Shown here: piece by piece, positions 1 through 64,000 of the stretch
Layout of the letters: each line of letters begins with the position of its first letter
Numbering within the stretch: position 1 is the first letter of the stretch
NCBI GenBank assembly: GCA_021731365.1
Contig: JAKFXL010000013.1
Span: 1-64,000, forward strand
Length of the DNA: 64,000 nt
Source of the DNA: Gammaproteobacteria bacterium
GTDB lineage: Bacteria > Pseudomonadota > Gammaproteobacteria > Tenderiales > Tenderiaceae
Reading direction: 5' to 3'
Program-made: the position numbers and the translations under genes
Notes under the pieces: generated by a model
Databases searched by the model: none
What the model saw: the letters and a program-made list of their open reading frames with translations, nothing else
What the model was told of the DNA's origin: nothing

Positions 1-90
1 GCTGCTATTGGTGCAGTCATGCGCAAGATTGTGCACGTCTGTTTTGGTGTACTGAAAAATCAACAGGCTTATTCTCTACAAGCGGCATAA
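1..90 (+). CDS. C-terminal end of an IS110-family transposase (partial)
   Basis: The first 30 codons are open from base 1 and end in TAA. They encode AAIGAVMRKIVHVCFGVLKN and a short tail, which looks like the last helix of IS110/IS116-type transposases (the AxRKL..xxxGVLK pattern). The catalytic part lies outside the window, so activity cannot be judged. No inverted repeat is visible after the stop, as expected for IS110, which usually lacks terminal repeats. The call rests on a short match and could be wrong. Confidence 0.6.
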   Translation, partial: AAIGAVMRKIVHVCFGVLKNQQAYSLQAA

Positions 91-148
91 TTGCTACTTG
101 TAGAGGTGAGGGAGAGATGGTATCTACATTAACTAGGCTGTGCTTGCG

Positions 149-2158
149 TTAAATCACCCGCTCATTGCCGCCATCAATTGGAATCTGTGCAGCGGTTGTT
201 TTTGCAAACAGTGGTCCACAGAGTTCGCAGGTCAGTTCGGCTACATCGTGGCTGGTCACTTCTGTTTTTAACACATTCTTGCGTTTGTACTGTTCTACAG
301 TCAGACCATAGTGTTTGGCGCGGGCGGCGAGTACTTCGTCGGTCCAGATGCCGGTATCGAAGACGCAATCCGGATGGAGTGTATTGATACGGATGTTGTC
401 CGCGCCCCACTCGAGCGCAGCGATGCGGGTCATCTGTGTCAGCGCGGCTTTGGTGGCGGAGTAGGCGACGGCGCCGGGGCCGGGGGCGGGCACGTTTTTG
501 GAACCCATGGCGACGACGCGGCCACCTTTCGGTGCTAGTTTCAGGAATGGATAGGTTTCACGCATCAATACCAGGTTGGCGTCGAGGTTGATGGTCATCA
601 CCTTGCGCCACTCTTCGCTGCTGAGGCTGTCGATGCGTTTGCCGCCGGGGAAGATGCCGGCGTTGAGCACGACCATATCAAGGCCGCCGAAGTGGGTGAC
701 GCCCTGTTTGATGGCGGCGATCAGTTTGGCTTCATCGGCGACGTCGCAGGTGATGCCGAGATAGTCGGCGCGTTTGAAGAGTGTTTCGATCTTGGGATCG
801 ATGTCGAGCGCGATGACCGCTGCGCCGCGTTTGAGCATCGATTCAACACACGCCTTGCCGATGCCGGAGGCGGCGCCGGTGATGAGTGCAATCTCGCCCT
901 GGAACTGTGGTGCGCTGCCGCCCTTGCGCAGCTTGGCCTGCTCCAGATCCCAGTACTCCATGTCGAAGATGTCCTTCGCCGAGAGCGCCTGCCAGCCGCC
1001 CATCAGTTCGGCGCGGGCGATGATATCCATGGTGTGGTCGTAGATGTCGGTGACGATCTGCGCCTCTTTGGCACTCTTGCCGACGCTGATCATGCCCAGT
1101 GTTTTGTCGAGGATGACACGCGGTGCGGGATCGACCATGGTCTTTGGTTCGCGGGCATCGGAGGCGTGTTGATTGAAATAGTTTTTATACGTCTCGACAT
1201 AACCCGCAACATCACGGCCAACCTGTGGCAGTCGTTTAGTGCGAATCACATGATCAGGGGTGGCGGGGCCTTGTTGGGCGATCTTGCTTACGTCGCTGCG
1301 GTTGCAGAAGCTCATCGCCTTGGCATCACGCTGGCTGCGCAGCACTACCGGAAAGCCAGCGGCCTTTGAAATGTCACGGCGCAGTGCGGCGAGTGCAAGA
1401 GCATCGGCGCTGTTGTTGGCAGGTGTGTCGTAATCCAACTCCCAGGCGCTTTGTGACTTGATGTAATCCTCGGCCATGCCGACCAGTTTGATCATGCGTT
1501 CGTATGAGGTTTTGGCATCGTCGGCAAAGGAGAAGATGCCGTGGTTCATCAGCACCATGCCGATGGTATTGGCGTTGTGCTGCTTCTCGAACTCGATGGC
1601 GCAGAGGCGGGCGAGGTCGAAGCCGGGCATGATGTAGGGGACGATGACGATGGTGTCGCCGTAGATCTGTTTGATCTTCTGCAAACCATTCGGTGTATTG
1701 GTGATAGTGACCAGTGCATCGGCGTGGGTGTGGTCAACAAACTTGTAGGGCAGGGTGGCGTGCAGGATTGCCTCTACCGAAGGTGTGGGCGCAGCGGCAT
1801 CAGTCATGTGGGTGCGCAGTTCGTTGACCATCTGCGGGTCGCTGAGTGATTCGAGCTTGGCGAGTTTGATCAGGTGGTCGAGTTTGACTGCCGGAAAGCC
1901 GGGGCGATCGATGGTCTCCAGATCCCAGCCGCTGCCTTTAACGCAGAGCAGATCGACATCTTCGCCAACAATATTTTTTTGCGTGATTTTGACCGAGGTA
2001 TTGCCGCCGCCGTGTAATACCAATGTGGTATCACGCCCTAATAGCCGTGAGGTGTAGACACGCAGGCCGAGCTCATCGCTGTACTGTTTGGCTTCGTTAT
2101 CGTCCCAGAGATTTTTCATTATGATGCAGGCCTGTTGATGGCGATTGAGAGCGGCCAT
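149..2158 (-). CDS. Bifunctional class II aldolase / short-chain dehydrogenase
   Basis: A fusion of about 669 residues. Residues ~15-240 form a class II aldolase/adducin domain with zinc-ligand candidates in VDHTHADAL and a later MNHGIFSF. Residues ~425-669 form an SDR domain with a GAASGIGKA nucleotide motif, NAG at the end of a strand, and the YSATK catalytic pair. The architecture matches the rhamnulose-1-phosphate aldolase/lactaldehyde dehydrogenase type (RhaD/RhaEW-like), which yields DHAP plus an aldehyde that the SDR part oxidises or reduces. The real substrate is not shown by the sequence. It is last in a tight operon behind GDPD and a GlpD-like enzyme (29-base gap). The start is ambiguous: an internal ATG at 2119 (MKNLWDD) fits the usual family N-terminus better than 2158, and neither has a strong ribosome site. 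Confidence 0.85.
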   Translation of the reverse strand: MAALNRHQQACIIMKNLWDDNEAKQYSDELGLRVYTSRLLGRDTTLVLHGGGNTSVKITQKNIVGEDVDLLCVKGSGWDLETIDRPGFPAVKLDHLIKLAKLESLSDPQMVNELRTHMTDAAAPTPSVEAILHATLPYKFVDHTHADALVTITNTPNGLQKIKQIYGDTIVIVPYIMPGFDLARLCAIEFEKQHNANTIGMVLMNHGIFSFADDAKTSYERMIKLVGMAEDYIKSQSAWELDYDTPANNSADALALAALRRDISKAAGFPVVLRSQRDAKAMSFCNRSDVSKIAQQGPATPDHVIRTKRLPQVGRDVAGYVETYKNYFNQHASDAREPKTMVDPAPRVILDKTLGMISVGKSAKEAQIVTDIYDHTMDIIARAELMGGWQALSAKDIFDMEYWDLEQAKLRKGGSAPQFQGEIALITGAASGIGKACVESMLKRGAAVIALDIDPKIETLFKRADYLGITCDVADEAKLIAAIKQGVTHFGGLDMVVLNAGIFPGGKRIDSLSSEEWRKVMTINLDANLVLMRETYPFLKLAPKGGRVVAMGSKNVPAPGPGAVAYSATKAALTQMTRIAALEWGADNIRINTLHPDCVFDTGIWTDEVLAARAKHYGLTVEQYKRKNVLKTEVTSHDVAELTCELCGPLFAKTTAAQIPIDGGNERVI

Positions 2159-2187
2159 TTTACTGGCTTTGTGTCAGGTTGGCGACC

Positions 2188-3393
2188 TTACTCTGGTGTT
2201 AATGGCAAGGTACGTGTATCTGCAACAGCCTTGCGTTTGGGCAGCATATCTCTGAACTGGTGTAGTAGCCGCTCGGCGGTGGCGCGATAGGCGGTAAGTT
2301 TGCCACCGTAGATGGTGGCGAGGCGTGGCAGGTCGCGGTTGTCGACGTGGAAGATAGTGTCGCGTGGACGTGAGAAGGCGCTACCCATGCTCTTGGGTAA
2401 GACCCGCAGCCCGGCAAAGGTTGACACTATATCTTTGTTGTCGATATTGCGATGGGCGGGAAAGTAGTGTGCCAAGGTCTGGCAAAGATAGCTGATCTCA
2501 CTGGGTAGCGGTGCCACTTTGGCAGGGTCGCCGTGGTAGATCGTTTCAGTGGTGCCGATCATCAGTTTATCTTGCCATGGCATGACAAAGACAGCGCGTT
2601 TATCCTGTGGCGCTTCTACGTAGTAGATACCTTGAGTGATTTGGCCATCAATGATGATGTGGGTGCCTTGTACTAAATCCATGGCAAGTTTGTTGACGGT
2701 GGGGCTGATGCGGCTCAATACCTGATTGCTCCACGGGCCTGCCGCGTTGATGATAAAGCGGGCCTCGCAGAGCTGTTCTTCACCGTTATGGCGGTATCTG
2801 ACGATATAGCCATCGTCATGGTTGGGTTTGCGGAGGCCGCTGACAAACTCGGCGGGCATTAGCAGTTCAGCGCCTAGTGACTGGGCTGAACGCATCACGG
2901 CGGCGGTCAGTGCTGCGTCATCCGTCTGGCCGTCGTAATAACAGAACACTTTCTCAAGTCCACGCAACTCCAATCCATCCAGTGCCGACCAGTCACGCTT
3001 GGGCATCTGTTTGAAACGGGCATCACTGCTTAAACCACCGAGGGCGGCGTAGAGTGCCAGACCACTACGGACTTGCCACGGACGGCGTGTGGTTTCCGGG
3101 TAGATAGGCAGATAGAAGGGTTTGAGTTTGACAAGGTCGGGGGCGTTTTTTAGCAGTAGGGCACGTTCATGCAGACATTCGCGGACCAGATTGAACTGGG
3201 CGCTCTCCAGATAGCGCAGGCCACCGTGAATCAGTTTGCTGGAACGGCTGGAGGTGCCGGCGGCAAGGGCTGTCTGCTCCAGTACCAGCACAGAGTAACC
3301 GGCTGCCGCCGCTGCTTGTGCGACCCCTGCACCGTGGATACCGCCGCCAACGATGACAATATCAAACTGTTTAGGTGACAGAAGAGTGGACAA
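2188..3393 (-). CDS. FAD-dependent glycerol-3-phosphate dehydrogenase, short form
   Basis: Protein of 401 residues that should oxidise sn-glycerol-3-phosphate to dihydroxyacetone phosphate at the membrane, passing electrons to quinone. The N-terminus has the dinucleotide motif VIVGGGIHGAGVA, followed by SSRSSKLIHGGLRYLE, the FAD-contact region of GlpD/GlpA. The late block FAGLRVLPKS and the IYGGKLTAYR segment are also GlpD-like. It is about 100 residues shorter than typical GlpD and ends just after the FAD domain, so the C-terminal helical cap is missing. The only usable start is a TTG at 3393, because an in-frame stop lies just upstream. It begins 12 bases after the GDPD stop, which suggests translational coupling. 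Confidence 0.85.
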   Translation of the reverse strand: MSTLLSPKQFDIVIVGGGIHGAGVAQAAAAAGYSVLVLEQTALAAGTSSRSSKLIHGGLRYLESAQFNLVRECLHERALLLKNAPDLVKLKPFYLPIYPETTRRPWQVRSGLALYAALGGLSSDARFKQMPKRDWSALDGLELRGLEKVFCYYDGQTDDAALTAAVMRSAQSLGAELLMPAEFVSGLRKPNHDDGYIVRYRHNGEEQLCEARFIINAAGPWSNQVLSRISPTVNKLAMDLVQGTHIIIDGQITQGIYYVEAPQDKRAVFVMPWQDKLMIGTTETIYHGDPAKVAPLPSEISYLCQTLAHYFPAHRNIDNKDIVSTFAGLRVLPKSMGSAFSRPRDTIFHVDNRDLPRLATIYGGKLTAYRATAERLLHQFRDMLPKRKAVADTRTLPLTPE

Positions 3394-3405
3394 ATCAATT
3401 CAGCT

Positions 3406-4164
3406 CTATTCGATTGCCTGACAACGGCTCATCAGGACTTTGTCTTTTAACATCTCCGCCACCGCCATGGTTTCGACATAATGGGCCCCCAGTGCGGCCA
3501 ATTCATGGGCAACCTTAGGTAGATCCACTTCATAGAAGGCCCACTTCCATGGCCCACGCCAGAGAGATGTCGCTGATTTTGGGATTTTAGTGTAGTTGCA
3601 GATGAGGTAGTCAGGTGCCAGGCCGGTGGCGATGGAGAGAGACTCATCATTGTATTTGGTTAAAATCCAGCCAATTTTTTTGAACCCCATGGCACGTCCA
3701 CAACGCAGTGAGAGGTCATCGTAGGCGATCAGGATGCAGCGATCGAGTATCGGTTTGCAGGTCTGAAGCAGTGTTTTCATCACCTTTTCAATGCCAAAGG
3801 CATCAAGGGATTCCTGCTTGATCTCAACCAGGGCGCGTGCATTGGGCCACTGTTCAAAGAGCGCAACAACGTCAGCCAGTGCCGGGATGCCAACACGGGC
3901 AAATTTACGGGGGTGGAGTTTTGCCTCATTGACCAATATGCCATCAAGCTGTTCGTAGTTGAGGTTAAAAATACGCTTGTTGGTCCCCGTGGTACGTTTC
4001 AGGCTGACATCGTGGAGTACAACCGGGATGCCATCCTTGGTGAACTGCACATCAAATTCTACATAGTTAACACCCGCTTCAAGCGCGGCCTTAAAGGCTA
4101 CCAGCGTATTTTCAGGATAGCGTTTAGCATAGCCGCGGTGGGCGATCAGAATTGGCGCCTCCAT
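3406..4164 (-). CDS. Glycerophosphodiester phosphodiesterase
   Basis: A 252-residue TIM-barrel GDPD. It hydrolyses glycerophosphodiesters from phospholipid turnover to glycerol-3-phosphate and an alcohol. The signature is clear: IAHRGY near the start, then PENT, the acidic pair in VEFDVQ, and VVLHD. A later EIKQE fits the C-terminal metal-site region. There is no signal peptide, so it looks cytoplasmic (UgpQ-like rather than periplasmic GlpQ). The ATG at 4164 (MEAPILIAHRG) is preferred; the longer reading begins with a TTG two codons earlier. It is first in an operon with the GlpD-like dehydrogenase, which would consume its product. Confidence 0.9.
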   Translation of the reverse strand: MEAPILIAHRGYAKRYPENTLVAFKAALEAGVNYVEFDVQFTKDGIPVVLHDVSLKRTTGTNKRIFNLNYEQLDGILVNEAKLHPRKFARVGIPALADVVALFEQWPNARALVEIKQESLDAFGIEKVMKTLLQTCKPILDRCILIAYDDLSLRCGRAMGFKKIGWILTKYNDESLSIATGLAPDYLICNYTKIPKSATSLWRGPWKWAFYEVDLPKVAHELAALGAHYVETMAVAEMLKDKVLMSRCQAIE

Positions 4165-4297
4165 GCTCAATAATGACTCATAGTTAGTTGTTGTCCTGCG
4201 TGAATAGTTACGTAAATATGAACGTTGTTGCTGGTTGAGTCAATCGCTACACCGGAAAAGCCAACGCGAATGTCTCTGTTATTGTTTGTATTTTGGT

Positions 4298-4633
4298 TTA
4301 ATCGGGGCTGCCAGTGGTCATCAGTGAGTTAATCACCCGGTTATTTTCGAAGTAGACAATAAACCCATCGTAGTGCCAGCGGCTGATGGGGGGCGTGCCA
4401 ACGGCGGCAACGCTGCTCTCTGGTTTGCCAAAGTGTTGTGTAACCTGTTCCATGCTCATGCCACGATGAGGCATGATGCCGATGGCTGTTTTTGGTGATG
4501 TTTGTTGATCCGTCGTGCCAGCTGCTTGTAGGGGCATTGCGCAGCCAGCGGCCAGGATAAAAAACAGTACGGCCAGTGTTGGCATTACGTTGATTGTGGT
4601 GGTGTTGGCAATATTCAGAGGGGCCGGTATCAT
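4298..4633 (-). CDS. Small secreted BamE/SmpA-like protein
   Basis: A 111-residue protein with a hydrophobic N-terminal stretch (LAVLFFILAAGCAMPLQA), readable as a signal peptide cut after LQA or as a weak lipobox ending in AAGC. The mature part contains GMSMEQVTQHFGKP followed by a WHYDGF strand and YFENNRVINS. That is the order seen in BamE/SmpA/OmlA-type small domains. The true BamE of this organism is probably elsewhere, so this is best called a BamE-like envelope protein. It starts four bases after the stop of the GGDEF gene without a visible ribosome site, so coupling is likely. A later ATG at 4585 is possible. Confidence 0.6.
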   Translation of the reverse strand: MIPAPLNIANTTTINVMPTLAVLFFILAAGCAMPLQAAGTTDQQTSPKTAIGIMPHRGMSMEQVTQHFGKPESSVAAVGTPPISRWHYDGFIVYFENNRVINSLMTTGSPD

Positions 4634-4636
4634 CTG

Positions 4637-5575
4637 TCAGGTTGCATCTACTGTATAAAATTTGCAGCAGTTGCGCCCGGCTGATTTTGCCTGGTAGAGG
4701 GCACTGTCGGCGCGTGCAAACAGTTTTGCCTGAGTATCCCCTTTTTGAGTGCAGGTAATGCCGATGCTGACCGTGGCGGAGAGTTGAGTGCCGTCACATA
4801 CAACACACATATCTTCGATTTTTTGACGTAAACGGTTGGCAAGCAGGGTTGCCCCTTTGCGGCCGGTATTGCTGAGCAGGATGACAAACTCTTCGCCCCC
4901 AAAACGGAATACCATGTCAGAACCACGGATTGTTGAGGTGGCGGCCTCAGCAATTGCCTTGATGACACAGTCGCCTACTGAGTGGCCGTGTGTGTCGTTA
5001 ATCTTTTTGAAGTGGTCAATATCCACGGCCAGCATCGATAGCTCTGTGCCATGACGGTGTGCCAGTTGTATTTCACGCTCAATGGAGGCGTCCATGCTGG
5101 CGCGGTTGTTAATCCCTGTTAATGGGTCACGGTGGGCTGCTTCCAAAGCCATTTTGTAGAGCAGGGCGTTGCGAAGAGGATAGACCAGGCCACATAACAG
5201 CGTCTCCAGAAAGGCGGTTTCTGTGGGGGTGAATTTTTTGCGACGGCTGAGAATCAGTTCGCCCAGACTTTCACCTGCAACCACCAGGCGGTAGGTGCAG
5301 CTGTGAGGTGCCACGGTCCCATAGGCGATGGCGATGTCTAGCTCTTTATGGCTGTAGGAGATGTGGTGATAGTTGACCAGCACGCCAATCTCGTGGGCAA
5401 AGAGCTCAATTATCTTGGTTATATCCAGAGTGGTTTGCAGAATGCCTGAGAGGCGCAGCGCTTTTTCCAAGTCGCTTTGAGTTTCGCCCTCCTTTTGGCC
5501 GGGCATGGCAAGTGCCAGCGCACCAAGGCGATCATAACGTGGCTGTTCAAGCTCTTTCTGAGTGACTACATTCAT
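4637..5575 (-). CDS. GGDEF diguanylate cyclase with N-terminal sensory domain
   Basis: A 312-residue cytoplasmic protein predicted to make c-di-GMP from two GTP. Residues ~36-140 look like a GAF-type sensor; residues ~148-305 are a GGDEF domain starting at HRDPLTGINNR. The active loop is GGEEF at 226-230. An RxxD inhibitory site (RGSD, 217-220) lies exactly five residues before it, so product inhibition is expected. The start at 5575 is set by a strong AGGAGGAG ribosome site at 5582-5589; longer readings up to 5722 would run through a sigma-54-like promoter. It is divergent from an ATPase with MshEN c-di-GMP-binding-type modules and is followed by a BamE-like gene. Confidence 0.92.
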   Translation of the reverse strand: MNVVTQKELEQPRYDRLGALALAMPGQKEGETQSDLEKALRLSGILQTTLDITKIIELFAHEIGVLVNYHHISYSHKELDIAIAYGTVAPHSCTYRLVVAGESLGELILSRRKKFTPTETAFLETLLCGLVYPLRNALLYKMALEAAHRDPLTGINNRASMDASIEREIQLAHRHGTELSMLAVDIDHFKKINDTHGHSVGDCVIKAIAEAATSTIRGSDMVFRFGGEEFVILLSNTGRKGATLLANRLRQKIEDMCVVCDGTQLSATVSIGITCTQKGDTQAKLFARADSALYQAKSAGRNCCKFYTVDAT

Positions 5576-5953
5576 TGGCAACTCCTCCTGCTTGTCATCA
5601 GGTATGCCAGATGCGTGCCATTTTTCTTCTTGCATTGTTATACCTAATAAAAACAGACATATAGTCAGGGTGTTTGGGCGTTCGCTCTCTTTTCGCCAAC
5701 TATTTGACAGAGAATTCGGCACATTGTTGCCGCATCTGTCCCCATTTGTGTCGTAAGCGCAACTCTGTCAAGTGTATTAGAGCCTATCATAGGGTGTAAA
5801 TAACAATTGGGCTACGTGCAAAAAATGCAATCAATGGTAAAAAGTTCGTATTGGCAGAGGTATTGGTTTGCCGCCTGTCATTAAATGGCTAGAATGTGAA
5901 CCCTCAAACATTGATTGATGATTCCAACGGGTTACCCAAGGATTAGGGGATAG
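5576..5953. other. Divergent control region between cyclase and pilus ATPase genes
   Basis: No gene is supported in these 378 bases. The region holds the cyclase ribosome site, a sigma-54-like promoter (5605-5620, minus strand) and a perfect pair of 9-base inverted arms, TTGACAGAG at 5704-5712 and CTCTGTCAA at 5763-5771. Those arms lie about 85-165 bases upstream of the promoter, a usual place for enhancer sites. The ATPase side has an AGGGGA ribosome site just before 5954, but no clear promoter was seen. Confidence 0.5.
5605..5620 (-). promoter_or_regulatory. Candidate sigma-54 promoter for the GGDEF gene
   Basis: On the minus strand this reads TGGCACGCATCTGGCA. The -24 block TGGCACG is perfect, and the GG and GC pairs are separated by the required ten bases; only the -12 block departs (TGGC for TTGC). 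Transcription would start near 5593, leaving a short leader that contains the ribosome site and then the ATG at 5575. Confidence 0.55.
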
Positions 5954-7717
5954 ATGCGTACTTACACTCTTAAAAACGCCAAAGATTTACGTGCACTGTT
6001 GCAAGTGCACAAGCGCATGTCTGACATGCGCTTGGGCGAGGTACTGCTGGAAGAGCAGCTGATTAGTGCAGAGCAACTCAACAAGGCGTTGGAATTTCAG
6101 AAGGAGCTCCGTTCCGGACGCCGCCATATTGGACAGATTCTGGTCGAGTCAGGGTTGGTGACTCCCGATCAGCTGAATATCGCACTGGCCAAGAAACTGG
6201 CTATCCCCTACGTCAAGATTGAAAATTTTGATATCGATTCGACCCTGCTGACAGCCATTTCCCCTGAGATTGCCCTGCAACATAGGGTGCTGCCGTTGGC
6301 AGAGATCGACAATTCACTTGTGGTAGCCATGGTTAATCCGCTGGATCACGCGGTCCTTGAGGCGTTGCGTTTTAATTCCAAACGAAATATCGAGTCGGTG
6401 ATGGCTTCTCGGGAGGAGATTGATGCGGCGCTCTCCAAGCATTACAACGAGCATGAGGAGTTTGAGGCGCTGGATAATCTTGATCTGGATATTGATCTGG
6501 ATATTGACCCAGCACCGGAGTTGAATCAGAAAAATGAGGCTGTTCATGTTATTGAGCAGGAGGCGCAAAAGAAGCCGATTGTGCGTCTGGTGAATGCCAT
6601 TATTCTGCAAGCGGTGACCAGCGGTGCCTCGGATATCAATATCCGTCCGGAAAAGGACCGGGTTAATGTTTTTTATCGTGTTGATGGCAAGATGCAGTTT
6701 GTGCGCACCCTGCACCGTTCGTTGCTGCCAGCGTTGGTGAGTCGAATCAAAATCACGGGTCAGATGGATATCTCAGAACGCCGTCTGCCCCAGGGGGGAC
6801 ATGCACGCATGATGCGCCAGGGGCGTCAGGTCGATCTGCGTATCTCCATCATGCCAACGGTGAATGGCGAGAGTGTGGTGATTCGTGTATTGGATAAACA
6901 GGCGGGTTTTCGTCCGCTGAAGGATCTGGGCTTAAATAAACGTGACCTTGAGCTGACTAAGCGGTTGATTACCCGTCCCAATGGAATTTTTCTGGTCACC
7001 GGGCCTACCGGTTCAGGTAAATCAACAACGCTCTACGCGATTCTTGATGAGGTGAAGCGCCGTAACCAGCATATTCTTACGGTTGAAGATCCGGTGGAAT
7101 ATGACATGGAGGGGGTGGAGCAGGTGCAGGTTGCGCTGGCTAAAGGGTATACGTTTGCCAAGGCGTTGCGGCATTTTTTGCGTCACGATCCGGATGTCAT
7201 CATGGTGGGGGAGATTCGTGATGAGGAGACTGCCCAGATTGCCAATAAGGCGGCGCTGACCGGACATCTAGTCTTTAGTACGCTACATACAAATGATGCA
7301 CCATCAACGGTTACCCGCCTGCTGGATATGGGGATTGAGTCCTATCTGCTGAGTACAACGCTGCTGGGTGTGATGGCGCAGCGTCTAATTCGGGTGAATT
7401 GCAAGGAGTGTGTGGACGATGAGGTGCTGGAACCTCATGTATGTAGGGTGTTGAAGCTGAAAGAGGGTGAAAAATTCCGGCGGGGTGCAGGTTGTATTAA
7501 GTGCAACTACTCTGGCTATCAGGGGCGGGTGACTGTCTCTGAGTTGATGGTGGTGACGCCAGAGATCTCTGAACTTATTGCCGATGGAAAAGTGGCGCAA
7601 GAGATCAACAAACTGTCAATTGCACAGGGGATGCGTACGCTGCAAGATAACGCCTTGCAGCTGGCCCGTGACGGTGTGACCTCGATTGAAGAGGTTTATG
7701 CGCTCTGTACAGAGTAA
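5954..7717 (+). CDS. PilB/GspE-family assembly ATPase with MshEN modules
   Basis: A 587-residue hexameric motor ATPase of the type IV pilus/type II secretion class. The N-terminus has two MshEN-type half modules: RLGEVL at 26-31 with LNKALEFQ, and HIGQIL at 58-63 with LNIALAKKLAIPYV. MshEN domains bind c-di-GMP in MshE. The catalytic core has Walker A GPTGSGKST (~350-358), the Asp box and Walker B DPDVIMVGEIRD (~412), and a His box (STLHTNDA). A CxxC...CxxC zinc element follows (CKEC, CIKC). A DLDLDIDLDID acidic linker separates the halves. No pilin, platform or secretin gene is near, so its machine is unknown. The divergent neighbour is a diguanylate cyclase. Confidence 0.92.
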   Translation: MRTYTLKNAKDLRALLQVHKRMSDMRLGEVLLEEQLISAEQLNKALEFQKELRSGRRHIGQILVESGLVTPDQLNIALAKKLAIPYVKIENFDIDSTLLTAISPEIALQHRVLPLAEIDNSLVVAMVNPLDHAVLEALRFNSKRNIESVMASREEIDAALSKHYNEHEEFEALDNLDLDIDLDIDPAPELNQKNEAVHVIEQEAQKKPIVRLVNAIILQAVTSGASDINIRPEKDRVNVFYRVDGKMQFVRTLHRSLLPALVSRIKITGQMDISERRLPQGGHARMMRQGRQVDLRISIMPTVNGESVVIRVLDKQAGFRPLKDLGLNKRDLELTKRLITRPNGIFLVTGPTGSGKSTTLYAILDEVKRRNQHILTVEDPVEYDMEGVEQVQVALAKGYTFAKALRHFLRHDPDVIMVGEIRDEETAQIANKAALTGHLVFSTLHTNDAPSTVTRLLDMGIESYLLSTTLLGVMAQRLIRVNCKECVDDEVLEPHVCRVLKLKEGEKFRRGAGCIKCNYSGYQGRVTVSELMVVTPEISELIADGKVAQEINKLSIAQGMRTLQDNALQLARDGVTSIEEVYALCTE

Positions 7718-7741
7718 GGGTATAACCACTTTTTAAGGATG

Positions 7742-10540
7742 TTATCTCTTTATCATCTCCCTGACCACATACGGCAGAATGCCACCGTGGCGCAGATACT
7801 CGACTTCAGTGGCGGTATCGATACAGGCGCTGACCAAAAAAGTTGTCACTTGGCCATCGGCATTGCTGGCCTGTACTCGTAACCGTTGTGACGGTTTTAA
7901 TTCAGTAATTCCCTCAATATTAAACGTCTCCTCACCCGTCAGCCCCAGACTGGTGGCGGTTTTGTTGTTTAGATACTGGAGCGGCAAAATGCCCATGCCG
8001 ACCAGATTAGAGCGGTGAATACGTTCAAAACTTTCGGCAATGACGGCGCGCACACCTAGCAGCAGTGGTCCTTTGGCCGCCCAGTCACGGGACGAGCCGG
8101 TGCCGTACTCTTTACCCCCTAAAACGATCAAGGGTGTCCCCTCTGTTTGGTATTGCATGGCGGCGGCATGGATTGACATTGGAGTGTTATCGGGGAGGTG
8201 GCGGGTGGCGCTGCCTTCGCTGCCGGGGACCAGTAAATTACGCAGTCGGGGATTGGCAAAGGTGCCACGTACCATCACCTCGTGATTGCCACGGCGTGCG
8301 CCGTAGGAGTTGAAATTAAGGGGATCGATGCCCTGTGCGATCAGATACTCTCCAGCAGGGCTGGAACGGCTGATGGAGCCGGCAGGGGAGATGTGGTCGG
8401 TGGTGATTGAATCCCCCAGCATGACCAGTACCCGGGCATTGTGCACCTCCTGGAGTCCAGGTGGTGTGATCTGCATCCCATTGAAAAAGGGCGGCTCTTT
8501 GATGTAGCTGGAGTCAGGGTCCCATTTAAACAGCTCTCCACTCGGAATGGGCAGGGCATCCCATTGGCTGTTGCCTTCAAACAGTTGGCCATAGAGTCGA
8601 CGGAACTGTTCTGGGGTGAGGTGGCGCTGTAGCAGCTGCTCGGTCTCGTCATACGTTGGCCAGAGCTCGTGCAGATAGACTGGCTGACCATTGGGGTCTA
8701 TACCCAACGGGTCTTTTGTAAGATCCATGTTGAGGTTGCCCGCCAGGGCGTATGCCACCACTAAGGGGGGGGAGCCGAGATAGTTGCTACGCACCAGCGG
8801 ATTGACCCGTCCCTCGAAATTGCGGTTGCCAGAGAGTACCGCAGCAACATTTAAATCACCCTCGCGGACTGCATTACTGACATGGTCCGGCAGCGGGCCG
8901 CTATTGCCGATGCAGGTGGTGCAGCCGTAACCGACAAGATGGAAACGTAACGCCTCCAGGTAGGGCAGTAGTCCGGCGCTGCTGAGGTAGTCAGTGACGA
9001 CACGTGAACCGGGTGCCAGGCTGGTTTTGACCCAGGGTTTAACCTGCAGGCCCCGTTTTACAGCGTTGCGCGCCAGCAATCCGGCCGCCATCATGAGGGC
9101 AGGGTTGGAGGTGTTGGTGCATGAGGTGATGGCGGCGATCACGATGGAGCCGTGGCAGAGGTTGTAGGCAACACCATCGGGTTGGCGCACAGGCACGCTG
9201 AGGTTGAAGAGATGGCTATCGTTGGGGTGTTTCTCTTCCAGTTCGGGCGCTAAGGGAAAACTGCCGCCTTCGCTGAGCCAGCGATCTTTTTGTAATTTGT
9301 CTATATTTTTACCAGAGCGTTCGATCTGGCTCACCAGTGCCTGACGGAAAGAGCCACGTACGGCGGAGAGTGGGACGCGATCCTGTGGGCGCGACGGGCC
9401 CGCTAAACAGGGCTCCACGCTCTCCAGATCAAATTCGATCACTGCGCTATATTCGGGTTCGCTTTGCCCGACGAAGTGCCACATCCCTTGTGCATGGTAA
9501 TAGGCCTCGGCCAATTCGGCCTGTTCAGTGCGTCCTGTTAAACGCAGATAGTCGATGGTCCGGGCATCGACAGGAAAGAGGCCGCAGGTCGCGCCGTATT
9601 CCGGGGCCATGTTGGCGATGGTGGCGCGATCAGCCAGGCTGAGTTCGCCTAAACCGGGGCCATAAAATTCAACAAAGTCCCCAACAACACCGTGCTGGCG
9701 CAGCCGTTCGGTGATGCTCAGTACAATATCAGTGGCAGTAACACCGTATTCATGCTGCCCACTTAATCGCACCCCCACTACGTGTGGGACTGGCATGGCG
9801 CTGGGTTGGCCTAAAAGCGCCGCCTCTGCTTCAATACCGCCAACGCCCCAGCCCAGCACACCCAAGCCGTTGATCATGGTGGTATGGGAGTCGGTACCGA
9901 TCACGGAGTCAGGATAGAGCCAGCGCTGGCCATCAATCTCCTGATTCATTACCAGCGTCGCAAGATACTCAAGATTGACCTGATGCACGATGCCACTGCC
10001 CGGCGGCACTACCCGAAAGTTGCTAAAGCTCTGCTGTCCCCATTTTAGAAATTGGTAACGTTCGCGGTTGCGTTCATGGTCGAGCGTTGTGTTTGTTTGC
10101 AGGGCGTTACCACTGCCGTAATTATCCACCTGTATCGAGTGGTCGATCACCAGGTCAGCGGGTGTCAGGGGGTTGATGCGTGTTGCATCCCCTCCCAGTC
10201 GCTGCACAGCGTTACGCATGGCTGCCAGGTCGGCAACGGCAGGCACCCCTGTAAAATCCTGTAACAGCACCCGTGCGGGCATGAAGAGTATGTCGCGTTC
10301 CGGTACTGCTTTAGGGTTCCAGTTAATCAGTGCCTCAATGGAGTTACGGGTGATATTGATCCCGTCTTCATGACGCAACAGGTTTTCCAGCAACAGCTTA
10401 ATAACAAAAGGGAGCCGCTCCAGTGTTGGATAACCGGCCTCGGCCAGCTCTGCCAGCGAGTGGTAGTGGTAACTTTTGCGTTTTACTGTCAGGGTCTTCT
10501 GAGTGCCGAAGCTGTTGGGGTTGCTGCGTGCCATGGTCAA
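7742..10540 (-). CDS. acnA: Aconitate hydratase A
   Basis: A protein of about 930 residues, full length for the AcnA/IRP1 class, that interconverts citrate and isocitrate in the TCA cycle through a 4Fe-4S cluster. Cluster cysteines are visible in SCTNTSNP (Cys ~472) and GCTTCIGNSGP (Cys ~538 and ~541). The swivel domain carries GDSITTDHISPAG and the substrate-loop GSSRDWAAKG. The longest reading starts at a TTG (10540) six bases after an AGGA ribosome site; an ATG two codons on (10534, MARSNPN) is the alternative. It stands alone on the minus strand and converges with the pilus ATPase gene, whose stop is 24 bases away. Confidence 0.96.
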   Translation of the reverse strand: MTMARSNPNSFGTQKTLTVKRKSYHYHSLAELAEAGYPTLERLPFVIKLLLENLLRHEDGINITRNSIEALINWNPKAVPERDILFMPARVLLQDFTGVPAVADLAAMRNAVQRLGGDATRINPLTPADLVIDHSIQVDNYGSGNALQTNTTLDHERNRERYQFLKWGQQSFSNFRVVPPGSGIVHQVNLEYLATLVMNQEIDGQRWLYPDSVIGTDSHTTMINGLGVLGWGVGGIEAEAALLGQPSAMPVPHVVGVRLSGQHEYGVTATDIVLSITERLRQHGVVGDFVEFYGPGLGELSLADRATIANMAPEYGATCGLFPVDARTIDYLRLTGRTEQAELAEAYYHAQGMWHFVGQSEPEYSAVIEFDLESVEPCLAGPSRPQDRVPLSAVRGSFRQALVSQIERSGKNIDKLQKDRWLSEGGSFPLAPELEEKHPNDSHLFNLSVPVRQPDGVAYNLCHGSIVIAAITSCTNTSNPALMMAAGLLARNAVKRGLQVKPWVKTSLAPGSRVVTDYLSSAGLLPYLEALRFHLVGYGCTTCIGNSGPLPDHVSNAVREGDLNVAAVLSGNRNFEGRVNPLVRSNYLGSPPLVVAYALAGNLNMDLTKDPLGIDPNGQPVYLHELWPTYDETEQLLQRHLTPEQFRRLYGQLFEGNSQWDALPIPSGELFKWDPDSSYIKEPPFFNGMQITPPGLQEVHNARVLVMLGDSITTDHISPAGSISRSSPAGEYLIAQGIDPLNFNSYGARRGNHEVMVRGTFANPRLRNLLVPGSEGSATRHLPDNTPMSIHAAAMQYQTEGTPLIVLGGKEYGTGSSRDWAAKGPLLLGVRAVIAESFERIHRSNLVGMGILPLQYLNNKTATSLGLTGEETFNIEGITELKPSQRLRVQASNADGQVTTFLVSACIDTATEVEYLRHGGILPYVVREMIKR

Positions 10541-10799
10541 TCTATTTCCTGTGAGCGATAAATTATTGTAAAAGCGGTACTGCGTCGTTGATTGTAGTCT
10601 GAATATCCTGCTGGGCTGTAGGATTTAAGTCCAGTGTTTATCATTTGGCAGTGTCGGAAGGGGTAGGATCGCTGGAAAAGTGCAGATCAAATGTTTTTAT
10701 GCCAGAGTGTTGTAATGGTGAGTTTTGAGCCTGGTCATCAGTCGATATCTCTCTGCTGGAATAGGGAGAGTGTGTTTATAGAACAGGAGAATACATTGC

Positions 10800-11087
10800 A
10801 TGTTTATGGTACTGCTCAGATTTTCTGACAATAAAAGCCAGGCCGGCCAATTGATGGCGGGCCACAATGAATGGGTCAAACGTGGCTTCGATGAGGGTGT
10901 GTTTCTGCTGGCAGGCAGCTTGCAGCCAAATTTGGGTGGGGGGATCGTGGCACACAATACGTCACGGATAGATCTTGAAAATAGAATCAGTGAAGATCCC
11001 TTTGTGGTGGGTAATGTAGTCAGTGCAGACATTATTGAAATAACGCCTGCTAAAGTTGATGAGCGGTTACAGTTTTTGCTTGATTAG
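10800..11087 (+). CDS. YciI-like protein
   Basis: A 95-residue soluble protein of the YciI superfamily (ferredoxin-like alpha+beta fold). The start MFMVLLRFSDNK gives the first strand, HNEWVKRGFDEGVFLLAGSL the helix and second strand, and DPFVVGNVVSADIIEITP the usual final segment where the conserved DPF sits. Members are small dimers; a few are fused to enzymes, but most have no proven reaction. An AGGAG lies ten bases before the ATG. It seems to be a single-gene unit with no functional partner nearby. Confidence 0.8.
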   Translation: MFMVLLRFSDNKSQAGQLMAGHNEWVKRGFDEGVFLLAGSLQPNLGGGIVAHNTSRIDLENRISEDPFVVGNVVSADIIEITPAKVDERLQFLLD

Positions 11088-11156
11088 AAAATATTAAAGC
11101 GAACACCGCAGGCAAGTATGGGTGCAAGCAGCACAAGGCAAACAGTTTAGATGTGG

Positions 11157-11936
11157 TTATTTAAAACGATATGAAAACCTGGTGCTGTAGCTGATATCTG
11201 TCTGTTTAATGCTCTGTGGTGGATGGTTGTCATGGGTGACATCGAGCAAGAGTTTTAGATTCAGGTTGTCGGTCATCTTCACACTTAATCCCGCCTGTTC
11301 CAGGGCGCGGTAGTCTTGAGGGTTACTTAATCGTGGCTGGTAGTAGGTGGTGCTGATCAGGCTCAACTGGTTGTTAAGTTTGTGTTTGTAGACCAGATAG
11401 AGGTTGGCGCGGCTAAAACTTTCAGTACCGTGGTCGGTCAGTTTTACCCGTTCATCAAGTGTCTCTCGAGACCAGTAGAGACCGGTACCGAGGTACAACC
11501 CGAGCTGCTCTGCCGTCTCTGCCAGTGTGAAACGCAGGCCCCCTCCTATTAACCCGCGAAACGAGAGTCGGGAAAATCTGTTTTTTTCTGCCTGTGTAAA
11601 GATCTCCCACGCCTGCTTCGGCCTAAATTGAACAACGTGACGGCCATGGATAAAGCTTTTATCGGTATTGGTGACGTTGCGAACCTCCCCGTAGTCATAG
11701 GAAGCGACGATGAAGTTGGTGCTCTTGTCCCTGTTGTTCTGGATGCGACCGCTGATGTTGTATTCATCTTTGTCGGTATTGCCACGTTTACCACTGAGGC
11801 CGAGATCAAGACTGCCACTGACACCCGGTGTGGAGAGTCCAATACGGATGCTTTCAACATTGACGATGGCATTGGCGGGTACCAGGTAGCCGTAGCTGCT
11901 GATGAAGATAATGGCAGTGAGCGGGGTGTTTTTCAT
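11157..11936 (-). CDS. DUF481 (YdiY-like) outer membrane protein
   Basis: A 259-residue secreted protein. A signal peptide ends at about VPANA. The body has alternating strands typical of a small beta-barrel: SGSLDLGLSGKRGNTDKDEYNISG, the hallmark DUF481 opening with its GN(T/S) turn, is followed by repeated amphipathic strands. The last residues SYSTRFSYRFK resemble a C-terminal barrel strand, though it ends in Lys rather than Phe. The family is annotated as salt- or acid-inducible in enterics, but its function is open. No ribosome site is obvious before the ATG. It is convergent with the yciI-like gene. Confidence 0.8.
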   Translation of the reverse strand: MKNTPLTAIIFISSYGYLVPANAIVNVESIRIGLSTPGVSGSLDLGLSGKRGNTDKDEYNISGRIQNNRDKSTNFIVASYDYGEVRNVTNTDKSFIHGRHVVQFRPKQAWEIFTQAEKNRFSRLSFRGLIGGGLRFTLAETAEQLGLYLGTGLYWSRETLDERVKLTDHGTESFSRANLYLVYKHKLNNQLSLISTTYYQPRLSNPQDYRALEQAGLSVKMTDNLNLKLLLDVTHDNHPPQSIKQTDISYSTRFSYRFK

Positions 11937-12236
11937 GGTGGTGTTTAACTAGCTGTTTTGGCAGGGAAAAGCAAAATGAGTTTGTTGCGACAGGCCATTC
12001 TAACACTTTTTTAACATGGTTATTAGTGGCGCACCTCTCCCACATTTGACGATGAAGGCCGTTTATTCTGCATTGCATGTGGCCGACATTGATGCATTAA
12101 ACATGAATTTTACCGGTGTTGTTATTTATTTCATAGTGTACGAGTATGGTTCGGCTTGGCGTGGTTGTGTGTAGGTTAATACAGCAGGGGCGTGTGGTTT
12201 TACTCGATTTAAAATGGGATAAGTGGAGGAGTTAAA
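11937..12236. other. Intergenic region upstream of CHRD and DUF481 genes
   Basis: 300 bases without a supportable gene between two divergent genes for exported proteins. A GGAGG ribosome site occupies 12226-12230 for the plus-strand gene. I looked for a sigma-54 promoter near 12154 (TTGGCGTGG), but no GC pair sits at the correct spacing. Nothing else is clear. Confidence 0.4.
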
Positions 12237-12770
12237 ATGAATAATAAACGATTGGCAGGTTTGGCAACGGGCATGTTGATGTTGAGTATGGTGGGTGCGA
12301 CGGAGGCGAGTATTATTAGTTATTCGGCGACCCTGGACGGTTTGCAGGGAACAGCGCCTATTACAACGACAGGGATGGGAAGTATGGTCGGGACTTACGA
12401 TGATGTTTCGGGTGGTTTGACCTGGACGTTGAACTGGAGTGATCTGCTGGCTCCAGCAACAGCGGCCCACATTCATATTGCGCCGTCAGGATTTAATGGA
12501 CCGGTAGCGGTGACGATCCCTTCGGTGGCGGGATCGATGAGCGGCATGGTCAGCTCATCCACAACAATCACGATGTTACAGGCCGCAGACCTGTTGGCAG
12601 GAAACTGGTATGTGAATATTCACAGCAGCCAGTTCCCGGCGGGTGAAATTAGAGGACAGCTTTCTATTAACTCTGTGCCGGAGCCAACCACAGTATTGTT
12701 GCTTTCGATGGGGGTGGCGGGTCTGTTGGGTAGCCGTATGAGAAACAAGGGTGTTGCACACCCGGTGTAG
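12237..12770 (+). CDS. CHRD-domain protein with PEP-CTERM sorting signal
   Basis: A 177-residue exported protein. Residues 1-24 form a signal peptide. Residues ~27-145 are a CHRD domain with the characteristic AAHIHIAPSGFNGPV and the closing VNIHSSQFPAGEIRGQL. The C-terminus is a classic PEP-CTERM tail: VPEPTTV, a hydrophobic helix, then basic residues. PEP-CTERM proteins are processed by an exosortase/EpsH system and end up at the surface or in the extracellular matrix. No exosortase gene is in this window. CHRD domains occur in chordin and in bacterial surface proteins, and their bacterial role is not settled. A GGAGG ribosome site fixes the start. Confidence 0.92.
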   Translation: MNNKRLAGLATGMLMLSMVGATEASIISYSATLDGLQGTAPITTTGMGSMVGTYDDVSGGLTWTLNWSDLLAPATAAHIHIAPSGFNGPVAVTIPSVAGSMSGMVSSSTTITMLQAADLLAGNWYVNIHSSQFPAGEIRGQLSINSVPEPTTVLLLSMGVAGLLGSRMRNKGVAHPV

Positions 12771-12806
12771 TGAAGGTGTTTGGTGGCACTGGGTGGTGGG
12801 GACTGC

Positions 12807-13340
12807 TCAGTGCTGTTGTGCGATGTTTTTTTTCAGGATTTCGATGGTGAGGCCATCAGTCTTGGGTGTGCCAGCCCGCGCCGTTAGTGGATAGTCCATC
12901 CGTTCGCCGCTCTGTTTGTAACCACGGCGATTATAGAAGGCAATCAGTTCTCCTCGTGCGCTGATCACAGTCATCCATAACTGTCTGGCATTAAAATGTC
13001 TGATGGCGTGGTTTTCTGCGGCGGTTAAGAGTGCGCTGCCAACCCCGTTGCCTTGAAGGTGGGGGGCGACGGCAAACATGCCGATGTGGCTGATGGCCTG
13101 CTCCTGTTTGATGTGGACGCAGGCAACAGCAGTGGCTTGAATCAACCCCAATAATATAGTGGAGCAGGGTGCCTCGATCAGTGCAGTGACCTGTGCTGGC
13201 TCGATGCGATTACCCTCTATTAGATGGGCCTCGTGGGTCCAGCCGTAAGACTCCGCCTGTGGGCGGTAGGCGCTGTTAACCAGTTTGGTGATGGCGGTAG
13301 CATCTGCTGAGGTGGCGGTTCGGAAGGTCTCAAGAGCCAT
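12807..13340 (-). CDS. GNAT-family N-acetyltransferase
   Basis: A 177-residue acetyltransferase of the GNAT fold. The acetyl-CoA pyrophosphate-binding motif is HLQGNGVGSALLTAAE. Before it comes a central strand (SHIGMFAVAPH) and after it the QLWMTVISARGELIAFYNRRGYK segment that ends motif B. The acceptor substrate cannot be told from sequence. An AGGT ribosome site lies five bases before the ATG. It is convergent with the CHRD gene, 36 bases apart, and divergent from the FAD protein gene. Confidence 0.87.
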   Translation of the reverse strand: MALETFRTATSADATAITKLVNSAYRPQAESYGWTHEAHLIEGNRIEPAQVTALIEAPCSTILLGLIQATAVACVHIKQEQAISHIGMFAVAPHLQGNGVGSALLTAAENHAIRHFNARQLWMTVISARGELIAFYNRRGYKQSGERMDYPLTARAGTPKTDGLTIEILKKNIAQQH

Positions 13341-13512
13341 TGGTTACCTGATTTTGTGTGCATGGGCACGAGTTGTGGGTATTGGGCCGGTTGTCACCAT
13401 ACTAAACGTATGCATGGTTGCTTTTCTACTGCTGAAAGGGAGTGGGGCATTAATCTCCCTGACAGGGTAAAATGGGCCCCTTTTTGCCCTTGTGTGCCCT
13501 ACGGAACCTTCT

Positions 13513-15144
13513 ATGTTACGACTGACAGAAATTAAACTGCCGCTTGATCATTCGCCTGATGCACTGCGGGAGGCGGTTATTGACCGCTTGCAGATCAGCC
13601 CCGAGGCGTTGCATGGCTTCACGGTGGCCCGGCGTGGTTTTGATGCCCGCAAGCGCAGTGCGATTCTGTTTGTCTATTCACTCGATGTGGAGGTAGCGGA
13701 TGAGGTGCAGCTGTTGCAGCAATTTAGCGCTGATAGCCATATCAAACCGACGCCCGATACCGAATACACGTTTGTGACCCATGCCCCGAGCGATCTTAAG
13801 TCGCGCCCGGTGATCATCGGTACCGGCCCGTGCGGTTTTATGGCAGCACTGATTCTGGCGCAGATGGGGTTTAAACCACTGATCCTGGAGCGCGGCAAGG
13901 AGGTGCGGCAACGTACCAAAGACACCTGGGGGTTGTGGCGCAACCACAAACTTGATCCCGAATCGAATGTGCAGTTTGGCGAGGGTGGGGCAGGGACCTT
14001 TTCTGACGGCAAGCTGCATACCCAGATCAAAGACCCACGTCATCTGGGTGTAAAGGTATTGCGTGAGTTTGTGAAGGCGGGTGCGCCGGAGGAGATCCTG
14101 CACATCAGCAAACCCCATGTCGGTACCTTTCGTCTGGTGGGCATGTTGGAAAAAATGCGCGAGGAGATTGTCAGTCTTGGTGGTGAGTTCCGCTTTGAGA
14201 GCCGTGTGACTGATATCGACATTGATGATGGCCACGATCAAAAACAGGTGTGTGGCGTGGTGTTGGCCAGTGGTGAACGGATTGAGACAAATCATGTGGT
14301 GCTGGCGATTGGCCACAGCGCCCGCGATACCTTTCAGATGCTCTACGAGCGTGGTGTTTATGTTGAGGCCAAACCCTTCTCGATCGGTTTTCGTATCGAA
14401 CATCCACAAGCACTTATCGATCAGTGCCGTTATGGCACGTTTGCCGGTCACCCCGATCTGGGTGCGGCGGATTACAAGCTGGTGCACCACTGCAAGAATG
14501 GTCGCAGTGTTTACAGTTTCTGTATGTGCCCCGGCGGTACGGTGGTGGCGGCCACTTCGGAAGAGGGGCGTGTTGTCACCAACGGCATGAGTCAATACTC
14601 ACGTAATGAACGCAATGCTAACAGTGGCATTGTGGTGGGCATCACGCTGGAGGATTTCCCCAGTGATCATCCGCTGGCGGGTATAGAACTGCAACGCGAT
14701 CTGGAGTCACGGGCCTTTGTTCTGGGTGGCAGTAATTACGAAGCACCGGGGCAACTGGTGGGGGATTTTATCAAGGGTAAAGCCTCTACAGCGCTGGGCA
14801 GTGTGCAGCCCTCCTATACACCGGGTGTACATTTGACTGACTTAAGCTCGGTGTTGCCTGACTACGCCAGTGAAGCAATTCGTGAGGCGCTGCCTGTTTT
14901 TGATCGGCAGATAAAAGGGTTTGCCATGCATGATGCCGTGTTGACCGGGGTGGAGACACGTACCTCGTCGCCTATTCGTATTAAACGAAATCGTGATGAT
15001 TATCAGAGTCTCAATACCAAGGGGTTGTATCCAGCGGGTGAAGGGGCAGGTTATGCCGGTGGCATTCTCTCGGCGGCGGTGGATGGTATTGAGGTGGCCG
15101 AGGCAGTGGCGTTGAGTATGGTGAATAAATGTAGGGTGGGTTAA
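13513..15144 (+). CDS. FAD-dependent dehydrogenase of the COG2509 type
   Basis: A flavoprotein of 543 residues. An N-terminal alpha/beta domain (~1-95) precedes the FAD motif VIIGTGPCGFMAALILAQ and a Glu-ended strand (LILERGKE). Further marks are NVQFGEGGAGTFSDGKL, HVVLAIGHSARDTF and the C-terminal YPAGEGAGYAGGILSAAVDG, the usual final FAD contact. The reaction is not known; the family is listed as an uncharacterised FAD-dependent dehydrogenase. The ATG at 13513 (MLRLTEIKL) is preferred over 13492. The last codons CRVG and the stop are provided by an intergenic mobile repeat, so the native C-terminus has probably been altered. Confidence 0.88.
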   Translation: MLRLTEIKLPLDHSPDALREAVIDRLQISPEALHGFTVARRGFDARKRSAILFVYSLDVEVADEVQLLQQFSADSHIKPTPDTEYTFVTHAPSDLKSRPVIIGTGPCGFMAALILAQMGFKPLILERGKEVRQRTKDTWGLWRNHKLDPESNVQFGEGGAGTFSDGKLHTQIKDPRHLGVKVLREFVKAGAPEEILHISKPHVGTFRLVGMLEKMREEIVSLGGEFRFESRVTDIDIDDGHDQKQVCGVVLASGERIETNHVVLAIGHSARDTFQMLYERGVYVEAKPFSIGFRIEHPQALIDQCRYGTFAGHPDLGAADYKLVHHCKNGRSVYSFCMCPGGTVVAATSEEGRVVTNGMSQYSRNERNANSGIVVGITLEDFPSDHPLAGIELQRDLESRAFVLGGSNYEAPGQLVGDFIKGKASTALGSVQPSYTPGVHLTDLSSVLPDYASEAIREALPVFDRQIKGFAMHDAVLTGVETRTSSPIRIKRNRDDYQSLNTKGLYPAGEGAGYAGGILSAAVDGIEVAEAVALSMVNKCRVG

Positions 15145-15257
15145 GCGTAGCGCAACCCACCAAGCCTTGCGCAGCAACACAAAACTTTTTTTAAAGGTGT
15201 GCCTGTCGGCACGCTTGGTGGGTTACGGAATAAAAAACATTCCTCACCCACCCTACA
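15130..15257. repeat. MITE/REP-like element with TGTAGGGTGGGT ends
   Basis: A 128-base element bounded by a perfect 12-base inverted repeat, TGTAGGGTGGGT at 15130-15141 and its complement at 15246-15257. Inside are secondary repeats: GGTGGGTTACG near the right end mirrors the CGCAACCCACC of the left end, and there is a GTGCC-TGTC-GGCAC hairpin. The GTAGGGTGGGTTAAGCG core is widely scattered in gammaproteobacterial intergenic DNA. It overlaps the 3' end of the FAD gene and supplies its stop codon at 15142-15144. Confidence 0.8.
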
Positions 15258-15278
15258 TTGAATTGGTCATTGCCAAAC

Positions 15279-16058
15279 ATGAAACAGATCACCTCCGTCG
15301 ATAATCCCCAGTACAAACAGCTGAAGAAGCTGGCGACAAGTTCCCGTGAGCGGCGCAAGTGTGGTCAGACGCTGCTCGATGGTGTGCATCTGTTGCAGGC
15401 GTTGGCCGATGCCGGTGGCACAACTGAGTTGTTGATTGTGCGGCAGGGCAGTGGTGCTGATGCCGAGATTCAGCGCTGCATCGAATCGTTCCCGACTGCG
15501 CCTGTTATTGAACTAGGTGCAGTGCTGTTTGATGCGATCTCGCCAGTTGAAACACCGGTAGGCATTTTGGCGCTCTACACCATTCCCCAGCCAGAGGAGA
15601 GCACGCCCGCGTGTGCAGTGCTACTGGAGAATGTTCAGGATCCCGGCAACATCGGTGCTATTTTGCGTACAGCGGCGGCGGCAGGTGTAGATGCAGTCTA
15701 TCTCTCCAAGGGGTGTGCCGAGGCGTGGTCACCCAAGGTGTTGCGGGCGGCGATGGGGGCGCACTTTGTGGTGGCGATTTATGAGCAGCAGGATCTGTTG
15801 GCGCGTGCCGCCCAGATGGTGATGGTAGTTGCCACGCGGCTGGATGCTGAAGAGGCGCTTTATGACCTCGACCTGCGTGGACCGATGGCGTTTCTGTTTG
15901 GCAATGAGGGGGCGGGGTTGAGCGATACGCTGGCCGCCTGTGCTACCCGTAATATCCATATTCCTATGCCGGGCAAGGTTGAGTCACTGAATGTGGCGGC
16001 GGCAGTGGCGGTCTGCCTGTTTGAACGGGTGCGGCAGCGTTGTGTGGGATTGGCCTGA
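15279..16058 (+). CDS. TrmH/SpoU-family RNA 2'-O-ribose methyltransferase
   Basis: A 259-residue methyltransferase that should transfer a methyl group from S-adenosylmethionine to a ribose 2'-OH in tRNA or rRNA. The N-terminal part (~1-95) is an RNA-binding substrate domain opening with ITSVDNPQYKQLKKL, which supports the ATG at 15279 rather than a TTG at 15258. SpoU motif 1 is VLLENVQDPGNIGAILRTA with the catalytic Arg; motif 2 is FLFGNEGAGLS; motif 3 is IPMPGKVESLNVAAAVAV, forming the trefoil knot. The exact target nucleotide is unknown. It starts just after the repeat element. Confidence 0.9.
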   Translation: MKQITSVDNPQYKQLKKLATSSRERRKCGQTLLDGVHLLQALADAGGTTELLIVRQGSGADAEIQRCIESFPTAPVIELGAVLFDAISPVETPVGILALYTIPQPEESTPACAVLLENVQDPGNIGAILRTAAAAGVDAVYLSKGCAEAWSPKVLRAAMGAHFVVAIYEQQDLLARAAQMVMVVATRLDAEEALYDLDLRGPMAFLFGNEGAGLSDTLAACATRNIHIPMPGKVESLNVAAAVAVCLFERVRQRCVGLA

Positions 16059-16105
16059 TGTTGGGATGGCGGAGATGACAAACACTTTTTTACATTGTGG
16101 TAGTG

Positions 16106-16126
16106 GTCAGGGTGCTACCCTGATCA
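16106..16126 (+). other. Stem-loop upstream of DUF4126 gene
   Basis: TCAGGGT and ACCCTGA flank a GCT loop, with one further wobble pair and one GC pair. There is no T-run, so this is not a convincing terminator. It lies about 30 bases before the DUF4126 start and could be a leader structure or a weak terminator of the methyltransferase gene. Confidence 0.4.
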
Positions 16127-16157
16127 GCTGCTCCTCATCTTAACGGAGGTATCGTCA

Positions 16158-16814
16158 ATGGGTGTTGTGGAGATTATCGCCCTCAGTATGGGGGTTGCCT
16201 GGGCCAGTGGTATCAACCTCTACGCCGCCATTTTTGTACTGGGCTGGCTGGGCAGTAGTGGTAGCATCGCGCTGCCGGATGGGTTGCAGATCTGTACTGA
16301 TCCGCTGGTGATGACGGCAGCAGCGGTGATGTATTGTGTGGAGTTTTTTGCCGACAAGATTCCTGGGGTTGATACGCTCTGGGATACGCTGCACACCTTT
16401 ATCCGCATCCCCGCCGGGGCGCTGCTGGCGGCGGGTGCCGTGGGTGATCTGGGGCAGGGGGCGGAACTGGCAGCGCTGCTGATCGGTGGCACCCTCTCAT
16501 CCGCCAGCCACGCCACCAAGGCCGGGAGCCGGGTCTTGATCAACGCCTCACCAGAGCCGGTCACCAACTGGACCGCCTCCATCACTGAAGATGTTGCCGT
16601 GGTGGTGGGATTGTGGACAGCGCTGCACTACCCCGTGCTGTTCCTGCTGGCGCTGGTGGTGATGGTGGCGGCAATGGTCTGGCTGTTACCCAAGCTTTGG
16701 CGCGGCATCAAACTGCTGTTTGCCAAAGTGGTTGCGCTGTTTAAAGGGGGCGCTGTGGTGCCCGCTGCTGAAAAGTCGCCACCACAACTCACACCTCCCG
16801 ATAGTGACAAATAG
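16158..16814 (+). CDS. DUF4126-family membrane protein
   Basis: A 218-residue integral inner-membrane protein with about five hydrophobic segments. It shows the family marks: an opening ALSMGVAWASGINLYAA, the FFADKIPGVDTLWDTLHTFIRIPAGALLAAGA segment, then SHATKAGSRVLINASPEP. The C-terminus is a cytoplasmic tail with basic and proline-rich residues. No function is known for the family. An ACGGAGG ribosome site is well placed. It is convergent with the second GspE-like ATPase gene, eight bases apart. Confidence 0.85.
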   Translation: MGVVEIIALSMGVAWASGINLYAAIFVLGWLGSSGSIALPDGLQICTDPLVMTAAAVMYCVEFFADKIPGVDTLWDTLHTFIRIPAGALLAAGAVGDLGQGAELAALLIGGTLSSASHATKAGSRVLINASPEPVTNWTASITEDVAVVVGLWTALHYPVLFLLALVVMVAAMVWLLPKLWRGIKLLFAKVVALFKGGAVVPAAEKSPPQLTPPDSDK

Positions 16815-16822
16815 CGTTCAGG

Positions 16823-18607
16823 CTACTCATCATCACTCAGGGGGGAGACCCGCGCCACTTCAGCCAGTGAGGTGGTGCCGTTGGCCACTTTCTGAATGCC
16901 GTTGATCCGCAATGGCCGCATCCCCTCTTTTTGCGCCTGCAGGCGGATGGCAGCAACGTCGCCATCGCTGGTATGGACCAGTCGTTTGATCTTGCCTGAC
17001 ATCAGTAACATCTCGTAGATACCACTACGCCCTGCATAACCGGTGTTGCGGCACTCGGCGCAGCCGACTGGTCCCATCACTTGCTCAGGCATCGGCCCTT
17101 TCCAGGGGCGGCTCAGGTTATTCCAGAGCTCGGCATCGGTGGCGACAGGCTGTTTGCAGTGGGGGCAGAGGTTGCGCACCAGCCGTTGTGCGACAACACC
17201 TAGCAGAGAAGCGCTGATCATGTAACGTGGTACGCCGATGTCAAGCAGACGGGTGATGGCAGAGACGGCGTCGTTGGTATGCAGGGTGGAGATGACCAGG
17301 TGGCCGGTCTGGGCCGCCTGAATGGCCATTTCGGCGGTCTCCATGTCGCGGATTTCACCGACCATGATGATGTCCGGATCCTGCCGCAACAGCGCCCGTA
17401 CACCGCTGGCGAAGTCGAGATCGATGTTGTGCTGCACCTGCATCTGGTTAAATTCCGGCACCACCATCTCTATGGGATCCTCAATGGTGCAGAGGTTCAG
17501 CTCAGGTTTGGCCAGCTGTTTGAGGGTAGAGTAGAGGGTGGTGGTTTTGCCTGAACCGGTGGGGCCAGTGACAAGGATGATGCCGTTGGGCTGCTGGATC
17601 ATCTGTTGCCACTGGCCCTCTTCTGTTTTGTTAAAGCCGAGGGCGGCGAAGTTTTTCACCAGCACATCAGGGTTGAAGATACGTAGCACCATCTTTTCGC
17701 CAAAGGCGGTGGGCAGGGTGGAGAGGCGTAGCTCCACCTCGTCACCGCTGGGTGAGCGGGTCTTTAACCGGCCATCGAGGGGGCGACGTTTCTCCGCCAG
17801 ATCCATACGCCCCAAAATCTTCAGACGGCTGATGACGGCTGAGAGGATGGTGGCGGGCAGCTGGTAGACCAGATGTAACATGCCGTCGATACGGAAACGG
17901 ATGTTGCCCTTGTCGCGGCGTGGTTCGATGTGAATGTCGCTGGCGCGCTGTTCAAAGGCGTACTGCAGCAGCCAGTCGACGATGCTGACGACGTGTTGAT
18001 CGTTGGCATCGAGGCTGCCCTTTTTGCCCAGCTCCAGCAGCTGCTCAAGGTTGGAGATATCCCCCATCGCGCTGCCGCGCTGGTCTGCGGCCCCCAGCAC
18101 CGAGCGGGAGACGCTGTAAAACTCCACCAGATAACGGTTTATATCTGCCGGGTTGGTCACGACGACCCGGATATCTTTATTCAGTATGCGTGACAGCTCC
18201 GCCACCCACTGGGTGTCGTAAGGTTCGGCGGTGGCAATGACGACGTAGCTGGTGCTGCTCTCTACGGGCAGCAGTTTGTTGCGTTCAGCATAGGAGTGGG
18301 AGACAACGGTGGTCACGGCGGCGGCATCGATCTTTAATGGATCGACGCGGTAGTAGGGCATGCCGGCCTTTTGCGCCAGCCACTCGGTCAGGAACTCCTG
18401 ATTCAGTATTTTGTGTGGTGGCAGCGCCGATTTTAACCCCTGGTCGGCAATCAGTAGCAGGGGGTGGAGCTGGCCAACGTCGCGAAAGCGGGCCTTCAAT
18501 TTCAGGTTTTCATGTTGATCCTGATTAATCAATCCATCGGTGAGCAGCTGTTCGGCCAGTTCACCTAGCTCGACTTTACGGGCCTGAGGTCTGTTTATCT
18601 TATTCAC
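16823..18607 (-). CDS. GspE/PilB-family ATPase (second copy)
   Basis: A 594-residue motor ATPase. The N-terminal ~190 residues form a T2SSE-N-type domain (LLPVESSTSYVVIATAEPYD). The core has ASDIHIEPRRDKG, Walker A GPTGSGKTT, TIEDPIE, Walker B DPDIIMVGEIRD and STLHTND. A zinc element has CPHC and CAEC. It lacks the clear tandem LGEIL modules of the other two ATPases in the window; only one weak ELAEQLLTDGLINQ segment is seen. The start is GTG at 18607 with a weak ribosome site. No secretion or pilus genes are adjacent, so it is an orphan here. Confidence 0.9.
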   Translation of the reverse strand: MNKINRPQARKVELGELAEQLLTDGLINQDQHENLKLKARFRDVGQLHPLLLIADQGLKSALPPHKILNQEFLTEWLAQKAGMPYYRVDPLKIDAAAVTTVVSHSYAERNKLLPVESSTSYVVIATAEPYDTQWVAELSRILNKDIRVVVTNPADINRYLVEFYSVSRSVLGAADQRGSAMGDISNLEQLLELGKKGSLDANDQHVVSIVDWLLQYAFEQRASDIHIEPRRDKGNIRFRIDGMLHLVYQLPATILSAVISRLKILGRMDLAEKRRPLDGRLKTRSPSGDEVELRLSTLPTAFGEKMVLRIFNPDVLVKNFAALGFNKTEEGQWQQMIQQPNGIILVTGPTGSGKTTTLYSTLKQLAKPELNLCTIEDPIEMVVPEFNQMQVQHNIDLDFASGVRALLRQDPDIIMVGEIRDMETAEMAIQAAQTGHLVISTLHTNDAVSAITRLLDIGVPRYMISASLLGVVAQRLVRNLCPHCKQPVATDAELWNNLSRPWKGPMPEQVMGPVGCAECRNTGYAGRSGIYEMLLMSGKIKRLVHTSDGDVAAIRLQAQKEGMRPLRINGIQKVANGTTSLAEVARVSPLSDDE

Positions 18608-18732
18608 AATCCATATTCACCGCGGGTTAGTGGTTGTCCATAATAGGGTGGGGGGAGATATATATCATCTAATGGTGTTAGCGGGTGGCCCAGTTTTTTA
18701 TTGATCTATTCAAAATTACTAGAATTGGTACT

Positions 18733-18759
18733 GACAATGTGGACATTGTCGACATTGTT
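18733..18759. promoter_or_regulatory. Putative enhancer site: GACAATG-N4-CATTGTC plus half-site
   Basis: GACAATG (18733-18739) and CATTGTC (18744-18750) form a perfect inverted repeat, followed directly by a second GACATTGT half. It sits about 110 bases upstream of the -24 element, where sigma-54 activators usually bind. It is not the TGT-N10-ACA site of classical NifA, so the partner protein is a guess; the GAF-AAA+ activator encoded downstream is the obvious candidate. Confidence 0.45.
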
Positions 18760-18852
18760 ACTGTTTTAGCATGGTCACTGCACGACTGTGAATACCACTA
18801 TTTTTTTTGTAATCAATTGATTATAAACGGTTAAAAGCCATGTTATGGATGA

Positions 18853-18868
18853 TGGCACGGCCTCTGCA
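18853..18868 (+). promoter_or_regulatory. Sigma-54 promoter for the DUF2892 gene
   Basis: The sequence TGGCACGGCCTCTGCA matches the consensus TGGCACG-N4-TTGCA with one change (CTGCA). The GG and GC pairs are ten bases apart as required. Transcription would begin near 18880, about 50 bases before the ATG at 18932. Confidence 0.7.
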
Positions 18869-18931
18869 ATGGTTAGGGTGCGGATGTGAAAAACCTCCGC
18901 TTCCCTTAACCGAATAGATGAGGATTAAATC

Positions 18932-19171
18932 ATGTTTAGCTCACCATCTGACAATCTAAAACCACTGGAACGTACTCTCCGTGTTGCTGTTGGCAGTCTG
19001 CTTGTGGCCGCCGCCTTCAACCCGGCCATTGCGGCCCCCTGGATGGCGCTGTTGGCAATCTACCCGCTGATCACTGCCACCATCGCCTGGGATCCTGTCT
19101 ACTCCCTGCTTGATCAGCTGAAACTGCACATGCCAGCCAGAACACGGATGGCACTGCATGCACATCGCTAA
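18932..19171 (+). CDS. DUF2892 (YgaP-like) inner membrane protein
   Basis: A 79-residue protein with two transmembrane segments (RVAVGSLLVAAAF and WMALLAIYPLITATIAW). The pattern N-x-x-x-x-ERxLRVAVGSLL and the closing WDPVYSLL match DUF2892, whose best-known member is the membrane part of the rhodanese YgaP. No rhodanese domain is attached here. A clear sigma-54 promoter stands upstream and a hairpin terminator downstream, so it is probably a one-gene unit that responds to an activator, perhaps the one encoded at 19522. Confidence 0.82.
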   Translation: MFSSPSDNLKPLERTLRVAVGSLLVAAAFNPAIAAPWMALLAIYPLITATIAWDPVYSLLDQLKLHMPARTRMALHAHR

Positions 19172-19187
19172 CGTTGTTGCCCGACCC

Positions 19188-19227
19188 ATCCCCGGAGGCT
19201 CTGCTGTTGTTAAAGCTTTCCGGGGAT
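19188..19227 (+). terminator. Hairpin terminator after DUF2892 gene
   Basis: ATCCCCGGA (19188-19196) pairs perfectly with TCCGGGGAT (19219-19227), with a 22-base loop, followed by TTCGTT. The T-run is short, so efficiency is uncertain. Confidence 0.5.
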
Positions 19228-19521
19228 TTCGTTAATCCCCCGTTGTTGCCTGCTACCTTGGTGCATTAACAGTGCTGTTGCACCAAAGTTATCCCACCAC
19301 TGTACTGTCATACCAACCGTAATGTTTGGTTTTGATTTAAATATCAAGGAGATTGCCCTCCGTGAAAGGGTGGAACCTTCTATGCATGGAGCTGTTGTGT
19401 CGGGGTGATATGCAGAGTAGAGGGTTGTTTGTCATTAAACCGTAAAACGTCTGCGCTACTATTGTCCCAGGCAGTTCACTGTGGTTGATGTGGATTTGGC
19501 AACCTCTTTGGGAGCAGCGCT
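19228..19521. other. Leader region of the sigma-54 activator gene
   Basis: About 290 bases with no convincing gene. A 27-codon reading frame from GTG 19362 has an AAGGAG ten bases upstream but no recognisable content. No sigma-54 promoter or GACAATG repeat was found here, so autoregulation is not supported. A GGGAG ribosome site precedes 19522. Confidence 0.4.
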
Positions 19522-21105
19522 ATGATACAGACACACTGTCCAACGTTATCACCCCAGATTGCTGAGGTGATTTTGGATGCCTCAAGATTGATTGGGCGGA
19601 CACTTAATCCGAGTGAGTCCATTGAAGGGATCCTGGCACTACTATCAACCAGGCTTGGTTTAACAAAGGGCCGGGTTGTTCTGCCCGATCTGAGTGATGG
19701 TGTACTGCATATTGCCCACAGCCACGGTTTGAGTGAGGATGAGATAGAGCGTGGACTGTATGCGCTGGGGGAGGGGGTAACAGGACGGGTAATGTCAACG
19801 GGCGAGGTTGCCCTGATCCCCGACATCAGCAAAGAGCCCACCTATGTGGCACGGGTGTTTACTGCTAGCCCAATAAAGGACATGACGGTCGCTTATATGG
19901 CGGTGCCTATTATGCGTGACGATGTGCCGGTGGGGGTGATGGCGGTCCATCGGATGGAAGGGTTGCAGTGTCATTTTGACAGTGACCTTTTTATTGTCCA
20001 GATCATGGCCACCCTGGTGGGACAGGCGCTGCATATCCGTGACCTGGTCGATCAGAAGACCCGCCGCCTGAAGCAGGAGAATAGAGCGCTGAAAGATCGC
20101 CAGCAGGAGACAACGGCGGTGCACGGTATTATTGGTAAAAGTGATACGTTGCGTCAGTCTATCGAGCAGGCGCGCAAGGCCGCTGTTTCGGAAGTGACCG
20201 TTATGCTGGTAGGCGAGTCGGGCACGGGCAAAGAGCGTTTTGCCCGCATGATCCATCTCGCCAGCAACCGCCGTGACAAACCCTTTGTCTGTATTAACAG
20301 TGCCGCCATCCCCGCCAACCTGCTGGAGAGCGAACTGTTTGGTCATGAGAAGGGTGCCTTTACTGGTGCAACGGCCAGTCGTGCCGGTAAGTTTGAGATG
20401 GCCACGGGCGGCACACTGTTTCTTGATGAGATCGGCGACATGCCGTTTGACCTACAGGCAAAACTGTTGCGTGTTTTGCAGGAGAAGACCTTGCAGAGGG
20501 TGGGTGGCAGCCGCGAGATCAGTGTTGATGTGCGGATCATCACCGCCACCAATAAACGGCTGGAGGAGGGGGTTAACAGCGGTAATTTTCGGCTTGATCT
20601 CTTCTATCGGCTGAATGTAATTCGTATCCAGTTGCCACCGCTGCGCCAGCGCAAGGATGATATCGAACTGCTGGCGCTCTATTTTCTTAACCGTTGCAAT
20701 CAACTGCACAAACGTAATGTGGTGTTGAATAACCTCGCGCTAGAACAGTTAAAACAGTACGAATGGCCGGGCAATGTACGGCAACTTGAAAATGTAATTG
20801 AACGGCTGGTGGTGATGAGTGATACCGAAGTGGTCAGTAACGATATGATCAGTGCCACCCTGACGGATGAGTCTGGGATTGAGATCGATGAAACTATCCC
20901 CGCCAAACCCACCACTGAGGTGGAGTTGCCCACTGCTGTCGATTTCACCATGCGCCCCTATACCAAGGTGCGGTCTGATGAACGTGATGCCATTATTTAT
21001 GCGCTGCATCAATCTCGCGGCAATAAAACTGCTGCTGCGCGGGTATTAGGCATGACCAGTCGTCAGCTGCACTACCGCTTGAACAAGCTTAGTATCAACG
21101 GCTGA
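19522..21105 (+). CDS. Sigma-54-dependent activator, NifA-like (GAF-AAA+-Fis)
   Basis: A 527-residue enhancer-binding protein. Residues ~10-175 are a GAF domain resembling that of NifA ([23 protein letters not shown], then [10 protein letters not shown]). The AAA+ domain has Walker A GESGTGKE (~231), the sigma-54 contact loop GAFTGA (~278), Walker [10 protein letters not shown] and the Arg-finger region. The C-terminus (~485-525) is a Fis-type helix-turn-helix ([20 protein letters not shown]). The interdomain cysteine motif of oxygen-sensitive NifA is absent. No nif gene is in the window, so the ligand and regulon may differ from nitrogen fixation. The gene lies next to one good sigma-54 promoter. 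Confidence 0.9.
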
Positions 21106-21132
21106 AGCGGTTAACTCAGCAGCCTTTGAGCT

Positions 21133-22029
21133 TCAGACGTCAGGCAGTCGTGCGCTCATCTCATTTTTTATCCATTTAATAAACAGTTTGGTTCTGGCGG
21201 GCAGTAGCCGTCCGGAGGGGTAGATCACATTGATCGGCCGGTGCGGTAGCTGAAACGATTCGAGCACCACCTGTAGCCGATTTTGTTCTATATGTTCCCT
21301 TACTTGGTAGGAGATGAACATGCCAAATCCCAGTCCGGCCAGACAGGCATCAACCGTTGGTGCTACTTGATTGAATTCAAGGTTGCCGGTTACCGGCACG
21401 TTGAACGGTTTGCCGTTTTCATGGAAGGTCCACCACGGTCCCGAGCCGCCGGAAAAACGGAGACAGTTGGTCTGAAGTAGCTCTTTAGGGTGCTGCGGCT
21501 CACCATGGCGCGCCAGATAGTCGGGGCTGGCAACCACCATGCGGCAGACACTGCCCAGGGGTTGGGCAATCAGGGAAGAGTCCTCTAGCGCACCGATACG
21601 AATGCCAACATCAATATTCTCTTCCACTAAGTTGACCACGCGATCCAGCAAAACCAGATTGATGCGGACTTTGTTGTAGCGCTGTACAAAACCAGTGACG
21701 GCAGGCGCAATGTACATTTGGCCAAATTGAACCGGGGCGGTGAGTGTCAGCAGTCCGCTCGGCTCCACTGCATCACTACTCAAGCCAGCTTCAACCTCCT
21801 GGAGTGTGGCGAGCAGTGAACGACAGCTTTCGATGTAACTGCGCCCCTCATCCGTCAGTGAGATGCTGCGGGTAGTGCGGTTGAAGAGCCGCACCCCCAG
21901 GTGTGACTCCAGTGCTGCCAGGGTGCGGACCATAGAGGGTAGCGAGGTGTTCATGGTGGCTGCCGCTGCGGTCAGGCTGCCTTGGTCGGCAATGTGTACC
22001 ACCGCCTGCATCGCCTTGAGTCTATCCAT
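21133..22029 (-). CDS. LysR-family transcriptional regulator
   Basis: A 298-residue LTTR of the subgroup with CrgA/DsdC-like effector domains. Residues 1-60 form the winged helix-turn-helix (LKAMQAVVHIADQGSLTAAAATMNTS then LGVRLFNRTTRSISLT). Residues ~90-295 form the periplasmic-binding-type sensor. It is divergent from a glutathione S-transferase/PNPOx pair, 118 bases apart, so it most likely controls that pair and itself. The inducer is unknown. It converges with the sigma-54 activator gene. Confidence 0.93.
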   Translation of the reverse strand: MDRLKAMQAVVHIADQGSLTAAAATMNTSLPSMVRTLAALESHLGVRLFNRTTRSISLTDEGRSYIESCRSLLATLQEVEAGLSSDAVEPSGLLTLTAPVQFGQMYIAPAVTGFVQRYNKVRINLVLLDRVVNLVEENIDVGIRIGALEDSSLIAQPLGSVCRMVVASPDYLARHGEPQHPKELLQTNCLRFSGGSGPWWTFHENGKPFNVPVTGNLEFNQVAPTVDACLAGLGFGMFISYQVREHIEQNRLQVVLESFQLPHRPINVIYPSGRLLPARTKLFIKWIKNEMSARLPDV

Positions 22030-22076
22030 CTACAATTGCTCCATAAAACGGAAGAGTGTTGTTCATATTAGGGTAT

Positions 22077-22103
22077 TTATTGTTGATGGAGAACTGCCAA
22101 TAA
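22077..22103. promoter_or_regulatory. Possible LysR operator
   Basis: TTATTG and CAATAA form a perfect six-base inverted repeat separated by 15 bases in the middle of the divergent lysR/GST intergenic region. Position suits an LTTR site, but the spacing is longer than the usual T-N11-A box. Confidence 0.28.
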
Positions 22104-22147
22104 TGGGGGCCACTACCCAACCACTACCTTAAAGGAGCGCCATCGTC

Positions 22148-22777
22148 ATGACTACCAACCAGCCCGGCCAGCCTATTCGCCTGCACCGTCTGAGTATTTC
22201 CGGCCACAGCCACCGTGTGGAGTTGATGTTATCCCTGCTTAAATTGAACTATCTGTTAGTGGATGTGGATCTGGCCAATGGCGCACACAAAAAGCCAGCG
22301 TTTCTTGCCATGAACCCCTTTGGTCAGATTCCAGTGATTGAGGATGGTGAGACCGTGGTGGCGGATTCCAATGCCATTCTGGTCTATCTGGCGACCAAAT
22401 ATGGTGACGGTGTCTGGTTGCCACGGGAACCAGCGGCAGCGGCGGCGGTACAGCGCTGGTTATCGGTGGCGGCAGGTGAGCTTGCTTATGGTCCGGCCAG
22501 GGCGCGCTATATCACGCTGTTTAAAGTCCCCGCCTCGACAGAGGAGGCCGTGGTCAGTGCCCATGACCTGTTTACTATTATGGAGGGTGAACTGAAAGAG
22601 CGTATCTATCTAAACGGCAGCACACCGACCATTGCCGACATCGCCCTCTATAGCTATACCGCCCACGCCCCGGAGGGTAATGTTTCGCTGGAGGGTTACC
22701 CGAATATTCAACGCTGGCTGCAACGCATAGAGGCGCTGCCCGGTTTTGTGGCGATGAAACAATCAACAGTGGGCTGA
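22148..22777 (+). CDS. Glutathione S-transferase
   Basis: A 209-residue soluble GST that conjugates or reduces electrophiles using glutathione. The thioredoxin-like N-terminal domain contains the glutathione-binding sequence NPFGQIPVIEDGE and VVADSNAILVYLATKY (the SNAI turn). The C-terminal helical domain has the N-capping box IADIALYSY. The catalytic residue is probably the Ser in SISGHSHRV near the start. AAGGAG lies 12 bases before the ATG. The next gene starts one base after its stop, and the pair faces a LysR regulator, suggesting a detoxification unit. Confidence 0.92.
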   Translation: MTTNQPGQPIRLHRLSISGHSHRVELMLSLLKLNYLLVDVDLANGAHKKPAFLAMNPFGQIPVIEDGETVVADSNAILVYLATKYGDGVWLPREPAAAAAVQRWLSVAAGELAYGPARARYITLFKVPASTEEAVVSAHDLFTIMEGELKERIYLNGSTPTIADIALYSYTAHAPEGNVSLEGYPNIQRWLQRIEALPGFVAMKQSTVG

Positions 22778-22778
22778 T

Positions 22779-23735
22779 ATGCAAGACGTGGGCGCGGTAT
22801 TTCACGAAGGTGAGCAGCAGATGCAGACCTCCGTTGCTGCACAGGCACGGCTGGCGGCATTGGGCAGCCAGCTGATCCGTGACCATATGCCAGAGCAGCA
22901 CCGGCTCTTTTTTGCCCAGCTCCCGTTTGTGGTGGTGGGTGGGGTGGACCGTACGGGGCAACCGTGGGCGTCACTGCTCTGCAATCCGCCGGGATTTATC
23001 ACCGCCCCCACACCACACCAGCTATCCATCGCTGCCTTGCCTACGGCACTGGATCCATTGGGTCAGACACTGGCTGTTGGAGCCGCCATTGCCGTACTGG
23101 GTATTGAGCAACATACACGGCGGCGCAACCGTATGAATGGACGGGTAATGGCGGTCAGCAGCAGTGGTATTGAGGTGGCGGTAGATCAGAGTTTTGGTAA
23201 CTGCCCTAAGTATATTCAGGCACGGCAGGCGGAGTATTGGCCACGCACTGAGGTGATTGCGTGTACTGATACGAGTGTTCTGGACGCCAGGATGGCGCAG
23301 ATGATCAGCCGTGCAGACACCTTTTTTATCGCCTCCGCCCACCCCCATGCCCACCAACAGGGGACGGCAGCCCAAGGTGTGGATGTATCACATCGGGGTG
23401 GTAAGCCAGGGTTTGTACGGATAGAGAAGGGGTGTCTGTTTGTCCCCGACTTTAGTGGCAACCGCTTTTTTAATACCCTGGGAAACCTAGTGTTAAATCC
23501 CTACGCCGGACTGCTGTTTATCGACTTTGAAACCGGCGATCTGCTCTACCTTGCAACGGGGGTGACGATTATCGAGGAGGGGATGGTGGTTGATAACTTT
23601 GCAGGTGCAGAGCGGTTGATGATGTTCAAAATCAAACAGATAAAATATGTAACAGCCGCAGCCCCGTTACGTTGGCAAGGGACTGTGGAGTATTCGCCCT
23701 TTTTGCAGGGGGTAGGGGAGTGGAGAGTGGAGTGA
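22779..23735 (+). CDS. Pyridoxamine 5'-phosphate oxidase-family flavin-binding protein
   Basis: A 318-residue protein of the PNPOx-like split-barrel family (COG3576 type), which binds FMN or F420-like cofactors; most members are not true PdxH. The N-terminal VFHEGEQQMQ and the IRDHMPEQHRLFFAQLPFVVVGGVDRTGQPW block match this family and support the start at 22779, one base after the GST stop. Later blocks include NRMNGRV and a FFNTLGNLVLNPYAGLLFIDFETGD strand pair that closes the second barrel. The ferredoxin-reductase domain fused in some relatives is absent. It is probably co-regulated with GST by the divergent LysR protein. Confidence 0.85.
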   Translation: MQDVGAVFHEGEQQMQTSVAAQARLAALGSQLIRDHMPEQHRLFFAQLPFVVVGGVDRTGQPWASLLCNPPGFITAPTPHQLSIAALPTALDPLGQTLAVGAAIAVLGIEQHTRRRNRMNGRVMAVSSSGIEVAVDQSFGNCPKYIQARQAEYWPRTEVIACTDTSVLDARMAQMISRADTFFIASAHPHAHQQGTAAQGVDVSHRGGKPGFVRIEKGCLFVPDFSGNRFFNTLGNLVLNPYAGLLFIDFETGDLLYLATGVTIIEEGMVVDNFAGAERLMMFKIKQIKYVTAAAPLRWQGTVEYSPFLQGVGEWRVE

Positions 23736-23774
23736 CTGTAGATATCATATATATAGGTACCTACAGGCAGTGTG

Positions 23775-23820
23775 CCTCTGTTCGTGGCTCGGCAGATCCA
23801 CCACGAACAGAGGTTTTATT
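23775..23820 (+). terminator. Terminator after the GST/PNPOx pair
   Basis: A perfect 13-base stem, CCTCTGTTCGTGG with its complement at 23801-23813, is closed over a 13-base loop and followed by TTTTATT. It lies between convergent genes. Confidence 0.75.
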
Positions 23821-24682
23821 AACAGCAGCCGCTGCTGGGGGTGCTGGGTTTGAACGCTTCAATAGTGGCTGAGACCACATAGTCAGTCACATTATGGTCT
23901 GGTGCCCAATCACGAATGAAATCCTTCGACTCATCCTTGGGTTCGATACGTACATGGCTGAAACCGGCGGCCTTGATCATCGCCTCCAGATCATTGATCA
24001 GCGAGGCGTTACCCATGCAGCCCGCAATCAGGGCTGGGTCATTACGCATTGCTTCTGGCAGTTCAACCGTGGCCACCACATCGGCAATGGCAAGTCGTCC
24101 CCCTTTTTTGAGCACCCGGAACGCCTCTTTGAATACCTGCTCCTTGTTGGGGGAGAGATTGATCACGCAGTTGGAGATAATGACATCAACGCTGTTATCC
24201 GCCAGTGGCAGGTGTTCAATCTCCCCCAGACGAAACTCAACGTTATTAAAACTGCCCTGGGCGGCGTTATTGCGTGCCTTGCTCACCATGTCCGGGGTCA
24301 TATCAATCCCGATGATATGTCCGGTTTCACCCACCTCATGGGCGGCGAGAAAGCAGTCAAAACCGCCGCCGGAGCCTAAATCAACCACCACTTCACCTGT
24401 CCGTAGTGAGGCGATGGCGCGTGGATTGCCACATCCCAACCCCATGTCTGCACCACTGGGGGCCTTGTCCAGATCATCCTGGCTATAGCCGAGGCGGGTG
24501 GAGATCAGGGTATTGATGGCGCTATCGTCAGATACACCACAACAGCTGCCCTCGATCCCGGTGCTCTCACTGTTGTTACTGGCGTTGGCGACCTTGGCGT
24601 AGGCACCACGCACGCCTTGGCGGTGGCTGTCGTGTTGGTTCTGGTCAATCTTGTCTGTTTTGGGTGGGCAGCAGCTGCTCAT
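23819..24682 (-). CDS. arsM: Arsenite S-adenosylmethionine methyltransferase
   Basis: A 287-residue class I methyltransferase that methylates As(III) to mono-, di- and trimethylated forms. The SAM motif is VVDLGSGGGFDC, followed by IGIDMTPDMV and the conserved cysteine contexts SNCVINLSP and AGCMGNA, two of the three arsenite-binding cysteines of ArsM; a third is likely in GLGCGNP or SCCGVS. Extra cysteine pairs sit at both ends (MSSCCPP, SSGCC). The ATG at 24682 has AAGGAG eight bases upstream. It overlaps the arsR 3' end by 38 bases, so the two are translated together. No arsenite efflux gene is near. Confidence 0.93.
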   Translation of the reverse strand: MSSCCPPKTDKIDQNQHDSHRQGVRGAYAKVANASNNSESTGIEGSCCGVSDDSAINTLISTRLGYSQDDLDKAPSGADMGLGCGNPRAIASLRTGEVVVDLGSGGGFDCFLAAHEVGETGHIIGIDMTPDMVSKARNNAAQGSFNNVEFRLGEIEHLPLADNSVDVIISNCVINLSPNKEQVFKEAFRVLKKGGRLAIADVVATVELPEAMRNDPALIAGCMGNASLINDLEAMIKAAGFSHVRIEPKDESKDFIRDWAPDHNVTDYVVSATIEAFKPSTPSSGCC

Positions 24683-25013
24683 GGTCATTACTCCTTAAAT
24701 TACTGTCAGATTTAAAAAAGGCGCTCAACTCAGCCAGTACACTTGGCTCCAGCCAGCACTCCACAAACTTGCCACGCCGCTCCATCTGGATCAGCCCGGC
24801 ACGGTGCAACTCCTTTAGATGGTGGGAGAGGGTGGAGGGGGCAATCTCCAGCCCATCCCCCAGCGCCCCCACACAGACCCGTGATGTCTCCTCCAGTCCA
24901 CAGCGTGTGCCAGGGGCACAGCAACTCATCAGCCGGTGAAACAGGGCCAGCCGGTGTGGGTTGCTCAGCGCTTTGAACATGGCGGAGAGGTTGTTGGTTT
25001 CATAATTCGACAT
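24645..25013 (-). CDS. arsR: ArsR-family metalloregulatory repressor
   Basis: A 122-residue winged-helix repressor that should release DNA on binding As(III). The recognition helix is IAPSTLSHHLKELHRAGLI, followed by the wing ERRGKFVECW. It lacks the classical ELCVCDL pair; cysteines are instead at 31, 32, 38 and 47 (CCAPGTRC and RVCVG), so the sulphur site is of a different type. The start has no ribosome site; a promoter lies so close that transcription should begin at or next to the ATG. The operator-like repeat overlaps the start codon. arsM follows and overlaps. Confidence 0.92.
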   Translation of the reverse strand: MSNYETNNLSAMFKALSNPHRLALFHRLMSCCAPGTRCGLEETSRVCVGALGDGLEIAPSTLSHHLKELHRAGLIQMERRGKFVECWLEPSVLAELSAFFKSDSNLRSNDHEQLLPTQNRQD

Positions 25014-25022
25014 ATTTCGAAT
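25005..25022. promoter_or_regulatory. Putative ArsR operator over the arsR start codon
   Basis: ATTCGACATATTTCGAAT is a perfect six-base inverted repeat with a six-base spacer. The spacer contains the arsR start codon (25011-25013), and the right arm touches the -10 box. A repressor here would block promoter opening. Confidence 0.5.
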
Positions 25023-25050
25023 AATAGATGCATGTTGGTATTCTAGTCAA
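25021..25050 (-). promoter_or_regulatory. Sigma-70 promoter of arsR-arsM
   Basis: On the minus strand TTGACT (25045-25050) and TATTAT (25021-25026) are separated by 18 bases. The ATG begins seven bases after the -10 box, so the mRNA would be leaderless or nearly so. Confidence 0.7.
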
Positions 25051-25442
25051 GCCGGTTTTTTAAGGTAAGTGGAAAATATTATGTTGGGTGATGAGTTGCT
25101 GTGACAAAGGCTTTTACGCCGTACTGACCCCCGGTGAAGCTGGACCATGGCTAGGAATGATCAGGAATATGCGCCCTGATTTATATTAACGGTTATTTTG
25201 CGCTTTCGTGGGTGTCGAGTTTTTTTACATGCACCTTGTGTTTATTAAATGGCTCGGGCGTAAGTGATATGGAAATCATTGATTGTATTGAATATAAAAA
25301 TATTGCACGATTATTGCTTGAAGGGTCCCGTTGACGGACAACCCAGCATGTGAGGGCGCTGACCAGTCACTGTTTAGAATCTGGTGGTGAGTTTTGAACT
25401 CACTGGGATTTACTGAATATATACATATAAGGAAATTGACAA
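25051..25442. other. Intergenic region upstream of the PEP-CTERM gene
   Basis: No gene is visible. It contains a sigma-54-like element at 25303-25318 and, later, a stem-loop GTGAGTT-TTG-AACTCAC just before 25410. An AAGGAAA ribosome site precedes 25443. Confidence 0.4.
25303..25318 (+). promoter_or_regulatory. Weak sigma-54-like element upstream of PEP-CTERM gene
   Basis: TTGCACGATTATTGCT matches TGGCACG-N4-TTGCT except that the first G of the invariant GG pair is T. PEP-CTERM genes in other proteobacteria are often under sigma-54/PrsR control, which is why it is recorded. The distance to the ATG is about 125 bases. Confidence 0.35.
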
Positions 25443-26129
25443 ATGAAGGGACTTATTGTGGGTGTTTCAATGGTCGCTGCGTTGGGCACTGTGGGTAGTG
25501 CAAACGCGCTGGTGATTGATAACTTTGATGGTGGCGCACAGAACGTTAGCGCCCCTGGGACCAATACCGTTGGTTATGCCGGTGCTGTTGGCGGATTTCG
25601 TACCGTAAATATGGCCAGCCCAGGACCACTTACTGCCACGGCCTCTGTTATTCCAGGTGCTGCTCCGCTGGGCATCTATGCCCATAGTGCCGATGCGCTG
25701 ACGCCTGCGACCAGCACTATCACCTGGGATGCCAATGGCGCGGGTCTTGGTGGTGTTGATTTTGTTGAGGGGCTGGTTAATAACGTCTTTAGCTTTGACA
25801 TCATCAGTATCGATCAGGGATTTATCGATTTGATCCTCACGGTGGTTGATACATTCAATAATTCGGCCAGTTATACATTCTCCGGTGCAGGTGCCGGGGT
25901 ACAGACCGTGGCCTTCAGTAATTTTGCGGGGATCAACTTTACCTCCATTGATATGCTCTCTTTGCAGGTTCAAGGGGGGGCAGCCTCTGATTTGACGCTG
26001 GACCTTTTTGCTACCACGGGTGATCAACCGCCTGCAACTGTGCCAGAGCCTGGTATGTTGCTGTTGTTGGGCGCGGGTTTGTTGGGCATGGCAGGCCTGC
26101 GTCGTCGCCAAACTAGCCAACCGGCTTAA
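25443..26129 (+). CDS. PEP-CTERM sorted secreted protein
   Basis: A 228-residue exported protein with a signal peptide ending at SANA (~22). The mature region is rich in Gly, Ala, Asn and Asp, has few charged or Cys residues, and looks like a beta-sandwich (VIDNFDGG at the start, later DLILTVVDTFNNSASYTF). I do not recognise a named domain in it. The tail is a textbook PEP-CTERM signal: VPEPGMLLLLGAGLLGMAGL followed by RRRQ. It should be processed by an exosortase and placed at the cell surface or in the biofilm matrix. Confidence 0.9.
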   Translation: MKGLIVGVSMVAALGTVGSANALVIDNFDGGAQNVSAPGTNTVGYAGAVGGFRTVNMASPGPLTATASVIPGAAPLGIYAHSADALTPATSTITWDANGAGLGGVDFVEGLVNNVFSFDIISIDQGFIDLILTVVDTFNNSASYTFSGAGAGVQTVAFSNFAGINFTSIDMLSLQVQGGAASDLTLDLFATTGDQPPATVPEPGMLLLLGAGLLGMAGLRRRQTSQPA

Positions 26130-26140
26130 CCTTGATCACG

Positions 26141-26162
26141 CCCCTCACTTAGTAGTGAGGGG
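26141..26162 (+). terminator. Hairpin terminator after the PEP-CTERM gene
   Basis: CCCCTCACT and AGTGAGGGG pair perfectly over a TAGT loop, 12 bases past the stop. The following T-run is delayed (CTGGCTGCTGTTTT), so termination may be partial. Confidence 0.55.
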
Positions 26163-26485
26163 CTGGCTGCTGTTTTCCCCATCCCTTTTAGCAGCGTTGT
26201 TGCATTGAAATTAGCAACGGTGCTCTTTTAGTAAAAGCAGTCGGTCCGAAATGGGGGCTACTTGCCCTTGTACAGATCGTCCGTGGGCTCAGCAAACGGG
26301 CCTTTTCACTATTCCCTCTGTTTAACTCGTCGTCGCCAGCAGTTCTGGCTGGGTTGGCGGTGGATCACGTTTGGGTTTTGTTGGATGTGTTTGTTGAAGT
26401 ACATGGCAGCAAATCCAATTCGCCCTGTGATCGTTGAAATCAAGTAAAATAGTGCCCTTTCCAATTTCAGACTCAGGAACCCTCG
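26163..26485. other. Upstream region of purL
   Basis: No gene is supported in about 320 bases. A short hairpin, GTTGC and GCAAC around 26197-26216, is the only structure noted. I looked for a PurR box (ACGCAAACG-type) and found only CACGTTTGGG near 26366, which is too poor. An AGGA precedes the purL ATG. Confidence 0.35.
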
Positions 26486-29400
26486 ATGCTCCAATTGCGC
26501 GGCAACCCAGCCTTATCCACCTTCCGTCTGCAAAAACTGACCCGCGCCATCCAGGCCCAAGTGCCTGGGGTGAGCCATGTTTACGCTGAGTTTGTCCATT
26601 TTGCCGATCTGGAACAGCGGCTGGATGCGGGGCAGGAGACGTTGCTGAAAAAGCTGCTCGAGTATGGTCCGAAGCTGGAGATTGAATCACCCGAGGGTGA
26701 GTTGCTGCTGGTGGTGCCACGGCCGGGCACGATCTCGCCCTGGGCCTCCAAGGCGACCGATATCGCCCGCAACTGTGGCCTGAATACCATTCACCGGTTG
26801 GAGCGTGGCATTGCCTACTACCTGCGCAAGGCGGATGGCAGCAGGCTGAGTGATGCCGAGCGCGTTGCGGTAAAAGCGCTGGTGCATGACCGCATGACCG
26901 AATCGGTATTATGTTGTATGGAGGAGGCGGAGGGGCTGTTTCAGCACGAAGAGCCGCGCCCCCTGCGTAGTGTCGATATTCTTGGCGGTGGCCGCGATGC
27001 GTTGCGGACAGCGAACAGTGACTGGGGTCTGGCGCTGGCGGCGGACGAGATTGACTATCTGGTGGAGAACTTCACCGCCCTGGGGCGCAACCCCAATGAC
27101 ATCGAGCTGATGATGTTTGCCCAGGCCAACTCGGAACACTGCCGCCACAAGATCTTCAATGCCGACTGGATTATCGATGGCAAGGAGCAGCCAAAGTCGC
27201 TCTTCAAGATGATCCGCAATACCCACGAGTTGCACCCTGAAGGTGTGCTGACTGCTTACTCCGATAACTCATCGGTGATCGAAGGGTTCAAGGCCGGCCG
27301 TTTCTATCCTGACCCTGAGAGTGGTGAGTATGGCTATAACGAACAGGATATTGCGATTCTGATGAAGGTGGAGACCCACAACCACCCCACGGCCATCTCG
27401 CCGTTCTCTGGCGCGGCGACCGGCTCCGGGGGTGAGATCCGCGACGAAGGGGCGACCGGCCGTGGCTCCAAACCCAAGGCCGGTCTGAGTGGTTTCAGCG
27501 TTTCGAATCTGCGTATTCCCGGCGCTGAACAGCCGTGGGAGACCGACCACGGCAAACCGAGTCGCATCGTCTCGGCCTTGGATATCATGATCGATGGCCC
27601 GCTTGGTTCTGCTGCTTTCAACAATGAGTTTGGTCGCCCCAATATCTGCGGTTACTTCCGTACCTTTGAAGAGACGGTGCCTGGCCCGAATGGCAACGAG
27701 GTGCGTGGTTATCACAAGCCGATCATGCTCGCCGGTGGTCTCGGCAACATCAGTGTTGACCATGTGAAAAAACAGATCATCCCCGTCGGCGCGCAGCTGG
27801 TGGTGCTGGGTGGTCCGGCGATGTTGATTGGTCTCGGTGGTGGTGCGGCGTCGTCGATGGCGACCGGCTCCAGTGCTGAAGATCTCGATTTCGCCTCGGT
27901 GCAGCGTGGCAATCCCGAGATGGAGCGCCGCTGTCAGGAGGTGATCGACCGCTGCTGGCAGCTGGGCAAAGAGAACCCAATTGTCTCGATTCATGACGTT
28001 GGTGCTGGAGGTTTGTCGAACGCCATGCCGGAGCTGGCCAACGACGCCGGTCGTGGCGCCAGGTTTGAACTGCGTGCCGTGCCCAATGACGAGCCGGGCA
28101 TGGCGCCGATGGAGATCTGGAGCAACGAGTCGCAGGAGCGTTATGTGCTGGCGGTGATGCCGGATGATATGGACCGTTTTGCGGCGCTGTGTGATCGCGA
28201 GCGCGCCCCGTTTGCGGTGATTGGTGAGGCGACTGAAGAACGCCAACTGATCGTTGGCGATGGCTATTTTGATAACACTCCCGTCGACATGCCGATGGAG
28301 GTACTGCTGGGCAAACCGCCCAAGATGCTGCGTGATGTTCACCACAAACACTTCCAGAAGGTTGAGTTTGATACCAGCAAGATCGAGATCAAGGATGCCG
28401 CCTATCGGCTGATGCGTCTGCCCACCGTGGCGAGCAAAAGCTTCCTCATCACCATCGGTGACCGCAGTGTGACCGGTCTGGTGGCGCGTGATCAGTTTGT
28501 CGGTCCGTGGCAGGTGCCGGTGGCCGATGTTGCCGTGACGGCCACCAGTTTTGATGTCTATACCGGTGAGGCGATGGCGATGGGTGAACGCACCCCGATT
28601 GCCTTGGTTGATCACGCCGCCTCCGCCCGCATGGCAGTGGGTGAGGCGCTCACCAATCTGGCCGCAGCGGCGGTGACCGAGTTGGGCCGGGTGGTATTGT
28701 CCGCCAACTGGATGGCACCAGCGGGCCATCCGGGTGAGGATGCCGGTCTCTATGAAGCGGTGAAAGCGGTGGGCATGGAACTCTGCCCGGCGCTGGGCAT
28801 TGCCATTCCCGTCGGTAAGGATTCCATGTCGATGAAGACGGTCTGGAGCGAGAACGGCAAACAGAAGAGTGTCACTGCGCCGCTGTCGCTAGTTGTTTCC
28901 GCCTTTGCGCCGGTGAAAGATATTCGTAAGACTTTGACACCACAGCTACGCATCGATAAGGGCGACAGCGATCTGATCCTGATCGATCTTGGCAAAGGCA
29001 AAAATCGGATGGCCGGCTCCTGTCTGGCACAGGTCTACAAACAGGTGGGCCATCACGCCCCCGATGTCGATGATGCCAATGCGCTGAAGGGGTTTTTCAA
29101 TACCATTCAGCTGCTCAACCAGCAGGGGCTGCTGCTGGCCTATCATGACCGCTCCGACGGCGGCCTGTTTGCCACGCTGGCCGAGATGGCCTTTGCCGGT
29201 CACTGCGGCGTCAGCGTTGTGATGGATGATCTGGGGGATGACCACGTCGCCGCGCTCTTCAGTGAAGAGTTGGGCGCAGTGGTGCAGGTGCGCCATAGCG
29301 ATACCGATGCCGTGCTCAAGGCGCTGCACGATGTGGGTCTGGGCCACCACAGCCATGTGATCGGCCAGATTAATGATCAGGATGTGGTGGAATTTACCGT

Positions 29401-30385
29401 TGACCACAAGCCGTTGTTGAGTGAGTCGCGTATCGACCTGCACCGCGCCTGGTCCGAGACCAGTTATCAGATTCAGTCGCTGCGGGATAACTCTGACTGC
29501 GCGCAGCAGGAGTTTGATCGTCTGCTCGATGCCAAAGATCCGGGCATTCAACCACTGCTTACTTTTGATCAGGCCGAAGATGTGGCCGCACCCTTTATCC
29601 ACACGGGTGTTCGGCCACGTCTGGCGGTGTTGCGCGAGCAGGGTGTCAATGGTCAGGTGGAGATGGCGGCGGCGTTTGATCGTGCCGGTTTTACCAGTGT
29701 TGATCTGCACATGAGCGATATTATCTCCGGTCGTGTCTCGCTGAAGGATTTCCAGGGGCTGGTCGCCTGTGGCGGCTTCTCCTACGGCGATGTGCTTGGC
29801 GCTGGTGAAGGGTGGGCCAAATCGATCCTCTTTAATCCACGTGCCCGCGATGAGTTCCAGGCCTTCTTCGAACGTAATGACAACTTTGGTCTGGGGGTCT
29901 GTAACGGCTGCCAGATGATGTCGAACCTGCACGAGTTGATCCCCGGCACCGAGAACTGGCCACACTTTGCACGCAACGTCTCGGAGCAGTTTGAAGCGCG
30001 TTACACCATGGTTGAAGTGCTCAAATCACCCTCCATCTTCCTGCAAGGCATGGAAGGGTCACGGCTGCCTGTTGTTGTTGCCCATGGCGAAGGTCAGGCC
30101 GAGTTCACATCTACCAATGGCGCGCAACGGGTGCTGGCGGCGGGCGTTGTTGGTCTGCGTTTTGTTGATAATTACGGCAATGCGACTGAAAGCTATCCGG
30201 CCAACCCTAATGGCTCGCCGCTGGGCATCACCGGCCTGAGCAACAGTGATGGTCGCTTCTCGGTGATGATGCCACACCCCGAACGGGTCTTCCGCGCCGT
30301 GCAGTACTCTTCGCGGCCAGATGGCTGGGGTGAAGAGGGGCCATGGCTGCGAATGTTCCGTAATGCACGGGTCTGGTTGGGATAG
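26486..30385 (+). CDS. purL: Phosphoribosylformylglycinamidine synthase, large single-chain form
   Basis: A protein of 1,299 residues, full length for the gammaproteobacterial type. It converts FGAR, glutamine and ATP to FGAM in de novo purine synthesis. The N-terminal PurS-like part is followed by two AIR-synthase-like halves ([38 protein letters not shown], and [10 protein letters not shown]). The C-terminus is a class I glutamine amidotransferase with the nucleophile in GVCNGCQMM and the His/Glu pair in PHPERVF. Large antisense open frames over this gene are shadows of its codon use. It stands alone with its own leader. Confidence 0.98.
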
Positions 30386-30433
30386 AATCAAACCACTGTT
30401 GTCATAAGCTTTTGCCTGAAGAAGGACGTGGTT

Positions 30434-31324
30434 ATGTACAAACTGGTTGCACTGATTCTTCCCATTGCTGTTGCTGCGTTGCTGGTGTTTTATATCCAGC
30501 AGCCGGTGGACAATATAAATAAGGTTGACGAGCGTATATCACTCCAGCAGCTGGAGGTGAATAGTAGCGCCGATCTGGAAGCGGCGTTTGAGGCAATGGG
30601 GTACTCCTGGCCACCCACGCTGGTGCCAGCTATCGAGCTTCAGACCTTTCCCAGCGATCTGGCGGAGATGACCAACTCAAAGCAGCGCAAGGCACTTTTT
30701 TTCCGCGCCCTGCTGCCGATTGTGCTGGCAGAAAACGCCATGATCGAAGAGATGCGTGACCAGCTGGTACGGCTTTTTGCAAAGGGGGTGAACCGCCTCA
30801 ACAGCACTGAGCTGCACTGGCTGGAGTCGGTGGCAGAGCAGTATCAGATAGAAGAAAGCCTATCGCAGCCACAGGTGCAGCAGAAATTGCTGCGCCGTGT
30901 AGATGTGGTGCCACCCGCGCTAGTGCTGGCCCAGGCCGCCAATGAGAGTGGTTGGGGCACATCCCGGTTTGCCCTGATGGGAAACAACCTTTTTGGGCAA
31001 TACACCTATCGGGATACCGACGCTATTGTGCCGCTCTCCCGCCCGGAGGGGGCGACCCATGCCGTGCGTGCCTACTCATCGATTGATGACTCGGTGCGCT
31101 CCTACATCCATAACCTCAATACCAACCGGGCTTATACCGAACTGCGTAATATGCGGCAGCAGATGCGTACCGATGGCAAAGGGCTAAGCAGTCATCAACT
31201 GGCCAAAGGGCTGCAATCCTATTCGGAGCGGGGGGCTGCCTATATTGAAGAGATACAGGGCATGATTCGCAGCAATCAGCTGCCGGCGGTGCTGGACGGG
31301 GTGAGTTTGCGGCCGGAGGGGTAG
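30434..31324 (+). CDS. Bax-type glucosaminidase (peptidoglycan hydrolase)
   Basis: A 296-residue protein with an uncleaved or weakly cleaved N-terminal membrane segment (LVALILPIAVAALLVFYI), so it probably acts in the periplasm. Residues ~155-285 are a GH73-type glucosaminidase domain of the Bax family: ALVLAQAANESGWGTSRFA with the catalytic Glu, NNLFGQYTY, and a Tyr-rich second half (VRAYSSIDDSVRSYIHNLNTN). It should cut the glycan chain of peptidoglycan. The ATG at 30434 is chosen because AAGGA lies about ten bases upstream; a GTG two codons earlier is too close. Confidence 0.88.
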   Translation: MYKLVALILPIAVAALLVFYIQQPVDNINKVDERISLQQLEVNSSADLEAAFEAMGYSWPPTLVPAIELQTFPSDLAEMTNSKQRKALFFRALLPIVLAENAMIEEMRDQLVRLFAKGVNRLNSTELHWLESVAEQYQIEESLSQPQVQQKLLRRVDVVPPALVLAQAANESGWGTSRFALMGNNLFGQYTYRDTDAIVPLSRPEGATHAVRAYSSIDDSVRSYIHNLNTNRAYTELRNMRQQMRTDGKGLSSHQLAKGLQSYSERGAAYIEEIQGMIRSNQLPAVLDGVSLRPEG

Positions 31325-31417
31325 TAGTGGCCTAGTTAAGAGAGATGAACAGCGCTTCTGGTGATGATTTGATAACGCCATTATTCTTTGTTAGACGTAT
31401 TGGTTGGATGAATTGTA

Positions 31418-31978
31418 ATGATCCACATTGCCACAAAATTCCGATTTAAAGTAAAACTGCTTCGCCCGGCAAAGCTTGATAGTGATACATCCTGGGCATT
31501 TGTTGTGCTACCAAAGGATGTGAGTGAAAAGCTTCCGAGACGGGGAAGGACGACTGTAGCAGGCACAATCAATGGGTACCCTTTTCAGATGACACTCGAG
31601 CCGGATGGTCAGTTAAGCCATTGGCTACAGGTAAGTAGGGAGTTGCACGAAGCCGCAGGCGCGGACGTTGGAGATATCGTCACGCTGGAACTCATGCCTG
31701 TGGAGAAGGAACCTGAGCCTGCCATCCCATCCGATTTCGCGGAGGCACTGGCCGCCGCTCCTGAGGCTCGCAGGGTTTGGAATGAAACGACGACTATCGC
31801 ACGTGTGGACTGGATACACTGGATTACTTCAGCCAAGCAACTCAAGACTCGAGCAAAACGGATTGGGGATGCCTGTGACATGCTTGCCTCCGGTCAGAAG
31901 CGGGTTTGCTGTTTCGATCCATCTGGCTACTACAGCAAGGCCTTCCGTGCGCCAGAGGCGGCAGAAAAGCATTACTGA
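31418..31978 (+). CDS. DUF1905 / YdeI-like (OmpD-associated) protein
   Basis: A 186-residue soluble protein. Residues ~5-95 form a DUF1905 domain (WAFVVLPKDVSEKL, GRTTVAGTINGYPFQMTL, GDIVTLEL). Residues ~105-165 form the short helical YdeI/OmpD-associated domain (FAEALAAAPEARRVWNETT, then RVDWIHWITSAKQLKTRAKRI), linked in some bacteria to bacteriocin protection. The join of these two domains is common in the family. The biochemical role is unknown. It seems unrelated to its neighbours. Confidence 0.85.
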   Translation: MIHIATKFRFKVKLLRPAKLDSDTSWAFVVLPKDVSEKLPRRGRTTVAGTINGYPFQMTLEPDGQLSHWLQVSRELHEAAGADVGDIVTLELMPVEKEPEPAIPSDFAEALAAAPEARRVWNETTTIARVDWIHWITSAKQLKTRAKRIGDACDMLASGQKRVCCFDPSGYYSKAFRAPEAAEKHY

Positions 31979-32122
31979 CCAGCCCATAAAAATGTGGCTA
32001 CTTAAATTTGACCACTACAATAGGATATTTGCCGAATTCCGGACTACGCGGGAATGGCGGAAAAACCAATTATTCAGACCTTCCTTAGGCCTTATGCCGT
32101 ACAGGAAAGTGGGGCGATCCGA

Positions 32123-32686
32123 ATGGGCATGATAATGGAGATCGAAACTGAAAGGCTAAGGCTCAGACAGTGGAGAGCGTCTGATTTTGTCACGTTCGCG
32201 CAGATTAACGCTGATCCAGAGGTCATGAAATACTTTCCCAGGGTTATGAGCATGGCTGAAAGTAATGAGTTTGCCCGAAAGTTGCAGGCACTTATTTCAG
32301 ATCGTGGATGGGGCCTTTGGGCTGTGGAAGAAAGGCAGAGCGGTGTATTTATTGGATTTGTTGGGCTGCATGAATCGCCTACTGAGTTATCGTTTTCTCC
32401 CTGTATAGAGATAGGGTGGCGTCTCGGGACCGCGCATTGGGGAAGAGGGTATGCTGTTGAGGCAGCACGGGCTGCATTGAAGCATGCTTTTGTCGATCTC
32501 GGCTTTGCGGAAGTATGTTCATTTACATCAGCAATAAATTACCGATCTCGAGCAGTAATGGAGAGGATTAATATGGTGAATACCCACCAGAATTTTCTGT
32601 ACCCAAGCATTCCTCTCGGTAGCCCTTTGAGCGAACACGTTCTGTATAAGATAACGAAGGTGCTCTGGAAAGACGATGCTGCATAA
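32123..32686 (+). CDS. RimJ-type GNAT acetyltransferase
   Basis: A GNAT enzyme of about 187 residues in the RimJ/RimL subgroup, which acetylates protein N-termini or small molecules. The opening EIETERLRLRQWRASD and DPEVMKYFPRVM are typical, and the acetyl-CoA motif is HWGRGYAVEAARAAL. A final ENRASRAVMERI-like block is present as YRSRAVMERINM. The start is uncertain: ATGs at 32123, 32129 and 32135 are all close, and the longer reading from 32054 lacks family similarity. The acceptor is unknown. Confidence 0.85.
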   Translation: MGMIMEIETERLRLRQWRASDFVTFAQINADPEVMKYFPRVMSMAESNEFARKLQALISDRGWGLWAVEERQSGVFIGFVGLHESPTELSFSPCIEIGWRLGTAHWGRGYAVEAARAALKHAFVDLGFAEVCSFTSAINYRSRAVMERINMVNTHQNFLYPSIPLGSPLSEHVLYKITKVLWKDDAA

Positions 32687-32741
32687 TAAATCGCTTAACT
32701 ACGTGCAAGGATCAAAAGTTGTGTACCGGACTGGTGTGACT

Positions 32742-33797
32742 CTATTCGCCACCCCCTCCCCCCGGCCTTACCCACTGCTGGCTATACCAGTAAAACCGTC
32801 CCTTCTCACCTGACGGTGCGGTGCAGTTGTAACGGCTGCGGCCGACGGGTAGATCCTGTTGTGGTTGGACTTTTACTTCGAAGTCGTTAAGCCAGTCGAG
32901 TTTCATGGGTTGGTTGTTGAAGTAGCAGCTGAACTGGCGCAGGCGCGGGTGCTGTTTATCAAAGGTGAAGGTGAGTGATGGCCGCTTGTTGGTGGTGGCC
33001 GATTCGGCACCGGGGTCGCGGGCCAGCGGCATGGCGAGGCTCATCACTTTGCTGCCGAAGTCGGCGATGGAGCCGTAGTGTTCGTTGACGGGGAAGCGTG
33101 GCAGGTAGCGGAAGTCGGAGGTCGGTCCCATGGCACCAGACTGCTGGCCGATGCCGGTGAGTCCTTCGGCGGCGACGATGTTGGCCAGCGCCAGGTTGTA
33201 TTCGCCGTAGGGGTAGACAAACAGTTTCTCGACCTGGGGCAGCTCCTGCTCTAACCGTTTTTGCGCGTGGCGGATGTCGGCAACCATGCGTTGTTGCCAC
33301 TGCGCCTCATCTTCCCCCTTGAGCCGTCGCGGCATGTAGTCATGACGGCTGGAGTGGTTGCCAAAGCTGGCACCATGTTTCTCCATCTCGCGCATCTGCT
33401 CCCAGCTCATGAAGTTGGGCAGTTTTTTATCGATGTAGTCGGTGGTGACAAAGACGGTGAAGGGCCAACGGAGTTTTTTCAGCCGTGGGTAGGCCTGGGT
33501 GTAGACGCTGAGGTAGGCGTCATCCATGGTAAGGGCTATGGTTTTGTCGGGCAGTGGTTTGCCGTGGCGCAGCTGTTCAATAATCTTTGCCAGTGGCCAG
33601 ACCTGGAAGTTGTTCTGTTGCAGGAACTGGAGCTGTGCCTCGAACTGATCAATACGGATGTTGGTAGTGGGGTAGCTGTTTTCGCCAATGCGGTGATACA
33701 TCACGGCGACGGCGGAGTTTTGTGCGGCGTGGCTGCTGTTGATCTGGCTGAGGAGCATGCTGGCCAGCAGGATGGTAGGGGCATAACGGTTGAACAT
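32742..33797 (-). CDS. Secreted polysaccharide deacetylase (NodB domain)
   Basis: A 351-residue protein with a signal peptide ending near SSHA (~24). The NodB deacetylase domain carries the metal and catalytic residues: IALTMDDAY with Asp 92 and 93, and HSSRH with His 148 and 152. It removes acetyl groups from N-acetylglucosamine polymers; the order resembles PgaB/IcaB-type enzymes that mature biofilm polysaccharide. A C-terminal region (~255-345) of beta strands is separate. The longer reading from 33842 would run through a hairpin repeat, so MFNRYAP at 33797 is preferred, though without a clear ribosome site. Confidence 0.87.
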   Translation of the reverse strand: MFNRYAPTILLASMLLSQINSSHAAQNSAVAVMYHRIGENSYPTTNIRIDQFEAQLQFLQQNNFQVWPLAKIIEQLRHGKPLPDKTIALTMDDAYLSVYTQAYPRLKKLRWPFTVFVTTDYIDKKLPNFMSWEQMREMEKHGASFGNHSSRHDYMPRRLKGEDEAQWQQRMVADIRHAQKRLEQELPQVEKLFVYPYGEYNLALANIVAAEGLTGIGQQSGAMGPTSDFRYLPRFPVNEHYGSIADFGSKVMSLAMPLARDPGAESATTNKRPSLTFTFDKQHPRLRQFSCYFNNQPMKLDWLNDFEVKVQPQQDLPVGRSRYNCTAPSGEKGRFYWYSQQWVRPGGGGGE

Positions 33798-33820
33798 GGT
33801 GGTTTTTAAACTGGCAGAAG

Positions 33821-33854
33821 GGGTGTTGGACGATGATAACATCGCCCAACACCC
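33821..33854. repeat. Intergenic hairpin, REP-like
   Basis: GGGTGTTGGACGATG and CATCGCCCAACACCC form a 15-base stem with one mismatch and an ATAA loop. It lies between co-directional pilB-like and deacetylase genes and extends to CCCTAC, matching the GTAGGGTGTTGG family of scattered gammaproteobacterial repeats. There is no T-run on either strand. Confidence 0.6.
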
Positions 33855-33859
33855 TACGG

Positions 33860-36307
33860 CTATTTGATGCAGACGGTCCGTATCTGGGTCAGGTCGGTGT
33901 AGCCTTGCAGAATTTTTTCGATGCCATCCTGCTTCAGGGTACGCATGCCGTCATTGAGGGCCGCTTTCTGGATTTTGTAGGCCGGGGCGTGTTCGAGAAT
34001 CATCTGTTTGATGTGCGGGGTGGCGATCAGGAGTTCGTGCAGGCCGATGCGGCCATGGTAACCGGTATCGTTACACTCTTTGCAGCCGGGTGCTTTATAG
34101 AGGGTGAGCTTGCCGTTTTTGCCAAACCGCCGTACCCACTGTTCCAACTGTTGATCGATAACGGCTTTTGTCTCTTCGGCAGTGGCGTTGTCGGGGATGA
34201 GTCCAGCGCAATACTCGTGGGCTAGCTGATGAATCTCACGGACGTTGGAGTGGTAGGGGCGCTTGCAGCTGGGGCAGAGTGTTTTGGCCAGCCGCTGGGC
34301 GAGTATGCCAACCAGGGCGTCGGCAAAATTGAACGGGTCCATGCCCATGTCGAGCAGTCGTGTGACACTTTCGGCGGCGCTGTTGGTATGCAGTGTTGAA
34401 AGTACCAGATGACCGGTGAGCGAGGCCTCAATGCCGACACCGGCGGTTTCGGCATCACGCATTTCGCCCACCATGATGATGTCGGGATCGGCGCGCAGAA
34501 AGGCCCGCATGGCAGTGGCAAAGTCGAGACCGATCTTGGGGTTGACCTGTACCTGCCGCAGTCCGCTCTGGGTGATCTCGATGGGATCTTCAGCCGTCCA
34601 TATTTTGCGATCAGCATTGTTCAAGTGACCCAACACGGAGTGCAGGGTGGTGGTTTTGCCTGAGCCAGTGGGGCCACAGACAAGAAACAGGCCATAGGGC
34701 TGGGCGATGGCAGCGAGCAGTTTTTCAGCGTTGTTACTGCTCAGACCGAGGGCGTTGATGGGGATGTTTTTGCCGCTGCTGAGTATCCGCATCACCACAT
34801 CTTCCAGTCCGCCTGCGGTGGGCAGGATGGCAATACGCAGCTCAATGTTGGCCGGGCCATACTGTTTGAAGTTGATTTTGCCATCCTGTGGCTTGCGCCG
34901 CTCGGAGATGTCGAGCCGTGACATGACTTTGATACGTGAGATTAAGGCGTTGCGGTATTGGGGCGGGAACTGGTGGTAGACCGCCATGGTGCCATCTTTG
35001 CGGAAACGTACAACCACCTTTTTGTTGCCAGGGTTGGGTTCGATATGGATGTCGGAGACCCCTTGCTGGTAGGCGTCCATGATGATTTTGTTGATGATTT
35101 TAACGACGATGTTGTCGGTGACTTCGCTCTCTTCGTGGCTGGTAAAACCATCACTCTCAAACTTGCCGCTGTTGAATGAGCTGTCATCCGGCTCATCCCC
35201 TTCTGGTTCAATGGCGTTCAGTATATCTTCTGATGAGTAGTAGAACTGTAAGGCCCAGTTGATATCTTCGGTGATGCCGATGACAGGCTCTATATATTTG
35301 TTGGTGTGAAAGCGCAGTGCATCCAAGGCCTCCCAATCCATGGGGTTTTCGATGGCCACCGCCAGCTTGCCCTCATATTGATAGAGCGGGATCACCTTGT
35401 GTTTGAAGGCTAGGTTGGCCGGTATTTTGTGAATGATGTCTGGGCTGACTTTGAACTCCTGCAAATTAACAAAGGGGATGCCGAGCTTTTTGGCCAGCGC
35501 CTGCTGAATCTGTTCGCGGCTGACAATGCCGTTGTCGATCAATATTTCGCCCAGCGGTTTGCGGCGCTCTTTTTTTTGTATCATCAGGGCATCTTCAAGC
35601 TGTAGCTCATCGATCAGATTTTCGCTGATCAAAATTTCGCCGAGTTTGAGACTGGGCATCGCCTTCTGCTGTTTTAATGCCTTTTCCAGCTGGCTGGTGT
35701 CGACAATGGTGTGGCTGATCAGGTACTCCCCCAGGGGTTTAGTGCGGGCGTTGTGCTGGATCTCCAGCGCATTGGCAATCTCTTCACGAACCACCCCTTG
35801 GTTCTTGATTAAAATCTCGCCAATGGGTTCGCCAATGATGTTGCTATGAATGGCGCTTTTGGGGATAAACAGATGCAGGTATTGAGGCAGGTACTGGTTG
35901 GTATTGTGCTGTTTAAACAGATGAATGCCTTGCTGATCGACCCGGCTGCCGTAGGTTTTACCACTCAACTTACTATTGTCTTTGAAGGTGATGGTGAACT
36001 CTTGTGGCTCGGTGGATGAGGTGATCGATTTTTTATTGCCCCCGCTGATGGCAGGGTCGGGTGTGAAGGGGATAGGTTGTGTGAGCTGCATGGTTTTGAT
36101 GTCGACCATGTTTACCTCATGCAGTTCGCCACCCTCTTTATGGTTCAGGCCGATGATGGCGTTGCCGGTATCAAACCGGGTAAGTTTGCCCTCTATCTTT
36201 TTACCGTTCACTAAAAACAGAACAATGGCCGCATTATTAAAGGTGGCCACGTTTTCTGGGTTTGAGAGTGGCGGGAGCGGCAGGATAATTTTATCATTCA
36301 GGTCCAT
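33860..36307 (-). CDS. PilB-family ATPase with duplicated N-terminal domain and four MshEN-type modules
   Basis: A protein of about 815 residues, much longer than normal PilB. It begins with two similar beta-rich domains (~25-78, FLVNGKKIEGKLTRFDTGNA; ~103-155, ITFKDNSKLSGKTYGSR). Then come four modules at exact 30-residue spacing, beginning at 161, 191, 221 and 251 (PIGEIL, PLGEYL, KLGEIL, PLGEIL), each ending in a xxALxxQ-type helix. The motor core has Walker A GPTGSGKTT (~545), DPDIIMVGEMRD and STLHTNS. A CPSC...CKEC zinc element is split by a ~65-residue insertion. AAGGA seven bases before the ATG at 36307 sets the start. No pilus genes are adjacent. Confidence 0.92.
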   Translation of the reverse strand: MDLNDKIILPLPPLSNPENVATFNNAAIVLFLVNGKKIEGKLTRFDTGNAIIGLNHKEGGELHEVNMVDIKTMQLTQPIPFTPDPAISGGNKKSITSSTEPQEFTITFKDNSKLSGKTYGSRVDQQGIHLFKQHNTNQYLPQYLHLFIPKSAIHSNIIGEPIGEILIKNQGVVREEIANALEIQHNARTKPLGEYLISHTIVDTSQLEKALKQQKAMPSLKLGEILISENLIDELQLEDALMIQKKERRKPLGEILIDNGIVSREQIQQALAKKLGIPFVNLQEFKVSPDIIHKIPANLAFKHKVIPLYQYEGKLAVAIENPMDWEALDALRFHTNKYIEPVIGITEDINWALQFYYSSEDILNAIEPEGDEPDDSSFNSGKFESDGFTSHEESEVTDNIVVKIINKIIMDAYQQGVSDIHIEPNPGNKKVVVRFRKDGTMAVYHQFPPQYRNALISRIKVMSRLDISERRKPQDGKINFKQYGPANIELRIAILPTAGGLEDVVMRILSSGKNIPINALGLSSNNAEKLLAAIAQPYGLFLVCGPTGSGKTTTLHSVLGHLNNADRKIWTAEDPIEITQSGLRQVQVNPKIGLDFATAMRAFLRADPDIIMVGEMRDAETAGVGIEASLTGHLVLSTLHTNSAAESVTRLLDMGMDPFNFADALVGILAQRLAKTLCPSCKRPYHSNVREIHQLAHEYCAGLIPDNATAEETKAVIDQQLEQWVRRFGKNGKLTLYKAPGCKECNDTGYHGRIGLHELLIATPHIKQMILEHAPAYKIQKAALNDGMRTLKQDGIEKILQGYTDLTQIRTVCIK

Positions 36308-36487
36308 TATCATTCCTTGTCTATCATGGCATTGCAGATCACGGGGAATGGAGTGATGACGACTATTGAACTGTTGTCACTGTGTAAACGCACCGGGTTG
36401 TTTGATGCATGGACGCTCCCCTGTTGAGGTGGATATCGGCCAGAGGCAAGGGGATGTTAGTAGAGGTTTGTGTCGCAGGTAACGAGT

Positions 36488-37456
36488 TTACTGCCCACTG
36501 ATGGTAAACGGATCGGCGTAAATCTCCTGGAAACCGGCACCGGCGAGAAAGCAGTCCCGTTTGGTATTGTTCACCATCTCCGGATGGCCGCAGAGGTAGA
36601 CACTCCAGCCATTCAGCTTGGGAAACTGTTTCAGGGCGACCTCATTGGCGCGGCCTGCTGTGAATCCCTGACTATCGTTGCCGGAGAGGCAGGGGGTGTA
36701 GTGAAAATTGCTGTGTTGTCTGGTCAGTGCATTGAGTTCGTCCACCAGGTAGAGCCGTTCTGCTGAGCGGCTGCCGTGGAAAAGATGGATCTCCCCCTGG
36801 TGCCCCTGTTCCAGCGCGGCACGGGCAATACCCCAGAGCGGTGCCAGACCGGAGCCGGTACCTATCAGCAACATATTTTGTTGTGGTTTCTCGCCCAGAT
36901 AAAAACAGTCACCATGGGCACCATCAATGTTGAATTGGTCACCAGGATTGATCTGGTCGTGGAGCCATTGGCTCATCTGGCCATTGGGGAGGAGCTCTAC
37001 ATGTAACTCCACCACCCCTTCGCTGGGCAGACTGGCAATGGAGTAGCTGCGGATCAAACCGTCGGGACGGTGCAGATTGATAAACTGGCCCGCTTGAAAC
37101 TCAAAGGGCGACGCGGGTTGTAAGCGCAGGCGTAGGGTTTGGGGATTTAATTGGGTTTTACTGATCACGGTGACTAAAACCTTAGGCAGGGCCTCATTGC
37201 CCGCCAGGGCAACCTGCATATCGGTTGTTGTTCTGCAAATACAGGCCAGGAAAAAACCGCGATGTTGCAGTGTTGGTTTTAACCCTTTTTGTGAATCTGG
37301 AGGGGGAGTACCCTCAACTGCACGCATCATACAGGTCTGGCAGCTACCACTGCGACAGGAGGAGGGTGGCTCCGCACCCTGACGTATCAGCGCCTCTAAA
37401 ACAGTTTCATCAGCATGACAGCTGTACGCTGTTCCAGAGAAGGTGATTGTTGCCAT
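36488..37456 (-). CDS. 2Fe-2S ferredoxin / flavin reductase
   Basis: A 322-residue electron-transfer protein. Residues ~1-85 form a plant-type 2Fe-2S ferredoxin with cysteines in SSCRSGSCQTC and LACIC. Residues ~95-315 form an FNR-type reductase: FAD motif RSYSIAS, NAD(P) motif IGTGSGLAPLWGIARAAL, and the C-terminal YLCGHPEMV. It should pass electrons from NAD(P)H through FAD to the iron-sulphur centre and then to a partner. It starts 18 bases after the truncated hemoglobin stop, so the hemoglobin is the natural partner. The arrangement resembles reductase components of oxygenases. Confidence 0.92.
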   Translation of the reverse strand: MATITFSGTAYSCHADETVLEALIRQGAEPPSSCRSGSCQTCMMRAVEGTPPPDSQKGLKPTLQHRGFFLACICRTTTDMQVALAGNEALPKVLVTVISKTQLNPQTLRLRLQPASPFEFQAGQFINLHRPDGLIRSYSIASLPSEGVVELHVELLPNGQMSQWLHDQINPGDQFNIDGAHGDCFYLGEKPQQNMLLIGTGSGLAPLWGIARAALEQGHQGEIHLFHGSRSAERLYLVDELNALTRQHSNFHYTPCLSGNDSQGFTAGRANEVALKQFPKLNGWSVYLCGHPEMVNNTKRDCFLAGAGFQEIYADPFTISGQ

Positions 37457-37474
37457 GGTGCGGGCCGCTCCTGT

Positions 37475-37843
37475 TTAACGTCCGAGCACGTCTTTGCGGG
37501 TGCTTTCGGCAATGGCTGCAGCTTGCCCGATTAGTTCGGCAGGCACACCCAGCTCAGTCAAGGTGGCACCAAGGTGTTCCATAACGGCGTCGAAATGGCT
37601 GTCATTTAAGCCGTTAACAACAAGATGTGCGTGGGCGGCACGCATATCTTTACCGGTGTAGCTGTGTGGACCGCCCAGGGCCATGGTCAGGAACGCTTTC
37701 TGTTTGGCATGTTGGCGCACCATGTCTGTGCTGGTGAAAAACTGGTTGATACGGGTATCAGCCAGAACTTTGCGGTAAAACAGGTCAACGGCGGCATCAA
37801 CAGCGGCTTCGCCACCAATTTTTTCATATAGACTTTGGGTCAT
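37475..37843 (-). CDS. Truncated hemoglobin, group I
   Basis: A 122-residue 2-on-2 globin. The opening SLYEKIGGEAAVDAAVDLFYRKVL includes the Phe-Tyr pair at the start of helix B10, followed by MALGGPHSYTGKDMRAAHAHL with the GG turn and the proximal His in helix F. Group I members such as Mycobacterium HbN convert nitric oxide to nitrate with bound oxygen. AGGAG seven bases before the ATG at 37843 sets the start. It heads an operon with a ferredoxin/flavin reductase that could re-reduce the haem. An NsrR-like operator lies upstream, which fits a nitric oxide role. Confidence 0.93.
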   Translation of the reverse strand: MTQSLYEKIGGEAAVDAAVDLFYRKVLADTRINQFFTSTDMVRQHAKQKAFLTMALGGPHSYTGKDMRAAHAHLVVNGLNDSHFDAVMEHLGATLTELGVPAELIGQAAAIAESTRKDVLGR

Positions 37844-37918
37844 TTGCATTCTCCTGAAAAAGTGTTGTTATCTATCACGAGCCATTGGGGATTTCGTGTG
37901 GTCTGTGCTGCTTGATAA

Positions 37919-37941
37919 ATAATGTATTTAAAATACATCTT
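37919..37941. promoter_or_regulatory. NsrR-like nitric-oxide-response operator
   Basis: The core ATGTATTTAAAATACAT (37922-37938) is a perfect eight-base palindrome around a central A, followed by CTT. This matches 21 of 23 positions of the known NsrR consensus (AAGATGYATTT-N-AAATRCATCTT). It lies about 75 bases upstream of the hemoglobin ATG. On the minus strand a -10-like TATAAG lies at its edge. Confidence 0.7.
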
Positions 37942-38100
37942 ATATCGTGACTGCATTATTCACGGCAATTTACTGGTTGTCAATAGAGCTGTTGATGAGG
38001 TGTTGCCTGTGGATGGGTGATCACGGAGTCAGGCAAAAACTGCTGAAAAAGTATAAAATCGGCCCCACTTAAATTATTGTATCAAATCAAGCAGATCACT

Positions 38101-39687
38101 ATGTCGACCATTATTGAACAGCAGGCCAAGCGACGCCGTACCTTTGCCATTATCTCCCATCCGGATGCTGGTAAAACCACATTGACTGAAAAGCTGTTGC
38201 TGTTCGGGGGTGCGATCCAGATGGCCGGTACCGTCAAGGGGCGCAAGGCGGCACGTCACGCCACCTCCGACTGGATGGAGCTGGAGAAGCAGCGTGGTAT
38301 CTCCATCACCACCTCGGTGATGCAGTTCCCCCATGGCGACAAGATTATCAACCTGCTCGACACCCCCGGCCACGAGGATTTCTCGGAAGATACCTATCGC
38401 ACCCTGACAGCAGTCGATTCGGCGCTGATGGTGATCGACAGCGCCAAGGGGGTTGAGGACCGCACCATCAAACTGATGGAGGTGTGCCGCCTGCGTGATA
38501 CACCGATCATCACCTTTATCAACAAGATGGACCGGGAAGGACGTGAGCCGATCGATCTGCTCGACGAGGTGGAGGATATCCTCAAGATCAAATGTGCCCC
38601 CATCACCTGGCCGATTGGCATGGGTAAAAACTTCAAGGGGGTGTTCCACCTTGCCGATGATCGCATCCATCTCTTCAGTTCCACCCACGGTGGCAAGATC
38701 ATGGCCGGCGAGGAGATTAAAGGGTTGGACAATCCACGTCTTGATGAGTTGTGGGGCAGCCATATGGCGGCGCAGGTGCGTGAGGAGATCGAACTGGTGC
38801 GTGGCGCCAGCCATGAGTTTGACCATGACGCCTATCTGCGGGGTGAGGTGACGCCGGTCTTCTTCGGTTCCGCCATCAATAACTTTGGTATTAAAGAGTT
38901 GCTCGACGCCTTTGCCGAGTGGGCACCGGAACCGCAGTCACGCGAAACCAAAACACGGGTGGTGGAGCCAAACGAAGAGAAGTTCAGCGGTTTTGTCTTT
39001 AAGATTCAGGCCAACATGGACCCACAACATCGCGACCGTGTGGCCTTTCTGCGAGTCTGTTCCGGCAGTTACACCAAAGGCATGAAGGTGCGCCATGTGC
39101 GGATTGCGCGTGATGTACAGATCGCCAACGCCATTACCTTTATGGCCAGTGATCGCGAGAACATTGAAGAGGCGTTCCCCGGCGACATCATCGGGCTGCA
39201 CAACCACGGCACCATCCAGATCGGTGATACCTTCAGCGTCGGTGAGGAGTTGAAATTTACCGGCATCCCCAACTTTGCCCCAGAGCTGTTCCGACGGGCC
39301 CAGCTGAAAGACCCAATGAAGATGAAGGCGTTGCAAAAAGGGTTGCAGCAGTTGTGCGAAGAGGGGGCAACCCAGCTCTACAGACCGCTGATCAACAATG
39401 AGCTGATCCTCGGTGCCGTCGGTGTCTTGCAGTTCGAGGTGGTGGCTCATCGCCTGCAGGGTGAATACAAAGTTGAGTGTGTCTTTGAACCAGTGCAGGT
39501 CTCGACCGCGCGCTGGGTGATCTGCAAGGATGAGAAAAAACTCGCCGAGTTCAAACGCAAGGCCGAGGATAATCTTGCTATCGACGGTGCCGGACAACTG
39601 GTCTACATCGCCCCGACACGGGTTAACTTGCAGCTGGCGATGGAGCGCTATCCGGATGTGGAGTTTGTGTCGACACGTGAGCACTAA
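38101..39687 (+). CDS. prfC: Peptide chain release factor 3
   Basis: A 528-residue translational GTPase that recycles RF1/RF2 after peptide release. The G1 motif is [16 protein letters not shown]2 is in [11 protein letters not shown]3 is [15 protein letters not shown]4 is NKMDREG. Domain II and the RF3-specific C-terminal domain ([14 protein letters not shown], then [12 protein letters not shown]) complete a normal-length protein. The ATG at 38101 gives the usual N-terminus; an upstream reading from 38077 is not family-like. A clear terminator follows 42 bases after the stop. Confidence 0.98.
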
Positions 39688-39729
39688 GAGTCTGTTCTAA
39701 GCAGCGGTTGGCTCGATCAGTTTGACCAC

Positions 39730-39759
39730 AAAGGCGCAGAGATGCGCCTTTATGTTTTT
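39730..39759 (+). terminator. Rho-independent terminator of prfC
   Basis: AAAGGCGCA and TGCGCCTTT form a nine-base perfect stem with a GAGA loop, followed by ATGTTTTT. Confidence 0.8.
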
Positions 39760-39995
39760 GGGTTAAGTAGAGTGTAGTGAGCTGCGAATAGAGTCGTTGT
39801 GTTGGATGAAAACCATACATGACGATGCCTGTTAGATAGTCATCCCAATAGATGTTGTTATTTTCCGTTCCATATTGAACTATAGCGTGTGATCCAGTAA
39901 CCACCGTAGAGCGGAGGGGGACTGGATTGTGCAAAATTGATGGGGCCGTGACCAGTAGGGTTGCGGATCAATGCAATCTTTGGGGACAACAATCT
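39760..39995. other. Region between prfC terminator and oxidoreductase gene
   Basis: About 235 bases without a supported gene. A minus-strand frame (39934 to 39623) runs through the terminator and has no recognisable content. No promoter stands out. Confidence 0.35.
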
Positions 39996-40976
39996 ATGAA
40001 AGCGATTATGTATGAACGTTATGGTTCACCTGAGGTGCTCCAATTACGGGAGATTGAAAAACCGTCACCCAAGGATAATGAGATTTTAATCAAGATATAT
40101 GCAACGACGGTGACATCTGGCGACTGGCGGGTGCGAAGTCTCACCGTGCCCGTTGGCTTTAGGCTCATCATGCGTTTGGTGTTTGGTATATCAAAACCCA
40201 AACAACCGATACTCGGCACAGAGTTAGCTGGGATGGTTGAAGCGATTGGTAAAGAGGTGAAAAGATTCAAAGTAGGTGATCAGGTTTTTGCGTTCAGTGA
40301 TGCGGCAATGGGGTGTTATGCCGAGTATAAATGCATGGCAGAAGATGGTGCTATTGCATTAAAACCACCCAGCCTAACCTACGGTGAAGCCGCCGCGCTC
40401 TCTTTTGGCGGAACAACGGCGCTGGATTTTTTTAGAAGAGCAAAACTTCAGAGGGATGAAAGAGTCCTCGTTAATGGTGCTTCTGGCGGGGTAGGTACGG
40501 CTGCGGTGCAGCTTGCCATACACTTCGGTGCAGAGGTGACCGGAGTGTGTAGTACTTCTAACGTGGAGTTGGTGAGAGCTTTGGGGGCCAGCCATGTGAT
40601 TGATTATACCCAGGCAGATTTCACGCAGAATGGTGAGGTCTATGATCTTATTGTGGATACTGCTGGCTCGGCCCCGTTCTTTCGCTGCAAGGCATCGTTG
40701 AAGAGTGGAGGACGGCTGCTGATGGTGTTGGCTGGACTGCCAGAGATGCTTCGAGCCCCATGGGTGTCGATGACAAGCTGTAAAAAAATCATCGCTGGAC
40801 CAGCATCCGCATGCACAGAAGATCTGCATTTTCTCGCGGGGCTGGCGGAGGCGGGGGAGTTTAAACCGGTGATCGACCGATGTTATTCGTTTGAGCAGAT
40901 TGTTGAGGCCCACCGTTACGTTGATGCGGGGCATAAGAGGGGCAATGTCATTATATCTCTTGAGAAGGGAGTCTGA
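39996..40976 (+). CDS. Quinone-oxidoreductase-like MDR enzyme
   Basis: A 326-residue NAD(P)-dependent enzyme of the medium-chain dehydrogenase/reductase superfamily, near the zinc-free quinone oxidoreductases. The N-terminal GroES-like domain starts MKAIMYERYGSPEVLQLREIEKP; the catalytic zinc ligands of alcohol dehydrogenases are missing. The nucleotide motif is VNGASGGVGTAAVQLA. Such enzymes reduce quinones or enals by two electrons. The ATG at 39996 is favoured over 39927 by family N-terminus. It seems to be a single gene. Confidence 0.9.
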   Translation: MKAIMYERYGSPEVLQLREIEKPSPKDNEILIKIYATTVTSGDWRVRSLTVPVGFRLIMRLVFGISKPKQPILGTELAGMVEAIGKEVKRFKVGDQVFAFSDAAMGCYAEYKCMAEDGAIALKPPSLTYGEAAALSFGGTTALDFFRRAKLQRDERVLVNGASGGVGTAAVQLAIHFGAEVTGVCSTSNVELVRALGASHVIDYTQADFTQNGEVYDLIVDTAGSAPFFRCKASLKSGGRLLMVLAGLPEMLRAPWVSMTSCKKIIAGPASACTEDLHFLAGLAEAGEFKPVIDRCYSFEQIVEAHRYVDAGHKRGNVIISLEKGV

Positions 40977-41304
40977 AAAATCACTGCTGTCTGTAGACAC
41001 ACAGTAGTCGTCGGAACGTGTTAACACTATTGTTTGAATAGGCCTTGTTGGCATGTGCAGGCGATTTTTTATGGTATGAGTTATTTGCCAGTGATCATCA
41101 CAGAAGCTATGGAATGGAACCGAGGAGTAACCCTGAGTTTATTGCCATAGTTATTCGATATGTCGATGTAAATACTCAGGATTTCATTCTGTGCCTTTCT
41201 ACATTAATAACGCGACAAACATATAATTTTGTACTAAGGTTTTTTATATGATGATTTAAAAAATACTTTCAATGTCACTGTCGAAACATCCGAAGGAGTT
41301 CGAT
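40977..41304. other. Region upstream of the surface protein gene
   Basis: No gene is supported in about 330 bases. AT content rises toward 41250. AAGGAG at 41293-41298 is the ribosome site for 41305. A TGGCATGTGCAGGC at 41049 resembles sigma-54 but has nine, not ten, bases between GG and GC. Confidence 0.4.
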
Positions 41305-43284
41305 ATGTCGAATGTGAAATATCTCTTTATCTTTTCCATCACCATTCTTCAAACATTTTTTGTACTGCCGTTCTTTACGGCTCTTCATGCGGAAACACTT
41401 TACGGCGTAGTATCCAACGGGGAAAATTCTGGATATCTCATCTCTGTCAATACGGTGACAGGTGCTGCAACCCCGATTGGCAATACAGGGATGAGTGGAC
41501 CTTCAGGGTTGACTTATAACACGCTGACTGGGGATCTATTGGCCATCAATGCCTTTGGTGGCGGTCAGGTTCGCCGTGTGGATACCGCCACTGGTGCGGC
41601 CACTGTGTTGGCAGCGGCGAGTAATCTGCCGACCCCCGGTGCGCTGGCTTATCGTGCTGCGGATAACATGCTCTACACTAATCAACCTGGTATCAGCACC
41701 AACGTCATCAAACGTCTTAATGCCTCGACTGGTGCAAGTGTGGATCTTATCGGTGTGGTGAATAAGGGGCCGATGGGTGGCATGGCCGTGCGCCCATCAG
41801 ATGGGGTGATATTTGGTGCAGGCAGTTGCGGGGTTGGTGCGGGTGATTGTCTCTTTACCATTTCTACCATCGCAGGCCCGCCGCCACGGGAGAGCGATGT
41901 GGGGACGACGGGGCGCATGATCACGGCGTTGAGTTTTCATCCCACCAGTGGTGTGTTGTATGGCAGTGATGGTAGCAATCTGGTGACTATCAATCCCGCT
42001 ACGGCGACCGTGACAACCATTGGCCCTTTTGGTGCAGAGGTTGGTTTTGTAGCGGGGCTTAGTTTTGCTCCTGATACAGGTGATTCAGTGGATGTCTGGA
42101 TCAAGGATTGTGCTGCTGATGTGGGCAATGTGCCATCACATCCCGCGCCGTGTCCACAGTACTACACCAGCCCTGATATCTGGATCGACAACAACAACGA
42201 TATGGTGATGGATGCACCGGTAGTGGGGGCTGACAATATTCTTCATGCGGTGGTTCGTAATCGCGGGACTAATGTCGCCACTAACGTGACGGCCAGTTTT
42301 TATTATCGTGACAATACTACCGGGCTTGTTTTTCCTGACGGTGCCACACTGATTGGTACCGACACGGTGACGGTGGTGGGTGGCAGTGGTGCGATTGCTT
42401 CTATTACCTGGCCTAACTTGCCAGCACCTCCGACGACGGGGGGCCATTGGTGTATTGGTGTGGTTTTGAATCATGCCAATGATGGGGCGATCACTCCGGT
42501 CGTGCCACCGTATGCGGATAATAATGTGGGCATTGCGAATATCTGGTTTATCGCTGGCCGTGCCGGTGAGGCGGTTGCGCTTGATTTTAATGTGGGCACA
42601 GGTGGTAAGTCGGGTTTTGGTTTGACGCCGTGGCCACGGGAGTTTCGTCTTGAAGTGGTTAACAGTTTGCCAGAAGGGTGGCGTTGGGCGTTGGCGGGTG
42701 TAGAGGCTGAGCAGCCTTTCTCGCTTAATCTTGGCGAAGAGCGTGCAGTGAAACTCAGCGTGACTGTTGCTGCCGATGCTATGCCCCATGTGGGTGGCTC
42801 CATCAGTGTTCGGCAGGTGGATGTGGTGACCGGCACGGTTTTGGGGGGTGTGAAATACGATCTTTATGAAGATAGTAAACCACCACAAGCGGTAGGTAAT
42901 GCACGTGTCTCACTGCTCGATGGCAAAGCGTTGTTGAGTTGGAACCCGGTGTTGTTCGAAGCGGATACTAATCTACCAGAACGGGTTGCCTATTATGAGG
43001 TGCTGCGTGATGGTGAGCCGTTGGTCAAGGTACTGCGTGATGAAGATCCAGAAAAGTCGGGTATGCAGTGGACCGATCCGGAGGTACTGACCAAAACGAC
43101 ACGTTACGCAGTACGTGTGGTGGATGAGGGGGGGAATATATCAATACCATCGCCTGAAATGGTGGTTGAGATAACAGCGGTTGATGTGCCAGAGCCACCG
43201 CTCTTTAATTGGCTGACATGGCTGTTATTGGTATTGCTGGTGGTATTGCTGGTACTGGCAATAAAACGAAAGTCTGAACCTTGA
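41305..43284 (+). CDS. Membrane-anchored surface protein with propeller-like and CARDB-like domains
   Basis: A 659-residue exported protein. The signal peptide is MSNVKYLFIFSITILQTFF and onward, cut near LHA. Residues ~35-255 form repeated beta segments with GLTYNTLTGDLLAI-type motifs, likely a beta-propeller. Residues ~260-410 hold a cysteine-bearing region and a CARDB-like adhesion domain (NILHAVVRNRGTNVATNVTASFYY). A fibronectin-like part follows (~540-620). The end is VPEP, a long hydrophobic helix and KRK: like PEP-CTERM, but the helix is longer than usual, so a plain membrane anchor is also possible. A perfect AAGGAG six bases before the ATG sets the start. It precedes the large NHL protein. 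Confidence 0.8.
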   Translation: MSNVKYLFIFSITILQTFFVLPFFTALHAETLYGVVSNGENSGYLISVNTVTGAATPIGNTGMSGPSGLTYNTLTGDLLAINAFGGGQVRRVDTATGAATVLAAASNLPTPGALAYRAADNMLYTNQPGISTNVIKRLNASTGASVDLIGVVNKGPMGGMAVRPSDGVIFGAGSCGVGAGDCLFTISTIAGPPPRESDVGTTGRMITALSFHPTSGVLYGSDGSNLVTINPATATVTTIGPFGAEVGFVAGLSFAPDTGDSVDVWIKDCAADVGNVPSHPAPCPQYYTSPDIWIDNNNDMVMDAPVVGADNILHAVVRNRGTNVATNVTASFYYRDNTTGLVFPDGATLIGTDTVTVVGGSGAIASITWPNLPAPPTTGGHWCIGVVLNHANDGAITPVVPPYADNNVGIANIWFIAGRAGEAVALDFNVGTGGKSGFGLTPWPREFRLEVVNSLPEGWRWALAGVEAEQPFSLNLGEERAVKLSVTVAADAMPHVGGSISVRQVDVVTGTVLGGVKYDLYEDSKPPQAVGNARVSLLDGKALLSWNPVLFEADTNLPERVAYYEVLRDGEPLVKVLRDEDPEKSGMQWTDPEVLTKTTRYAVRVVDEGGNISIPSPEMVVEITAVDVPEPPLFNWLTWLLLVLLVVLLVLAIKRKSEP

Positions 43285-43380
43285 GTGTTGGTATAGCACT
43301 GTAGAAAAAAATGCGTCAGCGATGAGAGAGTGTCGGTTATTTGTGGTGCAGTGAGTTGAATTAATTTGAAGGAGGAGTGT

Positions 43381-46300
43381 ATGCCCACCCCCATCATCCA
43401 GCGTCTCAGCCCCACCTCCGGTTGGCCCGGTGGTACTGCAGCCGATGGTTCAGCGATCAACGGTACACTGGTCATCATTCATGGCCGCCATTTTCACCCC
43501 ACGGCGGATATGCATCTTAACCGAGTGAGCTTTACCGCCTCGGCGGGTGGCACGGTGCCGGCGCCGGTGGTGTGGGCCTCGGTCAACGAGATCGACTATC
43601 AGCCCAATGGCATTGTTGCCAGTGATGCCGCAGTGTCGGGTGGGCTTGATGGACCGCGTGGTGTGACGGTGAACAGCAGCAGTGGTGATCTCTACATTGC
43701 CGATACCGAGCAGGATCGCATTGTGCGTAGAACAGCGGCGGGTGCCTTCAGTAGCTGGGGCGGCACAGGCGCAGGCAATGGCCAGTTTAATCGTCCCACC
43801 GGCATTGCTGTTGATCAGAGTGGCAATGTTTATGTCGCCGATACCATGAATCACCGTATCCAGAAGTTCAGCGCCACGGGTGGATTCATCACGGCGTGGG
43901 GTTCACACGGCAGTGGTGTTGGCCAGTTTGATATGCCGGTGGATATTGATGTGGCGCTGATCGGCGGCATGAGCTTTGTCTATGTCGCCGACAGTAACAA
44001 CCATCGTGTCGCCCGCAGTGATGGCGTCGGCAATATGCCAACGCAGCTGCTGGCGCCGGCCGATTGCGGCCGCATTCTTGGCGTTTGTGCGCCGCGTGGT
44101 TACGGCTTTGTCTACGCCACCGATCCTTCCAACAGACGTATCTACCGCTGGGCTTGGACGGGCGCTTTCAACGGTTACTTCGGTGATCCCGGTCCGCACA
44201 ATTTGGCGGTGGTGGAGGTCGGTTATCCGCTGGGTATCGAGCAGGACTACGATGGTTATGTCTACATCACCGATAACGCTGGGCGGGTGGTGCGCAAGTT
44301 TGATCCCTTCGATCCAACCTTTCGTGAAATTGCCAAGTTTGGTCTGACCATCCCCAGCGTGCCGGGGCCGACACCACCACAGGAGTTTGTCGATCCGGTG
44401 GATGTAACGGTGACCGATCTCAAGGCGGTCTACGTGGTGGACCGGCAGCGCAAACAGGTGGTGCGTTACACACCCACCGATTCGCAAGAGCTATGGGTGC
44501 ATGTGCCGGCCGGTGCGGCGACCGGCAGTGTGCGGGTGCGCACCGATGAGGGTGAGCAGAGTGCAGGGTTTGTAGTGTTGCAACGGGCGCAGGTAGAGGT
44601 GGCCGATACCTATCTCACCCAGGGGCTATCGCAGTATCCGTTAGTGGCGGGCAAAAAAACTATGATCCGTTATCAGATGCGCACCGTCGGCGAGGCCGTC
44701 ATGGAGAGTTTCTCCTGGGGTTCACCGGTGCATGACAGCGCGCTCTGTCGTGTTTACAAAGATGGTGCCGAAGTTGCTCAGATGCAGGGTGAGGTGGAGT
44801 ACCTCACCATGAGCGGTGGTTTCATGGGTTCAGCAATCGCCTTTGAGATCCGTTTTGAAATCCCCCACTGGATAATCAACGATCAGGCCAGCTATCGTTT
44901 TCGCGTCACACTGCAACGCAGCGGTACACCGGCCTTTAACGATACCCGCGACTTCCCCAGCGCTGCCGGCGTTACTTTCCATAATCGCATGAGCTATCGC
45001 ATCATCGCCTCGCCCGTGACTCACCTACGCCACGATGGCGCTCGTGTTGGTAGCAGCTCTATGTGGCCAGCGCTATTTTATCTTGGCAGCAACGTTGGCC
45101 ACATGCTCGACTGGATGGACTGGTCGCAGCTCTACAGTGGCTTTGTGCACTACAACCGTCTTTATCCGTTGCGTCACAGTGTTGCCAACATTGTGGAGTG
45201 GGGCATCTGGGTCAACGGCACCATGCACAACGGCATCAACAGCGATGACGAGGTGCGCGACATGCTGGCGGTGCTGGAATATACCCGTCGCGATATCAAT
45301 GAAGGCAGCGGCGAGAATTACGACTTCATGCTTGGCATTGTTGATCGTAACGAGATTGCGGCATCCCAGGATTGGGTCGGTATCACCAGTGATTCCTACC
45401 GTTCAGCACTCATCTCCGTTGGTGATAATTCTGCCGGTGATCCGGCCTACGATGTCGGTGCCATCATCGCCCATGAGTTATTGCATCAGCACGGCATCCA
45501 TCATCAGGGCGACCGCGAACGGGCGCAGACGGACGAGGAGGCGTGGAACTCGGTTAGTGGTAATTTTATTTATGATCCGGTGACTTTGGCCTATGTCTCC
45601 ACCACTGGTTTTCGTACCTATGAGTGGAATGACGAGACCGCCTTTGCCGAAGGGCGTCACGATGGTGTTGATGGCAGTTATGACCAGCTCTACGACGCGC
45701 TGGCCAATCCCCATCCAGTGAGTGTGCGGGTGCGCGAACGGGCACTCAAAGAGGCAGAGCGGCCCGTGGACACGCCAAAAAATTTCACCCTGATTGGTCA
45801 CTACAGCCGTGCCGACGGTTTTGTTCGTATCGCTTCGTGGGTGGGCCGTGGTGATTCACCAGTGACACCCGAGGTGAGTGATGGTGAAGGTGTGCTGATC
45901 TTTATGGATAACAGTGGCCATGAACTGTTGCGTTGGCGGATGCGGTTTTCATTTGGTCTGCGTGGTGTGAGTCGTAGCGGACATGCAACTACCACAGGCG
46001 CAGGCAGTGCCACGGTGAGTATCACCTGTCCCTATCCGGCCACCACTGCTCGAGTAATTATGGAGGCGGACAAACAGGCTGTGTGGCAAGCCGATGTGCC
46101 AAGCACCGGGCCAACGGTGCAGCTGATCACACCGACAGGCGGCGAGCAGATCGCACCGACGGATACCGTTGTGGTTGAGTGGCAGGCGAGTCATGCACAA
46201 GATGTGGAACTGGAGTATCGCATCTCGTACTCCAGTGATGGTGGAAAAACTTTTCGCCCCATTGCCGTAGCGCTTAAAGAGCGACGTTACGAGTGGCAGC

Positions 46301-47355
46301 TGGGTCTCGGCGCCAGCACTGGCCGCATCCGGTTGCGGGTGGTTGCCAGTGATGGTTTCAATCAGGCGGAATCTATCTCCGATGATATTTTGGTGGGCGA
46401 CGTGGCGCGCCGTATTGCCATCCTCCAACCACGTCGTGGTGAGGTGATCCCCGAAGGTAAGGCGCTGCGCCTCACGGCCCTGGCCAACGATCTGGAGCAG
46501 GGGGCGTTGCCACTCACGCCTGCCAACAGCCGTTGGCTGCTCGATGGTGAAGTGGTGTTGGGCAGCGGTAATGAGATCGAAATAAAAGAGATCGAACTCA
46601 CCACACCATGCGGCACCGTTACCACACCACTGCCTGTGGGTGCACATCTGCTGAGTGTTGAGTTGACACTCGGTGCGGATAAAATACTGCGTGATGAGAT
46701 CCCCATCGAGATCGCCGCCGATAGTGATCGCGACGGTGTGCCCGATGATGTCGAGATTGCCCAGGGTACCGACCCCAATGATCCGGGCAATCGTTCCACC
46801 ACTGCGCCAATCTACCCCTTTGGGCAATGGCGCTTCCGCCGCTGCCGCAATCACACGCTGTTCCAGATCGGCCATCTGCTGACAGGCACGGTTGCCATCG
46901 AACTTGGTTTCATTGATGAGGCCGGTATGCCACTGGCAAATCACACATTGCAACTAGTGCGTGGCGCTACACGCACAACCGTCATAACAGGTAACGATGG
47001 CATAGCGCGTATCGAGATGGATTCGCTGCAAAGTGTATTGATAAAAGTGGCCGCCAATGACAATCGCAACAGCGCCTTTGGTAGCTGTTATCTGCGTGTT
47101 GCCAAGGGTTCACCACTCACTGAAACCATCATTCAGGCGCACGCCTGGATCAGCCGCCAACGTGGCTGCTGGTGGTTGGGGCGTGAATCACAAGGTACGA
47201 TCATGATCAACGCAGGCAATCCGTTGTCGATTCGTGGTGTAAAAATATGGCAGGGTTCGTCACCAAAAATGGTTTCACCTAAGCTGAGCTATCGCCTGTT
47301 GGGGAGGTTGCAGATGGCAACAAAACGAATCAGTATAAAAATGGTGGATCACTAA
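43381..47355 (+). CDS. Giant NHL-repeat protein with metzincin-like zinc motif
   Basis: A protein of 1,324 residues with no signal peptide (starts MPTPIIQRLSPTSGWPGG). Order: IPT/TIG-like domain (~1-65); about six NHL repeats forming a propeller (~70-370, e.g. NRPTGIAVDQSGNVYVADT); beta domains (~395-560); a metalloprotease-like region with HELLHQHGIHH (~698-708), an exact HEXXHXXGXXH; Ig-like domains (~900-1100); a thrombospondin-3-like calcium segment (DSDRDGVPDDVEIAQGTDP, ~1112); and a C-terminal beta domain. In the likely Met-turn (YDALANPHPVS, ~772) Leu replaces Met, so activity is doubtful. AAGGAGGAG lies just before the ATG. It is followed by a terminator and a D15-like barrel gene. 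Confidence 0.82.
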   Translation: MPTPIIQRLSPTSGWPGGTAADGSAINGTLVIIHGRHFHPTADMHLNRVSFTASAGGTVPAPVVWASVNEIDYQPNGIVASDAAVSGGLDGPRGVTVNSSSGDLYIADTEQDRIVRRTAAGAFSSWGGTGAGNGQFNRPTGIAVDQSGNVYVADTMNHRIQKFSATGGFITAWGSHGSGVGQFDMPVDIDVALIGGMSFVYVADSNNHRVARSDGVGNMPTQLLAPADCGRILGVCAPRGYGFVYATDPSNRRIYRWAWTGAFNGYFGDPGPHNLAVVEVGYPLGIEQDYDGYVYITDNAGRVVRKFDPFDPTFREIAKFGLTIPSVPGPTPPQEFVDPVDVTVTDLKAVYVVDRQRKQVVRYTPTDSQELWVHVPAGAATGSVRVRTDEGEQSAGFVVLQRAQVEVADTYLTQGLSQYPLVAGKKTMIRYQMRTVGEAVMESFSWGSPVHDSALCRVYKDGAEVAQMQGEVEYLTMSGGFMGSAIAFEIRFEIPHWIINDQASYRFRVTLQRSGTPAFNDTRDFPSAAGVTFHNRMSYRIIASPVTHLRHDGARVGSSSMWPALFYLGSNVGHMLDWMDWSQLYSGFVHYNRLYPLRHSVANIVEWGIWVNGTMHNGINSDDEVRDMLAVLEYTRRDINEGSGENYDFMLGIVDRNEIAASQDWVGITSDSYRSALISVGDNSAGDPAYDVGAIIAHELLHQHGIHHQGDRERAQTDEEAWNSVSGNFIYDPVTLAYVSTTGFRTYEWNDETAFAEGRHDGVDGSYDQLYDALANPHPVSVRVRERALKEAERPVDTPKNFTLIGHYSRADGFVRIASWVGRGDSPVTPEVSDGEGVLIFMDNSGHELLRWRMRFSFGLRGVSRSGHATTTGAGSATVSITCPYPATTARVIMEADKQAVWQADVPSTGPTVQLITPTGGEQIAPTDTVVVEWQASHAQDVELEYRISYSSDGGKTFRPIAVALKERRYEWQLGLGASTGRIRLRVVASDGFNQAESISDDILVGDVARRIAILQPRRGEVIPEGKALRLTALANDLEQGALPLTPANSRWLLDGEVVLGSGNEIEIKEIELTTPCGTVTTPLPVGAHLLSVELTLGADKILRDEIPIEIAADSDRDGVPDDVEIAQGTDPNDPGNRSTTAPIYPFGQWRFRRCRNHTLFQIGHLLTGTVAIELGFIDEAGMPLANHTLQLVRGATRTTVITGNDGIARIEMDSLQSVLIKVAANDNRNSAFGSCYLRVAKGSPLTETIIQAHAWISRQRGCWWLGRESQGTIMINAGNPLSIRGVKIWQGSSPKMVSPKLSYRLLGRLQMATKRISIKMVDH

Positions 47356-47474
47356 ACTGATAACGGCACCGTTTTTATGTGTCACAATCAGCGGCATCCC
47401 TTTTGTTGAAGATGGCTATGCCGAAAATTCACGAATTTATTCAACGGATCATATTTTTGGTTTTGTATCTCTGC

Positions 47475-47506
47475 CCCACCTGCTAAGTTGTAAGTGGGTT
47501 TTTTTT
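47475..47506 (+). terminator. Terminator after the giant NHL gene
   Basis: CCCAC (47475-47479) pairs with GTGGG (47494-47498), and eight T bases follow directly. The stem is short, but the T-run is strong. Confidence 0.6.
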
Positions 47507-47613
47507 GGATTAGTTGTTCGTGGTTTCAGGCGCAATGGAAGATATAATTACAGTTGTTGTAAAAAACACTCAAGGGATGGCAAGCAGATATTAGTTTAGT
47601 TGGTGGGGGGGTT

Positions 47614-48918
47614 ATGTTCACTGTTTTAAATTTTTTTTTAGTAACGTTCTGTCTGTTTATCATCGCTACTCCGTCGGTAAGTGCTGCGGAAAAAAAAGAC
47701 GCGTCTGAAGTGGATGCTATGTTTTTTTCCTCCCTTCCTGATCGTCGCAAAGAGCAGTTTTCAACCAGTCCCGGTTACGCGCTGTTCCCTTACCCATACA
47801 GTCTTCCCGGTGTTGGAAAAGGCCTCAGTGTGGTGGGCGGTTCTATGAATATCGCCAATACACATACCGATGGTTATGGTGTGATACTGGGTGGAGAGGT
47901 GAAGGGGGTGGCCGTGGGTATGTCTGACATCCACATTATTCCACGCACGTTGATTTTAGATGTTGGCTACAGCGATATAAACAAGGCGCAAATTATGAGC
48001 TACAGCCAACGTGGCATGAGTTCTGACAAGAATGATTACCGCCTGCTTGATCTCAACGATGTGGTTTACTACGGCGGCAGAATGACGGCCACATTTTTTG
48101 AGCGCCGTTTTGAACTGTATGGTGGGTGGTACAAGGGCGCTACGCAGTTGAATAACATCCGTGATAAAGACGGCAACATTATTGTTGCGGCACAGGACTC
48201 ACCACGTGAGTGGGGCCATACTACCCTTATTGGTAGCCGCCTTGATCTTACCGATGACTATGCCGATCCGCGGCGCGGAGTCAGCCTTAGTATTACCCGC
48301 TCCTCAACACCGCCCAGCGATTCTGGCCCGGACTACTACGTGATGGATTACAGCATGAGTGCCTACCTGCCCATCGGTAAGCGTAGCACTTGGGCTTTTA
48401 ATTTATTACGCTCTGATGCGGTTGTTAGCCAGAAAGGTGAAACCGATCCGACCAAACTTCAAGATCAGCAGGGGATTAACTGCGCTGATACTTCACTCAC
48501 ATCGTTAGCCCGGCAATATTGCACTGAAGTGCTCAATAATATGATCGCAAATAATACCTACGGTACGGCTAGTGTCCTGGGTGGGTTCAGTCGTCTGCGT
48601 TCCTATCCACAAGGCAGATACAGTGGTGCCCACACCCAGTTCTATGGTACGGAGGTGCGTTGGAATCTCACTGATGAGTCCACACCCTTTGATATTTTTG
48701 TGATGAAGGATATTCGCACAGCAATACAGCTGGCAGCGTTTTATGAGTTAGGCAGCACTGCCGATTTGCGTGGCGACGTGGGTGATATCTGGAAACAGTC
48801 GTACGGTGTTGGGTTCAGGATGGTGACAGCCTCGGGTGTCGTATTTAGGGGTGATTTTGCGTACGGAGATGATGGCTTGGCGCAACAGATATTTATTGGT
48901 TATCCCTGGGAGCTTTAA
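47614..48918 (+). CDS. BamA/TamA-like (D15) outer membrane barrel protein
   Basis: A 434-residue exported protein with a signal peptide ending at SVSAA (~24). The rest looks like a 16-strand surface-antigen (D15/Omp85) barrel: repeated amphipathic strands, a RLDLTDDYADPRRGVSLSI segment, and LGGFSRLRSYPQGRYSG, equivalent to the conserved VRGY/LRGF loop motif with the inward Arg. There are no POTRA domains before the barrel, so it is not BamA itself. It ends GYPWEL rather than in Phe. It follows the signal-less giant protein, though a terminator separates the two. It could export or anchor a surface protein, but that is inference. Confidence 0.82.
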   Translation: MFTVLNFFLVTFCLFIIATPSVSAAEKKDASEVDAMFFSSLPDRRKEQFSTSPGYALFPYPYSLPGVGKGLSVVGGSMNIANTHTDGYGVILGGEVKGVAVGMSDIHIIPRTLILDVGYSDINKAQIMSYSQRGMSSDKNDYRLLDLNDVVYYGGRMTATFFERRFELYGGWYKGATQLNNIRDKDGNIIVAAQDSPREWGHTTLIGSRLDLTDDYADPRRGVSLSITRSSTPPSDSGPDYYVMDYSMSAYLPIGKRSTWAFNLLRSDAVVSQKGETDPTKLQDQQGINCADTSLTSLARQYCTEVLNNMIANNTYGTASVLGGFSRLRSYPQGRYSGAHTQFYGTEVRWNLTDESTPFDIFVMKDIRTAIQLAAFYELGSTADLRGDVGDIWKQSYGVGFRMVTASGVVFRGDFAYGDDGLAQQIFIGYPWEL

Positions 48919-49140
48919 GGGTGTGAGGTATAACATTTATGTTATGGCTGGCGTTTAAGATGCTGTTTCAGGAGCGTGGCAGATGGGTTATACATTGATT
49001 GTGAAACCCTTTATACCGATTGCAGGCATGTTGATAGAACGTCACCACTCTAGAGGAAACGCCTTGTACGGGGTCGCATACAGGGCGTTGTGGAAGCTGC
49101 AGATGAAAGACCCTCGGCTACCCGATGGGGCCTTGATCAG

Positions 49141-49551
49141 TCATGTGGCATCTCGTCGAAACCAGGATTGATGGTTAGGAAGTACAAGACAGAGTAAACC
49201 AAGAAAAAAGTAGTCAAGCATGTCATTAACAGCGGACCACTCTTGCAGAATGTAGTGACCAACGAGAAGGCTCAGCATGAATGCAAACCAGTTATACACG
49301 GCAAGCTGTTTATGCTGATGGCTAAAAAGTGCGAGGCCTGGCCCGATTTCAATAAATGGTATGATTTGCAGATAAGCGTTTATAAGAAATGGGGGCATTT
49401 GAATGAGTAGATCTCCCTGAAACTAACTGGAGTAGTACTCCGAGAAACCACCGTGGCTGAAGAGTTTGCTTGTTTCTGTGGTAAGAAGAGTTGTTACCAT
49501 AACAAATCAAACGATCCGTTCAGCATCCTTAAGTGTTGTCCTTTCAATCAT
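49141..49551 (-). pseudogene. DoxX-like membrane protein gene with two in-frame stops
   Basis: Reading on the minus strand from ATG 49551 (MIERTTLKDAERIV) one frame stays open to TAA/TGA-type end at 49141 except for a TGA at codon 15 (49507-49509) and a TAG at codon 43 (49423-49425). An AGGAG ribosome site stands eight bases upstream of the ATG. Read through, the 136-residue product has the DoxX-type order: a short N-terminus, KLFSHGGFSEYYSS, then PPFLINAYLQIIPFIEIGPGLALF and two more hydrophobic segments. Both stops could come from single C-to-T changes (CGA to TGA, CAG to TAG). This is a decayed gene, or a case of readthrough, which I think less likely. Confidence 0.65.
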
Positions 49552-50119
49552 ATTCCATCTCCTGTGAATAAGATGCCCAGCATGGGGCTAACCGACGGCA
49601 CTTTAGCACCGTCCGGCGATTGCGATTGATCTCTGGGTCAGGCATGGGGTGGGGTATGGGCATGTTCAGGACAGAACTCGAGTAGAAAACGCTTTAATAT
49701 GTATCCGTTGGCCTCTTGTGAGGTCCAGAAGAGTTTCATATGCGTAAGGTTTTTCAGGAGGGTGATCTCTAACGAGTGAAGACTCATGCGAATGTCTGAC
49801 GATTACTTAAGTCGTGCCGCCACCGGCCCCAAAAGAGAGGAACCACTAACCAGTGTCGGTTTGAGTGAGATGTCGGAAGATGAAGCTAACCTAGCTGAAA
49901 AACTACAGGTTGTATATGAAACCATTCTTTGAAATTTCACTGACAACCCCCGTTGTTAAATGGCTGGCAATACCCATGGTCGAAAGAGTAAAACACTTCA
50001 TGCCGGACCTTATGGTAGCCCATCTCTTCATGGCTGGCCACCAGCTTAAAGTAACACTCAATCGTACGAGGCATTCTGTCCTGATATGCAAAATAATTAA
50101 GTGAGGTAAATCCCAGGCT
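49552..50119. other. Gene-poor region with two small open frames
   Basis: No known gene is seen in about 570 bases. Two small frames overlap head to head: a 49-residue one on the minus strand (49638-49787, MSLHSLEITLLKN...) and a 48-residue acidic one on the plus strand (49786-49932, MRMSDDYLSRAATG...). Neither has a family resemblance. The frames after 49903 on both strands also have no match. The region may hold gene remnants beside the insertion sequence. Confidence 0.3.
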
Positions 50120-50706
50120 CTGCCGGGGCACTCCCCCAGGTTTGATCTATACGGCGGTCATTGTGAATCTGGCGTCTCTGCCAAGAGAACGAGGGTCACA
50201 ATGAAAGAGTATCAAGGTCTGAGTCATACGCGTTGGGATTGTAAGTACCAGGTGGTGTTTATCCCCAAACGACGAAAGAAGCGTATTTCTGGAGTGTTGA
50301 GGCGGCATCTTGGAGAGATATTCCATGAGCTGGCAAAACACAAGGAATGTAAGATTGTTGAGGGTCACCTGATGGGTGATCATGTCCATATGTGTCTGAG
50401 TATTCCACCGAAGTATGCAGTGTCGAACGTGGTGGGGTATATCAAAGGCAAGAGTGCCATTCAGGTGGCTCGTAAGTTTGGTGGTCGTGAAAGAAATTTC
50501 ACAGGCGAAAATTTTTGGGCGAGGGCTACTTTGTTTCGACAGTGGGGCTTGATGAGGCGATGGTAAGGGCCTACATCAAGAACCAAGAGATGGAAGATGA
50601 GCGCTACGACCAGATGAAGCTCGGAGTGTGATCAACCACCTTGGGCGGTTCACGGTTTAATGGGACCTTTGAGGCGCTCACCCAATAAGCCCCCGGCTAT
50701 GAGGGG
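50120..50706 (+). mobile_element. IS200-type insertion sequence, probably inactive
   Basis: The extent is approximate. A single Y1/HuH transposase gene (50201-50631, frameshifted) is flanked by short subterminal hairpins and no terminal inverted repeats, as in IS200. On the left are GGGGCACTCCCC near 50122 and TGGC-GTCTCT-GCCA near 50169; on the right, CCCC...GGGG at about 50691-50706. The right end abuts the broken oleate hydratase fragment. Confidence 0.6.
50201..50631 (+). pseudogene. tnpA: IS200/IS605-family TnpA transposase, frameshifted
   Basis: The start MKEYQGLSHTRWDCKYQVVFIPKRR is the standard opening of IS200-type Y1 transposases. The HuH pair is in GDHVHMCL (His codons near 50381-50389). 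At about 50523 a GGG run replaces the GGGG needed to continue; the intact frame gives WARGYFVSTVG and then VRAYIKNQE with the catalytic Tyr at 50572. In the actual sequence the frame shifts and stops at 50566, so the Tyr is lost. The restored protein would be about 143 residues, normal for the family. Confidence 0.85.
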
Positions 50707-50924
50707 ATGTTAGACAACAATTCCCAGTAGCAGACATAATGCTCTTCATGCATCCTTCCACCCCGAACCACAAATCCTTTTTTAATATCACCGGCATCAT
50801 CGCAGGCACCACCTACAATGCCATGCTGTTCCAGAATATGTATGTTGGCACCACTGATACCTGTATCTTTAATTAAATAGACGGCACTTGCCAGAGAGGT
50901 GATACCACCACCAATCAGATACAT
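50697..50924 (-). pseudogene. N-terminal fragment of an oleate hydratase (MCRA family)
   Basis: A 75-codon remnant. MYLIGGGITSLASAVYLIKD is the FAD-binding start of myosin-cross-reactive-antigen/oleate hydratase, followed by NIHILEQHGIVGGACDDAGD and VVRGGRMHEEHYVCYWELLSNIPS. The normal enzyme is over 550 residues; here it stops at SNIPS, where IS200-like right-end sequence begins. A stop also stands one codon upstream of the ATG (GAT TAA AAA ATG), and there is no ribosome site, so both ends are damaged. The rest of the gene is not found on the other side of the element. Confidence 0.8.
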
Positions 50925-50963
50925 TTTTTAATCAATTGTTAGGATATGCCCGATTTTTGCAAT

Positions 50964-50992
50964 AAAAAAGGACCCAAACGGGTCCTTTTTTT
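50964..50992 (-). terminator. Strong terminator of the DUF3494 lipoprotein gene
   Basis: AAAAAAGGACCC pairs perfectly with GGGTCCTTTTTT over an AAAC loop. On the minus strand the stem is followed by a T-run, right after the gene that ends at 51025. It would work in both directions. Confidence 0.85.
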
Positions 50993-51024
50993 GTCACTGT
51001 GCTTTCACACGGTATAACGCAATT

Positions 51025-52467
51025 TTATGGAGCAGGCTGTGTAACCGTATTCATGATCAACGTAACCGCTGTCTGTGCTAATAATCGGCCATTAACCGTT
51101 GCACCTGTATTAACAGTAACACCTTTTGCAGCAAGGACCACTCCTTCAAAGACGGCACCTGTATCAATGGCGACACCGGCTCCGCCGGCAACCTGCCAGA
51201 AGACATTCTTCGCAAGAGCACCGCCCGTCAAAAAGACGTTGGTGGCGCTTGCTTGAGTAACGTTCCCTGCGACCTGGAAAATCCAGACATCATTCGGGCC
51301 ACCTGAGAGGGTGACATCAGTATTGATCAAAACATTGGTACCCCATTTGTAAAGACCGGGGACCAGTGTCTTGCCGCTAATATCACCTGCGTGTAGTTCA
51401 GTGTAATCAGGGGTTATTCTGCCTGCGGCATCGTTATAGGCGGTTCCCATATCGAGCACCGCGTTGGCGACCAGTGTATTGTCAGGTGCCGTCCCTTTAA
51501 AGCAGGGGGTAGTACCGCTGCCGACATAGGCTGCATTAGCCCCGTAGATTGTGCCTGTTATTTCTGTACAGGTAATGTTATTCATCGCTGCAGCGGTGAT
51601 CGGGCTGGCACCAATGTTACCGGTGATAGCCGATGTCGGAACGTTGGTGATGCCGGTTTTTGTCAGGATCACAAAGTTTCCCGCGGTTCTCAGATTTACT
51701 GCAGCAGGTCCAACAGCAAGGGCGGAGCCGGTAGTAAAGCTCCAGACAATGTTAGCCGCCAGTGGATTTGCAGGCAATGCAGGGTCGGTAATGGCCGTTG
51801 TTAGCGTAACGGTATAGAGGGTATTAGCAACGAGATTGTTAGCCGGTTTAAAGGTCGCTACCTTGTTGTTGTAGACAACCGTACCTGCAACTAATGCGGC
51901 ACCCTTTCTCAATGTAAAGCTCGATGTGTTAACGGTAGCCGGGTCAAGTGCTTCACTGAAGGTGGCACTAACGTTGCCATTAAGTACAAAACCAGTGACT
52001 GCATTTGCTGGATTGCTAGAGATGATAGTAGGGGCGACAGCATCTGTTGTTGTGCCGCTGGTAAAGTGCCAAACATAATCGTTTGCCAGCGCTATACCCG
52101 ATGAGCTTTTTACCTTATTGGCAAGCGTGGCGGTGTAGAGTGTATCCGCTGTAAAGCTGCTGCCTGGGGTGAAACTCGCAGTATTGGATGCAGCATCAAG
52201 GCTTACAACACCAGTTAACGGAGGTTCGCCCGCGCCCACTACTGTAAAGCTTGTAGTATCAATTGTTGATGTATCCATTGCTTCACTGAAGGTGGCAACC
52301 ACTTTGTTGTTGAGAGCCACAGCTATTGGGGTGTCTGCCGGAGTGGCATCGGTCACCGTGGGTGCGCTGTCACTACTGCTGTTCCCGTTACATCCCGCCG
52401 CAAAGGTGGTCAGCAAGAGTGCAGTTAGCCATAAACTTCGCTTAGTATATTTTTTGCATCGATTCAT
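51025..52467 (-). CDS. DUF3494 ice-binding-family lipoprotein with two Ig-like domains
   Basis: A 480-residue exported protein. The signal peptide ends at a lipobox (TFAAGC), so it should be lipidated. Two Big_5-type Ig-like domains follow (~37-140 and ~145-250; ATFSEAMDTSTIDTTSFTV and ATFSEALDPATVNTSSFTL). Residues ~258-478 are a DUF3494 domain, a right-handed beta-helix that in some species binds ice: AGNFVILTKTGITNVPTSAITGNIG, GLYKWGTNVLINTDVTL, and the closing ITLNTGATVNGR-like block. Ice binding has been shown only for some members. GGAG lies eight bases before the ATG. It is divergent from a second DUF3494 gene. Confidence 0.9.
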   Translation of the reverse strand: MNRCKKYTKRSLWLTALLLTTFAAGCNGNSSSDSAPTVTDATPADTPIAVALNNKVVATFSEAMDTSTIDTTSFTVVGAGEPPLTGVVSLDAASNTASFTPGSSFTADTLYTATLANKVKSSSGIALANDYVWHFTSGTTTDAVAPTIISSNPANAVTGFVLNGNVSATFSEALDPATVNTSSFTLRKGAALVAGTVVYNNKVATFKPANNLVANTLYTVTLTTAITDPALPANPLAANIVWSFTTGSALAVGPAAVNLRTAGNFVILTKTGITNVPTSAITGNIGASPITAAAMNNITCTEITGTIYGANAAYVGSGTTPCFKGTAPDNTLVANAVLDMGTAYNDAAGRITPDYTELHAGDISGKTLVPGLYKWGTNVLINTDVTLSGGPNDVWIFQVAGNVTQASATNVFLTGGALAKNVFWQVAGGAGVAIDTGAVFEGVVLAAKGVTVNTGATVNGRLLAQTAVTLIMNTVTQPAP

Positions 52468-52998
52468 CTGGTTTTCTCCATGAAATATTTTTTATCGCGT
52501 GGGTAACAGGTAACCACGAAACTTGACCGGCAAAGGTCACGCATTTGCCGAGGGGATCACTCGTTTGTCCGTGCCACACCAGACAACTCAATGTACCTGG
52601 TATTGTTTGTGTGGTTGTATCAGGGGATTATTGCGAGCTTTTTCCGCCTAGTGTTAGGCCTCAGGCGGGAGGAGATGACACCACCATATGCTTTAAATAC
52701 ATAAATAGGTGAATTATTTTTAACGGCTTGCAGGATGAGCTGGATAAATGGTGGCTGTTCTGTGCATACAAGTTTATCGGAAAGCTTTATATGCAGTGTT
52801 TATGTCAGTCCACAGATATAAATAATATCCGATTTAACTAATGATATATGTAAAAGGTTAGTATCCCGTGCAGGTAAGGATAGTGTAAAAATCGTAGCCG
52901 GTTTTTATTCTTGCTCTTTTAACCTGCCATGTCCACATGTTGGCAAGTGACTCACTTTGTGACGCTAAAACATATAACAACAATTTAGGATACATTCG
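52468..52998. other. Divergent leader region between two DUF3494 genes
   Basis: 531 bases with no gene. It contains a hairpin (52528-52550) near the lipoprotein start, another stem of CCGCCT and AGGCGG at about 52644-52668, and AT-rich DNA beyond 52680. AGGA stands eight bases before the ATG at 52999. I saw no convincing promoter. A TGGCACGG on the minus strand near 52575 lacks a matching -12 box. Confidence 0.45.
52528..52550 (-). other. Leader stem-loop of the DUF3494 lipoprotein gene
   Basis: CGGCAAA and TTTGCCG form a perfect seven-base stem with a nine-base loop, about 60 bases before the ATG on the minus strand. It could affect translation or RNA stability. The conserved boxes of known c-di-GMP riboswitches are not matched. 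Confidence 0.4.
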
Positions 52999-53844
52999 AT
53001 GAAAATATACAAACAGTTGTCGATCCTGTCGTTGGCAGTGATGGGGGTGTTTTACGACGCTACCCCAGTAATGGCGATGCCACTACTGGGAACGGCACAG
53101 AGCTTCGCGGTTTTGGGACAGTCGACAGTGACCGATACCGGTCCGACTACCCTCTGGGGCGATCTGGGTCTCTACCCGGGGACTTCGATCACTGGCACGG
53201 GGAGCATCACTCTTAATAGGGGAACGATACACCAGACTGATGCGGCCGCGCAGCAGGCTCAGCTTGACGCCCGCACTGCATACAACACTCTTTTTAACCT
53301 GCCGTATGCTGTTGACCTGACGGGCCAGGATCTGGGTGGACTGACACTGCAACCGGGCGTTTATCATTTTGATACCTCGGCTCAACTGACTGGAACGCTC
53401 ACCCTTGATGCTCTAAACGACCCCTATTCACTTTTTGTATTTCAGATCGGCACCACACTCACGACTGCAAGCAGCTCGGTTGTCAGCATGATCAATGGTA
53501 ATGCAAATAGCGGCGTGTTTTGGCAGGTCGGCAGCTCCGCAACGCTAGGCATCAGCACACTGTTTGCAGGAAATATTCTCGCGGATCAGAGCATCACCTT
53601 GAATACAACGGCAAGTATTCTGTGCGGTAGGGCCATTGCACTAAATGCGGCGGTAACAATGAATACCAACACCATTGCTAACGACTGTGTTGCCTACGCT
53701 AACGATACCGGTGGAGCCACTCTTGTCGACTACGGTAGCGGCGGTTTCAGTGGTGGTGGTCTGTCCGTTCCCGAGCCAGCCATACTGGCACTGCTGGGAA
53801 TGGGAATTGTGGGACTTGCATTTGGTCGACGTCAGCGCAGTTAA
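52999..53844 (+). CDS. DUF3494 ice-binding-family protein with PEP-CTERM tail
   Basis: A 281-residue exported protein. The signal peptide ends near PVMA (~27). The DUF3494 domain spans ~30-228: [60 protein letters not shown], and [24 protein letters not shown]. The C-terminus is VPEPAIL, a hydrophobic helix and RRQR, so it should be processed as a PEP-CTERM protein. Such proteins may act as adhesins or bind ice. Its anchor differs from its divergent lipoprotein relative, whose domain is also fused to Ig repeats. Confidence 0.92.
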
Positions 53845-53911
53845 TTGTAGTTCTGTAGAGTGGGCAGCTCTCCCTGCCCACGTTTAACTGACCGTTTCAT
53901 TGAAGATTTAA

Positions 53912-54796
53912 TCAGTCGTCTTCACCTTCTGCCATCAGCTGTTGGCGAATTGATAACAGCTCTTGTCGGCGTTTTTCATCTGTTTCGGGATAGCTCATCT
54001 TGAGCGATTTAAATGTATCAAGAATAATCTTGGAAACTATTAATCTGGCGTTCTCTTTATCGTCGGCAGGCACGACATACCAAGGCGCGTTGCGTGTGTT
54101 TGTTGCGCTCAAACACTCTTCATAAGCCTTCATATACTGCTTCCAGAATTTTCGCTCCTTGATATCCGCAAGACTGAATTTCCAGTTTTTGTCCGGCTCA
54201 TCAATGCGATCGAGAAAACGTTTGCGCTGCTCCTCTTCGGAAAGATGCAGGAAGAACTTAATGATCCGCGTGCCATTACGATGCAGATGGTTCTCCTGAT
54301 CAACGATGGAACGATAACGCTCCTTCCAGATACGCTTTTTGTTGAGCAGCCCATTGGGAATATTTTGACTAAGAAGAATCTCTGGATGGACACGCACGAT
54401 CAATACCTCCTCATAGTAGGAGCGGTTGAAGATGCCGATCCGCCCACGTTCCGGCAGGGATTGTGTGGTACGCCACAAAAAGTCGTGCTCCAGTTCGGTC
54501 GCGCTCGGATGTTTAAAGCTGAATACCTGACACCCTTGGGGATTGATACCCGACATCACGTTGCGAATGGCACCATCCTTGCCGGCCGCATCCATGGCCT
54601 GAAAGATGAGCAGTACCGCATAACGGTTGGAGGCATAGAGCAGTCGTTGCAGATCACTGAGTTCCTCCACCTGTTCTTCGAGCAGTTCCTTATACTCCTC
54701 CTTCGACTTGTAGGCAGGCTTCACCAGCGTCGGCCACTTCTTGAGTTTGACCTTGTCGCCCTCCCGCACACGGTAATCCTTTGTTTTAATTTTCAT
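53912..54796 (-). CDS. Polyphosphate kinase 2
   Basis: A 294-residue PPK2-family enzyme that transfers phosphate between polyphosphate and nucleotides. The P-loop is [12 protein letters not shown] (Walker A). Further marks are [22 protein letters not shown], the Walker B region [12 protein letters not shown], and [28 protein letters not shown], all usual for class I or III PPK2. Whether it favours ADP, GDP or AMP cannot be judged. The ATG at 54796 ([10 protein letters not shown]) is chosen over the reading from 54856 because it fits the family N-terminus and has a GGG-type ribosome site. It is convergent with the DUF3494/PEP-CTERM gene. Confidence 0.93.
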
Positions 54797-55068
54797 CGTT
54801 GGCCCTTTGTTGTCAGCGCATATTCCAGACGAATAGTGTTCCACTCTAATGGCCACTCATGAATACTCCATACACTGTGACCAACGGTGCCATGATTTTG
54901 TCCCCACTTATCGCCTGCAGTATTATCTTAGCAGGTCGTACAGATTGGAACGGACTGTGGGTAGAGTGTTAGACGGCCTGTCACCGAGAGGCGAGGATGG
55001 GGCCGCCATGGAACGGGGCTGCGACAATAACCATTGTCGAGTGGCTGCTGAAACCGGTTATGAAAGCG

Positions 55069-55365
55069 CTATTTCCACATCACGTCAGCACCTGATTTTG
55101 CAGCAGCAGCAAGAAGATCAATGAGGGGCATTGCTCGATGAGAGATACTCACCGTCGGTTCATCGTCACCCTTACTCTCAACCGGCAGCGGGGATTCTTC
55201 GGCATCGACAGCGGCCCTTAATCGACTCAGGGCTGCAGGTACATCCGCCGCTAAAATAGCGCTGGGTACTGTTCCACTCTGGCCCATCATTTTCAACATG
55301 GAGAGTGCGACGTTTCCAAACATGGTGATGTCAGCGTAGGCATTAGTCGTAAAAGTTACCAGCAT
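55069..55365 (-). CDS. DUF1840-family protein
   Basis: A 98-residue soluble protein. The opening MLVTFTTNAYADITMFGNVALSMLKMMGQSGTVPSAI is characteristic of DUF1840, as is the LIDLLAAAAKSGADVMW ending. The middle is a charged linker (VESKGDDEP). No function is known. AAGGAG six bases before the ATG at 55365 fixes the start; the longer frame from 55461 is not supported. It lies between PPK2 and a helicase gene, about 270 bases from the former. Confidence 0.88.
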   Translation of the reverse strand: MLVTFTTNAYADITMFGNVALSMLKMMGQSGTVPSAILAADVPAALSRLRAAVDAEESPLPVESKGDDEPTVSISHRAMPLIDLLAAAAKSGADVMWK

Positions 55366-55599
55366 ACAATTCTCCTTGAACAGATAATTAAGTGTTACTG
55401 GATACCCATAGTCACAGGATTTAAACCAGCTGTTTAGTTTTTCCTGAACTCGTTCAGTCACAACAGTCTACGCTTGATACTCTCCATCAGTGAGTGGCTA
55501 TTTCTCCTGACATAGACTATTCATAATTGCTGGGCCTCGTGAATGGGTGATAAATGGGCATCTGCTATTTTTGTCAGATGAGTTCTGAATGACTGGGCA
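55366..55599. other. Region between helicase terminator and DUF1840 gene
   Basis: About 230 bases with no supported gene. It holds the DUF1840 ribosome site and presumably its promoter, which I cannot place with confidence. Confidence 0.35.
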
Positions 55600-55643
55600 T
55601 AAAAAAAGGAACAGGTCACTCCCGTGAGGGGCAATCTGTTCCT
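55600..55643 (-). terminator. Terminator of the DEAD-box helicase gene
   Basis: On the minus strand AGGAACAG (55636-55643) pairs with CTGTTCCT (55607-55614), with a further CCC/GGG pairing inside the loop, followed by seven or more T bases. It is about 60 bases after the helicase stop. Confidence 0.8.
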
Positions 55644-55702
55644 ATTGTTGTGCATTTCCCGGCGTTTATCAGAGGCCGGAGTGGTTCAGCACGGTTGTGT
55701 GA

Positions 55703-57520
55703 CTAATCTTTCTTTTTGCCAGCAAAGCGGGATTTGGAGCCTGCTTTGAATTTGTCATCCGGCTTTTTTTTGGTGACGTATCTCACCGGCACCTTGGCCT
55801 CGCCCTCTTTCTGGCGTGAGAGACGTAGTGTCTGCCCGCCGACACGGGTCTTTTGCAGGATCTGGAGTATATCGTCCGGCATGTTGCTGGGCAGATCAAT
55901 GAAGCTGTGGTCGTCCTGTATGTCGATGCGGCCTATGAACTCACTGTCGAGACCGGTCTCGTTGGCGATGGCGCCGACGATGTTGCCAGGTTTGATGTTG
56001 TGTTCATGGCCCACTTCAACGCGGTAACGTTCCATGCCTTCATCGAGACGTGTTGGTTTACGTTTGTGTGCGCTTTTGTGCTCACCCTTTGGTTCACTTC
56101 TGTCGCGGTCACGGCGTGGTTTGTCGTCAAAATTGGCGCGTGTGCGTTCTGTTGGCCGTTCAGCAGGGCGTTCACTACGGGCCGGTTTTTTGGAGAGCAG
56201 CAGCGGGGTTTTGCCTTGTAACATCACGGCAAGGGCGGCAGCCACTTCGATAACAGGGATGTTGTGCTCCTGCTGGTAGTTTTCGAGGATCTGGTGGAAT
56301 AGCTCCAGATCTTTATTGCTGGTGGCAAGGGTGTCGCTGATACGCTGTTTGAAGCGGGCGATCCGGATGTCATTAATATCTTCAGTGGAAGGCAGTTCCA
56401 TCAAATCTATCTTCTGTTTGGTGGCGCGTTCGATGGTCTGCAACATGCGTCGTTCACGCGGGGCGATGAAGAGTATGGCGTCACCCTTACGACCGGCGCG
56501 GCCAGTACGACCGATACGGTGGATGTAGGCTTCGGTATCGTAGGGGATGTCGTAGTTGATGACGTGGCTGATGCGCTCAACGTCCAGGCCACGGGCGGCG
56601 ACATCGGTGGCAACGACGATGTCGAGGGCACCGGACTTCAGCTGCTCAACGGTGCGTTCGCGCTGCTTCTGCTGCACATCACCACTGAGGGCGGCGGCAG
56701 AATAACCGCGGGCGAGCAGCTTTTCGGTGATCTCTTCGGTGGCGATTTTGGTGCGGACAAAGATGATCATGCCGGTGAAGGGTTCGGCCTCGAGAATGCG
56801 TGTCAGGGCGTCGAGTTTGTGCAGGCCACTCACTTCCCAGTAGCGCTGACGGATGGTGTCGGCGGTGGCGGTCTTGACCTTGATCTTGACCTCTTTGGGA
56901 TCATTGAGGTGCTGCTGGGCGATGCGGCGGATCACGTCGGGCATGGTGGCGGAGAAGAGTGCCACCTGGCGGCCGGGAGGTGTCTGTTGCAGTACCCACT
57001 CGACATCATCGATAAAGCCCATGCGCAGCATCTCATCGGCCTCGTCCAGCACTAATGCCTGGAGGGTGTCGAGTTTGAGGGTGCCACGGCGCATGTGATC
57101 CATGACACGACCGGGGGTACCAACCACCACATGTACACCACGCTTGAGCTGGGTGAGCTGGGTTTTGTAGTCCTGGCCGCCGTAGATCGGCAGTACATGG
57201 AATCCTTTCATGTGGGAGGCGTAACGTTGGAACGCCTCGGCTACCTGGATCGCCAGTTCACGAGTCGGTGCCAGCACCAGTACCTGGGGGTGAGGGACAT
57301 TCAGGTCGATGCGTGATAACAGCGGCAGGGCAAACGCGGCGGTTTTGCCGGTACCGGTCTGGGCCTGGCCGAGTACGTCGCGGCCTTGCATGATGTAAGG
57401 GATGATCTCGGCCTGGATGGGCGAGGGGGTTTCATAACCCACTTGATCGAGGGCCGCTAGAACGGGTTCAATCAGCGATAGATCACGGAAACTGGGCAGA
57501 GCAGTGGTGTCACTAGACAT
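55703..57520 (-). CDS. deaD: DEAD-box ATP-dependent RNA helicase, DeaD/CsdA type
   Basis: A 605-residue helicase that unwinds RNA during ribosome assembly, mRNA decay or cold adaptation. Motifs run in order: Q motif (YETPSPIQ), Walker A AQTGTGKT, PTRELAIQ, Walker B LDEADEML, SAT, and HRIGRTGRAGR. A basic linker with many Arg and Asp residues (~445-495) leads to a DbpA-type RNA-binding domain (GMERYRVEVGHEHNIKPGNIVGAI). A long 257-base region with AT-rich sequence lies upstream, as usual for cold-regulated csdA, but no cold box was identified. A strong terminator follows. Confidence 0.95.
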   Translation of the reverse strand: MSSDTTALPSFRDLSLIEPVLAALDQVGYETPSPIQAEIIPYIMQGRDVLGQAQTGTGKTAAFALPLLSRIDLNVPHPQVLVLAPTRELAIQVAEAFQRYASHMKGFHVLPIYGGQDYKTQLTQLKRGVHVVVGTPGRVMDHMRRGTLKLDTLQALVLDEADEMLRMGFIDDVEWVLQQTPPGRQVALFSATMPDVIRRIAQQHLNDPKEVKIKVKTATADTIRQRYWEVSGLHKLDALTRILEAEPFTGMIIFVRTKIATEEITEKLLARGYSAAALSGDVQQKQRERTVEQLKSGALDIVVATDVAARGLDVERISHVINYDIPYDTEAYIHRIGRTGRAGRKGDAILFIAPRERRMLQTIERATKQKIDLMELPSTEDINDIRIARFKQRISDTLATSNKDLELFHQILENYQQEHNIPVIEVAAALAVMLQGKTPLLLSKKPARSERPAERPTERTRANFDDKPRRDRDRSEPKGEHKSAHKRKPTRLDEGMERYRVEVGHEHNIKPGNIVGAIANETGLDSEFIGRIDIQDDHSFIDLPSNMPDDILQILQKTRVGGQTLRLSRQKEGEAKVPVRYVTKKKPDDKFKAGSKSRFAGKKKD

Positions 57521-57777
57521 TTTAACAGGGTACCTATTGGCAATCGGGCGACGGAGGGGCCCGACGCAGGGGAAGACAGGGAATGCTTATTACAGAGCGG
57601 CGTATTATATCTGTTTGCACGATATTTTGCATGTGCAGTTTTATATGGCTGATTTGAAAGGGAATGGTTCGATATTGGGTGAGGCGTGGAAACAGCAGTG
57701 TTGGTATGGTGGATATGAATGCGGCAGATGAGGGCCGGTGTAGTGCACCGGCCCGGTTTGGGTGAGTGGCTGGTCCG

Positions 57778-59373
57778 TTAGGGGGTTGTGTAACGCTCAA
57801 TCAAGGTATTGGTGAAGTCCACATTACCAACGGCCCACATATCATTGGCGGTTACCCGGGCAATACCGAATAACTGGCTGGTATTGGCGCTGGGATCAGG
57901 GCTGGCAACAATGCGCCAGGTAGAGCCATTCCAGTGCAGTATCTCGGTGAAATAGGTGTAGCGGGTAAAATCGCCGGCCCCTGGGGAGCTGCGTAACCGT
58001 GTGCCGGTGGCCCAGATGTCGTTGCTGGCATTGGCACTAATCCCGTACAGGCGGGTAGTGTCACTGAAACGGGTGTCGTTAGGCGATGGGCTGGCTACCA
58101 CACTCCATGTGCTGCCGTTGTAACGTAGTGTTAATGGTCCTGTGCCGCTGTAACCGACAGCCCAGATATCATTGGGTGCGACTACTGTGATGGCGTTCAG
58201 ACTGCTGTTGGCCAAAGTGGGCAGGTTAACCACGCGCCATGTATTGCCATCCCAATTCATGATTAAGGCTTGGTTGTCAGCACTGCCAACGGCCCAGACG
58301 TTGTTGGTGGATACGGCAGCAATGCCTTGTAGCCGTGATTGGGTACCTACGGTGGGTGTGGGGACTGGACTCCAGAATCCGCCATTCCAGCGTCCTGCCA
58401 GCGGTTGTTCAAAATAGTTGGTGCTGGCACCGGAGTAGGAGCCTACGGCCCAGGCGTCGGTTGAGGATAGGGTTGATACGGCATATAGCTGAGAGGCTGC
58501 ATTGGGCACATCAGGGCCGGGTACGTGGAGCCAGCTGGCCCCGTCCCAATGTAGAACCAGACTGCGGTTATTGGTGACGGTGGTGCTGTTGAGTACACCG
58601 ACAGCCCATATGTCGCTTGTTGATGTGGCGGCGATGCCATTGAGTTCATTACCGGTGGTGGATGGATTGGGTGCAGGTATGACGTTCCAGGCGGCACCGT
58701 TCCAGCGTTCAATGAGGGTATTGCGGTTGGAGCTGTTCAGGCTGCTGGTTACCCCCACTGCCCAGACCTCATTGGCATTGATTGCGGTGACGGCACGTAG
58801 GGTATTGTTGGCATCTGTGCCATTAGGGCTGGGCACGACAGACCATGTCCCGGAGACTGGCGGCGGTGGTGCAATACCATCATCGGCGTAGATTTCAAGC
58901 TCATTTAGACGGATGCGCTGGCTGTTGTTGTTCCATGCACGTGATGTCATTCGTACGTAACGTGTATTGACTGCGCTGAAGTTGATAACGTCGGTGCCGC
59001 CATTTTCAGAGCTAACACTATAGACGGTCGACCAGTTGAAATTATCCTGGGATATTTCAATCGCATACTGCGTGGCGTAATAGGTGTTCCAGTTTAATAC
59101 CACACGGCTGATGTTGATGCTGTTGCCCAGATCGACGCTGATTGACTCTGTAAACAGGGTACTTCGTGATTTGGTACGCCAATAGCTGGCGGTATTGCTG
59201 TCGACTGCTTTATCACCCTTTGTGGCGTTGTTATAAAACGATGAGACTGTGGTGAGTTTGTTCAATGCGACGTTAGACCCTGTAGGTGCGGCATAGCCGG
59301 CTGTGGCAAATGTCGCCAGCGCCAACGCTATCCCTGCAATCCGTTTTTGACTGACTGGTGTGAATGGACTCAT
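57778..59373 (-). CDS. Secreted discoidin-domain protein with seven-repeat propeller
   Basis: A 531-residue exported protein. The signal peptide ends near AGYA (~28). Residues ~32-165 form an F5/8 type C (discoidin) domain: NVALNKLTTVSSFYNNATKGDKAVDSNTASYWRT and the closing RIRLNELEIYAD. Residues ~175-530 hold seven repeats of about 50 residues, each with a WNG..W block and a (D/V)xWA(V/T)G block: NEVWAVG, SDIWAVG, TDAWAVG, NNVWAVG, NDIWAVG, NDIWATG, NDMWAVG. Seven such repeats suggest a seven-bladed propeller. No C-terminal sorting tail is seen. The protein may bind carbohydrate. CAGGAG lies seven bases before the ATG. Confidence 0.87.
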   Translation of the reverse strand: MSPFTPVSQKRIAGIALALATFATAGYAAPTGSNVALNKLTTVSSFYNNATKGDKAVDSNTASYWRTKSRSTLFTESISVDLGNSINISRVVLNWNTYYATQYAIEISQDNFNWSTVYSVSSENGGTDVINFSAVNTRYVRMTSRAWNNNSQRIRLNELEIYADDGIAPPPPVSGTWSVVPSPNGTDANNTLRAVTAINANEVWAVGVTSSLNSSNRNTLIERWNGAAWNVIPAPNPSTTGNELNGIAATSTSDIWAVGVLNSTTVTNNRSLVLHWDGASWLHVPGPDVPNAASQLYAVSTLSSTDAWAVGSYSGASTNYFEQPLAGRWNGGFWSPVPTPTVGTQSRLQGIAAVSTNNVWAVGSADNQALIMNWDGNTWRVVNLPTLANSSLNAITVVAPNDIWAVGYSGTGPLTLRYNGSTWSVVASPSPNDTRFSDTTRLYGISANASNDIWATGTRLRSSPGAGDFTRYTYFTEILHWNGSTWRIVASPDPSANTSQLFGIARVTANDMWAVGNVDFTNTLIERYTTP

Positions 59374-59500
59374 TTGAGTTGCTCCTGAATTTTCCCGGGG
59401 ACGAACGGCGAGATTGTTTCAGGTGGCGGCGGTGGATTCATCACAAAAGCATCACATTTTTGTGAGTCGTATGGGGTTGGGGATGTCGTGTTTTTTTAAC

Positions 59501-60745
59501 TTATTTTTGATTGGGTAATTGTTGCTGCGCTGTTGTGGAATAGAGTGTTTGCAGTGGGGTATCTTGTGCGGTTGTGGTGAGCTGGGTGGTGTGGTTGACG
59601 GTTGCATGGAGTGCTTGATACCACGGATCATCCGCCAGCCATTCAGGGTTGATTGCGGGTTGCACCAGATGCTGGGCATGGTAAAGGTCGGCGAGTGTCA
59701 GGGTCGACATATCTTTTGATAGTGCCCACTCATTCTCCTCGGTGTGGTGGATGAGCTGAGCAGATTCAAGCCGCAGCAGTGAATCATCCAGTGCGGCCTC
59801 ATTTAAGAGTATTTCACCTTGCAACAGCTGCTCAATGGTGGCGGGGTGACCGTTGCGCTGGGCTTGCCAGATCAGCCCAAGGGTCCGAAAGTCATGCAGC
59901 AGGGACTCACCAGCAGTAGGGGGTTTACGATTGGCTTTTGCATAACTGAAGTGAGTCATGCAGTAGCTCAGCTCGGCACCGATGAGCACCACCATCCATG
60001 AGATATAAATCCAGATCAGGAATATCGGAATAGCAGCCAATGCACCATAGATCACCTGATAGGTGGGAAAGGTGGTGATGTACATGGCAAATCCTTTTTT
60101 TGCCAGCTCAAAGAGGATCGCTGCCACCACCGCGCCAACAAAGGCGTTACGTAGTGGTACGTAGGTATTCGGCACAATGGCGTAGAGCAGAGTACAGGCG
60201 AGTGTGGTTGCAAAAAATGGGAGCACCCCCAGCAGTTTGCTTTTGGTTTCAAGGATAATGGCTGTTTCGTTCAGTAACGGCAGGGAGGCGAGATAGGATG
60301 TGCCCGCCAAGCTGACGCCAATCAGCAATGGCCCGAGTGTGAGTACCGCCCAGTAGACCATAAACCGGGAGGCAGCTTTGCGTTTGCTGGTAATGTCCCA
60401 GATGTCATTCAGCGTCCCCTCAATTGTATCCATTAGCAGTAGCGCGGAGAGGATGAGCATGGCGATGCCGATGCCGGTGAGCTTGGATGAGTTGGCAATC
60501 AGTGCGGTTAGATTCTCTTGCACCACGTTGCCAGAGGTAGGGACAAAGTTGTTGAAAATAAAATTTTGAATATCGATGGAAAAAGAGTCAAACGAGGGGA
60601 AGGCAGTAAATATCATCAAAATGACTGTGGCCAGTGGCACCAACGATAGCAGCGTTGTAAAACAGAGGGCAGCGGCACTCCGCAGGCAGCGATCCTGATA
60701 GTAGGTTTGGGCAAAAAAAACTAAAAACGAACCGAACTGCTGCAT
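59501..60745 (-). CDS. YihY-family inner membrane protein
   Basis: A 414-residue integral membrane protein of the YihY/BrkB/RNase BN-like family. Residues ~1-285 carry six hydrophobic segments with family marks: an opening YYQDRCLRSAAALCFTTLLSLVPL, GIGIAMLILSALLLMDTIEGTLNDIWDI, and YGALAAIPIFLIWIYISWMVVLIGAELSY. The C-terminal ~125 residues are soluble, helical and less conserved, possibly a winged-helix-like extension. Despite old annotation it is not the tRNA-processing enzyme; the function is open. The ATG at 60745 is chosen; the longer reading uses a TTG three codons earlier. Confidence 0.88.
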   Translation of the reverse strand: MQQFGSFLVFFAQTYYQDRCLRSAAALCFTTLLSLVPLATVILMIFTAFPSFDSFSIDIQNFIFNNFVPTSGNVVQENLTALIANSSKLTGIGIAMLILSALLLMDTIEGTLNDIWDITSKRKAASRFMVYWAVLTLGPLLIGVSLAGTSYLASLPLLNETAIILETKSKLLGVLPFFATTLACTLLYAIVPNTYVPLRNAFVGAVVAAILFELAKKGFAMYITTFPTYQVIYGALAAIPIFLIWIYISWMVVLIGAELSYCMTHFSYAKANRKPPTAGESLLHDFRTLGLIWQAQRNGHPATIEQLLQGEILLNEAALDDSLLRLESAQLIHHTEENEWALSKDMSTLTLADLYHAQHLVQPAINPEWLADDPWYQALHATVNHTTQLTTTAQDTPLQTLYSTTAQQQLPNQK

Positions 60746-60843
60746 TCTCTCCAAAGGTGTGGCCCTACAGTTGATGGCTTTTGGTCGACGATGGGTTGAT
60801 ACAAGCGTTAATCGCAGAACATGTGTGGCAGCCTTATATTTAG

Positions 60844-61554
<711 letters not shown>

Positions 61555-61557
61555 TAT

Positions 61558-63750
61558 TTAAGCGTGACGTTGACGCCGTGCCAACAATAGACCGCTGAGT
61601 GTCAACAACCACCATGGGTTAACAGTTCCACCACCGCCACCGGAAAGTGCTGAGCCGCCAAAGTTGCTGGTTGGGTTTGCGTTGACATCGACAACCGTAT
61701 CTTCCGTCACACGATTGTTGCCAAGGAAGGCATCGGGTGTGGTGCTTTTAACCCCCGCTTCGGCAGTGATGGTGGTCGGTTTTGTAAACTCTCCTGTGAC
61801 ATTGCCAGTGACAAACAGCTCCACCCGTCCCAGCCCCGGCAGGGTGACCATACGGCACTCCAAAATACCCCGGCCATCAGGGAATGGGTCGCAGTCGGGT
61901 TGTGCTGTGGTGGAGGTGGTAGTGCGCTTGGTGAATACAAACTGGGGCGGTAGTTTGACCTCCAGGATTACTCCGGTGGCGGAGGCGTTGACATAGACAT
62001 TGGTCAATACAATTTTATAGGTCAGTGGGCTGAGTGGGTCGTTGGGCTTGATGGGGTCAGCCGTGTCGCTGATGACCAGCTTCAGGTCGACATAGCTGTT
62101 CTGCTGGGATATGGATGCGCCAAATTCGTAGGCACCGATATCACAGCGCCCATCTGTTCTTTGCAGAAAACGCTGGTCTACCTGGGGGCAGAGGCTGCCA
62201 TTGCCATGGTCGATGGCGTCACTGCCAAAGAGCAGTTTGTGTATGGGCATTGTCTCCGGGAATTTTGGATCAACCGCCAGGACGCTATCGAGGCCCAGAT
62301 TGGGTGAGTTGACAATATCCGGGGTGCCGACGGTTCGGATGGCGATAAAACCACAACTGTCACTACTTTCCAGGTTGCCACCGGAGGAACGAATCAGGTT
62401 TTTATAGCTGACCGGGGTAGTGGTACCTGAACAGGCGGTGGTGGCAGAGTTGCTATCAATGCCATCGGCGATAATGGTGTTTGCGATAGTCACGCTGGGG
62501 CTGGAACCGGCATCACGACCAAACACCGCCAACTGGTTACCCCCCACCGACCCATTTTCAGCCGGTGCATTGACATCAAAGCTCCCCTGACAGCTGGGGC
62601 AGGGGTCAGATCGATTATTATAGATGGTGGTGTTGGTAAGACTGATACCACGACTATTGAATATGCCACCACCACTGCGCCCTTCATTACTGCTGATAGT
62701 GGTATTGATGATATCCATGTTACCCAAGGCTGAGTTATAGATACCACCACCATCATAGATGGACCTGTTTTTACTGACGGTGGAGTTGGTCAGTGTAAAT
62801 GGACTTTCGTTGTGGATACCGCCGCCAAACTGGTTTGCAGTGTTGAGGTTGATCTGTGTATTACTGACAATCACGTTACCCAGATTTAACCCCAGGTCAG
62901 TACTGGCAATCCCCGCCCCCAGGTTGGCGGTATTGTTGGTGATGAAGGAGTTCCCCACATTGAGATATCCACCCATGTTACGGATGGCCCCGCCGTTAGA
63001 GGTACCACCACGGTTTTCAATCAGGGTGCTATTGCGGATTTCAACGGTGCCAAGATTGGTTATCCCACCGCCACCAGGGCCTGAGTTTTTCTCAAACCGT
63101 GAGTCCTTGATGGTGGCTTTGGCCAGTGCGTCAATGTAGATACCGCCGCCGGTGAGTATGAAACTGGTGTCACCGATCAGCTCGTTGCGTGTCAGGGTGA
63201 CACTTTCAAGGGTCAGGTCACTTGACCCTTCGACCAAAATGCCTGCCCCGCCGGGGATTTGGCCCTTAGGGACAACGGTGCTGGGGGAAATATTGGTATA
63301 ACCGTTAGTGATGGTGAGGTTTCTCAGGGTAACCTTGGCACCATTCTGAATATGCAGAACGCGGTCGATTTTATTGGCATTAATGGTGCGTGTATTGCCA
63401 TTACCGATGATGGTCAAACTATCACTGATATCAAGATCGCCGGTTTTACCGGCATTTTCGAAGGTACCGGTTTGCGTTAAAAAGACGTCAGAGTTCAGGG
63501 TGATGGTATCCGCACCAATAGTGGTGTTGGCCAGCTGTATGGCTGCACGTAGCGTACATTGACGGTCAGCGATGGTGGAGGCACAGGTACTGGTATTGCC
63601 GGAGATCTGTGGTGCATCCGCGCTGCTGTTGACGGTGATGTCCAGGCTGTAGCCTACACTTGGCACGGCTAACATAATGAGCGAAGCGAGCAATATCAAC
63701 GGTTTGCTGTGAGGCGCGGGTTGATGGCGGTGACGTATGTGGTTGCTCAT
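61558..63750 (-). CDS. CSLREA-type beta-helix surface protein with GlyGly-CTERM-like tail
   Basis: A 730-residue exported protein with a signal peptide ending near VGYS (~36). A CSLREA-type N-terminal motif (DRQCTLRAAIQLAN) is followed by a right-handed parallel beta-helix (~105-450) with many short repeats such as GGGIHNESPFTLTNSTVSKN and GGGIYNSALGNMDIINTTIS. A DUF11-like Ig domain (~555-690) follows. The tail is SGGGGGTVNPWW, a hydrophobic segment and ARRQRH, which resembles the GlyGly-CTERM signal processed by rhombosortase rather than PEP-CTERM. It may be an adhesin. The start ATG at 63750 has no clear ribosome site. Confidence 0.87.
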   Translation of the reverse strand: MSNHIRHRHQPAPHSKPLILLASLIMLAVPSVGYSLDITVNSSADAPQISGNTSTCASTIADRQCTLRAAIQLANTTIGADTITLNSDVFLTQTGTFENAGKTGDLDISDSLTIIGNGNTRTINANKIDRVLHIQNGAKVTLRNLTITNGYTNISPSTVVPKGQIPGGAGILVEGSSDLTLESVTLTRNELIGDTSFILTGGGIYIDALAKATIKDSRFEKNSGPGGGGITNLGTVEIRNSTLIENRGGTSNGGAIRNMGGYLNVGNSFITNNTANLGAGIASTDLGLNLGNVIVSNTQINLNTANQFGGGIHNESPFTLTNSTVSKNRSIYDGGGIYNSALGNMDIINTTISSNEGRSGGGIFNSRGISLTNTTIYNNRSDPCPSCQGSFDVNAPAENGSVGGNQLAVFGRDAGSSPSVTIANTIIADGIDSNSATTACSGTTTPVSYKNLIRSSGGNLESSDSCGFIAIRTVGTPDIVNSPNLGLDSVLAVDPKFPETMPIHKLLFGSDAIDHGNGSLCPQVDQRFLQRTDGRCDIGAYEFGASISQQNSYVDLKLVISDTADPIKPNDPLSPLTYKIVLTNVYVNASATGVILEVKLPPQFVFTKRTTTSTTAQPDCDPFPDGRGILECRMVTLPGLGRVELFVTGNVTGEFTKPTTITAEAGVKSTTPDAFLGNNRVTEDTVVDVNANPTSNFGGSALSGGGGGTVNPWWLLTLSGLLLARRQRHA

Positions 63751-64000
63751 AATTCAAACTCGTCAAGTGGGTGCAGAGGCGGTGATTCTATCACGTTGGC
63801 TGCAGCTATGATCGTGGCTGGAAAACAGAACGCTGTTCTTATTTCCAAGTATTGTGAGACGACTTTGCCAGTTTTGTATAACAAATCGGCTTCCGATGTT
63901 AAACATTGTGGAGAGCCCAAGTCAATCACCAAATCACTTTGTCCCCATTGTTGCTGTTGAAGTGCGGATTTCCATAATATAAGTAAGTTAGCGTGGATGT
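63751..64000. other. Right edge, no gene seen
   Basis: The last 250 bases contain short frames on both strands with no recognisable content. They probably include the promoter of the beta-helix protein gene. Confidence 0.35.

Follow-up and report, generated by a model that had tools for sequence, protein, structure and literature searches.

The gene described here lies on the reverse strand of the window, that is, the whole analysed stretch of 64,000 nucleotides (positions 1 to 64,000 of contig JAKFXL010000013.1). Its open reading frame (33860..36313) encodes an orphan GspE/PilB-type ATPase of 817 amino acids from the first ATG. Residue numbers count from the MDLN start at 36307, which gives an 815-residue product, and not from the first ATG at 36313. 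All features given below with coordinates in the form start..end are on the reverse strand.

The T2SSE ATPase domain (PF00437; residues 397-809, 33881..35119) scores 402.8 bits against a gathering cut-off of 24.9. It contains the Walker A motif GPTGSGKT at residue 545 and the Asp/Walker B box DIIMVGEMRD at residue 609; the His box GHLVLSTLHT was found by reading the sequence. A tetracysteine zinc element occupies residues 678-745 (34073..34276), in which two CxxC pairs, beginning at residue 678, are separated by a loop of 60 residues. In five paralogues of the same genome this loop has 27, 29, 31, 31, and 32 residues. An earlier note, made by a model from the sequence of the window, had described the protein as a PilB-like ATPase with a long zinc insertion, and both points are borne out by these features. 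Across 80 related loci, each represented by its best frame, the loop has 48-61 residues in 66 and 27 residues in 3; it was not found in the other 11, some of which are cut. With the exception of this longer loop, the ATPase core and the zinc element are standard. The protein scores under the cut-offs of the PilB (TIGR02538; 553.8 bits, cut-off 675.65), GspE (TIGR02533; 475.9 bits, cut-off 630.25), and TfpB (NF053534; 425.4 bits, cut-off 850) equivalogs. ATPases of the GspE/PilB type are hexamers by family.

The gene of a polysaccharide deacetylase (32742..33842; Polysacc_deac_1, 88.8 bits) lies 17 bp downstream of the ATPase gene. A 2Fe-2S/FAD/NAD reductase gene (36488..37456) lies 174 bp upstream, and 18 bp upstream of the reductase there is a gene for a bacterial-like globin (37475..37849). 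Homologues of the deacetylase, reductase, and globin were found in 4, 8, and 6 of the 80 related loci, respectively, and the neighbour genes differ in other lineages. No GGDEF gene lies beside the ATPase gene in the window, where the flanks are the reductase and the deacetylase. The genome, a draft of 83 contigs, has 26 GGDEF matches and ten T2SSE matches above the cut-off, of which two are partial frames. The T2SSF platform protein gave eight matches in four frames, on contigs C1, C4, C9, and C56, and a different ATPase match adjoins each of them; no T2SSF gene was found on C7, the contig of the window, and none of the three T2SSE matches within the window has an adjoining platform gene. Since the platform genes are all on other contigs, the ATPase of the window is an orphan. 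Promoter-like sites in the sequence numbered 2 (shuffle mean, 3.7) and terminator-like sites 14 (shuffle mean, 6.8), and nothing is concluded from either.

The N-terminal region begins with two small β domains. The first (residues 21-82, 36062..36247) has five strands and is Sm/LSm-like in the AlphaFold2 prediction; the second (residues 99-160, 35828..36013), delimited by its predicted strands and by hhalign, is homologous to the first. The comparison of the two by hhalign gave an E-value of 6.8e-6 and a probability of 85, and two controls gave 0.17 and 0.07. This means that the two β domains ahead of the modules are mutually homologous, in agreement with the duplicated N-terminal domain proposed from the sequence. 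The predicted first domain (approximately residues 5-79) matches Hfq/LSm chains with VIA Z scores of 6.0-6.9. Part of a cytochrome matches it equally (Z 6.6-6.8), and this range is common among small barrels; the Sm/LSm likeness of the model at Z 6-7 is therefore not diagnostic. On the β domains the LSM profile (PF01423) reached 14.3-17.7 bits, below its gathering cut-off of 23.4, and DUF6982 (PF22478) reached 13.9-14.8 bits, below its cut-off of 24.5; in an alignment of 70 related N-terminal regions, DUF6982 matches 12 sequences at E<=0.01. A Foldseek search with the model of residues 1-365 also listed 53BP1 through its tandem Tudor domains (TMq 0.12-0.14, rmsd 11-13, E from 3e-4), a match that we take to show no more than two consecutive SH3-like barrels.

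The β domains are followed by four modules of the MshEN kind: module 1 (residues 161-190, PIGEIL...EIQ, 35738..35827), module 2 (191-220, PLGEYL...KQQ, 35648..35737), module 3 (221-250, KLGEIL...MIQ, 35558..35647), and module 4 (251-274, PLGEIL...AKK, 35486..35557). A module HMM, trained on relatives from the ATPase's own family, gave exactly four matches with gaps of 30, 30, and 30; modules 1 and 2 score 23.1 and 30.3 bits. The proposed starts at residues 161, 191, 221, and 251 and their exact 30-residue spacing are thus confirmed by reading and by the HMM. The identical xLGEIL start attributed to all four holds for modules 3 and 4 and not for modules 1 and 2, which begin with PIGEIL and PLGEYL. 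A chance origin of the spacing is ruled out: when residues 1-365 were shuffled 2000 times, even one LG-E-L-type module motif appeared in only 9 of the shuffles, and modules 1-2 align in phase with modules 3-4 (hhalign E 1e-16, 40% identity). The 30-residue spacing is retained by most relatives in the alignment. The mean pairwise identity is 0.55 for module 3, 0.52 for module 4, 0.45 for module 2, and 0.34 for module 1, the least conserved. In the reading preferred here, modules 1 and 2 are a second hairpin pair that arose by tandem duplication.

In the MshEN domain of known structure, the c-di-GMP unit consists of two 24-residue motifs joined by a 5-residue linker (Wang et al. 2016, PMC5013675, as far as excerpted here). 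The proposal that two modules make one known c-di-GMP unit agrees with this description. A standard MshEN unit has two modules, so the four modules here are two units' worth. Modules 3 and 4 are the first and second halves of the canonical unit, and the C-terminal subdomain of MshEN follows at residues 275-361 (35225..35485; Pfam MshEN, 69.8 bits).

The structure prediction suggested in the earlier note was run on residues 1-365. The AlphaFold2 model, built on 70 sequences, has a mean pLDDT of 76 and a pTM of 0.44. Its residues 217-357 superpose on c-di-GMP-bound MshE (5htl_A) with a VIA Z score of 16.6 (rmsd 3.3, 140 residues aligned). The prediction thus gives a complete MshEN domain for modules 3 and 4 together with the following approximately 85 residues. 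Module 1 has a pLDDT of 40-49 in this model. When modules 1 and 2 were modelled alone, four helices were obtained (pLDDT 88.7, pTM 0.54). This model showed no match to an MshEN-like bundle in a comparison limited to the 11 chains listed by Foldseek; its best PDB match was the PilB N-terminus, and weak (E 1.6, TMq 0.38, rmsd 11). The prediction therefore supports the MshEN fold for modules 3 and 4, whereas for modules 1 and 2 a second bundle was not recovered.

Each half-site in the known complexes is formed by an Arg (or Lys/Leu), a Leu, a Gly, two further Leu, and a Gln (excerpts of PMC5013675 and PMC11731258). The extended published motif is (R/K/L)LG...Q (PMC11731258, in part), and the relaxed motif of Wang et al. 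accepts a P to begin with and a K to end with (PMC5013675, in part). The NCBIfam c-di-GMP motif model (NF053729) scores 82.3 bits on the ATPase against a cut-off of 38, with its best stretch at residues 221-273, and it matches all 70 aligned N-terminal regions, that of the window included, at E<=0.01. This result, together with the predicted fold of modules 3 and 4, supports the assignment of the modules to the MshEN kind. The first half-site of modules 3 and 4 is complete (K221, L222, G223, L237, L241, and Q244). Among the 70 sequences, residue 221 is Lys or Arg in 67, and L237, L241, and Q244 are conserved in 66, 70, and 69. The second half-site is incomplete: Pro251 replaces the Arg, Lys274 the Gln, and Ile267 a Leu. 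In 61 of the 70, position 251 holds Pro or Ala, and position 274 is Lys in all 70, a count that is partly forced, because one of the two patterns used in the search was KLGIPF; Lys274 is also invariant in 15 sequences collected without this pattern.

The relatives were collected from 144 genomes, the host's own included. Ten other genomes of the host's family have matches across nearly all of residues 1-358, and six more of its class match most of this region; two of these six, L029 and L030, have lost module 1. The scan of named genomes gave the 80 loci, nearly all from Gammaproteobacteria, Betaproteobacteria, or subgroups of these; the genera include Candidatus Tenderia, Pseudohongiella, Gallionella, and Methylotenera, and one locus is labelled Opitutaceae. 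The 70-sequence alignments consist of 69 of these loci and the window protein. L070 and L081 (stops or frame) and nine partial matches were left out, and seven more loci were omitted from one further sequence set. By reading, seven relatives (L088, L092, L093, L111, L114, L115, and L120) have lost module 1 and kept the second helix of module 2. A paralogue at 5954 of the window also has a module-2-type second helix ahead of its module pair.

A GGDEF gene is the direct same-strand neighbour of the ATPase gene in 4 of the 80 related loci; this is a raw count, and many loci have cut flanks. The GGDEF gene lies upstream in L095, L106, and L116 and downstream in L113. The open frames of the two genes are separated by 13 bp in L095, 157 bp in L116, and 107 bp in L113, and they overlap in L106. 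The accessory domains of these GGDEF proteins are dCache-PAS-GAF in L095, MHYT-PAS and EAL in L106, a receiver and EAL in L116, and dCache, with the motif GGEEI, in L113. The ATPase of L113 is a more distant relative, whose match starts only at residue 102.

At 1e-12, a profile of the four-module array has matches, some of them partial, in 75 of 299 Pseudomonadota genomes. Among 64 entries examined, which include the window gene and three second copies, 22 have four module hits in a run and 11 have six in a run, and further entries with three hits read as four. Thus at least four consecutive modules are widespread in related Pseudomonadota proteins, and the rarity implied by the earlier note does not hold. 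The search that it had suggested, for proteins with four or more consecutive modules, found many, mostly ATPases of the GspE/PilB kind. Because the entries were chosen by the four-module profile, they give no inference on the frequency of long runs among all MshEN proteins. The P-loop GSGK is present in all but two of the 33 entries with runs of four or six; the exceptions, L151 and L155, are cut by the fetched stretch. A checked six-module protein, L136, has T2SSE. L147, which reads as six modules, is no ATPase; it is a glycosyltransferase that carries an MshEN domain. For the GSGK-containing frames of L125-L188, a zinc loop was found in 23 and has 30-32 residues in 21 of these; it was not found in 33. 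Automatic extension of the module runs gave many odd counts; it ran into neighbouring domains, and on reading these counts look like artefacts. An even-number rule is not claimed, as the seven relatives without module 1 keep part of module 2. Among the open-licence papers listed, supplements aside, no description of uninterrupted runs of four or six modules was found, and one may well be in print; Wang et al. put an (MshEN_N)2 form in their supplement (PMC5013675, in part).

The MshEN hairpin appears here as a countable tandem unit, with run lengths of two, four, and six, and mostly before pilus-type ATPases. The textbook MshEN domain has two modules, and the longer runs pose the question of whether the extra hairpins are c-di-GMP sites or a docking surface. 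The fixed Lys and Pro/Ala in module 4, and the relatives that adjoin GGDEF genes, suit a clean test of this question.

The domain content, spacing, and conservation, the predicted MshEN fold of modules 3 and 4, and the absence of a platform gene from the contig were computed, and the arrangement is an ordinary MshEN domain extended by a tandem hairpin pair and a doubled β domain. In relatives, the MshEN-type N1 domain is the part that binds c-di-GMP and the presumed contact with the inner-membrane stator. For the ligand, partner, and output of this ATPase, we infer the following. The protein is probably an orphan accessory ATPase of the pilus or type II kind, with an MshEN domain that is possibly c-di-GMP-responsive and an enlarged docking or sensing front end. 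As an accessory motor, it would power a machine of the type IV pilus or type II secretion kind. Its N1 domain would be a normal MshEN fold made by modules 3 and 4 and the C-terminal subdomain, and the second hairpin pair and the doubled Sm/SH3-like β domain would most likely widen the docking or sensing surface. In the most likely mechanism, c-di-GMP and the partner of the front end would alter the N1 domain; the altered N1 domain would let the ATPase engage a platform protein encoded elsewhere, and this engagement would tune filament extension.

The chances that c-di-GMP is bound by at least one site seem about even. Loss of the arginine is ruled out as proof of non-binding by GSPII-B of Thermus PilF, in which Lys and Leu replace Arg and the KD is nevertheless 6 nM; single Gln-to-Glu changes in this domain left binding at 460-950 nM (PMC11731258, in part). 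These observations argue against the view that docking is the role of a degenerate MshEN part that binds no ligand, as in GSPII-A of PilF or in XpsE, and that the extra modules and β domains bind proteins and not nucleotide. The intact module 3 half-site, the relaxed motif of Wang et al., which permits P first and K last, and the GGDEF neighbours in four related loci also stand against it. On the other hand, Lys274 and Pro/Ala251 are nearly fixed, which means that the second half-site is consistently altered. Furthermore, GSPII-A regained measurable binding only when truncation was combined with both Gln and with an Arg at this position (PMC12002112, in part), and the non-binder XpsE has changes at these two positions as well as at several others (PMC5013675, in part). 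This reading is possible and somewhat doubtful.

The earlier note had suggested that the four modules might bind two ligands or act as a graded sensor, which would require canonical sites in both modules 1+2 and modules 3+4. The in-phase alignment of the two pairs agrees with such a reading, as do the Gln residues present in both modules 1 and 2 in 60 of the 70 sequences, the four-module ATPases elsewhere that have R/K and Gln in all four modules (e.g., L148, L164, and L167), and PilF, which binds two c-di-GMP molecules through two of its three GSPII domains (PMC11731258, in part). Of the covarying position pairs above z 3 (per 625), modules 1-2 have 11 and modules 3-4 have 7, the richest, followed by 2-4 with 6, 1-3 with 5, and 2-3 and 1-4 with 3 each; the set of 87 arrays (Neff 45) is too noisy for covariation to arbitrate the module pairing. 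The ligand residues and the models do not support the suggestion. The full R/K/L and Gln set on both sides is found in 5 of the 70 sequences for modules 1-2 and in none for modules 3-4, with Gln at the end of module 4 in 0 of 70. Module 1 is predicted with low pLDDT, modules 1 and 2 modelled alone have no match to an MshEN bundle among the 11 chains compared, and the PilF paper argues against extensive cooperativity (PMC11731258). On the peptide of modules 1-2 the motif model scores 40.9 bits (cut-off 38), with its best stretch at model positions 1-26 of 53. Pro251 and Lys274 in module 4, and the Pro residues that start modules 1 and 2 (P161 and P191) in the window protein, make two c-di-GMP sites unlikely. 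Two canonical sites that bind two ligands or grade a signal are accordingly improbable, as is the binding of two c-di-GMP molecules.

It is modules 2 and 3 that the conserved ligand positions suit best, whereas the predicted fold pairs module 3 with module 4. A c-di-GMP site shifted by one module, so that it spans modules 2 and 3 at all times or only when module 3 exchanges its partner, would account for the better polar set in this register: both Gln are present in 62 of the 70 sequences and the full set in 31, and the window protein scores 11 on a 12-position ligand count, against 10 and 10 for the other two registers. The second helix of module 2 kept by the seven relatives without module 1, and the similar helix in the paralogue at 5954, fit this idea. 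However, the motif model prefers modules 3-4 (62.7 bits) to modules 2-3 (51.2 bits), the 2-3 pair has fewer covarying positions than 1-2 and 3-4, and module 2 starts with a basic residue in only 21 of the 70 sequences and with Pro in the window protein. The shifted site is quite unlikely. A specific form of the exchange, for which the chance is slight, would have module 3 pair with module 4 when ligand-free and with module 2 on c-di-GMP, so that the MshEN domain opens and the ATPase is released or engaged; if this were true, the extra modules would be a switch and not a second sensor.

An accessory ATPase with an ordinary MshEN domain and an extended front end, the reading preferred here, can be compared with known systems. 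MshE of Vibrio cholerae (PDB 5HTL, PMC5013675, in part) likewise has two modules and the C-terminal subdomain before a T2SSE ATPase. Its two modules start at residues 9 and 38, 29 apart, in contrast to four modules 30 apart here. As far as the source describes it, MshE is without the doubled β domain of the window protein, which in turn has Pro and Lys at the positions of the second Arg and Gln. Thermus thermophilus PilF (PMC11731258 and PMC12002112, in part) also combines one pilus ATPase with several MshEN units, its three GSPII domains, and tight binding is compatible there with a Lys in place of the first Arg (PMC11731258). In PilF, however, the whole domain is repeated, C-terminal subdomain included, whereas the extra modules of the window protein have no C-terminal subdomain of their own. 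The ATPases of other Pseudomonadota, such as L148, L164, L136, and L141, have uninterrupted runs with modules mostly 28-31 apart and the P-loop GSGK. Some of the four- and six-module ATPases differ from the window protein in keeping R/K and Gln in every module, and some six-module ATPases have a wider gap in the middle of the run. A precedent for an accessory extension ATPase is TfpB of Acinetobacter baylyi (review PMC11656802, in part), a second, separately encoded extension ATPase; this is a functional analogy only, as the window ATPase is far below the TfpB cut-off. The window also contains a second orphan ATPase (16823-18607), with a TfpB-like N-terminus of 61.3 bits over 100 residues.

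The globin and 2Fe-2S/FAD reductase genes are located upstream of the four-module ATPase gene, on the minus strand (36488-37849). Homologues of both also sit together at six related loci. A link of the four-module ATPase to oxygen or nitric oxide is conceivable. In addition, relatives of the ATPase at four loci (L095, L106, L116, and the more distant L113) are directly adjoined by GGDEF genes, whose added domains are sensor, receiver, or EAL domains.

Two further GspE/PilB-type ATPase genes in the window are orphans; that is, they have no platform protein gene (T2SSF) nearby. The second ATPase (5954-7717, plus strand; MshEN, 84.3 bits) contains two modules, which are preceded by an additional N-terminal helix. 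Its second module ends in Lys, as does module 4 of the four-module ATPase. The divergent partner of this gene is a GGDEF gene (4637-5722, minus strand), and the two are separated by 231 bp. The third ATPase (16823-18607, minus strand) has a TfpB-like N-terminus: the match covers the first 100 residues, with a score of 61.3 bits.

Among the Pseudomonadota rows matched by the four-module array profile, six MshEN-type modules occur in succession in L136-L142, L152, L155, L187, and L188. The P-loop is present in most of these proteins, and the mid-run gap is widened to 35 in L137, L138, and L188. L147 (687 aa frame) is a glycosyltransferase that carries an MshEN domain as well as a set of six MshEN-type modules; therefore, long module runs extend beyond ATPases. 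In L146, a single 957 aa frame, the modules form two separate runs, one of four and the other of at least three. Judged from the sequence, the stretch after the first run reads like an MshEN C-subdomain.

Follow-up and report, generated by a model that had tools for sequence, protein, structure and literature searches.

It is a long-standing puzzle that some large proteins consist of extracellular-type modules yet carry no export signal. TIG, Ig-like and TSP3 modules are characteristic of proteins that are exported. The cargo of extracellular contractile injection systems (eCIS) is leaderless. Literature searches retrieved neither leaderless NHL proteases nor eCIS with TIG domains. The Omp85 superfamily includes the translocators TpsB and PlpD, and for its noNterm subfamily a role in membrane-protein assembly has been proposed only (PMC4104836).

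The window analysed is the whole 64,000-nucleotide stretch of contig JAKFXL010000013.1, assigned to a gammaproteobacterium of the family Tenderiaceae. An ORF scan located three large neighbouring genes on the forward strand, at the coordinates given in a preliminary description that had suggested a linked export or display system. The genes and their features are the following:

41305–43284, + strand: ORF1, 659 aa from an ATG with a ribosome-binding site
43381–47355, + strand: ORF2 (the giant), 1,324 aa, with the ribosome-binding site AAGGAGGA just 5′ of the ATG
ORF2 residues 1–80: TIG-like part (weak Pfam TIG match)
43621–44535, + strand: NHL-repeat propeller, ORF2 residues 81–385 (PF01436, E 1.3e-22; PDB NHL matches)
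ORF2 residues 531–760: zinc-peptidase-like region
45472–45504, + strand: HELLHQHGIHH zinc-binding motif, ORF2 residues 698–708 (HELLHQHGLHH in the homolog at locus L017)
ORF2 residues 906–1105: Ig-like part (weak Pfam Big_7 match)
ORF2 residues about 1114–1135: TSP3 (weak Pfam match)
ORF2 residues 1146–1324: unclassified C-terminal domain
47478–47507, + strand: terminator-like hairpin and its T run, in the ORF2–ORF3 gap
47614–48918, + strand: ORF3 (the barrel), 434 aa, with a signal peptide

An alternative upstream ATG at 41272 would extend ORF1 to 670 aa. ORF2 and ORF3 are separated by a gap of 258 nt. The terminator that had been noted before the last gene was found there as a hairpin at 47478–47499, followed by a T run; terminator-like sites are weak by count (10 found versus 7.5 expected in shuffles), and this one is well placed.

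A full-length homolog of the giant is encoded in the Gammaproteobacteria MAG D100SM.bin.19 from a hydrothermal vent (L017, positions 10001–13999). By its sample name, D100SM, the MAG fits a study of hydrothermal chimneys on the Southwest Indian Ridge (PMC9174799). Comparison of the two giant genes gave a dN of 0.19 and a dS near saturation (about 2), with a dN/dS of about 0.1. ORF2 is a real coding sequence, since it is 73% identical to this independent full-length homolog at such a low ratio, which shows strong purifying selection on the gene. The identity between the giants is highest in TSP3 (88%), the NHL propeller (83%) and the peptidase-like region (80%), and lowest in residues 761–905 (56%) and at the C-terminus (64%). 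The giant is a rare protein. Relatives of residues 404–907 were not found in 10 other genomes of the family, 273 of the class and 398 of the phylum (the samples overlap), and the non-NHL part had no matches in plasmids, phages (searched with residues 404–1324) or viral contigs. Matches at other loci were limited to the NHL propeller, and the PADLOC and PHROGs searches likewise gave NHL-level matches only.

The giant had been described as lacking a signal peptide, and this holds in both species. In the window, an in-frame TGA at 43357–43359 shuts the ORF2 frame 8 codons 5′ of its ATG, hence an upstream signal peptide is impossible. Transmembrane hydropathy was reached by no 19-residue window of ORF2. 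The L017 giant is leaderless too; its open frame starts four codons 5′ of the ATG, and neither a signal peptide nor a transmembrane segment was found.

The sequence HELLHQHGIHH, overlooked in the preliminary description, corresponds to the HExxHxxGxxH signature and thus has the zinc motif of metzincins. In 20,000 shuffles of the giant at constant composition, the signature never appeared. Pfam peptidase hits at the motif are weak and all to metzincins, namely Reprolysin_4 (E 0.014), Reprolysin_2 (E 0.11) and Astacin (E 0.06–0.17). Their scores stay below the cut-offs of the curated models (at best 15.5 bits versus 22 for Reprolysin_4, and 13.4 versus 22.5 for Astacin), and the peptidase-model matches to the giant rest largely on the motif itself. 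Weak PDB matches at the motif included a reprolysin-type enzyme, archaemetzincin and meprin, plus unrelated chains. The Met-turn of metzincins was not found in the window giant, which has no Met in residues 709–841, the first one being residue 842; Met 777 of the L017 homolog is not common to it. Residue E720 (EAWNS), 18 residues past H702, is invariant in both giants, and no gluzincin model matched; the sequences leave it open as a candidate gluzincin-type third ligand. The AF2 model of residues 404–907, built from two sequences, has a pLDDT of 34, which is too low to judge a zincin fold. In view of the metzincin matches below cut-off, the absent Met-turn and E720, the name putative zinc peptidase, and not metzincin, suits the giant best. 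That the motif is conserved says little by itself, because the family has two known members at 73% identity.

ORF1 has a Sec-type N-terminus, an N-terminal half with DUF6923/DUF4394 propeller-like matches, and weakly matched CARDB and NEW3-like domains. The VPEP tail ascribed to it is present with all its elements (VPEP, a hydrophobic stretch and KRK) but falls short of the PEP-CTERM models, as no match was obtained with PF07589 or the NCBIfam models. An exosortase gene is located on contig C26 of the source genome (PF09721, E 5.8e-68). We predict that ORF1 is exported by Sec, is anchored in the membrane by its C-terminus and is a surface protein of the propeller type. Elsewhere in the window, two divergent ice-binding proteins (PF11999) are encoded at 51025–52467 (− strand) and 52999–53844 (+ strand), one with two Big_5 domains and one with a PEP-CTERM tail; the latter gene product matches PF07589 at 8.8e-6, unlike ORF1. 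The − strand also encodes two surface-type proteins, an F5/8 type C protein matching a Rax2-like propeller (57778–59373) and a DUF11 protein (61558–63750).

The L017 locus connects ORF1 with the giant. An 87-codon ORF at L017 5063–5326, about 5 kb upstream of the giant, matches ORF1 residues 19–64 with 49% identity (blastp E 1.9e-8) and has the same GTTCGATATG start region. In the 3.7-Mb genome as a whole, ORF1 has no match but this relic. The presence of a truncated ORF1 relic upstream of the L017 giant means that the two genes are evolutionarily linked. Beyond ORF1 or its relic and the giant, no orthologous neighbours are common to the two loci. Upstream of the L017 giant lie genes for a 388-aa leaderless protein and a 978-aa vWA protein; the former (L017 8463–9629), directly upstream of the giant, looks papain-like, with QANWGGAACC close to its N-terminus, and has no Pfam match. 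Most simply, the order of ORF1 followed by the giant would be ancestral to both loci, with ORF1 later truncated in L017. As the loci share only these two genes, ORF1 and the giant have probably moved together. Our verdict from these comparisons is that ORF1 and the giant are a putative two-gene module beside an unrelated barrel, with the linkage coming from one relative.

The characterisation of ORF3 as a POTRA-less Omp85-type barrel is borne out by 16 predicted strands, a TamA/BamA fold match and the lack of a POTRA hit. The AF2 model, built from 13 sequences (pLDDT 81), features 16 barrel strands, as in noNterm proteins. The first strand, at 54, follows the signal peptide after about 30 residues, with no POTRA or other N-terminal domain. 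The best Foldseek matches in the PDB are TamA and BamA, with E about 1e-10 and a probability of 1.00, at TM-scores of only 0.4–0.55. Strands 11 and 12 are joined by a long loop, which carries LRSYPQGR in the place of the Omp85 L6 motif; at the position of (V/I)RG(F/Y), the relatives mostly have LRAYP or LRSYP. Residues R327 and R329 are invariant in the 13 sequences. The best curated model, NF047779, matches ORF3 partially and below its cut-off (E 1.2e-10). Downstream of the barrel lies a gene-poor stretch with an IS200-like (Y1) transposase ORF (50201–50566), possibly frameshifted near its end.

Homologs of ORF3 were detected in 11 of the 229 genomes of the class sample, near full length in four besides the source genome. 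No homolog was found in the L017 genome, a MAG of unstated completeness. In other genomes, the neighbours of the barrel include a Big_5 lipoprotein (L067), a subtilase (L068), a multihaem cytochrome (L076), purE/purK-type genes and others, and neither the giant nor ORF1 was found beside it. One same-class genome (G111) contains seven noNterm barrel paralogs in different neighbourhoods (L068, L069 and L072–L076). A single system of three genes, with the barrel as translocator or display factor for the giant, agrees with their consecutive arrangement on one strand, with the occurrence of the translocators TpsB and PlpD in the Omp85 superfamily (PMC4104836) and with the large exported-type proteins near the barrel in a few genomes (L067, L068 and L076). 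This is nevertheless highly improbable: the one other genome with a giant lacks the barrel, the contexts of the barrel vary and often contain housekeeping genes, a terminator-like site and the intergenic gap precede ORF3, and the giant has no signal of the kind needed for a periplasm-facing translocator. For the barrel, the system was rejected in view of the barrel's absence from the L017 genome and its unrelated neighbourhoods elsewhere. What stands of the suggested export or display system is the linkage of ORF1 and the giant, whose neighbourhood is kept in one relative; none is conserved for the barrel. ORF3 is judged to be a stand-alone noNterm Omp85, probably with a separate role in outer-membrane assembly or translocation, and not the exporter of ORF2. 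The three-gene reading is thus corrected, with the barrel placed as a stand-alone member of a poorly studied group.

Our preferred reading, held with middling confidence, is that the giant is a leaderless zinc-peptidase-like enzyme whose binding modules lie to either side and which is released without Sec, with ORF1 as its partner anchored at the surface. The catalytic-type region, with HExxHxxGxxH, would lie between a TIG/NHL front end and an Ig/TSP3 back end. Target binding would fall to the propeller and Ig domains and cleavage to the zinc site, and the giant would get out of the cell without Sec or be freed by lysis. Catalysis, localisation and export of the giant are what we infer. The giant may instead be a pseudo-enzyme, serving as an adhesin or scaffold, with the motif being a non-peptidase metal site or a chance resemblance. 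The lack of a family model at cut-off and of a Met-turn suits this reading, and with two sequences only the conservation of the motif is not strongly informative. However, the motif is very unlikely by composition, sits in a better-conserved part of the protein and draws weak peptidase matches that are consistently metzincins; we regard a pseudo-enzyme as unlikely.

The route out of the cell also admits other readings. A giant that is never exported, for example an intracellular protease or scaffold, would explain why neither species has a signal peptide, a transmembrane segment or room for an upstream signal. Its TIG, Ig-like and TSP3 modules and its genetic linkage with the Sec-exported, anchored ORF1 make a cytoplasmic protein doubtful, though. 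Another reading makes the giant a cargo or accessory of an eCIS, which handles leaderless proteins. The source genome does contain an eCIS locus, cut by the contig end (L093, positions 1–8674; G000 contig C19), with genes for Pvc16_N, sheath, two gp19 tubes, CIS_tube, GPD hub and base_V spike. Yet it lies on another contig, unlinked to the window, Pvc16_N occurs without the giant in five other genomes of the family, and the L017 genome, a MAG of unstated completeness, gave no Pvc16_N match. Because the locus is unlinked and Pvc16_N is not matched in L017, eCIS delivery stays a minority reading and a very improbable one. It is also quite improbable, if less remote, that the giant is the founding member of a new family, one of leaderless multidomain zinc peptidases with a non-Sec exit, possibly via an eCIS, and with ORF1 as the surface partner. 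Export and activity are directly testable, as the giant is conserved in two species, is under selection and has a zinc-peptidase signature.

Compared with known systems, the giant resembles the metzincins Reprolysin_4, Reprolysin_2 and Astacin in its HExxHxxGxxH motif and in the weak profile matches centred on it. It differs from them in scoring below the cut-offs, in having no Met-turn and no signal peptide, and in the placement of the region between an NHL propeller and Ig/TSP3 modules. The propeller itself (residues 81–385) is similar to those of ScyF (NF035926) and of teneurin/TRIM-type NHL proteins. The giant scores 99.2 bits with the ScyF model versus a cut-off of 350, and it adds TIG, peptidase-like, Ig and TSP3 parts to the propeller, without a signal or PEP-CTERM tail. 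The end of ORF1, with VPEP, a hydrophobic stretch and KRK, resembles the PEP-CTERM/exosortase signal (PF07589), and the genome encodes an exosortase; ORF1 differs in matching neither PF07589 nor any NCBIfam model. ORF3 is similar to noNterm Omp85/TpsB proteins (PMC4104836) in consisting of the barrel only, with 16 predicted strands, a long loop in the L6 position and the TamA/BamA fold. The ORF3 group is set apart from them by its LRSYP/LRAYP motif and by a conserved N-terminal DRRKxQF...PYSxPGxG stretch.
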